From the NCBI RefSeq assembly GCF_000374645.1, contig NZ_KB894809.1, forward strand, positions 1 through 36,195: a stretch of DNA of 36,195 nt, read 5' to 3'. Within the stretch, counting starts at the first letter, position 1. Each line of letters begins with the position of its first letter. The translations under genes and the position numbers were made by a program. Shown here piece after piece: positions 1 to 36,195 of the stretch. Origin of the DNA: Arhodomonas aquaeolei DSM 8974. GTDB lineage: Bacteria > Pseudomonadota > Gammaproteobacteria > Nitrococcales > Nitrococcaceae. The notes under the pieces were generated by a model. It was given only the letters and a program-made list of their open reading frames with translations, was not told where the DNA came from and made no database searches.

Positions 1-305
1 AGTCGCTCGTCGCCTTCGCCGGGCTCGACCCCAGGCCCTACGAGTCAGGCACCAGCGTGCGTGCCCCGCGCCGGATCTCCAAATGCGGCGACGCCGCCCT
101 GCGCAAGGCGCTGTACTTCCCCACCCTGTGCGCGATGAAACACAACCCCGTGATCCGCGCCTATGTCGAGCGGCTCAAACAGCGTGGCGTAAGAGGCAAG
201 TCCCTCGTGTGCGCCGCCGCCAGAAAGCTCCTCCACCTCATCCACGGCGTGCTCAAGTCCGGCCAATCCTTCGATCCCAACATCCCCTTGCAAGCACAGG
301 GGTAA
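1..305 (+). CDS. IS110-family transposase, C-terminal fragment (5' end outside window)
   Basis: The open frame enters from the left edge (codons start at position 3) and ends at TAA 303-305. The visible ~100 residues match the C-terminal Transposase_20 (IS116/IS110/IS902) domain: FAGLDPRPYESG, then ISKCGDAALRKALYFPT, AMKHNPVIRAYVERL and a final KLLHLIHGVLKSG. This domain carries the conserved serine region of the DEDD/serine IS110 transposases, which move by a Holliday-junction-like mechanism and leave no obvious terminal inverted repeats. Whether the element is complete cannot be judged because its 5' part lies outside the window. About 28 bp after the stop the sequence enters a REP palindrome. 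The family assignment is firm. Confidence 0.85.
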   Translation, partial: SLVAFAGLDPRPYESGTSVRAPRRISKCGDAALRKALYFPTLCAMKHNPVIRAYVERLKQRGVRGKSLVCAAARKLLHLIHGVLKSGQSFDPNIPLQAQG

Positions 306-333
306 GACGGTATCTACGACACCCAGCAGGAAC

Positions 334-399
334 GTCGCACACGGCCTATGGCCGTGCCCGACCTACGCTCAGGTAGGTCGGCTGCTCCTGGCAGCCGAC
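334..399. repeat. Divergent pair of GTAG-REP palindromes (type B minus, type A plus)
   Basis: Type B lies at 334-366 on the minus strand: arms CACGGCC and GGCCGTG around a TAT loop, flanked by GTCGCA and a closing GACCTAC. Type A lies at 373-399 on the plus strand: GTAG followed by perfect 9-bp arms GTCGGCTGC and GCAGCCGAC with loop TCCTG. The two GTAG heads face each other across 6 bp, as in a BIME. The degraded hepT frame reads through both. Confidence 0.85.
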
Positions 400-804
400 A
401 TCTGGCCCTGATACGCATGAGCCATTCTTCCGGCACCTTGCACGACGTCGGGGAAATCGGGATTCCGGCTCTTGCAGGCGCACATCCAGTTCACCGGCCA
501 GGCGAGGCAAGTCCTTGCACGCGGCATTCCAGATGATTCGGTCATTCACCTTTGCGTAGCCGTGGATCAGGATGTTCCGGAGATCCACCGCTGCACGAAG
601 TTCCGGGATCTCTTCAGCCAGCTCCGGTGCAACCTTCTCCAGCTGACCCAAAGCCTCGCCGACAATCTCGAGTTGCCGTTCCACCGCTGAGCGTAACAAC
701 GGATTATTCAGATACTCAGCCTCGTCAGCCCCGTCGATGAAGGAAGCGACAGCTCGAGCGGCTTCACGCGCATCCCACAGTTAGGCCCTAGGATCACGCC
801 GCAT
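346..804 (-). pseudogene. hepT: HepT-like HEPN toxin (DUF86) with a nonsense codon near its start
   Basis: HepT is the HEPN-fold RNase toxin of MntA/HepT modules. An ATG at 804, overlapping the end of mntA by 11 nt, opens a frame reading MRRDPRA, then TAA (781-783), then LWDAREAARAVASFIDG and a full DUF86 body. That body includes the RX4HXY motif as RNILIHGY. Family members have a coding residue, usually Tyr, where the TAA sits, so this looks like a point nonsense mutation at codon 8. A shorter product could start at TTG 699, but it would lack the first helix. Recognisable homology stops near position 469. The frame then runs on through two REP palindromes (the peptide DVGCQEQPTY is translated REP) and stops in a REP loop at 346, so the native stop is also lost. 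I judge it a pseudogene unless the stop is a sequencing error. Confidence 0.7.
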
Positions 805-1108
805 GGACCTCTTCCCGGCTACGATCAATCTCGGCACGGACATAGGGGTTACGCGCGCCATCCGCAGGAAGCAGGTCGACAGGACGGTCCAGGATTTTCT
901 CCAGCTCAGCACGGAATGCCAGATATTCCTGCAGCGAGGAGGCGGCGGCGCTATCCGGCGCGAACTCCACCAGGAAGTCCACATCCGAGCGACGATCATC
1001 GAAATCCGCACCCCGCGCGGCCGAGCCAAACACCTCCAGGCGCCGCACACCGTAACGCTGACAAGCTGCGACGATATCCTTACGCCTGCGTTGGATCAGG
1101 GGGTGCAT
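794..1108 (-). CDS. mntA: MntA-type minimal nucleotidyltransferase antitoxin
   Basis: This is a 104-residue minimal nucleotidyltransferase. The active-site signature appears as FGSAARG followed by SDVDFLVEF, i.e. GS...DxD with a 12-residue spacing, and the C-terminal half carries RPVDLLPADG. In characterised MntA/HepT pairs the antitoxin AMPylates the Tyr of the HepT RX4HXY motif to block its RNase. Here mntA is upstream and overlaps the HepT ATG by 11 nt, the normal operon order. The ATG at 1106-1108 has only a weak upstream GGA. The antitoxin gene looks intact while its partner is broken, so the pair is probably inactive as a toxin system. It could persist as a relic or act on another HepT. 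Confidence 0.8.
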   Translation of the reverse strand: MHPLIQRRRKDIVAACQRYGVRRLEVFGSAARGADFDDRRSDVDFLVEFAPDSAAASSLQEYLAFRAELEKILDRPVDLLPADGARNPYVRAEIDRSREEVHAA

Positions 1109-1239
1109 GGCGTCAATCTATCCGGAGTCTGGTCTCTTTCGTGCAAGCCTATCAAACCCCAGGCAAAGGCCACCACTTGCCCGGGATCGGCTGGCGACAA
1201 TGCCACGGAGCTCGACGACCGCTGCGTATCAGCAGGAAC

Positions 1240-1458
1240 GCCGCACACGGCCTCCGGCCGTGCCCGACCTACACCCCAGGTAGGTCGGCTGCTCCCGGCA
1301 GCCGACAATCAATCATGGACACGCTTTAACCCGCCTCAAGTAGGTCGGCTGCTCCTGGCAGCCGACAGAGCGGGTAGGTCGTGCACCGCAGGTGTGCGAC
1401 ATCCCAGGCCTCCGAACCCGTAGCTCGGCGACTCCCGACAGGCCCCCGGCCCGACTAC
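1240..1458. repeat. REP palindrome cluster between mntA and manC
   Basis: Several GTAG-REPs fill the 346-bp gap. They are type B minus (1240-1272, loop TCC), type A plus (1280-1306, loop TCCCG), type A plus (1340-1366, loop TCCTG) and a shortened B plus (1374-1400), whose stem is CACC/GGTG instead of CACGGCC/GGCCGTG. A degraded GTAG-headed copy lies at about 1420-1458 and reaches the manC stop codon. The shortened B keeps base pairing through changes in both arms. No gene is seen in 1109-1454, and no poly-T tract follows any hairpin to suggest a classic terminator. Confidence 0.8.
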
Positions 1459-2873
1459 TCCCGCGCATAGGCATCCTCGAAGCGCACGATATCGTCCTCG
1501 CCGAGGTAACTCCCCGTCTGGACCTCGATGAGCTCCAGCGGAATCACACCCGGGTTCTCCAGCCGGTGCGCCGTGCCGAGCGGCACGTACGTCGACTGGT
1601 CCTCGGTCAACAGGAAGCTCTCCTCCCCCCGCCACACCCGGGCCGTGCCCTTCACCACGATCCAGTGCTCGGCCCGGTGATGGTGCATCTGCAGCGACAG
1701 CTGCTGCCCTGGATTCACCGTGATGCGCTTCACCTGGAAACGTTCCGCCGAGGCGATGCCCTCGTAGGCCCCCCATGGACGATTGACCCGACGGTGGACC
1801 GTGGCCTCGTCCCGGCCCTCCGCCTCCAGGCGCGCAACAATGCGCTTCACGTCCTGGACACGCTCGCGGTCGGCAACGAGCACCGCATCCGCCGTCTCCA
1901 CGATCACGGCATCCCGCAGCCCCACCGCAGCGACGAGCCGCCCTTCGGAACGGATATAGGAACCGTGGGTATCCTCGGCCACGACATCCCCGATCAGGAC
2001 GTTATCCGTCTCCTCACTCCGCTCACCCACGGCGTGGAGCGTGCCCCAGCTCCCCAGGTCGCTCCAGCCACAGTCCATGGGCACGACCGCGGCGTCCCGC
2101 GTGTGCTCCATCACCGCGTAGTCGATGCTCTCCGCCGGGCAGGCCGCGAACGCCGCCTCGTCCAGCCGGATGAAGTCCAGATCCTCCTGACGCCCGGCCC
2201 ACGCCGTCGTGACCGCCTCGAGGATATCCGGCCGGTACGCGGCAAGCTCGTCCAGATACCGCTGCGCGGCGAACAGGAAAATCCCGCTGTTCCAGTGATA
2301 CCCGCCCTCGGCAAGGTAACGCGCCGCCGTCTCCGCATCCGGCTTCTCGACGAACGCATCCACCGCCTGCACGCCGTCGGCGATGGCCGCACCGCTTCGG
2401 ATATAGCCATACCCGGTCTCGGGGGCATCGGGAATGATCCCGAACGTCACGAGATGACCCGAACGGGCTTGATCCATGCCGCGGGAGACCGCGTCGTGAA
2501 AGGCATCGACGTCCCGTACGAGATGATCGGAGGGTGCGACGAGCAGCACGGCCTCCGGATCCTGCTCGAGGGCCCACATCGCCGCCGCCGCGACCGCCGG
2601 AGCCGTATTCCGCGCCGCCGGCTCCAGCAGCATCGCGCCCGGCGCGACGCCCGCGGCCTGGAGCTGTTCGGCGACGAGGAAACGATAGTGCGCGTTGGCC
2701 ACCGTCACCGGTGGCTGAACCCCGGGCAACCCCGCGGCGCGGAGCACGGACGCCTGCAACAGGCTGTGCTCGCCCACCAGCGGCAGGAACTGCTTCGGAT
2801 GCTGGCTGCGGGAAAGGGGCCAGAGACGATTGCCGGAGCCGCCACAGAGGATAACCGGGCAAAGCACCACCAC
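1455..2873 (-). CDS. manC: Bifunctional mannose-1-phosphate guanylyltransferase / mannose-6-phosphate isomerase
   Basis: This cytosolic enzyme makes GDP-mannose from mannose-1-phosphate and GTP. Its second domain interconverts fructose-6-P and mannose-6-P. The 472-residue length is typical of ManC/AlgA/CpsB. The nucleotidyltransferase signature is at the N-terminus (GGSGNRLWPLSR, then PKQFL) with FVEKPD further in. The type II PMI cupin lies at the C-terminus with GQQLSLQMHHHRAEHW. Three consecutive GTG codons open the frame (2873, 2870, 2867). A G-rich stretch just upstream (AGGGGGG) would suit the second or third, so the start is uncertain by one or two codons. It is the last gene of the polysaccharide locus, separated from the upstream glycosyltransferase by 160 bp without clear signals. 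Its TAG stop lies in a GTAG motif of a degraded REP. GDP-mannose probably feeds the locus polysaccharide. Confidence 0.95.
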   Translation of the reverse strand: MVVLCPVILCGGSGNRLWPLSRSQHPKQFLPLVGEHSLLQASVLRAAGLPGVQPPVTVANAHYRFLVAEQLQAAGVAPGAMLLEPAARNTAPAVAAAAMWALEQDPEAVLLVAPSDHLVRDVDAFHDAVSRGMDQARSGHLVTFGIIPDAPETGYGYIRSGAAIADGVQAVDAFVEKPDAETAARYLAEGGYHWNSGIFLFAAQRYLDELAAYRPDILEAVTTAWAGRQEDLDFIRLDEAAFAACPAESIDYAVMEHTRDAAVVPMDCGWSDLGSWGTLHAVGERSEETDNVLIGDVVAEDTHGSYIRSEGRLVAAVGLRDAVIVETADAVLVADRERVQDVKRIVARLEAEGRDEATVHRRVNRPWGAYEGIASAERFQVKRITVNPGQQLSLQMHHHRAEHWIVVKGTARVWRGEESFLLTEDQSTYVPLGTAHRLENPGVIPLELIEVQTGSYLGEDDIVRFEDAYARE

Positions 2874-3033
2874 GCCCCCCCTACACGCTCCGCCTATATA
2901 GACCCCGGCAACCTATAATGGTCGCCCAGCCATTCGGCGCGGAAACCGAACAGTAAAGAGCAACAAGCTCGTCAAGCGACCGATCATCATCCTCATCCGC
3001 CGCAATCTAGCAATTTTGCACGCACCACCACTT

Positions 3034-4260
3034 TCAAATGCGATCAACAGCGGCATCCAGCGACCCGCGCATGCGTTGGGCCTGTCGAACACGCGCAAAG
3101 ACAGGGGCCGCCGCCAACCCGCCATCTCGAAACCCAATTCGACGATCTGGGGAATCTGCAAGGTCCTGAACCGCGGCAGCGAGGGCCTCCGGATCTTCGG
3201 GGGGCACGCAAACACCGACGCCATACTCCCTTACCAATCCGGTGGCCTCACCTTCCGGCAACGCCATGACCACCGGTGTGCCCATCGCCATACATTCAAA
3301 GAGCTTGGAAGGTATCACGCTCTCAAACACCGGGGAGTCACGTAGCGGGATCACTGCCGTATCGCAGAGCGCGCTGATGGCCGGCACGCGCTCCTTGGCC
3401 TGGCGAGGGAGCGAGCGCACGTTCGTCAGCTGTTTATCTCGAATCAGTCCGTCGACCTGCCCCTTCGCAGCGCCAGACCCGACGAACAGAAACGCAATAT
3501 CGTCCCGATTACGCAGCAGCTCTGCAGCATCAATCACTTTCTCCAACGCATGGGCCATACCATGAGTCCCGACATAGCCGACGACGAACTTGCCCTCCAG
3601 GTCGAGCTCCTGCGCCAGAGACTGGTCTGGTTCCGCCGACTGAAAGCGCTCCAGGTCGACACCATTGCGGACGACATCGATCTTGCCTTCGGGAACGCCG
3701 CGGCGAATCAGATCCTTCCGGAACGATTCCGTCACCGCCACTATCCGTCGTGCCCTGCCATACAGGAATAGTTCCAACCGCTCCAGGACACGAACAGCGC
3801 GGCTTTGGTCCAAAGCCCCCACGGCCACAATCGACGCCGGCCATAAGTCACGTAGCTCGAATACAAAGGGCCGGCGTCGGAGCACGGATACCAGCCAGCC
3901 ACCGACCGCGGCAAAGAACTGTGGCGACGTCGCCACCACCACATCCGGACGTTTTTGAAAGACAGCGGCAGCCGCTCCCGCCAGCATGAACGAGACGTAA
4001 TCCAGCGTGCGCTTGACGAACCCCTCATTCGCGGTAATGAACGTCTTCACCCGCACTACGCGGATACCGTCCACGTTCTCTACCGAGTACCAGCGGTTTC
4101 GGTATCCGGGAAAGACCTTTCCTTCCGGAAAGTTCGGTGCGCAGGTGATCACCGTTACCTCATCACCGGCCCGCACCCATTCGACCGCGTGCTCGTACAG
4201 TCGTGTGGCCGGCGCGTTGGTCTCTGGGGGAAAGTTATCGGAAAGAAAGAGAATTCTCAT
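3034..4260 (-). CDS. GT4-family glycosyltransferase, WbuB type
   Basis: This is a GT-B fold sugar transferase acting at the inner membrane face. The N-terminal acceptor domain has SDNFPPETNAPATRLYEHA, and FELRDLWPASIVAVG is typical of WbuB-like enzymes. The C-terminal donor domain shows VVGYVGTHGMAHALE and SKLFECMAMGTPVV, with the nucleotide-sugar glutamate region around PSKLFE. WbuB relatives transfer deoxy-amino sugars such as L-FucNAc; the substrate here is unknown. I chose ATG 4260 over an upstream TTG at 4284 because the protein then starts with the canonical MRILFLSDNF, and it follows the heparinase stop by 17 nt. The C-terminal helix (VFARVRQAQRM) aligns with the family in this frame. 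Downstream lies manC. Confidence 0.9.
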   Translation of the reverse strand: MRILFLSDNFPPETNAPATRLYEHAVEWVRAGDEVTVITCAPNFPEGKVFPGYRNRWYSVENVDGIRVVRVKTFITANEGFVKRTLDYVSFMLAGAAAAVFQKRPDVVVATSPQFFAAVGGWLVSVLRRRPFVFELRDLWPASIVAVGALDQSRAVRVLERLELFLYGRARRIVAVTESFRKDLIRRGVPEGKIDVVRNGVDLERFQSAEPDQSLAQELDLEGKFVVGYVGTHGMAHALEKVIDAAELLRNRDDIAFLFVGSGAAKGQVDGLIRDKQLTNVRSLPRQAKERVPAISALCDTAVIPLRDSPVFESVIPSKLFECMAMGTPVVMALPEGEATGLVREYGVGVCVPPEDPEALAAAVQDLADSPDRRIGFRDGGLAAAPVFARVRQAQRMRGSLDAAVDRI

Positions 4261-4277
4261 TAAGGCACAATGCCCTT

Positions 4278-5900
4278 CTACCAATACAGATGGCTTTCAC
4301 AGTGCGGCCCGTGGAATTCGACAACCAGACACTGCGTCGGTGTGGCAGCCCCGAATTCCGGATGATATGTGGCCGGTTCAACGCGCAACGTCCCCCCGTC
4401 CACCGCAAGCACCACCTCACGCCCCGCAGAAGTGCAAAACCGCGCTTTCCGCTCCCCCGTTGCGATCAACGTGGTCGTAGGATGAAGGTGAAAACGCGCG
4501 CACGCCACGTCAAAGGCACCGGTCAACTCATCCTGCACGGAAAGACCTGACCCGTTGAGTTGCCAGGCGCGGCGGTGCAGCAACGCGCGGGAGAGGCGAC
4601 GGTACCCGTCATGGCTACCTGCGAGCCAGACTTCCTCTCCATTCACACCGTACTCGACATCCAACGGACGCGCGCGCCGCGCCACCCGGAAACCGCTCCA
4701 GACTTCACTAGAATCCAACCCGTTCACGACCACCGTGTTGTGCGCCGCCGTGCCACGCTGACGCAAACGCTCGGCGCTGGTACCGTACTCCGAGGTTCCG
4801 GAGTTCACGAATACGCGCTGGCCATCGAGAGAGAGCTCGAAACTCAGGGTGTCGGCATGGGCGTGGCCAGGTAAATAGTCGGGGCCGATGGGTGCCACAT
4901 CGGCGATGCAGACCGCCGGACCGCTGGCTAGTCGGAAATAACCGGTGTCCGGCAGAGATACCACGAGCCCCTTCATCTCATCGCCGTAGAGACCTAACCG
5001 GACGGCATAGTCGCGCACAGCACCCGGCGTAGGAGCGATACCGACTGCCGCGTCATTAAAAAAAGCGATCTCCCCGTCTGGATGCTGCATCCCGGATAGG
5101 GCACCCAACATTCTCCCTGCAACCTCTCGCCACGCTGGCGGCGGCTCCACACCATAGGCGTAGTGCACATTGAGCAGATCCAGCAGATCCTCGAAGATAA
5201 TGACGTGGTACATGGGGCTGCGCTCGAAATGCCCCCCATCGGGCAGAATCTGTTCCGTAACCTCCCGATCCAGGATCCGTCGCCCAAGGTGTAGCCAACG
5301 TTCCGGCTCGTCACCCTCAAAGAACAATCCCGCGAACACCAGGGCCTTTGCGTTAGCAAAGAGGTGATTGCCTAGAAGGTGATACTCGAGGTGTCGCTCG
5401 AGCCATCGGGCCTGCACAGCCAGACTCTGCCGCCATGCAGCCTCCAGTTGCGCGCCGCCGAGGGCCCACTTCACCCAGTTCACGATGCGCAGCGAACACG
5501 GGTACGGCTCCCAACCGTTACCCGTGCCGGGAGGGTTCTCCCTTACCCATTGCTCCAGCAGCGCTCGGTGCCAATGCTCCCGATCGCCGGCATCCCGACT
5601 ATTCAGATCATCAAAGTAATGGAGGTTATACAGCCAGAGTTTTGCCTGGTTCGGATCGTTCCAATCCACCGGATCGGTCACCGTTCCGGCCTGATTGAGG
5701 AACCGAAACATGCCCGGGCCAAGCATGGTTGCCTCCCGGGCCACCGGCATTTCCCAATTTCCTTGCCGCAGACGAACGGCAGGCGCCGGCCGGGTGTCCG
5801 GCGTAGCACGATAGAACCGATACCAAAGCCGCCATACCACTTGTTCCCAGCGGAGATGGCGCGCGGTTCGGAACCACCGTGCGAGCGCACGAAAGCGCAT
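4278..5900 (-). CDS. Heparinase II/III family polysaccharide lyase-like protein
   Basis: This 540-residue protein has the two-domain layout of the family. An N-terminal alpha/alpha toroid (Hepar_II_III_N; WRLWYRFYRA, LWLYNLHYFDDL, NGWEPYPCSLRIVNWVKWA) precedes a C-terminal beta-sandwich with GHAHADTLSFEL and RGTAAHNTVVVNG. Members cleave uronic-acid-containing polysaccharides by beta-elimination. Within EPS loci they are usual companions of wecB/wecC and bi-domain oxidoreductases, and may trim or edit the polymer. No signal peptide is evident in the first 30 residues, so secretion is not obvious from sequence. The ATG at 5900 overlaps by one base the stop of a small candidate ORF (TGATG). True lyase activity is inferred from family only. 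Confidence 0.9.
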   Translation of the reverse strand: MRFRALARWFRTARHLRWEQVVWRLWYRFYRATPDTRPAPAVRLRQGNWEMPVAREATMLGPGMFRFLNQAGTVTDPVDWNDPNQAKLWLYNLHYFDDLNSRDAGDREHWHRALLEQWVRENPPGTGNGWEPYPCSLRIVNWVKWALGGAQLEAAWRQSLAVQARWLERHLEYHLLGNHLFANAKALVFAGLFFEGDEPERWLHLGRRILDREVTEQILPDGGHFERSPMYHVIIFEDLLDLLNVHYAYGVEPPPAWREVAGRMLGALSGMQHPDGEIAFFNDAAVGIAPTPGAVRDYAVRLGLYGDEMKGLVVSLPDTGYFRLASGPAVCIADVAPIGPDYLPGHAHADTLSFELSLDGQRVFVNSGTSEYGTSAERLRQRGTAAHNTVVVNGLDSSEVWSGFRVARRARPLDVEYGVNGEEVWLAGSHDGYRRLSRALLHRRAWQLNGSGLSVQDELTGAFDVACARFHLHPTTTLIATGERKARFCTSAGREVVLAVDGGTLRVEPATYHPEFGAATPTQCLVVEFHGPHCESHLYW

Positions 5901-6109
5901 CAGACGAGACCATCACGCGACACAGGGGCGCATGCACCCGAAGAAATGGCCTCTGTCGCCCGCCTTCTCAAAATCGTCATGAAATTAGAAATCCTGATCG
6001 ATTGGTGGACTGCTGTTAGAAAACCGATAGCAATCCCCGCTCGGCCCAACAGCATCGCGGGGCGGAGCAACATCTGGCCAAGGGACTCGAAAGCCGAGTC
6101 CCACATCAT
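5900..6109 (-). CDS. Candidate small ORF (69 aa) between wecC and the heparinase gene
   Basis: I do not recognise this protein. It begins with two adjacent ATGs (6109, 6106) directly after a strong AAGGAG. It contains a short hydrophobic stretch (MLLRPAMLLGRAGIAIGFL) and ends in a TGA that overlaps the heparinase ATG (TGATG), which would allow translational coupling. Against it: the Shine-Dalgarno spacing is only 0-3 nt, an 8-bp hairpin lies within its first codons, and no family is apparent. It may instead be a 241-bp intercistronic leader. Confidence 0.3.
   Translation of the reverse strand: MMWDSAFESLGQMLLRPAMLLGRAGIAIGFLTAVHQSIRISNFMTILRRRATEAISSGACAPVSRDGLV
6082..6102 (-). other. Intercistronic hairpin downstream of wecC
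   Basis: A perfect 8-bp inverted repeat, GGGACTCG (6082-6089) and CGAGTCCC (6095-6102), surrounds a 5-nt loop about 40 nt after the wecC stop. No T tract follows on the minus strand, so an RNA processing or stability hairpin fits better than an intrinsic terminator. Confidence 0.5.
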
Positions 6110-6141
6110 CCTCCTTGACAAGGGTACGCGCGTGAAATCTC

Positions 6142-7383
6142 TTATGGGAGCAAGCGCAGCAAACCGCAAGCATCGACCACCATCTTGCGCTGGAGCTGGC
6201 TGGCGGGGATGTTGCGGAAAGGTCGGTGAGGCACGAGGGGGACGACGAGGTCGGCCTGTTCCATTGCTTCGGTGAGGCCTACCAGACGGATATCATGGCG
6301 GGCGAGTGTCTCGGGGAGTTCTTGAATGTGCGGCTCCACCGCCAGGATCTCCCCCGCGCCCTGGCGCGCGAGGGTTTCGGTGATCCTTAGGGCAGGGCTC
6401 TCACGTAGATCGTCCACATCCGCCTTGTACGCCAGCCCCAGGCAAGCGATCACCGGTTCCCGCAGACGGCGGGCCTGGGCAGCAACCTGTGCTACCACCT
6501 GGTCGGGCTTGTCGTCATTCACGGCCCTGGCCGTTCGGATCAGCCGGCTCTGCTCCGGTGCGGACGCGACAACGAACCACGGATCCACCGCGATACAATG
6601 ACCTCCCACGCCAGGACCGGGCTGAAGGACGTTGACCCGCGGGTGTCGATTGGCCAGCTCGATGAGCCGCCAGACATCGATATCCAGGCGCTCGCAGATA
6701 ACCGAAAGTTCGTTGGCCAAAGCGATGTTCACATCGCGGAACGTATTCTCGGTAAGCTTGGCCATCTCCGCCGTCCGGGCCGTGGTGGTCAGGACCTCAC
6801 CGGAGACGAACTCACGATAAAAGGCTGCCGCCGCCTCGGTGGCGGCATCGTTCAGTCCGCCCACCACCCGATCATTATCGACGAGTTCCTTGATGATCTG
6901 ACCCGGCAGCACGCGCTCCGGGCAATGGGCCACATGCACTGCCCCGCCACCAAGCTCCGGGCGTTCCTCCGCAATCCAGTGCGCCACGCGCTCGGTAGTG
7001 CCTACTGGGCTGGTGGATTCCAGGATGACCAGGTTCTCGGGCGCCAAGACCCGAGCCATGGCCCGACTCGCCGCCTCAACGAACCCCAGGTCCGGCTCCC
7101 GGTCTTCGGTGAACGGCGTGGGCACCGCCAGGATAAACACGTCGGCGGGCTCCGGCTCCGTGCCGGCGCGCAGCTGGCCACTCTGCACCGCGGACCGCAC
7201 CAGTACGTCGAGATCCGGCTCTACGATATGGATGGCACCTTGGTTGATGGTATCCACCACCTCGGGATTGACGTCCACGCCATGCACACTGAACCCTCGC
7301 GTAGCGAGCAGGCTGGCGGTAGGCAGGCCGATGTAGCCCAGCCCCAGGACGGTAACGCGGGGCCGCTCCTTAGAATTCCTCAA
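6142..7383 (-). CDS. wecC: UDP-N-acetyl-D-mannosaminuronic acid dehydrogenase
   Basis: This enzyme oxidises UDP-ManNAc to UDP-ManNAcA with two NAD+, in the cytosol. The 413-residue protein shows the Rossmann start [14 protein letters not shown] (residues 10-23), the [17 protein letters not shown] segment with the catalytic Lys (about 209) and the nucleophilic Cys263 in [13 protein letters not shown]. All three UDP-Glc/GDP-Man dehydrogenase domains are present. It overlaps wecB by 4 nt, so the two are translationally coupled and form the complete UDP-GlcNAc to UDP-ManNAcA branch. A related UDP-HexNAc dehydrogenase specificity (WbpA/TviB type) is possible, but the wecB partnership favours WecC. 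Confidence 0.93.
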
Positions 7384-8519
7384 GTCGTTGTCTCCCTGTT
7401 TGCAGCGACTAACGCCTCAACGATGCGCGTGGCGGCCTTGCCATCCCCATAGGGATTATGAGCACGGGCCATTGCAGCGTAGGCATCACCGTCGTCGAGC
7501 AGCCGCTCGGCCTCGGCGACGACGCGCGCCGGATCCGTCCCCACCAGATGAACCGTACCGGCCTCCACCGCCTCAGGGCGCTCCGTAGTCTCCCGCGTGA
7601 CCAATACTGGCTTGCCCAGCGACGGTGCCTCCTCCTGGATGCCACCGGAATCGGTGATGATGAGCTCGGATTGGTCGAGCAGCCAGACGAAGGGAAGATA
7701 GTCCATAGGGGTCAGCAACCGTACGGCGGGATGGTTACCGAGGTGCTCGTAGACCGGCCCCTGAACATTGGGATTCAGGTGAACCGGGTAGACAATCTGA
7801 ACGTCCCCCCGGTCGGCGAGCTGGCGCAAGGCCGTGCAGAGGTTCCGGAACCCATCACCGAAGCTCTCCCGGCGATGCCCCGTCACGACAATCAACCGCT
7901 TGCCCGCATCCAGCGCACCGACGGCCTCACGGCACCGCGCCTGCAGTGTCTCATCACCATGCAGCCGGTCCACCACGCCCAGCAGCGCATCCACCACCGT
8001 ATTCCCGGTAACCGTCACAGATTCCGGTCTAACGTTCTCCCGCAGAAGGTTCTCCCGCGCCCGCGCCGTCGGCGCGAAGTGCCGGTTGGCCAGCGCACCG
8101 GCCAACCGGCGGTTCATCTCCTCCGGCCACGGGGCATAGCGGTTACCGGTGCGAAGGCCCGCCTCCACGTGCCCCACCGGGATTCGGCGGTAGTACGCGG
8201 CCAGCGCAGCAGCAAACGTGGTCGTGGTATCGCCGTGGACCAGCATCCAGTCTGGACGATATTCGTCGAGCACCGGTCCCATGCCTTCCAGCACCGCGTT
8301 AGTGACGCCAGTGAGGTCCTGCCCCGGGCGCATCACAGCCAGATCAAAGGCGGGCTCGATATCAAACAGCGCAAGGACCTGCTCCAGCATCTCCCGATGC
8401 TGCCCGGTCACGCACACGCGCGAGTCCACCCCGTCCGCGCCGTCAAGCGCCCGCACGACCGGCGCCATCTTGATCGCCTCCGGCCGCGTGCCGAAGACCG
8501 TCAGTACCTGTAAAGCCAA
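7380..8519 (-). CDS. wecB: Non-hydrolysing UDP-N-acetylglucosamine 2-epimerase
   Basis: It converts UDP-GlcNAc to UDP-ManNAc. Family hallmarks are [18 protein letters not shown] at the N-terminus, [37 protein letters not shown] and [19 protein letters not shown]. The frame is open back to a GTG at 8546, which has no Shine-Dalgarno. The TTG at 8519 follows AGGGAG by about 11 nt and gives the family-like [14 protein letters not shown], so I prefer it, with modest confidence in the exact start. It overlaps wecC by 4 nt. A 54-81 bp gap separates it from the methyltransferase gene upstream. Confidence 0.93.
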
Positions 8520-8600
8520 ACCGGTGACTGCTCCCTGTGATTTCACGTTTTATGTATGTATAGCGTACCCGACGGTTTCATCACTCCGGGTAAAGCTCCC

Positions 8601-9314
8601 TCAATTCTTGCGTAACTCGGCAATCAGCAGGATCCGTAGTGGCGCGAAGAGCTCTGTCGCATTCACTATGCGCTCGTAACCCGCCCCCGCGAGGTAGCTG
8701 GGCACTGTCCCCCGGAGATACTCGGGGCGCCCCTCGACCCGATCAATTCGCTCGACCTTAAACCCGGTGTCCAAGGCTAATCGGCGCACCTGTTTCATAC
8801 TGTTTGCATAATATCGAGTGGGGAAAGTGTCGTCACCGTCTCTACCCCGAACGCGATTAATCGCACGATGGAACGAGTGCGGTGTCAACCGCGCAATCAT
8901 AGGCATGTAATGGATACGATTTGGCGTCTTAAAAAGCAGCATACCTCCCGGCTTCAATACGCGTGCCACTTCACGAAAGACATCGGACGGTTGATCCAGG
9001 TGTTCCATCACATTATCGGCGAACACCAGATCGAAACTCTCCTTCGCAAACGGGATATCCCCGACGTCCGCGACACAGCCCTCGTCCAAGTACGGATTTT
9101 CAAGAACCCGTTCGTCAAGGTCCACGCCGACCACATGTTTGGCGTGACCGCGAAAATTCATCTGCGGAACAATCCCCGCCCCAGCGCCAAGGTCAAGAAC
9201 AACGCTTCCCCCGGTCAGGCGGTCCAGCACTCGTTCGCGGAAAAGATTATCGTCCCAGTTACTTCCATAACCGGGATATAGCACACGATCCAACCACGCC
9301 GTCAGCCAGCTCAT
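8601..9314 (-). CDS. Class I SAM-dependent methyltransferase
   Basis: This 237-residue Rossmann-fold methyltransferase has motif I as VVLDLGAGAGIVPQ, an acidic motif II region (HVVGVDLDERVLENP), and motif IV/post IV as FDLVFADNVMEHLDQPSDVFREVARVLKPGG, the Methyltransf_11/23 pattern. It probably O- or N-methylates a sugar residue or a lipid-linked intermediate; the acceptor is unknown. ATG 9312-9314 overlaps the stop of the bi-domain oxidoreductase gene (ATGA), suggesting coupled translation. Confidence 0.85.
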   Translation of the reverse strand: MSWLTAWLDRVLYPGYGSNWDDNLFRERVLDRLTGGSVVLDLGAGAGIVPQMNFRGHAKHVVGVDLDERVLENPYLDEGCVADVGDIPFAKESFDLVFADNVMEHLDQPSDVFREVARVLKPGGMLLFKTPNRIHYMPMIARLTPHSFHRAINRVRGRDGDDTFPTRYYANSMKQVRRLALDTGFKVERIDRVEGRPEYLRGTVPSYLAGAGYERIVNATELFAPLRILLIAELRKN

Positions 9315-11485
9315 CTAACGTCCTCCGCAACCTCTATCGCGGTACGCGATACCTCAATGAGCTCCCCCTGCGGGATTGGATCGGGCCCAAGATGGCGCAC
9401 AGCCTCCAAGAACTGCGCAGGTGTCGCTTTGCTCCCTTTATCCTGACGCCATAACCGCGCCCGCCGCGGATTCGGCCATCCCCAGACGCGAAGCCGCCGG
9501 AAGTTGTCCAGCTGCAGAATGCGGCCGGCGGCGAACACCTCCACGCGTTCCTTCGGGAATCCCTTGTGGCCGTTCGCGAGGTAGTGAATCGTCGCCTGGG
9601 AACCGTCGGCAAATCCGAGCTGGATCGTTGCCTTGTCCTCAGTAACCTCCACTCCCGCGTGGGGACCCAACGAGAAGGCCCCATGGGTGGCAATTGGCGC
9701 GCCGACCAGGTGGCGCGCCAAATCAATAAAATGGCAGGCCTCGCCAATAATTCGCCCCCCGCCGACCGCAGCATTCTGGGTCCAGTGGTCGGCTGGGATC
9801 GCCCCTGCATTCACTGTCACGATCACGCTCTTGGGCGCATCCACACGTGCAAGCAGCTCCTTCGCCCGTACCACATGAGGTGCAAAACGGCGATTAAAGC
9901 CCACCATCAGCCGCTGGCCCGGGCGCGCCCTGGTCTCCTGCTCGATCTCCGTGAGTTCTTCCCGGGTTAGGCACAAGGGTTTCTCACAGAAGACATGCTT
10001 GCCTGCCCGCAGCGCCTCCAACACCTGCGCGGCATGGGCATCATGGCGGGTCGCGACGACCACTGCATCCACCGTGTCGTCGGCCAGCGTCGCCTCTATG
10101 TCTGTGGATGCGTGCTGGAACCCGAACTTCTTCCCGTAATGCGTTGCGCTGACGCCGCCGTTACTGACCACCGTGTGCATTATGGCGCCAGCACCCTGAA
10201 ACGCGGGCATCAGGACCCGCCCTGCATAGTTCCCCGCACCCAGGAAGGCGACACGCACAGCGGACCCATCGCCCCGGGCCGGAGCGGCCGTGTTGGCTTC
10301 AAGCTGAACGGTCCGCGCCCCTGTCTCAATACGCCCGGTCGGGGCCTCGATTGCAGAAGCCCGTTCATCGTCCGCCGCCCCCTGATACTCCAGCAGGATC
10401 CCCAAGGACGGCTCATCGGACGCGAGCAAATCATAGGCATCCGCCGCGTCGTCGATGCTGAAGCGGTGTGAGATCAGGGGGTCCACATCCACTGCGCCAG
10501 ACGCCATCAGGTCCAGCACCGCCTCGAAGTTTCGCTGCTCCGTCCAACGGACGAAACCGACCGGGTAGTCCTGCCCCCGCTCCTCGTAATCCGGATCGTA
10601 TCGTCCCGGCCCATAGGAGCAGCTCACCTGGAAGGAGAGTTCCTTCTCGTAAAAATCGGCCCGGGAAAGCTCCAGGCCCGTCACCCCCACCAGAACGATC
10701 CTCCCGCGCTTGCGGCACATCTGCGCCGCCTGGCGCACCGGCTCGTTGCTTCGCGTGGAGGCCGTAATGAGCACGGCGTCCACGCCGCGCCCGCGCGAAA
10801 AGGCCTCCCCGCGGGCAAGCACATCTTCACCCGCGCCGGGGTTCATTACCTCCGCCCCAAAACGCTCGGCAAGGGCGAGACGCTCCGGATCCAAGTCGAT
10901 CCCCAACACTCGGCAGCCCTGAGCGCGAAGCATCTGCACCGTCAATAAGCCAATAAGCCCGAGGCCGGTCACCACAACGCACTCACCAAGAGTGGGGTTA
11001 ACCAGGCGAATGCCCTGCAGCCCAATCGCACCAAGTACCGTGAAGGATGCCGCCTCGTCGCTCACGGCATCCGGAACGCGGGCACAGAGATTCTCCGGGA
11101 CCACCACTGCCTCGGCATGCTTGCCGTTACTGGCCACACGATCACCGACCGAGAATCCGGTCACGTCTTCCCCTACCCCCGCCACCGTACCGACATTGCA
11201 ATAGCCGAGAGCAAGCGGCTGGTCCAGCTTGCTTCGCACCGCGTCCATGGTCGCGGCAACGCCGTCCGTGCGCATCTTCTCCAGCACCATCCGCACCTTA
11301 TCCGGCTGCTGACGAGCCTTTTGCACCCAATTGCCCTTGCCGAACTCGACGAGCATCCGCTCCGTGCCCGCGGACACGAGTGTTGCGTGGGTATTGATAA
11401 GGAGCTGCCGCCGCCCGGCGTACGGTCGGGGGACATCCGCGAGGACGGTACTGCCGTCCTTGAGATTTTGCAGTATCTGTTTCAT
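9311..11485 (-). CDS. Bi-domain oxidoreductase: MDR dehydrogenase fused to Gfo/Idh/MocA
   Basis: The 724-residue fusion begins with MKQILQNLKDGSTVLADVPRP. Residues ~1-350 form a zinc-type medium-chain dehydrogenase with the NAD motif VVTGLGLIGLLTVQMLRAQG. Residues ~385-720 form a Gfo/Idh/MocA oxidoreductase (VRVAFLGAGNYAGR, then FCEKPLCL with the EKP catalytic signature). Such fusions are found almost only in EPS/LPS loci beside heparinase II/III genes and stand-alone Gfo/Idh enzymes, exactly as here, but the reaction is not established. Two consecutive redox steps on an NDP-sugar, such as oxidation and inversion, are a reasonable inference. It lies 7 nt after the preceding gene and overlaps the methyltransferase by 4 nt. 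Confidence 0.88.
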   Translation of the reverse strand: MKQILQNLKDGSTVLADVPRPYAGRRQLLINTHATLVSAGTERMLVEFGKGNWVQKARQQPDKVRMVLEKMRTDGVAATMDAVRSKLDQPLALGYCNVGTVAGVGEDVTGFSVGDRVASNGKHAEAVVVPENLCARVPDAVSDEAASFTVLGAIGLQGIRLVNPTLGECVVVTGLGLIGLLTVQMLRAQGCRVLGIDLDPERLALAERFGAEVMNPGAGEDVLARGEAFSRGRGVDAVLITASTRSNEPVRQAAQMCRKRGRIVLVGVTGLELSRADFYEKELSFQVSCSYGPGRYDPDYEERGQDYPVGFVRWTEQRNFEAVLDLMASGAVDVDPLISHRFSIDDAADAYDLLASDEPSLGILLEYQGAADDERASAIEAPTGRIETGARTVQLEANTAAPARGDGSAVRVAFLGAGNYAGRVLMPAFQGAGAIMHTVVSNGGVSATHYGKKFGFQHASTDIEATLADDTVDAVVVATRHDAHAAQVLEALRAGKHVFCEKPLCLTREELTEIEQETRARPGQRLMVGFNRRFAPHVVRAKELLARVDAPKSVIVTVNAGAIPADHWTQNAAVGGGRIIGEACHFIDLARHLVGAPIATHGAFSLGPHAGVEVTEDKATIQLGFADGSQATIHYLANGHKGFPKERVEVFAAGRILQLDNFRRLRVWGWPNPRRARLWRQDKGSKATPAQFLEAVRHLGPDPIPQGELIEVSRTAIEVAEDVR

Positions 11486-11492
11486 TAACCGT

Positions 11493-12614
11493 TCAATGCC
11501 CTATATGCGCCAATTCGTCTTGCACGGACAGCCGATCAGATGCGCGTCCCGAACGGACCATATCCGCAATGCGTAGCATCAATAGGGTCGAAACGAGTAT
11601 TTCTTGCCAGTCTCGGCCTCGTCGCCCTTCGAATGGTTGTAGCGTTCCGTCCCTGTGCCCCACATCTTTCGGCTTGAACCGCTTCTTCGCAATAAAATCG
11701 TTTCGCCAAACCGTCATAGATCGGAAATCATCGATTTTTGCTATAACGTCGCCCTGTTGAAAATTAATTGTCTCATTGATCCCTTCAAACGGCTCACAGC
11801 GAGACGTCAACATCAGCGAGAAAATGTCTCCGTGGTTGGAACTTATCGACAAGGAAAAATTATCATCGCCCTCGTCAGGATCTCCGGAAAGGAGCTGCAT
11901 TGAAAAGATGTCGGGCAGGCCACGCCAAGCCAATACATGGACCAAAAGATCGATCCAGTGGCCGGCATTACCGCAGATTCGAGTACCCTCCTGCGGATCC
12001 CGATACCAGTGATTTTTAGGAATTCGGTGGCCGGATACGAAGCAGCTCAATGACACGCCTCCGGCGGGCGACTCTGGAAGCATGCTGCGAATATGTTGAA
12101 TCGCCCCGGAAAATGGTCGATTGTATCCGGCAAAGATCCTGGCATCATTGCGTAAAACCGCCGATTGGAGCCTTGAAAGCTGCTCCAGCGAAACCGCTAC
12201 CGGCTTTTCTATATAGACGTCCTTCCCAGCGTTGAGCGCATCGACTGCGTAATCCGTGTGCGACGCATGGTTCGACGCGATATATACAAACGAGACGTTC
12301 GGGTCCGCCATAATCTCATCCGGCGAACTGGCAACTCGACCAATACCCAGGGCCTTGGAACAGGTCTCCGCGGCCTTGACATCAATGTCGTAACACCAGC
12401 GTAACCGGCGACCATACCGACGGGTAAGGAAGTATCCAAGAGTAGCAAAGCCGTATTGCCCGCAACCGATCAGCGCCACGTCCGGACTTGGATGGGAACG
12501 CCAAACCAGAGGTATGCCAACCCTAGAACGCCCCACAACCTTAAAAAGCGTTCGATGCTTTCCATAGATATTCGTAAACCGGAGGACCTTTTTCGCCGCG
12601 GTCAGATGACTCAT
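11493..12614 (-). CDS. Gfo/Idh/MocA family oxidoreductase
   Basis: This 373-residue NAD(P)-dependent sugar oxidoreductase has a GxGxxG-type start, VALIGCGQYGFATLGYF, near residue 46, and the conserved VYIEKPVAVS containing the EKP motif. A C-terminal alpha/beta dimerisation domain follows (GHRIPKNHWYRDPQEGTRICGNAGHWIDL, with the family His). The N-terminus carries about 40 extra residues before the Rossmann fold. It probably acts on an NDP-sugar or sugar acid together with the following bi-domain enzyme. The ATG overlaps the stop of the GT-B gene by 4 nt. Its DNA is more AT-rich than that of its downstream neighbours. Confidence 0.85.
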   Translation of the reverse strand: MSHLTAAKKVLRFTNIYGKHRTLFKVVGRSRVGIPLVWRSHPSPDVALIGCGQYGFATLGYFLTRRYGRRLRWCYDIDVKAAETCSKALGIGRVASSPDEIMADPNVSFVYIASNHASHTDYAVDALNAGKDVYIEKPVAVSLEQLSRLQSAVLRNDARIFAGYNRPFSGAIQHIRSMLPESPAGGVSLSCFVSGHRIPKNHWYRDPQEGTRICGNAGHWIDLLVHVLAWRGLPDIFSMQLLSGDPDEGDDNFSLSISSNHGDIFSLMLTSRCEPFEGINETINFQQGDVIAKIDDFRSMTVWRNDFIAKKRFKPKDVGHRDGTLQPFEGRRGRDWQEILVSTLLMLRIADMVRSGRASDRLSVQDELAHIGH

Positions 12615-13702
12615 AAGCCTGTCACGCTCTCTATGATCCTCGCCACCGCCTCATCGACACCGGTGGGAACAATTCGCGGCGCTGGTACGCGGCTGGTAGC
12701 GACCCTTATTGCATTAACAACCTCCCCTTTCGCGTACTCTGCATGAGCGACCCGCACCGCCACGCCATGATTCGCCAACCACGCCTCCAGTGCGGCACTT
12801 TCCGGCCAATCGTCACGCTCGACATAGACCACCGGAATACCATGGCACGCTGCCTCAACGAACGTGCCGTAGCCGGGCTTGGTGAGCACCACGTCAGCCC
12901 CCGCCAAGACATCTAGGAACGGCATTCCGGCCCGACTGATTGGGGTCACATCCAACCGGCAGGACGGCGCCAACCTATCCGGGACGACCCAGTGACAGCC
13001 TTCCATACGCGGGAAACACGATGCGTTCGTCCCTCCGGTTACCCCTCCCATTGTCGCAAGAACAATCCATTTGCCTTCCGTCTGTGGCAACCGCATCCGC
13101 AGTTCCCCGGGTCTCGCGGTTGAAAGCCGGGCGATTGGCCCGACCCGCTCCAGGTTCCCCAATCCCCGCATCGGCATCGATGGCGTAGGGGTGATGAAAC
13201 GCTCGGCCTCGCGATAACAGGCCCGGATCTCTGCTACGAGACGTTCCACCTGGGCGTCCCGAACCGGCAAATAGTGCTCGAGGACGTCGGCCCAGTTCAG
13301 CGAACACAGGGCAATCGCCGGGACACCGATATCCCTCGCCGCCGCAATTGGAACATAGGGGACGTCAGTCAGCACGAGGTCGGCGTCCGCATCACGGATA
13401 CGCGTTTCTTCCTCTCCCACGTGCACGCGGAGTTCTCGGTGATAGTCGGCATATTCTTGCCAGGTTGCCGCCACATCGACGTCGAGCGGACCACGCATTT
13501 GAATCACCGGCTCCGACACGCCCGTCATAATATGCACGTCGGGGCCGAACAGCGTCTCTATGATTCCGCGGGGTACAGTCGTCCGTATGACGACACTTAG
13601 GCCGGGAAACCGGGCACGCAGCCCCGCAACAACTGGCGCAACCTGGCCGGCGTGGCCAAAACCATGGCCCGAGATCGCGAGGTATAGGGTCTTGAAGGCC
13701 AC
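12611..13702 (-). CDS. GT-B glycosyltransferase-like protein (MurG/arabinokinase-N type)
   Basis: This 363-residue protein has a GT28-like N-terminus (LAISGHGFGHAGQVAPVV), resembling both UDP-glycosyltransferases and the N-terminal domain of L-arabinokinase. The donor half has VVLTKPGYGTFVEAACHGIPVVYVERDDWPE, the nucleotide-sugar binding region of MurG-like enzymes. It begins with GTG (13700-13702), 10 nt after the preceding gene, without a clear Shine-Dalgarno. It is likely a cytosolic or membrane-associated sugar transferase in repeat-unit assembly; donor and acceptor are unknown. The family-level call is reasonable and the specific function open. Confidence 0.7.
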   Translation of the reverse strand: MAFKTLYLAISGHGFGHAGQVAPVVAGLRARFPGLSVVIRTTVPRGIIETLFGPDVHIMTGVSEPVIQMRGPLDVDVAATWQEYADYHRELRVHVGEEETRIRDADADLVLTDVPYVPIAAARDIGVPAIALCSLNWADVLEHYLPVRDAQVERLVAEIRACYREAERFITPTPSMPMRGLGNLERVGPIARLSTARPGELRMRLPQTEGKWIVLATMGGVTGGTNASCFPRMEGCHWVVPDRLAPSCRLDVTPISRAGMPFLDVLAGADVVLTKPGYGTFVEAACHGIPVVYVERDDWPESAALEAWLANHGVAVRVAHAEYAKGEVVNAIRVATSRVPAPRIVPTGVDEAVARIIESVTGL

Positions 13703-13712
13703 CCGCTGAGCG

Positions 13713-14630
13713 TCACGCTAGGCGGATGCTGTCGAGCATCGCGGGTAACTCTTCGTGGAAGTCGCGACGTATCTCCGGCAACGCCCCGCTACGTGGCGTT
13801 GGTTCGACCTGAAGGTCATGCAAGCGTGCCTGCTGGTTGGTGTGGATCACCTCGACCGCAGGATCATGCCCACGCAGAGCGCTCACGGCATCGTTAACGG
13901 TTACATTCTCTTCCACGACGTTGTGCACGCCGGCTGCCACCTCGCCAGCAACCGCTGCACCGACGGCATGAGCGAGCGACGCGACGTGTACGACCGGCCG
14001 GACCTGCTCCCCACTGCCATGGACATGCAACGGTCGACCAAGCGCGGCATCGAGAACGAAGCGGTTCATGAATGTGTCGAAGCGGGCTACGGGGTTTCGG
14101 CCGTAAACCGTCCCGGCACGCAAAATCAAAGTATCCATTTGGCGAGCCAGGCGCTGCACGTGCCGCTCTCCCGCGAGCTTGGACGCCCCATAGGCATTCG
14201 CCGGCATCGGCTCTGTCGTAACGTCGGCCATATGACCCGGAAAGCCGTAGACCGCACCACTGCTAACGTAGACGATACGCGACACGCCGGCGTCCTCGGC
14301 CGCATAGCTGACCTCGGCAGTCCCCCAGTGGTTAACCTGGTCGAACGCGTGAGGATTGTCATCGGTATACGGCGATGGCGCGAGCGCGGCCAGATGGCAC
14401 ACGCAGTCCGCCCCCTCGACCGCGTGCTTCAAGGCACGCGAATTCAGGATATCGTCGACTATTACCCTCGCCTTGCTGTACGTCGGGCGCTTCTCTGCAA
14501 GCAGTAACCCATAGTTACGTCGGGCAAAGTTATCGTAGACAACCAGCTCGCCTATCCGCTCATCTTCCGCCAGCACATTCAGGGCACTCCAGCCAACATA
14601 GCCGGCTGCACCCGTGATAACGACCTTCAT
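13713..14630 (-). CDS. NAD-dependent epimerase/dehydratase (extended SDR)
   Basis: This is an extended short-chain dehydrogenase acting on an NDP-sugar. It starts MKVVITGAAGYVGWSALNVL (NAD-binding GxxGxxG), has VCHLAALAPSPYT, then YVSSGAVYGFPG and the catalytic YGASKLAGE (YxxxK). I place the start at ATG 14630, four bases after the cysH stop, where the Rossmann strand begins. AGGAAGG lies about 11 nt upstream. An in-frame extension to 14678 would overlap cysH and adds no family sequence. The sugar substrate cannot be read from sequence; 4-epimerase or reductase activity is possible. Confidence 0.85.
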   Translation of the reverse strand: MKVVITGAAGYVGWSALNVLAEDERIGELVVYDNFARRNYGLLLAEKRPTYSKARVIVDDILNSRALKHAVEGADCVCHLAALAPSPYTDDNPHAFDQVNHWGTAEVSYAAEDAGVSRIVYVSSGAVYGFPGHMADVTTEPMPANAYGASKLAGERHVQRLARQMDTLILRAGTVYGRNPVARFDTFMNRFVLDAALGRPLHVHGSGEQVRPVVHVASLAHAVGAAVAGEVAAGVHNVVEENVTVNDAVSALRGHDPAVEVIHTNQQARLHDLQVEPTPRSGALPEIRRDFHEELPAMLDSIRLA

Positions 14631-14634
14631 CCTC

Positions 14635-15342
14635 TTAGTCACCTTCCTGACGAGCTCCCAGCTCCGTGTGCAGACCACACTCCGTCTTGGACTGCCCGCT
14701 CCAGCGTCCGCCCCGCTCCGCTAAAGTATCCATAAACGGCCGCGTGCACGGCATGCAGCCAATACTCAGGTAACCCTGACGCTCCAGCGGATGCTCCGGC
14801 AGATCATACGCTTCGCGATAGGCATGGACCTCTCGCGCCGTCCAGGTGAGCATGGGGTGGTAACGAAGGATGCCATGGGGGCCGACCTGCTCCTCCGCAA
14901 AGCCTGCCCGTACAGCGCTTTGATCCGCACGTACTCCGCTAATCCAGACATCGTATGCCCGCAGGTAGGGTTCCAGCGGCTGGACCTTGTTCAGGAAGCA
15001 GCATTTGTCCGTATCCGCCGCGAACAGCAGCCGGCCATCCGCGGCCCGCTGTTCCGATTTCGGAACCGGAGGCCGAACGTTGATGACCTCGATCCCCAAC
15101 CGCGCCGCGGTCGCGTCACGAAATGCCAATGTCTCCGGGAAGAGATAGCCCGTGTCCAGGAACACTACCGGGACATTGGCACCGTGGCGCGACACGATGT
15201 GCAGCAGCGGCAGGCTCTGCGTCTGGAAGGATGAGCTCAGGAAAACACGCCTCCCTTCGGCATCGAACGCCGAAAGCCGTTCCAGCACCGCCGCGGCCTT
15301 CCCCTCCGCGGCGCTCAGCGCGTCCTCTTTCACCAGATTCAT
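14635..15342 (-). CDS. cysH: [4Fe-4S] adenylylsulfate/PAPS reductase
   Basis: CysH reduces APS or PAPS to sulfite with thioredoxin or glutaredoxin as reductant. The 235-residue protein has the PP-loop-derived fold (FLSSSFQTQSLPLLHIV, FLDTGYLFPETLAFRD). All four cluster cysteines typical of the APS-type enzymes are present: C114/C115 in DKCCFLNKV and C196/C199 in GCMPC. The catalytic C222 is in ECGLH. Finding it inside a polysaccharide operon is unusual. It overlaps the upstream glycosyltransferase stop by 4 nt and precedes an epimerase by 4 nt, so it is clearly co-transcribed. The same operon encodes UDP-sulfoquinovose synthase, which consumes sulfite, so a dedicated sulfite supply is a strong inference. 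A plain assimilatory role is the alternative; no cysN, cysD or cysI lies nearby. Confidence 0.92.
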   Translation of the reverse strand: MNLVKEDALSAAEGKAAAVLERLSAFDAEGRRVFLSSSFQTQSLPLLHIVSRHGANVPVVFLDTGYLFPETLAFRDATAARLGIEVINVRPPVPKSEQRAADGRLLFAADTDKCCFLNKVQPLEPYLRAYDVWISGVRADQSAVRAGFAEEQVGPHGILRYHPMLTWTAREVHAYREAYDLPEHPLERQGYLSIGCMPCTRPFMDTLAERGGRWSGQSKTECGLHTELGARQEGD

Positions 15343-16523
15343 CCAAGCTCCCTCTTGCGCCGCGCACCATTGCCCCGACGCCGGCGCCAGTCATCCAGCA
15401 CCTGCTCGTAGAAATCTCCAGTGGCCTTCGCCACCTTATCGACACTGAAGTTCTCGACCGCTATCGCCCTCGCGCACTCACCGCAACGCCTCCGCAGGGG
15501 TTCGTCGTCAAGCAGTGTCGCAACGCGCCCCGCCAGTGCCTCATGATCGCCAACCGGCACCACAAACCCACTGTCTCCATCGACGATATGTCGGGGGACA
15601 TCGCCCACATCAGTGGAGACAACAGGCCGGGCCATCGCCATCGCCTCCCACACCGAAACGGGCGAGGATTCCGCCTGCGAGCTACAGACATAGACATCGA
15701 AGCGTGCGAGCAGCGGCCGGACGTCAGCACGCGCGCCAACGAAATACACCCGCTCCAGCTCCAGCTCGCGAACCAACGCGAGAAGGCGGCGATAATAGGC
15801 ACGCTGACGGTCGAAGACCGGCCCAACGATGACCACGTGTGGCTCCTCCCCCCTGTCCCGCAGGCATGCGGCAGATCGGATCAGCGTCTCGAGCCCCTTG
15901 ATCGGGCTAACGTTCGCAACGGTGCCGATGACCGGCGTCGAGTCCGCGACGGGGAGATCAGGGTCGTTGGGATACCCCTGATCCGGATCGAACTGTGCCG
16001 AATCAACTGTCGCTGGCACCACGGCCTGTGGGCGCCCGGTTCGGATTCCACCCCCGTAATACTCCTGGGAGCGATGCGAGGCGAAGATAACCCCGCAGGC
16101 CAGCGGCCGCACCATCCGGAACAGTCCGTGCACCCAGCCAGGCATCGCCGTGTCGTTGAGATGCCAGACCACCGGCACGCCGGCGAGCCTTGCGGCGACC
16201 ACGCCCTTGTATTGCCAACTGCCGCCCGAGGCATGGACGAGATCGATTCGCTCACGGCGAATGACGCGGACGAGACGAATGACCTCAATAGGCGAAAACA
16301 GCAGATACCCAAGAGCGGCACGCCAATCTTTGGTAATGCGCGTAAGCGGCAATGCGCGGTAGGGCACGCCACGGCTCTCGCACATTTCGCGAAACGGACC
16401 AGAGTTGGCGCGCGGCATGACGATCAGCGTCTGGGCCCGTTCGTCGAGAGCTTCGGCGACCCGCACCATCCGCACCTGCGGCCCACCGAGCTTGCCTTCC
16501 TCAATAACGTTTACGACGTACAT
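15339..16523 (-). CDS. GT4-family glycosyltransferase
   Basis: This 394-residue GT-B enzyme has N-terminal GGPQVRMVRVAEAL and LVHASGGSWQYKGVVAARLAGVPVVWHLND. The C-terminal Glycos_transf_1 domain has IGTVANVSPIKGLETLI, FVGARADVRPLLARFDVYVCSSQAESSPVSVWEAMAMARPVVSTDVGDVPRHI. The EX7E-type donor motif is visible as ESSPVSVWE. It probably adds one sugar of the lipid-linked repeat unit at the cytoplasmic membrane. The start ATG (16521-16523) lies inside the 3' end of the upstream GT gene (23-nt overlap), and its own stop overlaps cysH by 4 nt. The GC content is back to the high level of the right-hand genes. Confidence 0.9.
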   Translation of the reverse strand: MYVVNVIEEGKLGGPQVRMVRVAEALDERAQTLIVMPRANSGPFREMCESRGVPYRALPLTRITKDWRAALGYLLFSPIEVIRLVRVIRRERIDLVHASGGSWQYKGVVAARLAGVPVVWHLNDTAMPGWVHGLFRMVRPLACGVIFASHRSQEYYGGGIRTGRPQAVVPATVDSAQFDPDQGYPNDPDLPVADSTPVIGTVANVSPIKGLETLIRSAACLRDRGEEPHVVIVGPVFDRQRAYYRRLLALVRELELERVYFVGARADVRPLLARFDVYVCSSQAESSPVSVWEAMAMARPVVSTDVGDVPRHIVDGDSGFVVPVGDHEALAGRVATLLDDEPLRRRCGECARAIAVENFSVDKVAKATGDFYEQVLDDWRRRRGNGARRKRELG

Positions 16524-17592
16524 GGCGCCTGCAAATTTTTTTTAGGACGTTCTCAAGTCGGATACCAACCGCTTCCTTTGAAAAACAATTTTTGTGTTCC
16601 AAACGCGCACCCGCGGATACTTTCCTTCTCAGCGATACATCTTCAACCATGTCCGCAAATATGGTCAGAAACTCATGAGAGTTTCTAAACAACCATCCAG
16701 TCTCACCGTGCGAAATGATAGAACGAAATGGTCGGTAGTCGTTAACAAGCGTAGGAACCCCCCAACGCTTCGCCTCAAGAATCACGTTTGGCGTGCCATC
16801 GTGCTCTGAGTGATATAGAAAGAAATCCGCTGACGAATAAAGAGAATCCACATCATGCACAAAACCAATGAGCTTCACAAAAAGAAGCCGATTTCCGTCA
16901 TATGATGCAAGAAAGTCTTCGACAACCGACCTAAAAACTCCGTCCCCCGCAACACTGAACGTCACCGATCGACCTGTCCGTTCGCAAAAGGCGGCCAGTT
17001 GCTTAATAAGCCAAATGACACCTAAGGCTTTGGACATAAAGTTTAGATTTGTGACAGTCAAACAGCAAGCAGAGCCCACAACGAACGAACGGTCACCAAC
17101 CGCTTCACCGTCACAAAACTGTGGGACAACAAAAATCTCCGCATCTCGCGACAAATCCCCCTTTACCCTGTCCGCCAAATCATCATTTACGCAGATAACG
17201 TAGCGTGGCAGTTTCAAAAAAAGCTTAGCGACCACATAATTCACAAAACCCTTTATCCGCCTTTTCAAGGAGGCATACGCTAGATTAGCTAGGAGGTCGC
17301 TATTATCTTGGAGCGGGTGTCCACCCAACCGCAAAACAACCGGAACCCCGGAAAGGCGCGCCGCGCAAATCGGAAGAACCATGTACAAACCAAGACCGAT
17401 GAATACAATGATGTCTGGCTTTTTGCCCCACCAAAACCAGCGACATATTTCCAAAAACGTGCTCTGATCCAGTTTCAGCCGTTGAGTTCTCGCCGCGTGG
17501 TGACGCCTCCGTAGCGGCTCTACTAAGAAACACGCTCGGTTTCGCGCCTCGTCCCTGGTGACAACCACGCAATCAAGTTTCGTTTCAACCAT
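16501..17592 (-). CDS. GT4-family glycosyltransferase (AT-rich, probably acquired)
   Basis: This 363-residue glycosyltransferase has PDIIVFIGLGLYMVLPICAA and GVPVVLRLGGHPLQDNSD in the acceptor half. The donor half reads VTNLNFMSKALG, VAGDGVFRSVVEDFL and SADFFLYHSEHDGTPNVILEAKRWGVPTLVNDY, containing the EX7E-like segment. Codon use is clearly different from the flanking high-GC genes, with many AT-ending codons and A/T runs, as in the next two genes upstream, suggesting recent transfer of this core. The ATG at 17592 is 6 nt after the Wzy-type gene stop. The C-terminus is very basic (RRHVRRKRY), compatible with membrane association. Confidence 0.85.
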   Translation of the reverse strand: MVETKLDCVVVTRDEARNRACFLVEPLRRRHHAARTQRLKLDQSTFLEICRWFWWGKKPDIIVFIGLGLYMVLPICAARLSGVPVVLRLGGHPLQDNSDLLANLAYASLKRRIKGFVNYVVAKLFLKLPRYVICVNDDLADRVKGDLSRDAEIFVVPQFCDGEAVGDRSFVVGSACCLTVTNLNFMSKALGVIWLIKQLAAFCERTGRSVTFSVAGDGVFRSVVEDFLASYDGNRLLFVKLIGFVHDVDSLYSSADFFLYHSEHDGTPNVILEAKRWGVPTLVNDYRPFRSIISHGETGWLFRNSHEFLTIFADMVEDVSLRRKVSAGARLEHKNCFSKEAVGIRLENVLKKICRRHVRRKRY

Positions 17593-17598
17593 TAGAAT

Positions 17599-18852
17599 TC
17601 AGACACCTTCTCCAACTCCATGAGAAAGCCGCCGCACAGGACCTCGCTTTTGACATTTTTCGCCGGGGATTTGCAAAACCAGCCCCATTAGTATTGGAAA
17701 TATATATACTCCATCAAACGGACGCACAAGAGAGTAAACAAGAAACGAAAACAGGAAAACAAAGGAAATCTTTCCTAGATCCGACAAAATTTCCATTTTG
17801 CACCTCCTCAAAGCCCAGAGGCGAAGCGAAATTCCCAAAAATATCAAAGGATAGCTAACTGCTCCAACAATCCCAAGTTCCCCCGCAGCCGTTATCAGGA
17901 TATTATGCGATACCAAACCGAACCCTAATCTCTCTTCCATATACGCAGACAACCCGCCGATCCCGCTACCCAGCGGCCAATAGTCTAGCGTCATCTTATA
18001 ACCTTCAAAATACATAGCGGCGCGCGCATAATCATATAAATCTTTGCTAGGCTGGATTACGCCACCACTGAGGACCTGCGACTCCTGAAACCTTGTTACC
18101 AGCTGCGCGATCAAGGAATTTTCGCCCCAAACTAGATAAGACACAAGATTTAAAAACAATACACTAAAACATATAAGTGCCGCTTTCAAAATCCCACTTC
18201 CGGCTCCACGGGACAAGACGAACGGCGTAAGAATCACAATCATAAACAAGATAACAAATGCCGCTCTGCTCAGAGACAACACCGCAACGATAACCGAAGC
18301 GACTATGGCAAGATTCCCAATCATCTTGCTTATGAGTCCATATTTTCTCGCCCAAAACAAATACGGCAAAGAAAGAAGAGCAATTGCTGAGGCGTGATTC
18401 GAAAAAGAACCAACAACCCCGGCCATTTGCGAACCTTCAGGACGAAGGGAACCAAAAACGGCGACCACAAAGAAAGATGACACAAACAACATAATTGAAA
18501 AACTCAAGGCGACTAATGCAATTGCTCGCAGCAAAACTTCGCGATCGAGTTTGTATGAGGCCATATACGCCAACCCAATATTCACCGAACTCGCGAGCAG
18601 CGCAACGCGAGTTTCTTCGGGGTAGCTCGTGGCAAAAACCGAAAACAGAGGGACCAAATATATCCCCCCCGCCAAAATAAAAGACTTTTTAACAACCAAA
18701 GGGCGGCGTGCGACAAAGAGACACAAACTCAAAAAGGCGGCACATGCAGCGACATATATGTGCAAAGTTTTGAACAAAAATAATCGTGCTGGATACAAAA
18801 AAATGAAACCCTGCAAGAAAAAAACGACAATACTTGAAACGGACATACTCAT
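17599..18852 (-). CDS. O-antigen polymerase/ligase family membrane protein (Wzy type)
   Basis: This 417-residue multi-spanning membrane protein has about ten or more hydrophobic segments. A large periplasmic loop carries the PF04932 Wzy_C signature: YWPLGSGIGGLSAYMEER, then SHNILITAAGELGIVG. It is likely the polymerase that joins flipped repeat units in the periplasm; a ligase role cannot be excluded from sequence alone. It lies with the flippase gene, consistent with a Wzx/Wzy-dependent route. The DNA is among the most AT-rich of the window. It starts with ATG 18852, 6 nt after the sulfotransferase stop. Wzy proteins are usually the most strain-specific part of such loci. Confidence 0.85.
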   Translation of the reverse strand: MSMSVSSIVVFFLQGFIFLYPARLFLFKTLHIYVAACAAFLSLCLFVARRPLVVKKSFILAGGIYLVPLFSVFATSYPEETRVALLASSVNIGLAYMASYKLDREVLLRAIALVALSFSIMLFVSSFFVVAVFGSLRPEGSQMAGVVGSFSNHASAIALLSLPYLFWARKYGLISKMIGNLAIVASVIVAVLSLSRAAFVILFMIVILTPFVLSRGAGSGILKAALICFSVLFLNLVSYLVWGENSLIAQLVTRFQESQVLSGGVIQPSKDLYDYARAAMYFEGYKMTLDYWPLGSGIGGLSAYMEERLGFGLVSHNILITAAGELGIVGAVSYPLIFLGISLRLWALRRCKMEILSDLGKISFVFLFSFLVYSLVRPFDGVYIFPILMGLVLQIPGEKCQKRGPVRRLSHGVGEGV

Positions 18853-18858
18853 AAAGTT

Positions 18859-19854
18859 CTAATTTTTTTCTGAGCGATCGACACCCCGGTAACCCAAGGC
18901 TCTATTTAACAAATGAGCCGAGACCGTCACGACACTAGTCTTCTGCGGTGGCGTGCGCTCTTTCCAAGATGCGTCGGCACGTAGGTCTTCGAATCCAACA
19001 GTGTACCTCGAGGGCGATCCGCCAATGGCGTGGCTTTCCTGCGCATAGTTTTTTTTGGTCAAGGAAAAGCTATGTTCGATACGAGACATCTCGTTTTTCG
19101 GATCGTCGAAGAATTCCTCGTAACGAAGCATAGCCCGACGTCCGCGACTGGTGAACGCAAAGGCAACCAGACCATTCAGTGTTGACAGCATCCATGCCCG
19201 GAACGCTTTCTCAGCCACATCTTCAGGGGCAGGTGAACGGCCAGTGCCTGCCATTATCTTCCTCGCTAAGACCTCGCCTCGCGCTCTCTTTGTCATCGAA
19301 GCAACGACTGAACGCCCGTCACGCAGCAAATTAATGAGCCTCATTTTCTTTGGCGCTACAGCCTTGAGAATGTAATATTGATGTGCCTGCTTCGAGGAAT
19401 CGACAATTAAACTGACGTTCGCAACACGCGATATAGCTCGATAAATGCGAAGGCAATTCTCTCCAACCTCTAGTTCCCGTTCGAATGCAGGGACGAGTTT
19501 TCCCATCCGGTTTGTCAGGCGTGCCCCCAAAAGCCTCACAAACAATCGGAAAAAGACACGCTGACGACGGCTCAGCCGGCTTCGGAATGAACTCTGCACG
19601 AGGTCAAGCCCCGCTTCTTCTGCCACCGCACACCAAAACGCACACTCCGATACGGGGGCACCGCATGCACACGTTTCCTCTGCGCCGTCTTCCTTGATTA
19701 TCCGGGCGTCACCCTTGGCAAACTGCGAGATACGATAAAGCTCCCCGCAAGCGACTCCTCCGAAACGCCGTGCGATATAATCTTCGATTAGTGTCGAACC
19801 GGATCGGGAAGGTCCCACGATGTATATCACAGTAATGTCCGTTGCCGTCGTCAT
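18859..19854 (-). CDS. PAPS-dependent sulfotransferase (Sulfotransfer_3 type)
   Basis: It transfers sulfate from PAPS to a carbohydrate acceptor. The 5'-phosphosulfate loop is YIVGPSRSGSTLIEDYIAR near the N-terminus and the 3'-phosphate loop is LINLLRDGRSVVASMTKRAR. A cysteine pattern typical of EPS-locus members (CACGAPVSECAFW) lies between them. I take ATG 19854 as start because it places the PSB loop at residue ~13 and lies 4 nt after the flippase stop; an in-frame ATG at 19884 would add 10 residues with no better ribosome site. The length, about 331 residues, is normal. The gene is moderately AT-rich like its downstream neighbours. All the nucleotide-binding motifs expected are intact. 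Confidence 0.9.
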   Translation of the reverse strand: MTTATDITVIYIVGPSRSGSTLIEDYIARRFGGVACGELYRISQFAKGDARIIKEDGAEETCACGAPVSECAFWCAVAEEAGLDLVQSSFRSRLSRRQRVFFRLFVRLLGARLTNRMGKLVPAFERELEVGENCLRIYRAISRVANVSLIVDSSKQAHQYYILKAVAPKKMRLINLLRDGRSVVASMTKRARGEVLARKIMAGTGRSPAPEDVAEKAFRAWMLSTLNGLVAFAFTSRGRRAMLRYEEFFDDPKNEMSRIEHSFSLTKKNYAQESHAIGGSPSRYTVGFEDLRADASWKERTPPQKTSVVTVSAHLLNRALGYRGVDRSEKN

Positions 19855-19858
19855 GGTT

Positions 19859-21253
19859 TCACCGAAAAAAAGCAGCCGTGGCATGGCTGTTGAGCGAAAG
19901 GTGTCGCCGCGCCATCCACCAGAGTCCGCTGTTCCAGATAGCGAGCGTCACGAACGTGGCGGTAGCCGCACCGAGACCGCCATATACCGGGATAAATGCA
20001 AAATTCAGTGTCAAATTAGTAGCTGCCGCAAGCACCATGAAGCGGGCGACATAGCGCTCGAGGCCCGTCGTGTTCATGAGTATGCCGATGGGTCCGAAGC
20101 TTGCGTTCATAATCTGGGCCGCTATCAGGATCATCGCCGCTGGCCGACTGGCCGTGAAGTCAGGTCCGAATAGCCATCCAGAGAGAAGTTTTCCAAAAAA
20201 GAGCCAAGGGACAGCCAAAAGGAGCGCGACGCCGGTCGATATGAGCGCTCCGCTGGTCAAGAGGCTTTGCAGTCTATCGAGATTGCCTTGCCGATAGAGA
20301 CGAGCATAAGAAGGCGAAAACACCGCACTCACGATCTGCAATCCGAACGTGCAAAGCATGCTGATCTGATACGCGATCCGATACACGCCGACGTCATCGG
20401 CGGGCCAAAAAACGCCGATCATCAGGATGTCCGCGTGATTGTTTATCTGGTTCGCTCCTGCGGCTAGCGCCATCGTCAGCGCAGCCTTCCAAAGCGGGCC
20501 CGTTGGCGGCGACCTGTAGTTGGCACTCAAGCGCAGGCTCGCGGGGCGCCGTCGCCACAGAAACACCGTTCCCAGCGTAAAAGCTGCCGCCACGGCGGCG
20601 AGTTGCATGGTCATGGCAAAACGCGCTGTCGCTGGCACGGCTAGCCCCAGCATGAGTGCAAAGGCGAGCATCGCCCCGGGCTTTACGACCATCTCGGGAA
20701 TCTGCGCTAGCACCACATGCTGCAACCCGCGCAGCGCCCCGGCGCGCAATGCGCCAAAGGCAAGCAGGGGGACGAGGCACAGCGCCAGACCATACGTCCA
20801 GAGCTGTTCGGCCTCCATTCCGTCGCCCGCCACGAAAAGGGCGAATCCACCGACCGCCACCACGGCTAGGGAAAACAGGCCTGCTCCGCGCGTCGCCCAG
20901 CCCCAGACGGCGCGCATGTACGCCCAGTCCTCGGAAACCGTCGCCGTCGCCGTCTCGCGCATCACGAGGTTAGGCAGGCCGAACTGCACGACAATGGCGC
21001 AGACCGAAGCAAGCACGAACGCGGAGGAGTAAAGGCCGTACCCGTCCGCGCCGAGCGTGCGCGCCAGCACCACTGCGACGGCAAATCCAAGCCCGGCGTT
21101 CGCGACGCGCAGGCCGGCGCTGCCAAGAAGCGGGCGTAGGAAGGATGATTTTCTTAATCGCTCACCGACGTTTCCGAACACCGTATGGTGGGAGGTATGC
21201 TCCCCCTCTTGCCGACGGCGGCCACGGAACCCGCACTGTCGCTTGGCCCTCAT
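19859..21253 (-). CDS. Oligosaccharide flippase (Wzx-type, MOP superfamily)
   Basis: This membrane protein of ~464 residues has roughly 12-14 predicted hydrophobic segments. The N-terminal part GSAGLRVANAGLGFAVAVVLARTLGADGYGLYSSAFVLASV is the classic start of the polysaccharide_synt/PST flippase family. It would move undecaprenyl-linked repeat units to the periplasm before polymerisation. The first ~30 residues are polar and basic and not typical. The ATG at 21253 lacks a Shine-Dalgarno, so a shorter native N-terminus is possible, though no better internal start stands out. It begins 8 nt after the second sulfotransferase stop and ends 4 nt before the next sulfotransferase. It is flanked on both sides by sulfotransferase genes. 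Confidence 0.88.
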   Translation of the reverse strand: MRAKRQCGFRGRRRQEGEHTSHHTVFGNVGERLRKSSFLRPLLGSAGLRVANAGLGFAVAVVLARTLGADGYGLYSSAFVLASVCAIVVQFGLPNLVMRETATATVSEDWAYMRAVWGWATRGAGLFSLAVVAVGGFALFVAGDGMEAEQLWTYGLALCLVPLLAFGALRAGALRGLQHVVLAQIPEMVVKPGAMLAFALMLGLAVPATARFAMTMQLAAVAAAFTLGTVFLWRRRPASLRLSANYRSPPTGPLWKAALTMALAAGANQINNHADILMIGVFWPADDVGVYRIAYQISMLCTFGLQIVSAVFSPSYARLYRQGNLDRLQSLLTSGALISTGVALLLAVPWLFFGKLLSGWLFGPDFTASRPAAMILIAAQIMNASFGPIGILMNTTGLERYVARFMVLAAATNLTLNFAFIPVYGGLGAATATFVTLAIWNSGLWWMARRHLSLNSHATAAFFR

Positions 21254-21260
21254 GCGCCAA

Positions 21261-22169
21261 TCACGAGCGGCGCTCCCATTCCGTCGACGATTCTGGAGCC
21301 GCGAAATCCTGAGGAAATACCCGCCGTACTGCTCCCTTCAGCCTGCTCACATGGTACCAAGCCGGCATCACAAGGGGCCGGCGGAACTGCGTCGACGTAC
21401 GCTCACCCGGCCGTCGGCCAACGCTTCGCCTCTCTAGCTCATCGACGATATCGCACACTTCACTATCCCGATCTATCCGCGCCTGGATCGTCTCTCTCAC
21501 CCTTTCGAAATCGTCGCTAAATTCCGGCTCTGCCCGGATTCGGAGTTCGCCGCCGTCCAGTTGCTGGCGCACCCCGAAGCTGCCGAAAACGTGATGGGAC
21601 TGAACTCGCGCCGCCATTTCCTGTCCGCTCACATAATGCATTCCGATCCGTGAGCAGATATCCCCGAGTATCTTGGCGGGGGACCTGACCAGCTCCCGGT
21701 AAGAGACGGCCGAGAATGGAAAGCCCAGCCTCAATAGGCGACCATGGTATTTTACGAAATCATCCCGCCATCCAAGCGGATCGCGCCCTCGCTTGAACTG
21801 CGAATAGGCAAGCTCGATCGGTGGCTTGTATATCAGAACGTTGAAAACAGAAATTCCCGATTTCTCAGCCCAGGACTGGGTGTCGATAAGCCACGGCATA
21901 TACTTGGACGAGTCGATGACGAAATCGACGTTGAGCCTATCGCAAACCGTCCTGTGAAATCTTGCCTCGGGCACATACGCGATTTTCTCCCAGACAGGGC
22001 AGGGGTCCGAACCACACGCGCAACGTATCTTCCTGTGATGGGTTCGCCAGGGACGGAACCATGCGTACACTTCACCACAGGAAAACGCGCTCTGCCCATT
22101 GCCGAGCATGACATCCAGCATTGTAGTCCCGGAACGGCTTGCTCCGCAGACGTTAATAAGGGTTGGCAT
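21261..22169 (-). CDS. Sulfotransferase family protein
   Basis: This PAPS-dependent sulfotransferase-like protein, about 302 residues, starts MPTLINVCGASRSGTTMLDVML, a clear 5'-PSB loop. A cysteine-bearing segment follows (KIRCACGSDPCPVWEKI), then VDFVIDSSKYMPWLI. The region matching the 3'-phosphate loop reads LIYKPPIELAYSQFKRG, with KPP where RDP/RDG is usual, so PAP binding there may differ. ATG 22169 is preceded by GGGGAGAG at good spacing and overlaps the previous gene by 17 nt. An in-frame extension to 22352 contains low-complexity sequence from the other gene and is rejected. It probably sulfates the polysaccharide or its precursor. Confidence 0.85.
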   Translation of the reverse strand: MPTLINVCGASRSGTTMLDVMLGNGQSAFSCGEVYAWFRPWRTHHRKIRCACGSDPCPVWEKIAYVPEARFHRTVCDRLNVDFVIDSSKYMPWLIDTQSWAEKSGISVFNVLIYKPPIELAYSQFKRGRDPLGWRDDFVKYHGRLLRLGFPFSAVSYRELVRSPAKILGDICSRIGMHYVSGQEMAARVQSHHVFGSFGVRQQLDGGELRIRAEPEFSDDFERVRETIQARIDRDSEVCDIVDELERRSVGRRPGERTSTQFRRPLVMPAWYHVSRLKGAVRRVFPQDFAAPESSTEWERRS

Positions 22170-22737
22170 GGTGCTCTCCCCGAATCTCCCGGTGACGGAG
22201 TGCCAGAGCGCCCTCGTGACCGCTTTCCCGGAACGCCGCCGCGGCCCCCGGCGTGAAATGCCTGCGCCAGCCACCCAGGGCCCCTTCGCGCACGAAGGAT
22301 ATCTCGGCGTCGGCCGACCGGGCTTCCTCTGCCGCCTGTTTCGCACGGGCAAAGCTGTGGCGCTCGGCCACGTCTGCGGCCCGCCCCTCCGTCAATGGCT
22401 CGCCATTCAGCACTTCAGCGACGCGCAACAGTTCACCCGGCGTATCTGCGCGCAGCGCCTCGTAACTGGTCTGCACCGTGCCGGGGCGGTGCGCCCAGGC
22501 GCGTACGAATTGCGGCCAGATGGAGCTAGGGCTCGAGGGGGATTGCGAGACGAACCGGATGAAGGCGGAGGAAATTTCCAATGCGTCCGAGAGCATTTGG
22601 GCGAGCCATGTCCCGCCTGATTTTGGGTACTCATTCACAACGTAGTACGGTGCGACGCCAGAGAACGACCGCACATAAGCCTTGTGCGTAGCCGCGGAGA
22701 TGCGCGACCGAAGCCGTTGTAACCGCGGAACGCTCAA
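22153..22737 (-). CDS. Shortened Sulfotransfer_1-type sulfotransferase with an internal deletion
   Basis: At 194 residues it is clearly shorter than the ~280 usual for this family. The N-terminal PSB loop is intact (VVNEYPKSGGTWLAQMLSDAL) and so is the C-terminal acceptor/gate region (FVREGALGGWRRHFTP, preceded by TVQTSYEALRADTPGELLRVAEVL). The central block that should hold the 3'-phosphate motif (RxPxDxxxS) is absent: sequence jumps from FIRFVSQSP to SSIWPQFVRAW in one open frame. The start is TTG 22735-22737, well supported by AAAGGAG 7 nt upstream, and it overlaps the dehydratase stop (TTGA). The reading frame is open, so a protein may be made, but catalysis is doubtful. It may be an in-frame deletion relic. 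Confidence 0.75.
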   Translation of the reverse strand: MSVPRLQRLRSRISAATHKAYVRSFSGVAPYYVVNEYPKSGGTWLAQMLSDALEISSAFIRFVSQSPSSPSSIWPQFVRAWAHRPGTVQTSYEALRADTPGELLRVAEVLNGEPLTEGRAADVAERHSFARAKQAAEEARSADAEISFVREGALGGWRRHFTPGAAAAFRESGHEGALALRHREIRGEHHANPY

Positions 22738-23771
22738 GTCAGCACTCCTTTGTCCTCGAAGTACGCGGCAACTTCATCCCGGTTTAGCGAAAGTTCATGC
22801 GCAGAGTTGTAGGGTCGGTCGGGTTGACGATTGGCGCGTAGGTGCGCATAAGCTGGGGTCGTTTGATCAGCGAAAGCCGAAAGGATTACAAAGAAATCAC
22901 CATATTCCCAAGTTCGCCGAACCTCTTCTTCGTTCATCAGCTCCTCGTACATTTTTTCTCCGGGCTTGGAGCCGATCTCGATAATCTCAACCTCCCCGTC
23001 TCCGCACAGGGCATCCCGCATGACATGCGCGATATCCTCTATGCGTGCAACCGGCATCTTGGTGACCATGACTTCACCGCCCGTCGCGAGCCAGACCGAT
23101 TCCAGTACCAGGCGGACCGCTTCCTCGAGTGTCATGATGAAGCGCGTCATGCGTCGGTCGGTAAGTGTAATCGGACCGCCGGCCTCGATTTGACGCCGGA
23201 AAAGCGGGACGACTGACCCACGCGAGCCCAGGACGTTCCCGAAACGCGTCGAGGCGAACACCGTTCCGGCGGCGCCTGCGCGAGCATCCAGTCCGTTAGC
23301 CGTTGTCTCGGCCGCCGCGGTCATCAATCGTTCGCCCATCAGCTTGGACGTGCCCATGACGTTGGTGGGGTTCACGGCTTTGTCCGAGGAGGTAAAGATC
23401 ACCCGCTCGACGCCGGTCTCCTGAGCCGCATCGATCACGTTCTGTGTGCCCAGGATGTTGGACGCTACTGCCTGGGCCGGACTGTCCTCGCAGAGGCCAA
23501 CGTGTTTGAGGGCGGCAGCGTGAAGCACGATGTCGACACCGCGCATTCGCAGCTTCAGTGCCTCGCGATCGCGGATATCGGCAAGGTGTCCGGAGACCTT
23601 TCCGGTTTGCCGGTAATGCTCTATCTGGAAGAAGAGTTCGGTCTCGTTGTTGTCTATGCAGACGACATGCGCAGCGGGCCCGGCCACGAGCTGACGTACA
23701 AGCTCCGCTCCGACCGTACCGCACGAACCAGTGACCAGGACCGTCTTATCGCGGAATTTTTCCATGACCAT
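22734..23771 (-). CDS. UDP-GlcNAc 4,6-dehydratase-like SDR (CapD/PseB type)
   Basis: This soluble short-chain dehydrogenase of 345 residues would form a UDP-4-keto-6-deoxy-HexNAc. It has VLVTGSCGTVGAELVRQL, DNNETELFFQ, LHAAALKHVGLCE, and the active-site stretch FTSSDKAVNPTNVMGTSKLMGE. There the usual YxxxK Tyr is replaced by Met with a preceding SSDKA, as in the FlaA1/PglF/CapD dehydratases. STRFGNVLGSRGSVVPLFRRQI and DRRMTRFIMTLEEAV complete the signature. It lacks the N-terminal membrane domain of full-length CapD. The ATG at 23771 shares one base with the sqdB stop (TAATG), so it is coupled to sqdB. The product could feed an amino or deoxy sugar branch of the polymer. Confidence 0.9.
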   Translation of the reverse strand: MVMEKFRDKTVLVTGSCGTVGAELVRQLVAGPAAHVVCIDNNETELFFQIEHYRQTGKVSGHLADIRDREALKLRMRGVDIVLHAAALKHVGLCEDSPAQAVASNILGTQNVIDAAQETGVERVIFTSSDKAVNPTNVMGTSKLMGERLMTAAAETTANGLDARAGAAGTVFASTRFGNVLGSRGSVVPLFRRQIEAGGPITLTDRRMTRFIMTLEEAVRLVLESVWLATGGEVMVTKMPVARIEDIAHVMRDALCGDGEVEIIEIGSKPGEKMYEELMNEEEVRRTWEYGDFFVILSAFADQTTPAYAHLRANRQPDRPYNSAHELSLNRDEVAAYFEDKGVLT

Positions 23772-24919
23772 TAGCTCCAGCGCACGCGCGGCATAATCCG
23801 CTCATTCACGATGCGATCCCGATTGCCAAGGATGCGCTCGAGCATGGAGCACAACACTTCTTCCGTCATGTAATGCGGTTTAAGCCCGAGTTCGAGCAGT
23901 CCGGTGTGCACTGGATTGTAGTAATGCTCTTCCTTTTCCTTGCGCGGATTCGGGACGGATTTAACCGGCACATCAAGCCCCATAGCCGCCCCGGCCGACT
24001 GCACCCGCTCGGCGAGCTCATTGACCGTGAAGGTTTCAGTGAGCTGGTTGAAGATACGCAGCTCGCCCTTCTCGGCCGGGCTTTCCGCGGCCAGCCGTAC
24101 ACACTGCAGCGTGTCCCGCAGATTCAGGTAGCCGCGCGTCTGGCCGCCGCCCCCGTATACCGTGAGCGGTATGCCCGCGACGGCCTGTACCAGGAAGCGG
24201 TTGACCACGGTCCCGAAGATGTCGTCGTAGTGAAAGTTGGGGCACAGGCGCGCGTCGAGATCGGCCTCATCCGTGGAGATGCCGTAGACAGGGCCCTGCA
24301 TCAGGTCGGTTACCCGAAGGCCATATGTCCGGACATAGAACCAGAGGAGGTCCGTATCCAGCACCTTGGTCGTGTGATAGAGCGACCCGGCGGCGCGCGG
24401 GAAGAGGAAGGTATCCTTGCGTCCCTTGTGCTCGACCTCGAGCCAGCCCTCCTCGATATCGATGTTGGGCGTGCCGTATTCCCCCATCGTGCCCAGTTTG
24501 ACGATGTGCGCGTCCGGCACGATGTCCTTCACCGCCCAAATGCAGTTGAAGGTCACGTCGAGATTGTTCTGGAACGTCTCGCGCGCCTCGCGGAAACCAC
24601 GCATTGAATACGGCGCGGATGGCTGCTCGGCATAGTGGATGACGGTATCGGGCTCCGCCTGCTGCACGAGCTCGAACATGAAGTCGGGGTCGCTTAGATC
24701 GCCAATGCGGACCGCGATCTCGTAACCGCTGGCGGCGGCGAAGATCCTCGCCCTCTCACTGAGGCTTGGCGCCGGCATCAGCGCCTCGCTGTCCGTCGCC
24801 TCGGCGATATGCCGTCGGAGGTAGTTATCGGCTACGGTCACCTCGTGGCCGGCAGCGGCGAAATCCATCGCGGTTGGCCACCCCAGGTAACCATCGCCGC
24901 CGAGAATCAGGACGCGCAT
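23771..24919 (-). CDS. sqdB: UDP-sulfoquinovose synthase (SQD1/SqdB family)
   Basis: This SDR adds sulfite to a UDP-4-keto-glucose-5-ene intermediate, turning UDP-glucose into UDP-6-sulfoquinovose. The 382-residue protein carries the specific signatures: MRVLILGGDGYLGWPTAM (NAD loop), HYAEQPSAPYSM, and KLGTMGEYGTPNIDIEEG with Thr144, Met145 and Glu147, plus Tyr181/Lys185 in YHTTK. The spacing matches the plant SQD1 active site to within one residue. ATG 24919 has AAGGAG 6 nt upstream. SqdB normally serves sulfolipid synthesis with a glycosyltransferase such as SqdX or SqdD. Here it lies in a polysaccharide operon with cysH and sulfotransferases, so the sulfonated sugar is more likely to enter a glycan. 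No obvious SqdX is present. Confidence 0.9.
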   Translation of the reverse strand: MRVLILGGDGYLGWPTAMDFAAAGHEVTVADNYLRRHIAEATDSEALMPAPSLSERARIFAAASGYEIAVRIGDLSDPDFMFELVQQAEPDTVIHYAEQPSAPYSMRGFREARETFQNNLDVTFNCIWAVKDIVPDAHIVKLGTMGEYGTPNIDIEEGWLEVEHKGRKDTFLFPRAAGSLYHTTKVLDTDLLWFYVRTYGLRVTDLMQGPVYGISTDEADLDARLCPNFHYDDIFGTVVNRFLVQAVAGIPLTVYGGGGQTRGYLNLRDTLQCVRLAAESPAEKGELRIFNQLTETFTVNELAERVQSAGAAMGLDVPVKSVPNPRKEKEEHYYNPVHTGLLELGLKPHYMTEEVLCSMLERILGNRDRIVNERIMPRVRWS

Positions 24920-24934
24920 TGAATACTCCTTCGC

Positions 24935-25921
24935 TCAGTCTGTCTGTTTCGCCAGGAAGTGACGCACGGTCCGGCGCAATCCTTCGGAAAGCGCCACCTC
25001 CGGCTGCCAGCCCAGGCGCTCACGCGCCTTGGACGTATCCGAATAGTTGCGGGCCACATCGCCGGTACGGGTCTCTCCGTGGAATATCTCGGGGACCGTC
25101 GCGCCTTCGTCGCGCATAACGCCCATCAGGGTCTCCGTCATCTCCGAGACCGTGGTCTCCTGCGCGGTGGCGACCTGGAACGTCTCACCGCCGACGCCGG
25201 GGACCTCCGCGGCACACCGGATCGCACGCACCAGGTCCGAAATGTGGATGAAATCCCGTGTCTGTTTTCCGTCGCCGTAGATTTCGAGTCGCTCGCCCGC
25301 CATGGCTTGTTTTATGAACTTGGCGACTACCGACTGTTTATGCCCGGAACCTTCGCCGTACACATTGCCGAAGCGCAATGCCACCGTCTCGACACCAAAG
25401 CAGTGGAAATAGGCGGAGCAGTATCCCTCCCCCGCCAGCTTCGACGCCCCATAGGGAGACGCAGGATGGGGGGCCATCTCCTCGTGCAACGGGGGCACCT
25501 GAACACCGAGCGGTGCCCCGGAGGAGGCGAAGACAAAGCGTCGGACTTCGTTTGCGTGACTGCTCTGCAGCAGATTGAGGGTACCCAGGACGTTCGTCCG
25601 GCAATCCGCTTCAGGGTCGGCCACGGAGGGGCCTACCCCGGTATTGGCGGCCAGGTGGACGACGACATCGGCGCCGGCCACTGCGCGTAACACCGTGTCC
25701 CTGTCGAGAATATCGCCCTCCAGTAAAGCCAGCGGCGCTGACCAGTCATCCGTCTGCGCATCTCTGTCCAGCTCAACGAAGGGCGCTACATGGGCCAGAT
25801 CGTCGCGGGTGCCGACGGACAGGTTGTCCAGCACACGGACAGAGTGCCCGCTATCCGCGAGGATCGTCGCCGCAAGGGCGCGTCCGATAAATCCACAACC
25901 ACCGGTAATAAGCCAATTCAT
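24935..25921 (-). CDS. NAD-dependent NDP-sugar epimerase (UDP-glucose/GlcNAc 4-epimerase-like)
   Basis: This 328-residue extended SDR starts MNWLITGGCGFIGRALAATIL. It has VVHLAANTGVGPSVADPEADCRTNVLGT, FVFASSGAPLG, and the catalytic SPYGASKLAGEGYCSAY, then ALRFGNVYGEGSGH and GDGKQTRDFIHISDLVRAI, the pattern of GalE/WbpP-type epimerases. I place the start at ATG 25921. The frame stays open upstream to 26341, but that part translates REP palindromes and low-complexity DNA. It is the first enzyme gene after the marR regulator and ends 15 nt before the sqdB start. It likely supplies a Gal, GalNAc or uronic sugar; exact specificity is unknown. Confidence 0.9.
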   Translation of the reverse strand: MNWLITGGCGFIGRALAATILADSGHSVRVLDNLSVGTRDDLAHVAPFVELDRDAQTDDWSAPLALLEGDILDRDTVLRAVAGADVVVHLAANTGVGPSVADPEADCRTNVLGTLNLLQSSHANEVRRFVFASSGAPLGVQVPPLHEEMAPHPASPYGASKLAGEGYCSAYFHCFGVETVALRFGNVYGEGSGHKQSVVAKFIKQAMAGERLEIYGDGKQTRDFIHISDLVRAIRCAAEVPGVGGETFQVATAQETTVSEMTETLMGVMRDEGATVPEIFHGETRTGDVARNYSDTSKARERLGWQPEVALSEGLRRTVRHFLAKQTD

Positions 25922-26163
25922 ATCGGGAGGATCCTGATTTGAAGATAGAGACTGGTCGACACCGAGGCCTATGGACACGTTCTCGCGCCGTGGTGCGCGT
26001 GCCGTAAAAGCCGCCGTGCCGGAGCTATGCGATGAGTCATTTGTAGAAGAAGTCGTTCCATCAGTCGTCGCTACGACCAGCGCATGTGCCGCTTTTAGGC
26101 ACGCTACCGCCTGGGATGCAGCGACCCCATCACGTAGGTGTTTGATTTTACGGCACCGCCTTT
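25922..26163. other. Leader region between the regulator gene and the first polysaccharide enzyme gene
   Basis: This 242-bp stretch lies upstream of the epimerase ATG and is less GC-rich than the REP block beside it. AGGA sits about 10 nt before the start codon. I found no convincing -10/-35 pair and no conserved ORF. It is the likely place for a promoter, antiterminator site or attenuator of the long operon. Confidence 0.3.
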
Positions 26164-26396
26164 GTCGCACACGGCCTTTGGCCGTGCACGACCTACGGCG
26201 GGGGAGTCCCTCTCCCCTGCCCCTCTCCCGTCGAGGGAGAGGGGGTGAGAAATCGTGCGCCAATTGTCCGTTGCACCGTCGCGCTGTCCAGTCCATCGCC
26301 GTAGGTTGGCTGCTCCTGGCTGCCAACATCACACGTCGCACCGCACCGGAGACGTCGGCCGCCTTGAGCAGCCGACCTACACGCCCGCCGACCTAC
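26164..26396. repeat. REP/palindrome cluster between epimerase and marR
   Basis: In order: type B minus at 26164-26196 (CACGGCC/GGCCGTG, loop TTT). A type D hairpin at about 26208-26243 has 9-bp arms CCCTCTCCC and GGGAGAGGG around GTCGA. Type A plus at 26301-26327 is the GTTGGCTGC variant with one arm mismatch. Type C minus at 26354-26380 is followed by a partial copy at 26384-26396. The GTAG of the last copy contains the TAG stop codon of marR. Confidence 0.8.
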
Positions 26397-26758
26397 GTAC
26401 CTCTGTCGTCCCTGTCTCCGCCGGACGACACGTCGCCCTGTCCGGCCACTTCGGCGCGCAGGGTCTCGATCTCCGCGAGCAGCTCGCGGTGCTCGCGCTC
26501 CTTGCGGCGGAGAAAGCGCACCGCCAGCGCTGCCTTCTCGCTCGCACCCTTGGGCGTGAGCGTGTAGAGATAGGCGCGCTTGTTCGGGTTGCGCCGGAAA
26601 TTCTCCGCTTTCACCAGACCACGGTCGATGAGCGCGCGCAGGCAGTAGTTCGTCCGCCCGAGGCTGACACCGAGCGCACTCGCGAGCTCCCGCTGGGTGA
26701 GCTCGGGGTTGTCCTCGAGCAGGCGAAGGGCCTGCAGGCGTAGCTCGTCGGATGCCAT
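26393..26758 (-). CDS. MarR-family EPS-associated transcriptional regulator
   Basis: This 121-residue winged-helix protein reads MASDELRLQALRLLEDNPELTQRELASALGVSLGRTNYCLRALIDRGLVKAENFRRNPNKRAYLYTLTPKG, followed by a coiled-coil-like tail (AVRFLRRKEREHRELLAEIETLRAE). This matches the small MarR-type regulators confined to exopolysaccharide loci of proteobacteria. It is transcribed in the same direction as the following 21 polysaccharide genes, so it probably controls them and itself. I chose ATG 26758: the frame stays open far upstream but that sequence is not protein-like. A GTTCAG/CTGAAC inverted repeat lies 7-21 bp before the ATG. The stop codon TAG is in a REP GTAG motif. Confidence 0.88.
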   Translation of the reverse strand: MASDELRLQALRLLEDNPELTQRELASALGVSLGRTNYCLRALIDRGLVKAENFRRNPNKRAYLYTLTPKGASEKAALAVRFLRRKEREHRELLAEIETLRAEVAGQGDVSSGGDRDDRGT

Positions 26759-26764
26759 GGCTGT

Positions 26765-26820
26765 GTTCAGTGGCTGAACGATGATCGACGTATTGAACGT
26801 GTTGTGGCCCGCGATTGCAA
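26765..26820 (-). promoter_or_regulatory. Candidate marR operator and weak promoter
   Basis: A perfect 6-bp inverted repeat, GTTCAG and CTGAAC with a TGG spacer, lies at 26765-26779, just before the marR ATG. A related TTGAAC occurs at 26793-26798. A possible sigma70-like pair on the minus strand is TTGCAA (26815-26820) and TTCAAT (26792-26797), 17 bp apart, each matching 4 of 6 consensus bases. Autoregulation by the MarR protein is inferred; the promoter call is weak. Confidence 0.3.
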
Positions 26821-27359
26821 GGCCTGGCCGACTACGCCGCTCGCGGTGCGCCACGGCGGGCGCCTTCCGTGACGCCGTTCGGTGGGTGGGGCACGGAGGG
26901 GCGAGATGATGCCCCACCGGCATGTTCTCGTGCCAGTGCCAAGCGCTCGCTGGATGCGGGCGCCGCCGGTCTGTCGCGGTGGCCGCCGGGCCACTCTTGG
27001 CGCAGGCCAATAGTGCGTTCGTCACCGGCAGTGGCGCGTTGGAGGGGCGTCGCCGGCCCCGGGCCGCCGGGCTATTTCGCCGGGGGCACGTGGGGCCATA
27101 CCGTGGTGGCGAGTGGGGCCACGCCGCATACGGCCGGTCGCCGCGCCTACGAACACGGTTTGGGCTGGAGGTCGGCCGCTGGGCAGCCGCCGACGTATGG
27201 CGAGGTGAGCCGCGGGCGCGAGCCGCCGATGAGACCGCGCGCCCGGGGACCGCTGCGCGGCCTTGCGGCGAGGCGGCGGTGCCCTGGATGGCCCGCTGTG
27301 CTAGGCTGTAGCCCTCATCCGACAGGACGTCGGTCCCCCGGGCAAGGGACGTGCCCCCC
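26821..27359. other. Gene-free GC-rich region
   Basis: About 540 bp of very GC-rich DNA lies between divergently transcribed marR and the DUF4351 gene. Open frames exist on both strands but their translations are proline/arginine/glycine-rich and match nothing I recognise. No REP palindromes are seen here. The right end carries AAGGGA, the ribosome site of the next gene. Confidence 0.4.
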
Positions 27360-28253
27360 ATGAACCACGATCAGAACTTCAAGAACCTCATCCTGGACTA
27401 CCCGCTACAGGCGCTGCGCTTCTTCGCCGCGGAGGAGGCCGCCGCGGTGGACGAGGGTGCGCGGGTCGTGCCGATCCGCCAGGAGCAGCTCCAGGAGCGC
27501 CTGGGCGAGCGTTTCCGCGAGCTCGACGTGCCCTTGCTGCTCGAATGGCCGGATGGGCGGCGCGAGGCGGTGCTGTTCGCCCTCGAGGAGGAGAGCGCGG
27601 GGCGGCGGTTCAGCATCCACCGCCTTGCGCACTATTGCCTGGACCTGGCGGCGCTGTTCGACACGGCGAGGGTGGTGCCGGTGGTGATCTTCCTGGGCGG
27701 CGGCGGGGCGGCGCCGGCGGCGCTGTCGCTGGGCGGTGATCGCCACCGCTACCTGCATTTCCGCTATCTCGCCTGCGACCTCTCGCGCCTCGAGGCGGCG
27801 CGGTATCTCGACAGCGACAACCTGGTGGCGCGGCTGAACCTGCCCAACATGGCCTACCCGCCCGGCGAGAAGTTGCCGGTCTTCGCGCAGGCCCTGCGCG
27901 GCCTGCTCGGCCTGGAACCCGACCCGGAGCGGCAGGCCAAGTACCTGGATTTCATCGACATCTATGCAGCGCTCGATGATAATGAACGCAAGGAATTCGA
28001 ACGGCGCTACGCCGACGAGGTAGAGGTGATGAACGCATTCGCCGAGCGGTTCACCCGGCAGGGAATGGAACAAGGGATGCGCCAGGGGATGCAACGGGGC
28101 GAGGCGGCGGTGCTCATCCGGCTCATGGAACGCCGCTTCGGGGCCTTGGCGCCGGTGCATCGCGAGCGCATCGAGGCCGCGGACGCCGAGACGCTGCTGG
28201 AGTGGTCCGAGCGCATCCTCACCGCCACCCGGCCGGAGGACGTGCTGGAATAG
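27360..28253 (+). CDS. Rpn/PD-(D/E)XK nuclease-like family protein with DUF4351 tail
   Basis: This 297-residue protein begins MNHDQNFKNLILDYPLQALRFFA. A PD-(D/E)XK-like core follows (LLLEWPDGRREAVLFALEEES...FSIHRLAHYCLDLA), then a linker with repeated RQGMEQGMRQGMQRG. A DUF4351-type C-terminus closes it (AAVLIRLMERRFGALAPVHRERIEAADAETLLEWSERIL). Such proteins are often annotated as Rpn-family transposases or recombination-promoting nucleases and occur in many copies per genome. The third acidic/lysine catalytic position is not obvious, so nuclease activity is uncertain. ATG 27360 follows AAGGGA by 10 nt; an in-frame GTG at 27351 is also possible. It is the only complete plus-strand gene in the window and is followed by a dense REP block. 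Confidence 0.8.
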   Translation: MNHDQNFKNLILDYPLQALRFFAAEEAAAVDEGARVVPIRQEQLQERLGERFRELDVPLLLEWPDGRREAVLFALEEESAGRRFSIHRLAHYCLDLAALFDTARVVPVVIFLGGGGAAPAALSLGGDRHRYLHFRYLACDLSRLEAARYLDSDNLVARLNLPNMAYPPGEKLPVFAQALRGLLGLEPDPERQAKYLDFIDIYAALDDNERKEFERRYADEVEVMNAFAERFTRQGMEQGMRQGMQRGEAAVLIRLMERRFGALAPVHRERIEAADAETLLEWSERILTATRPEDVLE

Positions 28254-28322
28254 CGGTGGCGGTGCGGTCGGCCGCTATCGAGTGGCCGGGCCTGTCAGGT
28301 GCCGCGGTCAGCCGCAGGGGAT

Positions 28323-28866
28323 GTCGCACGCCTGCGGCGCACGACCTACCCGGCACGGGGGTGCCCCGGGCGTAGATCATGCACGGCCACCGGCCGTGTG
28401 CGACGTCCCAACAGTTCCGGTAGGTTGGCTGCTCCTGGCAGCCAACACCCACGCCCGGCACCCACCGCGAGCAACGTCGGCTGCCTTCGAGCAGCCGACC
28501 TACAGCCCAGCTACGGCCTCCCGGAACGGGTAGGTCCTGCACGGCCAAAGGCCGTGTGCGACGTCCCAACAGTTCCGGTAGGTTGGCTGCTCCTGGCAGC
28601 CAACACCCCAACCCGGCGCCCACCGCGAGCAACGTCGGCTGCCTTCGAGCAGCCGACCTACCGCTGCCTCGGTGACGCTTGGTCAACGGCTCTCGTCTGT
28701 ATACGGCCGCAGTCGGCTGCCAGGCGCAGCACCCGTAGGTCGTGCGCCGAAGGCGTGCGACATAGACCTACGGAAGATGGGGTATCGTCCGGCACAGGTC
28801 AGGCGCGCGACGTCTCGGGCGGTGGCGGGGAATGTCGCACACGGCCTTTGGCCGTGCACGACCTAC
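28323..28866. repeat. Dense REP block with a duplicated 132-bp composite unit
   Basis: Elements in order: short B minus (28323-28349, stem CGCC/GGCG), B plus (28372-28404, loop ACC), A plus (28420-28446, GTTGGCTGC/GCAGCCAAC), C minus (28476-28503, loop CTTCGA), B plus (28530-28562, loop AAA), A plus (28578-28604), C minus (28634-28661), short B plus (28735-28761, CGCC/GGCG) and B minus (28834-28866). The B-A-C trio at 28372-28503 repeats at 28530-28661 with an exact 158-bp period. The gap 28254-28919 contains no gene. Confidence 0.88.
28658..28711 (+). repeat. Dispersed repeat E, copy 1
   Basis: A stretch of about 54 bp centred on TTGGTCAACGGCTCTCGTCT is found again in inverted orientation at 32073-32127 with few differences. 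It is not palindromic and directly abuts the end of a type C REP, so it is a separate module carried with the REPs. Confidence 0.6.
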
Positions 28867-28919
28867 CGGCCGGAGGTCGGCGACGGTGGGCGGGTTGACT
28901 GCCCTCGCCCGGCGCGGGA

Positions 28920-29222
28920 TCAGGCCCGGATGTACGCCCAGCCCTCGGCCTGGAGCTCCGCCAGGATGACCACGGCGGCGTCGACCTCTGCCACGCCGGC
29001 GGTGTTTTCCAGCCCCTGGGCCACCAGGGAGTTGCGGCACAGGCGCAGGTGGTTATCCGTCGCATCCGGGGTCGCCAGGGCCGCGGCCACGGCGGCGCCG
29101 TTGGCGATGATGCGTACCTCGGCGCCCGGGCGTGCGCTGAGCAGGTTGGCGGCATTGCGCCGGGCCCGTGCCAGTGCCTCGGGTGTGGGGGCGTGCAGCA
29201 GCACGCGCAGGGGGGCACTCAT
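28920..29222 (-). CDS. DsrE-family protein
   Basis: This 100-residue protein has a DsrE/F-like fold: LRVLLHAPTPEALARARRNAANLL, then AEVRIIANGAAVAAAL, LRLCRNSLVAQGL with a single conserved-type Cys, and a C-terminal AAVVILAELQAEGWAYIRA. Relatives take part in sulfur relay or persulfide handling, but many stand-alone DsrE-like proteins are uncharacterised. It is the last gene of the ABC-transporter operon. Its ATG overlaps the ATPase stop by 4 nt (ATGA), so production is tied to the transporter. The link to a substrate-binding protein of the sulfonate/nitrate type hints at sulfur metabolism; this is inference. Confidence 0.8.
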   Translation of the reverse strand: MSAPLRVLLHAPTPEALARARRNAANLLSARPGAEVRIIANGAAVAAALATPDATDNHLRLCRNSLVAQGLENTAGVAEVDAAVVILAELQAEGWAYIRA

Positions 29223-29980
29223 GCGATCATCTCCTCGACACGTTGCACCAGAGCGGAGAACGCCGGGTGGTCACGACGGCCATCCAGGGGCAGACCCACC
29301 TCCACGGTATCGATCACCCCGGCGGGATGCCCGGTGTCCTGGCCACCCAGCACCATCACGCGGTCCGCCAGTGACACCGCCTCTTCTATATCGTGCGTGA
29401 CGAAGACGATGGCGGCCTCGGTGCGCCGGCGCAGCTCGACGAGCTCCTGCTGCAGGCGCCGCCGGGTGATCGCGTCCAGGGCCGAGAAGGGCTCGTCCAT
29501 GAACAGCACCTGCGGCCGGACCGCGAGGGCCCGGGCGATGCCCACGCGCTGCTGCTGGCCGCCGGAGAGCGTGTGCGGCCACCGCCCGGCGTACTCCTCC
29601 AGCCCCACCAGGGCCAGCGGCTCCATGGCGCGGCGCCGGCGCTCCGCCCGGGAGAGCCCGAGCCCTTCCAGTCCCAGCTCGACGTTGGCGCGCACGCGCC
29701 GCCAGGGGAAGAGCCGCGGCGCCTGGAAGACCATCGACCACGCGCGGGAAGCGTCCGCACGACGCGCGGGGATGGTCACCTCGCCGTCGTGGGGGGCGAT
29801 CAGCCCGGTGAGGGCGCGCAGCAGGGTCGACTTGCCTACCCCGGAGGTGCCGACCACCGCCGTGAACTCCTGGGGGTGGAGGGTGAGGTCCACGTCGGTG
29901 AGCACGGTGGTGCGACCGAACCCCAGACTCAGGTTCCGTGCGTTGAGTACGGGCGTGCTCTCGCTCCTCACCGCGCTCAT
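29219..29980 (-). CDS. ABC transporter ATP-binding protein (NitT/TauT/SsuB type)
   Basis: This cytoplasmic ATPase of about 253 residues powers an importer. Walker A is GTSGVGKSTLL, the ABC signature LSGGQQQRVGIARAL, Walker B VLFMDEPFSALD and the switch His VFVTHDIEEAVSLADRVMVLGG. ATG 29980 gives a 4-nt overlap with the permease stop; a GTG at 29989 is in frame but less likely. The order binding protein, permease, ATPase, DsrE with overlaps at every junction implies one transcript. Confidence 0.92.
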   Translation of the reverse strand: MSAVRSESTPVLNARNLSLGFGRTTVLTDVDLTLHPQEFTAVVGTSGVGKSTLLRALTGLIAPHDGEVTIPARRADASRAWSMVFQAPRLFPWRRVRANVELGLEGLGLSRAERRRRAMEPLALVGLEEYAGRWPHTLSGGQQQRVGIARALAVRPQVLFMDEPFSALDAITRRRLQQELVELRRRTEAAIVFVTHDIEEAVSLADRVMVLGGQDTGHPAGVIDTVEVGLPLDGRRDHPAFSALVQRVEEMIA

Positions 29981-30738
29981 GGCTGCCACCTCAGCATCCG
30001 GCGCTGGAACAGCATGAACACGAAATCGAGCAGCGCGTAGAGGGCGGCGATGGTGAGCATGTAGACCACCACGATATCCGTCGCCAGCAGGCTGGAGGCC
30101 TCCATCATCCTCTGGCCGATGCCCGGGATGCCGAACAGCTCGGCGGCCACCACCGTCATCCAGCCCTGGCCCAGGCCGGCACGCAGGCCACCGAGAATGC
30201 CGGGCGAGGCCGCGGGCAGGTTGACCTTGGCGAGCCGGGGCAGGAAGCCGTGCTGCCCGAACGCCCGCGCGACCTCGTCATAGCCGGGGTCGACGGAACG
30301 CACGGCGCTGTAGCTGGCGAAGTAGTTGATCCAGAAGACCCCGATACTGATGATGAACGCCGCCGCCGTCGGGGTGACGCCGAACCAGATGATGGCGAAG
30401 GGGATCCAGGCCAGCGGCGGAATCGGGCGCAGCAGCCGCGCCAGCCACGCGTGGGCGGCATCGAAGCGCGGCAGCAGCGCCGCCGACACGCCCACGAGGA
30501 TGCCCAGTACGGACCCCACCAGCAGGCCCACGCTGTAGTGCGCGAGGCTGGAGCCCACGACCTCGAACCAGATGCCGTCGGAGAGCTCGAGCCACAGCAC
30601 ACCGGGGATCGCCGAGGGCAGCGGCACGAGGGTGCCGGGCAGCAGCCCGCTGCGCAGCGTCAGCTCCCACAGCACCAGGAACACGCCCACCCCGAGGGCG
30701 CTATAGAGAACGCGTCGCGGGCGGGACAACGTGGTCAT
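29977..30738 (-). CDS. ABC transporter permease (SsuC/TauC/NitT family)
   Basis: This 253-residue inner-membrane protein has about six hydrophobic segments. The N-terminal part is VLYSALGVGVFLVLWELTLRSG. The EAA-type loop that contacts the ATPase appears as YDEVARAFGQHGFLPRLAKVNLPAASPGILGGLRAGLGQGWMTVVAAELFG, typical of BPD_transp_1 permeases for taurine, sulfonates or nitrate. It overlaps its neighbours by 4 nt on both sides. The substrate cannot be told from the permease. Confidence 0.92.
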   Translation of the reverse strand: MTTLSRPRRVLYSALGVGVFLVLWELTLRSGLLPGTLVPLPSAIPGVLWLELSDGIWFEVVGSSLAHYSVGLLVGSVLGILVGVSAALLPRFDAAHAWLARLLRPIPPLAWIPFAIIWFGVTPTAAAFIISIGVFWINYFASYSAVRSVDPGYDEVARAFGQHGFLPRLAKVNLPAASPGILGGLRAGLGQGWMTVVAAELFGIPGIGQRMMEASSLLATDIVVVYMLTIAALYALLDFVFMLFQRRMLRWQP

Positions 30739-31763
30739 TCCTCGCCGGCCGACTGCGCGCTGACCGTGTCGTACACGCTGGTGTCGAAGAGCGCATCCAG
30801 GTCCACGGGCTTGCGCAGGCTGCCCTGTTCCATCTGGAAGTCACGCATGCGCCGGGTGCCCTCGCGGATGGCGTGCGGGTCGGCGAGGTAGTTCGACGAC
30901 GGCGAGGCGAGCGCCTTCTCCACCGTGTCCAGACTGATGAGCCGGCGGCCGACGAACTCGCGGACATAGGGCGCGGCCTGTTCCGTGTCCTCCTCGAGCA
31001 TGCGTGTCGCACGCAGGTGCAACGCCATGAGCTCGCGCACCGCCTCGGGGTGCGCCTTCAGCGTCTCCTCGCGGACGGCGAGCACGGCCCCGGGCTGGCC
31101 GGGCAACATCTCGTCGGCCCGGGCCACGACCCGGGCACCGTCGGCGCGCTCCTGCACGGTGGTCAGGATCGGCTCGAGAATCGAGGCCGCGTCCACGGCA
31201 CCGGCCAGCAGCGCCTGCTGCACCCGGTCCGCGCCCATGGCCACGATGTTCACCGCGTCCACGCCGACGCCGAGCCGCTCCGTCAGCCAGTAGCGCAGCA
31301 CGGTGTCTGGGACAGAGCCCTGGGGAAACGTCGCGATCTTCGGCTTGCGGCCCTGGGTCTCGGTAAAGCGGGCGATGGCCTCCGCCGGGTCATTGGCCTC
31401 GAACAGCGAGGCGAACTCACCACGGGCCACCAGGCCGATCTGCTCGCGGATACTCGCGGCCAGCACCTTGATCGGCACGCCGTTGGCGCGCGAGACCATG
31501 GCCGGCCCGATGCCGAAGTACATGACGTCCAGCTCGCCGGAGGCCAGCGCCTGGACCATGGCCGGACCGCTGGAGAAGCGGGTCAGCTCCAGGTCGAGCC
31601 CGGCATCGTCGGTCCAGCCCGCCCCTTCCATCACGAACAGCTGCGCCACGGGCAGGATCGGCATGTAGCCGACCTCCAGGCGCGTGGTGTCCTGGGCCTG
31701 GGCAGCGCTGCCGAGACTCAGCAGACCGGCAATCAGCACGGCAAGCAGACGGGCACGTGACAT
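30735..31763 (-). CDS. ABC transporter substrate-binding protein (NitT/TauT/SsuA type)
   Basis: This 342-residue periplasmic protein has a clear Sec signal peptide (MSRARLLAVLIAGLLSLGSA, cleavage probably after AQA). The mature part begins LEVGYMPILPVAQLFVMEGAGW, with GPAMVQALASGELDVMYFGIGPAMVSRANG and KIATFPQGSVPDTVLRYWL, typical of the SsuA/TauA/NMT1-like family. The ligand may be a sulfonate, nitrate or related small anion; sequence alone does not decide. ATG 31763 has GGAGG 6 nt upstream. It is the first gene of the four-gene operon. Confidence 0.9.
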   Translation of the reverse strand: MSRARLLAVLIAGLLSLGSAAQAQDTTRLEVGYMPILPVAQLFVMEGAGWTDDAGLDLELTRFSSGPAMVQALASGELDVMYFGIGPAMVSRANGVPIKVLAASIREQIGLVARGEFASLFEANDPAEAIARFTETQGRKPKIATFPQGSVPDTVLRYWLTERLGVGVDAVNIVAMGADRVQQALLAGAVDAASILEPILTTVQERADGARVVARADEMLPGQPGAVLAVREETLKAHPEAVRELMALHLRATRMLEEDTEQAAPYVREFVGRRLISLDTVEKALASPSSNYLADPHAIREGTRRMRDFQMEQGSLRKPVDLDALFDTSVYDTVSAQSAGEE

Positions 31764-31860
31764 CGAATGCCTCCGGGAATGGGTTATAACGTGCCAGTCT
31801 AACGATTTATTTCTTATAACTTAATACGCGTTTTGAAACGCTTGGTTATTACGATGTTCC
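31764..31860 (-). promoter_or_regulatory. Promoter/operator region of the ABC transporter operon
   Basis: An AT-rich leader stands out against GC-rich surroundings. It has two TTATAA boxes (about 31784-31791 and 31813-31820) and a perfect 14-bp palindrome GCGTTTTGAAACGC at 31828-31841, about 65-78 bp before the start codon. This is where a repressor or activator site would be expected. No -35 hexamer close to consensus was found, so an activator-dependent promoter is plausible. The regulator is not identified. Confidence 0.4.
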
Positions 31861-31931
31861 TGCCTGGAAGAAGGCACACGGCACGTCGCGGCGGGCATCG
31901 GGGGAGCTGCCGGCTGCCAGGAGCGGTACGT

Positions 31932-32606
31932 GTAGGTCGGCTGCTCCTGGCAGCCGACATCGCCATGCCGATGCATTGGAGCGGGGAATGTCGGCTCCCA
32001 GGAGCAGCCGACCTACCGGAGGCGGCACGACAGCGTGCGAGGTCCGGCCGCCCCCGGGATGCCGCACACGGCCTGCAGCCGTAAACAGACGAGAGCCGTT
32101 GACCAAACGTCACCGAGGGAGCCGTAGATACCGTCTCGCGGATCAAGCGATTTGCGGGATATAGGGTGTCTGGTCCCTGATGACGCCGAAGCAGATGGAG
32201 GCGGGCTCGCGCATGGCCGCCCCAGGGCGGCCGTGCCGGCGTTGCCTCACCTGCGCAGGCGCTGGGAGAACGCGTGCACATCGGGGTTATCAGGTCGGCC
32301 GCTCAAGGCAGTCGACGCTGCCGGCACCGCAGGCGCGGGATGTTGGCTGCCAGGAGCTGCCAACCTACAACACCGGTCTACCCCACGGGCGTTCCGCAAA
32401 GGGTTCCCGCCAGCAAACCCGGTAACCCCGCAACTCCCATAGGTCGGCGGCTCCTGGCAGCCGACGTCCCGTGCCCGCCACCGCGCATGGATCCGGCCAT
32501 CGGGCACCCCCGGAGCAGAAACGGAGGGGGTTTCGTTGGACGCCGGTCACGCCCCCGGGCGTGCGGCATCCCGGACCGCCCCCCGGGAACGTCGCACACG
32601 GCCTAC
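31932..32606. repeat. REP palindrome block upstream of the ABC operon
   Basis: Elements: A plus (31932-31958) and A minus (31990-32016) facing tail to tail; truncated B minus (32061-32082); A minus variant GTTGGCTGC (32342-32368) with one arm mismatch; A plus (32439-32465) with GTAG changed to ATAG. A half B minus (32591-32606) keeps only one arm, and its GTAG contains the stop codon of the CinA-type gene. Between 32128 and 32341 I see no palindrome or gene. Confidence 0.8.
32073..32127 (-). repeat. Dispersed repeat E, copy 2
   Basis: This is the inverted counterpart of the 28658-28711 repeat, sharing the TTGGTCAACGGCTCTCGTCT core. Here it joins directly to a truncated type B REP. Confidence 0.6.
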
Positions 32607-33373
32607 TGCTCCGGGACGATCTCCACCGGCGTCCACGGGAAGCCGAGGCGTTCGACCTCGGCGCGTAGCTCTTCCATCCCGGGGGTGACGGCCTCGGTGG
32701 GCCCGCGCAGGCCGAGCTCCAGGCGGTACCCCTGAGGCTCGGTGCTGGGCAGGCAGGAGAGCTTGAGGTCGGGGTGGGCGCTGACGAAGCGCTCCATGAG
32801 CGGGATGACGTCGCTCTCCCGGGCGCCGTCCACGCTGATGGCCTGCTCGGTGCGGCTGCCAGGCGCGTGGAGGTGGGCGTAGTGGTGGTCCAGCACCCAC
32901 TCGATCATGGGCCAAGCCATGTTGGGGAAGCCGGGCACGAAGTAGTGCTCACGGATGGAGAACCCCGGCACGCGGTTCACCGGGTTCGGGATGATGGCCG
33001 CGCCCTGCGGGAACTCCACCAGGCGCAGGCGCTGATCCGGGGTGACGGGCCCGCCGAAGCGCGCCTCCAGCTCGGCGACGCCGTCGGGGTGGCGCTCCAG
33101 GGGCACACCCAGGGCCGCCGCGGCGCAGGCGCGGGTGCGGTCGTCCGGGGTGGCGCCGATGCCGCCGCAGCTGAACACGATGTCGCCGCCCGCCAGCGTC
33201 TCTCGCAGCGTCTGCTCGATGAGCGCGGCGTCGTCACTGATGAAGCGCACCCACTCCAGCTCCAGGCCGCGCGCGCCGAGCAGCTCCACGAGCTTGGGGA
33301 AGTGCTTGTCGCGGCGCTTGCCGGAGAGCAGTTCGTCACCGATGACGATGAGTCCGAAACGGCGTGCACTCAT
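32603..33373 (-). CDS. CinA-type MoCF domain protein (competence/damage-inducible protein A family)
   Basis: This 256-residue cytosolic protein has a single MoCF_biosynth (MoaB/Mog-like) domain: FGLIVIGDELLSGKRRDKH, VRFISDDAALIEQTLRETL, DIVFSCGGIGATPDDRTRACAAAALG. A C-terminal extension with HYFVPGFPNMAWPMIEWVLD follows, as in short CinA homologues. The nicotinamide-nucleotide deamidase domain of full-length CinA is absent, so amidase activity is not expected. ADP-ribose pyrophosphatase-like or molybdopterin-binding roles are known for the domain family. GAGGGAC lies 9 nt before ATG 33373. The TAG stop is in the half REP. It is the last gene of the dnaQ cluster. Confidence 0.88.
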   Translation of the reverse strand: MSARRFGLIVIGDELLSGKRRDKHFPKLVELLGARGLELEWVRFISDDAALIEQTLRETLAGGDIVFSCGGIGATPDDRTRACAAAALGVPLERHPDGVAELEARFGGPVTPDQRLRLVEFPQGAAIIPNPVNRVPGFSIREHYFVPGFPNMAWPMIEWVLDHHYAHLHAPGSRTEQAISVDGARESDVIPLMERFVSAHPDLKLSCLPSTEPQGYRLELGLRGPTEAVTPGMEELRAEVERLGFPWTPVEIVPEQ

Positions 33374-33385
33374 GGGCGCTGTCCC

Positions 33386-34384
33386 TCAGATGTGATTCCA
33401 CAGCGACAGCCCGGCAGGCTGCCAGTGCAGGTAGAGCTGGCGGTCGATGTACGGCTCCGGATGCCGGCGGAAGTGGTGCTTGATCAGGGTGACGGGCACG
33501 ATCAGCGGCACCCGGCCGATGCGGTAGTCCTCGATCAGCTCCAGCAGCTCGGCCTTGTCGTCGCCATCGAGGTGGCCCTTGAGGTAGCCCATGAGGTGCT
33601 GGAGCACGTTGGTGTGCCGGCGGCGCGTGGCACGATGGCGCAGCGTCGCCATGAACGCCTCGCCGTAGGCCTCGGCCAGCGGCTCCACCGGTTCGCTGCC
33701 CGCCCGCGCCACGAGCCGCCCGAGCTCGCGCAGGCGCTCGGGGCTGTGGGACATGAGGATGAGCTTGTGACGGGTGTGGAAGTCCACCAGCGCCTCGGGG
33801 GTAATGCCCTCCGCCATCAGGCACTGCCAGCGGTGATAGGCGTACAGCCGGCCGATGAAGTTCTCGCGCAGTACCGGGTCATTGAGCCGGCCCTCCTCCT
33901 CCACCGGGAGCATGGGGTTGGCACGCATGATCTCGGCGGCGTAGATGCCGGTGCCGCTGCCGGCGGGATGGCCGGTATCGGTGTAGACCTTGACCCGCTC
34001 CATGCCACAGCTCGGCGACTTGCTCTTGAGGATGTAGCCGCTGATGCCCTCGAGCCGCCGCGCCATGGTGCGGCCGTAGTCGGCGAGGTCGGTCGTGACG
34101 TCCTTGCCGGCATCCCGCGTGCCCACGGCCCGGGGCGAGTCGGGATCCCCCACGAGGCGGATCGGCGGCCGCGGGGTTCCCAGCCCGATGGCCACCTCCG
34201 GGCAGACCGGGATGAGCTCGAAGTAGTCCGCGAGGACGTCGGCGACGAAGCGGTCGCGCTTGTGCCCGGAGTCGAAGCGCACCTGCTCACCGAGCAGGCA
34301 GGCGCTCACGCCGACCCGGATCGGGGCGGCCTCGGTATCCGGGGGCGAGGTGCTGGTCGCCTGGGCAGTGCTGGCCGTGCTCAT
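33386..34384 (-). CDS. DUF523-DUF1722 fusion protein (TudS-like)
   Basis: This protein has about 332 residues. The DUF523 half holds the three cysteines that bind a [4Fe-4S] cluster in thiouracil desulfidase TudS: SACLLGEQVRFDSGHKRD, IPVCPEVAIGLG and SKSPSCGMERVKVY. The DUF1722 half follows (YHRWQCLMAEGITPEALVDFHTRHKLILMSHSPERLRELGRLVA) and ends in QLYLHWQPAGLSLWNHI. This is the YbgA-like architecture, a natural fusion in many gammaproteobacteria. ATG 34384 is 9 nt after the HAD stop; a GTG one codon upstream is also possible. The function of the fused form is unproven; removing sulfur from thio-nucleobases is the best family-based guess. Confidence 0.88.
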   Translation of the reverse strand: MSTASTAQATSTSPPDTEAAPIRVGVSACLLGEQVRFDSGHKRDRFVADVLADYFELIPVCPEVAIGLGTPRPPIRLVGDPDSPRAVGTRDAGKDVTTDLADYGRTMARRLEGISGYILKSKSPSCGMERVKVYTDTGHPAGSGTGIYAAEIMRANPMLPVEEEGRLNDPVLRENFIGRLYAYHRWQCLMAEGITPEALVDFHTRHKLILMSHSPERLRELGRLVARAGSEPVEPLAEAYGEAFMATLRHRATRRRHTNVLQHLMGYLKGHLDGDDKAELLELIEDYRIGRVPLIVPVTLIKHHFRRHPEPYIDRQLYLHWQPAGLSLWNHI

Positions 34385-34393
34385 CACTGCGCC

Positions 34394-35125
34394 TCACTCG
34401 ATCAGCGGCGCGAGGGCGTCCCTCAGCGCCCACAGGGAATCCATCTCGACGCACGGCGGCTGCGCCGGCGCCTCCGCCGGCCACGCCCCGCCGTCGCGAT
34501 TAAGCCAGACGGGCTGCATGCCCGCCGCCGCCGCACCAATGACATCGCTGTGCGGATCGTCACCCACGTGCACGATCTCGCCCATGGACACGCCGGCGTG
34601 GCCCCGCGCGGCCTCGAAGACCAGGTGCGAGGGCTTGGCCGCGCCGACGTCCACCGCCGCCAGGGCGAAGTCGAAATAACCGTCCATGCGCAGGCGGCGG
34701 ATGTCCGCGTTGCCGTTGGTGAGCGCACCCAGGCGCACACCGCGGGCACGCAGCCACTCCAGCACCGGGACTGCGTCGTCAAAGAGCACTATGTCGTGGC
34801 GGGCATCGACGAACACGTGGAAGGTGTCCTCCACCAGCGTCTCCACCTCCGCGGCACTGTACCCAGCCCGTGTCCCGGCACGCCGGAATGCCTCCCGGCG
34901 CATCGCGGAGACGTCGTGGGCGATCTCCGGGCGGTCCGCCACGACCTCGCTGCGCAGCGCGAGGACGGCCTCCGGCGAGAGCGCGGCGGTCACCGCCGGG
35001 TAGTTGGCATCCAGGTAGGCATACGCGACCTCCTCGGCGTGCTCGATCACCCCGGCGAGGTCCCAGAGGGTGTAGTCGAGGTCGAAGGTGACCGCGGTGA
35101 CCGGCGCGGCGAGTTGCAGGCTCAT
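34394..35125 (-). CDS. HAD-superfamily hydrolase (YjjG-like phosphatase)
   Basis: This 243-residue HAD phosphatase has motif I as FDLDYTLWD (nucleophile Asp15, general acid Asp17), motif II in LGALTNGN, a Lys in GAAKPSHLVF and motif IV as IVHVGDDPHSDVIGAAAAGM. The helical cap lies between motifs I and II. Substrates of this group are small phosphates such as nucleotides; none can be assigned. The ATG at 35125 overlaps the dnaQ stop by 4 nt, so it is coupled to dnaQ. Confidence 0.9.
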   Translation of the reverse strand: MSLQLAAPVTAVTFDLDYTLWDLAGVIEHAEEVAYAYLDANYPAVTAALSPEAVLALRSEVVADRPEIAHDVSAMRREAFRRAGTRAGYSAAEVETLVEDTFHVFVDARHDIVLFDDAVPVLEWLRARGVRLGALTNGNADIRRLRMDGYFDFALAAVDVGAAKPSHLVFEAARGHAGVSMGEIVHVGDDPHSDVIGAAAAGMQPVWLNRDGGAWPAEAPAQPPCVEMDSLWALRDALAPLIE

Positions 35126-35865
35126 TCACCCTCCTCCGCCACCGGTTCGGCCTCCATGTGCCGCCACAGGCACTCGCCACCCGCGGCGCCGTCCAGGCGC
35201 TCCAGCCACGCCTCGTGGCGGGCCAGCTCGTCCGCGTCGGGCTGGACGACAGCGAGCCGGGGCCGATCCGCAGGCAGGCGGCGGATCCGCTCATAATCCT
35301 CGCCGCCCTCGCCCTCACTGCCCTGGCGGGCCAGCGACAGCGCCGTCTGACCGCCGGTCATGGCGAGGTAGACCTCGGCGAGGATCTGCGCGTCGAGCAG
35401 CGCCCCGTGGAGCTCGCGGCCGCTGTTGTCGATGTCGTAGCGCTTGCACAGGGCGTCCAGGGAGTTGCGCTGGCCCGGGTGCATGTCCCGCGCCATCACC
35501 AGGGTGTCCAGCACATCGGCATAGTCCGCCGTTCGGCCCCACGCCTCGCCGAGCCGGGAGAGCTCGTAGTCGATGAAGCCCACGTCGAACGGCGCGTTGT
35601 GGATGACGAGCTGCGAGTCCCGGATGAACTCGATGAACGCCTGCGCGACGTCCTCGAAGCGCGGTTTGTCCGCGAGGAACTCGTTGGTGATGCCGTGCAC
35701 TTCCTGCGCACCGGCGTCCACCTCACGATCCGGGTTGAGGTAGTAGTGAAAGGTCCGGCCGGTGGGCCGGCGGTAGTTCAGCTCGTAGCAGCCGATCTCG
35801 ATGATGCGATGGCCCTCGGCCGTCTCCAGACCGGTGGTCTCGGTGTCGAGGATGATCTGGCGCAT
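35122..35865 (-). CDS. dnaQ: DNA polymerase III epsilon subunit (3'-5' proofreading exonuclease)
   Basis: This is a DEDDh exonuclease of about 247 residues. Exo I is IILDTETTGLE (Asp7, Glu9), Exo II IHNAPFDVGFIDYEL, Exo III HGALLDAQILAEVYLAM with the catalytic His and Asp. The C-terminal tail that joins the polymerase alpha subunit is present. I use ATG 35865, preceded by GAGGG, which puts Exo I at the usual position; an in-frame upstream start at 35910 adds 15 unlikely residues. It heads the dnaQ-HAD-DUF523-CinA transcript. The usual partner rnhA is not seen upstream, where REP DNA begins. Confidence 0.95.
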   Translation of the reverse strand: MRQIILDTETTGLETAEGHRIIEIGCYELNYRRPTGRTFHYYLNPDREVDAGAQEVHGITNEFLADKPRFEDVAQAFIEFIRDSQLVIHNAPFDVGFIDYELSRLGEAWGRTADYADVLDTLVMARDMHPGQRNSLDALCKRYDIDNSGRELHGALLDAQILAEVYLAMTGGQTALSLARQGSEGEGGEDYERIRRLPADRPRLAVVQPDADELARHEAWLERLDGAAGGECLWRHMEAEPVAEEGE

Positions 35866-36002
35866 GAATCCCTCGGTATCTCCAACGTCCGGCGCGGCGG
35901 GGCGCGCCACAGATTAATCTTACCGCGCCCGGCCGGGCTGCCCCACACCGTGACCGGACCTCCAGGCAGCGTCCGACCCCGGTCCGCCCGGCGATTGCCG
36001 CT

Positions 36003-36194
36003 CCCTCTCCCCAACCCCTCTCCCGTAAAGGGCGAGGGGCCCGGAGTTTCTGTAGGTTGGCTGCTCCTGGCAGCCAACACACACGGCCCGCACCCGCCGC
36101 GAGCAACGTCGACTGCCTTCGAGCAGCCGACCTACAGCCCAGCTACGGCCTCCCGGAACGGGTAGGTCGTGCACGGCCGAAGGCCGTGTGCGAC
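36003..36194. repeat. REP block at the right edge, including the composite A-C-B unit
   Basis: A type D hairpin lies at about 36003-36038 (CCCCTCTCCC opposite GGGCGAGGGG, one mismatch). A plus (36052-36078, GTTGGCTGC/GCAGCCAAC), C minus (36108-36135) and B plus (36162-36194) follow. The A-C-B trio has exactly the spacing of 28420-28562, and the linker before B is also conserved. The block may continue beyond the window. Confidence 0.85.
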
Positions 36195-36195
36195 G

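Follow-up and report, generated by a model that had tools for sequence, protein, structure and literature searches.

A Wzx/Wzy polysaccharide operon of Arhodomonas aquaeolei DSM 8974 probably carries a cassette for synthesis of a C6-sulfonated nucleotide sugar, with its sulfite predicted to be made locally. The candidate products are sulfoquinovose (from UDP-Glc) and a 6-sulfo amino sugar (from a UDP-GlcNAc derivative). What we observe directly is the gene content of the operon, the recurrent linkage of its genes, a residue signature of the enzyme subfamily involved, and the genome-wide co-occurrence of this subfamily with a partner enzyme. The operon lies in a stretch of 36,195 nucleotides (NZ_KB894809.1, positions 1 to 36,195), here called the window (Table 1).

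Table 1 Genes of the polysaccharide locus in the window
Feature	Position	Strand	Basis or remark
ManC-like GDP-mannose pyrophosphorylase/isomerase	1455..2873	-	Sequence match
GT4 glycosyltransferase	3034..4284	-	Pfam
WecC-like UDP-ManNAc dehydrogenase and WecB-like UDP-GlcNAc 2-epimerase (ManNAcA supply)	6142..8546	-	Sequence match
Epimerase-like SDR, follows cysH	13713..14678	-	Sequence match
cysH of the Fe-S (APS-reductase) class, CC..NK motif	14635..15342	-	235 aa; predicted local sulfite source
GT4 glycosyltransferase	15339..16523	-	Pfam
GT4 glycosyltransferase	16501..17592	-	Pfam
Probable Wzy polymerase	17599..18852	-	PF04932, 25.5 bits, below cut-off of 31.7
Sulfotransferase-like ORF	18859..19884	-	PF13469
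Wzx flippase	19859..21253	-	PF01943/PF13440
Sulfotransferase-like ORF, weak	21261..22352	-	PF13469, 26.9 bits, cut-off 27
Sulfotransferase	22153..22737	-	PF00685; lacks central ~84 aa present in relatives
PF02719 dehydratase, dedicated partner of Pro-type SqdB	22734..23771	-	SDK...NVMGTSK active-site motif
SQD1/SqdB-like SDR, Pro-type (P100 at the SQD1/Agl3 Arg site)	23771..24919	-	382 aa; SQD1 match, residue table, tree
GalE/WbpP-like SDR	24935..26341	-	True start probably near 25921, from domain match
MarR_EPS (EPS-associated) regulator	26393..27361	-	TIGR04176, above cut-off

The operon and its cysH

The ORFs chosen from 26341 down to 8601 all lie on the minus strand with gaps of at most 15 bp, and every intergenic gap between sqdB and cysH is at most 7 bp. 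Strand and gaps agree with the single, tight operon in which the first-pass annotation of this DNA had placed both genes. The locus has a clear Wzx and three GT4 glycosyltransferases, with Wzy represented by a match below the cut-off. Sulfolipid (SQDG) loci have an SqdX or SqdD glycosyltransferase next to sqdB; the GT8 family had no match among the window ORFs scanned. In its eight best homologous loci, the SDR next to cysH always directly follows a sqdB-linked cysH, and homologues of the GalE/WbpP-like SDR scoring at least 235 bits occur, among the loci compared, solely in loci with the Pro-type sqdB described below. The operon also includes three sulfotransferase-like ORFs that had gone unremarked in the first-pass annotation.

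The window CysH matches PF01507 (128.7 bits) and NF002537 (228 bits, cut-off 154) in profile searches. A residue check located all of the cysteines previously assigned to it, C114, C115, C196, and C199 of the CC...CxxC cluster and the catalytic C222 of the C-terminal ECGLH motif, which make up the cysteine set of Fe-S APS reductases; N118 occupies the position of the Arg in the CC..RK motif of other copies. Fe-S cysteines in CysH are a sign of preference for APS over PAPS, and from the cluster cysteines we infer this preference for the window enzyme.

As had been claimed for the surroundings of these genes, sulfate-assimilation functions appear to be missing nearby: a Pfam scan of 30 window ORFs matched no Sat, CysD, CysN, or sulfite reductase family. 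Elsewhere in the genome there is indeed another cysH (C8:18508-19026), which had been proposed as a point to check and which lacks the Fe-S cysteines, and the sole ATP sulfurylase match is a fusion with APS kinase. Given this second cysH and the fusion, the window copy may be dispensable for assimilation.

A Pro-type branch of the SQD1 family and its partner

The window SqdB aligns end to end (residues 2-381) with SQD1 of Arabidopsis (1QRR; 416 bits), with 49% identity (187/380). It belongs to the same SDR family as SQD1 and Agl3 of Sulfolobus acidocaldarius and shares with both the Thr/Tyr/Lys triad and the Met, Glu, and Tyr of the TMGEYG motif (T144, M145, E147, Y148, Y181, and K185); all of these but Y148 had been listed as conserved active-site residues in the first-pass annotation, and each was recovered. 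The Arg of the EQR motif, found in SQD1 and Agl3, is replaced by P100, a substitution absent from the first-pass annotation. In Agl3 this Arg is essential, and the R101A variant is inactive (PMC4388408, available portion).

All 92 subfamily rows have Pro at the EQR position, and all 32 SQD1/Arg-type rows have Arg. Two haloarchaeal relatives outside the clade and outside this tally also have Pro, and Pro was therefore dropped as a mark unique to the clade; in the tree these two bear no Pro label because the text pattern used for labeling missed them. A score of 448 bits against NF041015 (UDP-sulfoquinovose synthase, NCBIfam; cut-off 575) was likewise dropped as a sign of divergence, since Arabidopsis SQD1 itself scores only 483. 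By its sequence, the window enzyme belongs to a distinct branch of the sulfolipid-sugar enzyme family, and Pro-type relatives, mostly from MAGs, span at least seven phyla according to record names. No second full-length sqdB homologue was found elsewhere in the A. aquaeolei genome.

The PF02719 dehydratase encoded beside sqdB has as its nearest solved relative Pen (6BWC; 229 bits versus 201 for the next), which is described as a UDP-GlcNAc 5,6-dehydratase in the available part of PMC8987622. This partner lies within 600 bp of Pro-type sqdB in 67 of 81 loci, and in a phylum sample, matches of at least 284 bits occur in 8 of 10 Pro-type genomes versus none of 387 others. Its active site departs from the Pen-type [ST]DK...Y pattern, with Met in place of Tyr in 77 of 77 sequences; SDK or TDK is kept, and Ser replaces Thr in 71 of 77. 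Met is the residue given for WbpM/PglF 4,6-dehydratases (TDK...M) in a review table (PMC8987622).

Recurrence of the sqdB-cysH linkage

Linkage was counted on stop-to-stop ORFs within the locus stretches examined; this was a recount, as a greedy gene caller had left out sqdB (9 loci) or chosen the wrong ORF (4 loci) in 13 of 80 related loci. We found cysH in 18 of 81 Pro-type loci, window included, versus 0 of 40 PF02719 control loci without sqdB (Fisher p 6e-4, uncorrected for kinship and phylum mix). The 18 include two loci (L102 and L118) gained with an Escherichia coli CysH query, whose copies lack the Fe-S cysteines and form a long branch; without them, 16 of 81 loci remain, and the copy in L075 is a 168-aa fragment. 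The sqdB-cysH linkage, part of the neighborhood that the first-pass annotation had suggested searching for, does recur outside the window, in 17 of the 80 related loci, but it is a minority trait: cysH is absent from the stretch examined in 63 of the 81 loci, including 10 of 10 from an even phylum sample. A seemingly clean contrast with Arg-type sqdB loci (cysH in 0 of 27) was dropped when four plasmid loci were added, two without cysH (L015 and L016) and two with it (L021 and L022); against the resulting 2 of 31, the Pro-type excess has a p value of 0.06, or 0.15 if only the 16 copies are counted.

Among nine cysH-linked loci of Bacteroidota and Chloroflexota, seven have cysH, SDR, PF02719, and sqdB genes contiguous in this order and the other two have one additional gene; the window holds the same members in rearranged order. 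Culturable isolates with the cassette include Psychromarinibacter sediminicola, whose cysH is linked, and Salibaculum griseiflavum. In the CysH tree, the window copy groups with the sqdB-linked cysH of two Saprospirales (support 99/100), and the sqdB-linked label needs four changes, two of them forced. We also examined 5 of 70 plasmid records with a CysH match and 11 of 267 with a SqdB match. Three of the five CysH plasmids carry assimilation operons (sulfite reductase plus cobA or cysG), and the other two are sqdB-cysH plasmids. On two Rhodobacterales plasmids, Arg-type sqdB lies near cysH amid polysaccharide genes; because the Arg type is thus also paired with cysH, sqdB and cysH seem to have come together repeatedly, although the CysH tree may also reflect a single gain followed by losses. 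At the genome level, CysH or DsrA scores above the cut-off in 11 of 11 further Pro-type genomes, a count that covers Pro-type genomes only. DsrA occurs in 7 of 10 Pro-type genomes versus 44 of 387 others, an association that may come partly from kinship or habitat.

Discussion

In the route that we propose, the Fe-S CysH would convert APS to sulfite beside its user. The Pro-type SQD1-like enzyme would oxidize C4, form or receive a 4-keto-5,6-ene, add sulfite at C6 (by analogy with the chemistry of SQD1 and Agl3), and then reduce C4. The PF02719 partner and the GalE-like SDR would prepare or finish the same sugar, and the glycosyltransferases would place it in the repeat unit. This reading is favored by the retention of the SQD1/Agl3 catalytic residues other than the EQR Arg, by the occurrence of cysH in Pro-type but not in control PF02719 loci, and by the apparently repeated origin of the sqdB-cysH pairing, the conserved gene order, the partner co-occurrence, and the presence of CysH or DsrA in every further Pro-type genome examined. 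It is weakened by the majority of Pro-type loci that have no cysH and by an excess over Arg-type loci that is not significant. The sulfite chemistry itself could differ, as the residue essential in Agl3 is Pro here, and the sulfotransferases of the operon and of plasmid L021 suggest another reason for sulfur genes to be nearby.

The first-pass annotation had proposed a sulfoquinovose-containing polysaccharide with its own sulfite supply. The second cysH, the single full-length sqdB homologue, and the recurrence of the linkage, including on two plasmids, support parts of that proposal; the identity of the sugar is unsupported as stated, because the Agl3-essential Arg is lost and the best solved relative of the partner acts on UDP-GlcNAc. 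Given the Arg loss and the tie to the partner, SQD1-like residues alone cannot decide the sugar. A tentative, somewhat doubtful version of our reading is that the product is a C6-sulfonated N-acetylhexosamine, UDP-6-sulfo-QuiNAc or its 4-epimer. In this case the Pen-related partner would convert UDP-GlcNAc to a 5,6-ene, the Pro-type SqdB would oxidize this to the 4-keto-5,6-ene, add locally made sulfite, and reduce the product, and the GalE-like SDR may set C4.

Another possibility, in line with the first-pass annotation and in our view rather unlikely, is that the enzyme is a standard UDP-sulfoquinovose synthase with UDP-Glc as its substrate; sulfoquinovose would then be part of the polysaccharide, and the partner would make a separate 6-deoxy amino sugar for this polymer. 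The overall identity to SQD1 and the kept triad, Met145, Glu147, and Tyr148 agree with this, and Agl3 is a precedent for sulfoquinovose in a nonlipid glycan (PMC8987622, available part). However, the Arg-to-Pro change is invariant in the subfamily at the Agl3-essential position, and the exclusive, adjacent partner would be needless for two independent sugars. We consider it unlikely that the enzyme has given up sulfite and works in an amino-sugar pathway, whether as 5,6-dehydratase, epimerase, or reductase, with cysH there for some other purpose. The lost Arg and the many loci without cysH would suit such a role, and without sulfite, UDP-sulfoquinovose synthase is already a 5,6-dehydratase (PMC8987622 and PMC4388408, available portions); against it stand the cysH enrichment relative to PF02719 loci without sqdB and the CysH or DsrA in all 11 further genomes examined.

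Less probable again is a role of cysH in sulfate-ester metabolism, in which the polysaccharide would be sulfated and CysH would trim the APS/PAPS pool for sulfotransferases. The window has sulfotransferase-like genes, the annotation of plasmid L021 places one between sqdB and cysH, CysD, CysN, CysC, or Sat homologues occur in 9 of 81 Pro-type loci versus 1 of 40 controls, and homologues of the window sulfotransferases occur in 6 of 18 cysH-linked versus 9 of 63 other loci (p 0.09). CysH, however, consumes the sulfo donor rather than producing it, and 12 of the 18 cysH-linked loci lack such a homologue, a test that other kinds of sulfotransferase escape, as on L021. That the window cysH is merely a displaced assimilatory gene is very improbable: Fe-S CysH is assimilatory elsewhere, as in the three plasmid operons, but this genome has a second cysH and the Sat-kinase fusion, and the window copy groups with sqdB-linked ones.

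The proposed C6-sulfonate cassette resembles several known systems in part. As proposed for the window system, Agl3 works for a glycan and not a lipid (PMC8987622, available part), whereas the window enzyme differs from SQD1 and Agl3 in its Pro and in its adjoining dedicated PF02719 partner. The Pen/Pal pair of Bacillus thuringiensis (a UDP-GlcNAc 5,6-dehydratase and a follow-on enzyme) may be analogous as two SDRs handling a 5,6-ene, but the partner has Met for the Tyr of Pen, and the second window enzyme is SQD1-like, not Pal-like. Arg-type bacterial sqdB loci (Rhodobacterales and Sinorhizobium), which we take to be sulfolipid makers, encode SqdB proteins ~37-44% identical to that of the window, some with an adjacent glycosyltransferase as in sulfolipid loci; every row examined has the Arg, and the PF02719 partner is found in 0 of 27 of the stretches examined. 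The Rhodobacterales rep_cluster_252 plasmids (M382 and Pelagovum) have sqdB and Fe-S cysH close together amid glycosyltransferase genes and others of polysaccharide type. Their sqdB is of the Arg type, M382 has a sulfotransferase between sqdB and cysH, and the arrangement looks like an independent assembly.

Thermoplasma N-glycans contain 6-sulfofucose. The literature searched (titles and abstract openings, with subscription journals mostly outside) described neither such a cassette nor a bacterial polysaccharide containing a sulfonated amino sugar; the available parts of PMC13372026 and PMC12890257 mention a sulfoquinovose breakdown product. If our reading is correct, C-sulfonated sugars would extend beyond sulfolipid and archaeal N-glycans and would be a widespread acidic unit of bacterial surface polysaccharides, made by a subfamily whose members sequence models classify as UDP-sulfoquinovose synthase. 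This would pose a sharp question of substrate specificity, involving one Arg-to-Pro change and one dedicated partner, and a C6-sulfonated N-acetylhexosamine, if that is the product, would add a new class to the bacterial nucleotide sugars. The cassette would also represent a new source of organosulfonate for the sulfur cycle and would connect sulfite metabolism with the cell surface in a new way.

Operon and sulfur supply in the genome

The polysaccharide operon is encoded on the minus strand and extends between about 27.4 and 1.5 kb of the window, which forms the initial 36 kb of contig C10 in a 3.96-Mb genome with a completeness rating of 100%. The first-pass annotation had placed cysH and sqdB in one tightly spaced minus-strand operon and had listed cluster and active-site residues for both products. 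Every one of these residues was found present, and no gap between the two genes exceeds 7 bp. Compared with five aligned loci (L042, L045, L049, L050, and L114), the PF00685 sulfotransferase is missing about 84 residues from its central part and may be inactive.

Features of the window and of loci compared with it
Feature	Location	Strand	Remark
Operon, start		-	MarR_EPS regulator, GalE-like SDR, SQD1-like enzyme, PF02719 dehydratase, sulfotransferase-like genes
Operon, middle		-	Wzx, probable Wzy, two GT4 enzymes, cysH, epimerase-like SDR
Operon, end		-	MocA-type dehydrogenases, WecB, WecC, heparinase-like protein, third GT4, ManC
GalE-like SDR	24935-26341	-	
sqdB	23771-24919	-	SQD1-like
PF02719 partner	22734-23771	-	
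PF00685 sulfotransferase	22153-22737		
cysH	14635-15342	-	
Epimerase-like SDR	13713-14678	-	downstream of cysH
ABC transporter genes	29219-31763	-	NMT1-type binding protein; upstream of operon
Rhodobacterales plasmids	L021:12001-15764; L022:12001-13907		rep_cluster_252
Haloarchaeal plasmids	L214:8001-11170; L215:8001-11202		sqdB relative with AAQPSAPYS; two SDR genes in tandem
Divergent CysH-like proteins	L102:1361; L118:8125		near Pro-type sqdB

A profile search of the whole genome places PF01507 matches at two sites, the window and contig C8. The question of a second cysH, raised with the first reading, is thus answered by the C8 copy, which is available to assimilation. Its product lacks the CC and CxxC cysteines, and no sulfur genes were found among the four neighboring ORFs scanned. 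The sole ATP sulfurylase of the genome is a fusion with APS kinase. CysH enzymes of the Fe-S type can use APS, and cysteine-less ones use PAPS. Because the C8 CysH is cysteine-less and the window CysH is of the Fe-S type, the genome appears to have both a PAPS route and an APS route, the latter encoded in the window. The window copy is the only full-length sqdB homologue in the genome, so a separate sulfolipid enzyme was not found.

A subfamily of SqdB with proline in the EQR motif

Patterns derived from the window SqdB, run against 84,980 species, yielded 552 confirmed relatives; the best 80 (67 to 86% identity) were kept, a choice by closeness and hence biased. An even sample of 398 genomes of the phylum gave, besides the window's own, 36 matches at E ≤ 1e-40; in that sample they split into 10 at 438 to 640 bits and 26 at 257 to 293 bits, with none between. 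The EQR of SQD1 reads EQP (Pro-type) in 92/92 rows of the close group, ten even-sample rows included; these represent 90 loci, as L120 and L171 share their contigs with L049 and L064. The arginine is kept (Arg-type) in all 32 other rows tallied, namely, SQD1, 22 of the 26 distant sample matches (four were not fetched), eight plasmid loci, and the second copy of G005, another genome. A Rhizobium rhizogenes relative was left out of the reading at this position. The Agl3 study describes the R101A enzyme as inactive (PMC4388408).

In a 58-row tree, all 38 rows labelled Pro fall to one side of a branch with support of 91/95 (100/99 without L180). Two haloarchaeal relatives, counted apart from the tally, also have the proline; carrying no Pro label in the tree, they are placed far outside the Pro clade. 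The window's epimerase-like SDR has its next-best relative in the first SDR of haloarchaeal plasmid L214.

Recurrence of the sqdB-cysH cassette

The sqdB-cysH cassette is real and recurrent. A search of genomes for sqdB near cysH, as the first-pass annotation had proposed, found CysH homologues in the fetched stretch of 18/81 Pro-type loci, window included (contig ends truncate many of these stretches), and in 11 of the 37 with at least 19 kb fetched. There were none in 40 PF02719 control loci without sqdB, all from the window's phylum, whereas the 81 loci span many phyla. Two results speak against the link: none of the ten Pro-type loci of the even sample has a CysH homologue in its fetched stretch, and Arg-type loci gave 0/27, or 2/31 with four further plasmid loci included, which does not differ significantly from 18/81 (p = 0.06).

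Among the 18 linked CysH, the CC..NK motif occurs in nine (the window's with N118, the eight others from Bacteroidota and Chloroflexota) and CC..RK in six; of the other three, one is fragmentary and two are without the Fe-S cysteines. CC..NK also occurs in one unlinked CysH, in the genome of L075. The two cysteine-less proteins (L102 and L118) sit on a very long branch and may not form sulfite.

The order cysH-SDR-PF02719-sqdB is shared by nine loci with linked cysH from Bacteroidota and Chloroflexota; in seven the four genes are adjacent, and in the other two (L086 and L100) a single additional gene is present. The window has the same cassette genes, separated by Wzx, Wzy, sulfotransferases, and glycosyltransferases, and the eight best loci homologous to its epimerase-like SDR all have that gene in the same post-cysH position. 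In the CysH tree, the window copy clusters with two linked Saprospirales copies (support, 99/100). Because this tree needs four changes of the linked label, two of them forced, several independent joinings of cysH to sqdB are likely; a single gain followed by losses is a conceivable alternative history. Two Rhodobacterales plasmids pair sqdB with a nearby Fe-S cysH amid polysaccharide-type genes, one with a sulfotransferase between the two. The pairing resembles that of the window, but their sqdB is Arg-type, and it is apparently an independent assembly.

Partner enzymes and possible sulfite sources

The Pro-type SqdB has a dedicated partner. In 67/81 Pro-type loci, a PF02719 gene scoring at least 250 bits is found no more than 600 bp from sqdB; the stretches fetched for Arg-type loci contain none (0/27). 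In the 398 genomes, partner matches reach 284 to 407 bits in eight besides the window's own and at most 214 elsewhere; all eight are Pro-type and carry the partner on the same contig as sqdB (8/10 Pro-type versus 0/387 others; p = 3e-15, uncorrected for kinship). In the 77 loci (out of 91) where the partner is on the same strand and no more than 2.5 kb away, its active site reads [ST]DK...MG, with methionine for the catalytic tyrosine in 77/77. The partner shares this methionine with WbpM/PglF, according to a review table (PMC8987622). Its nearest solved relative is Pen (229 bits versus 201 for the next), given there as a UDP-GlcNAc 5,6-dehydratase (PMC8987622), yet Pen has tyrosine at that position. 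The GalE-like SDR, the third member, occurs within 10 kb of sqdB in 39/81 Pro-type loci, and its homologues of at least 235 bits are confined, among all fetched loci, to those with Pro-type sqdB.

Eleven further Pro-type genomes, the ten of the even sample and G005, have sqdB neighborhoods without cysH. Six encode CysH above the cutoff; the remaining five each have DsrA above the cutoff, two neighboring NIR_SIR genes, and one Sat, with CysH pieces below the cutoff in one. DsrA occurs in 7/10 Pro-type sample genomes versus 44/387 others (p = 3e-5), an association that may come partly from shared ancestry or habitat. The CysH/DsrA distribution fits a sulfite-using enzyme.

Proposed product and its significance

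Agl3 is described as an enzyme that oxidizes C4, dehydrates to the 5,6-ene, adds sulfite, and reduces (PMC4388408). We assume the same steps for the Pro-type SqdB, with the PF02719 partner and the GalE-like SDR both acting on the same sugar. The cassette would then, with fair probability, make a C6-sulfonated nucleotide sugar from local sulfite; about half of that confidence goes to an amino-sugar form. The weaker contrast with Arg-type loci does not lower this estimate, since the two additional cysH-bearing plasmids are sqdB-cysH pairs in their own right. The substrate could be UDP-Glc or a UDP-GlcNAc derivative, and we lean toward the latter because the arginine is lost and the partner is akin to Pen. 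Of the sulfoquinovose polysaccharide with its own sulfite supply proposed in the first reading, the sulfite-linked sugar cassette stands, and sulfoquinovose itself is not established, given the same two features. The literature searched (titles and starts of abstracts, with most subscription journals outside its scope) holds no description of the cassette. Within the window's family, G005 carries a Pro-type and an Arg-type sqdB in one genome (contigs C407 and C319) and so offers a natural comparison of the functions of the two types.
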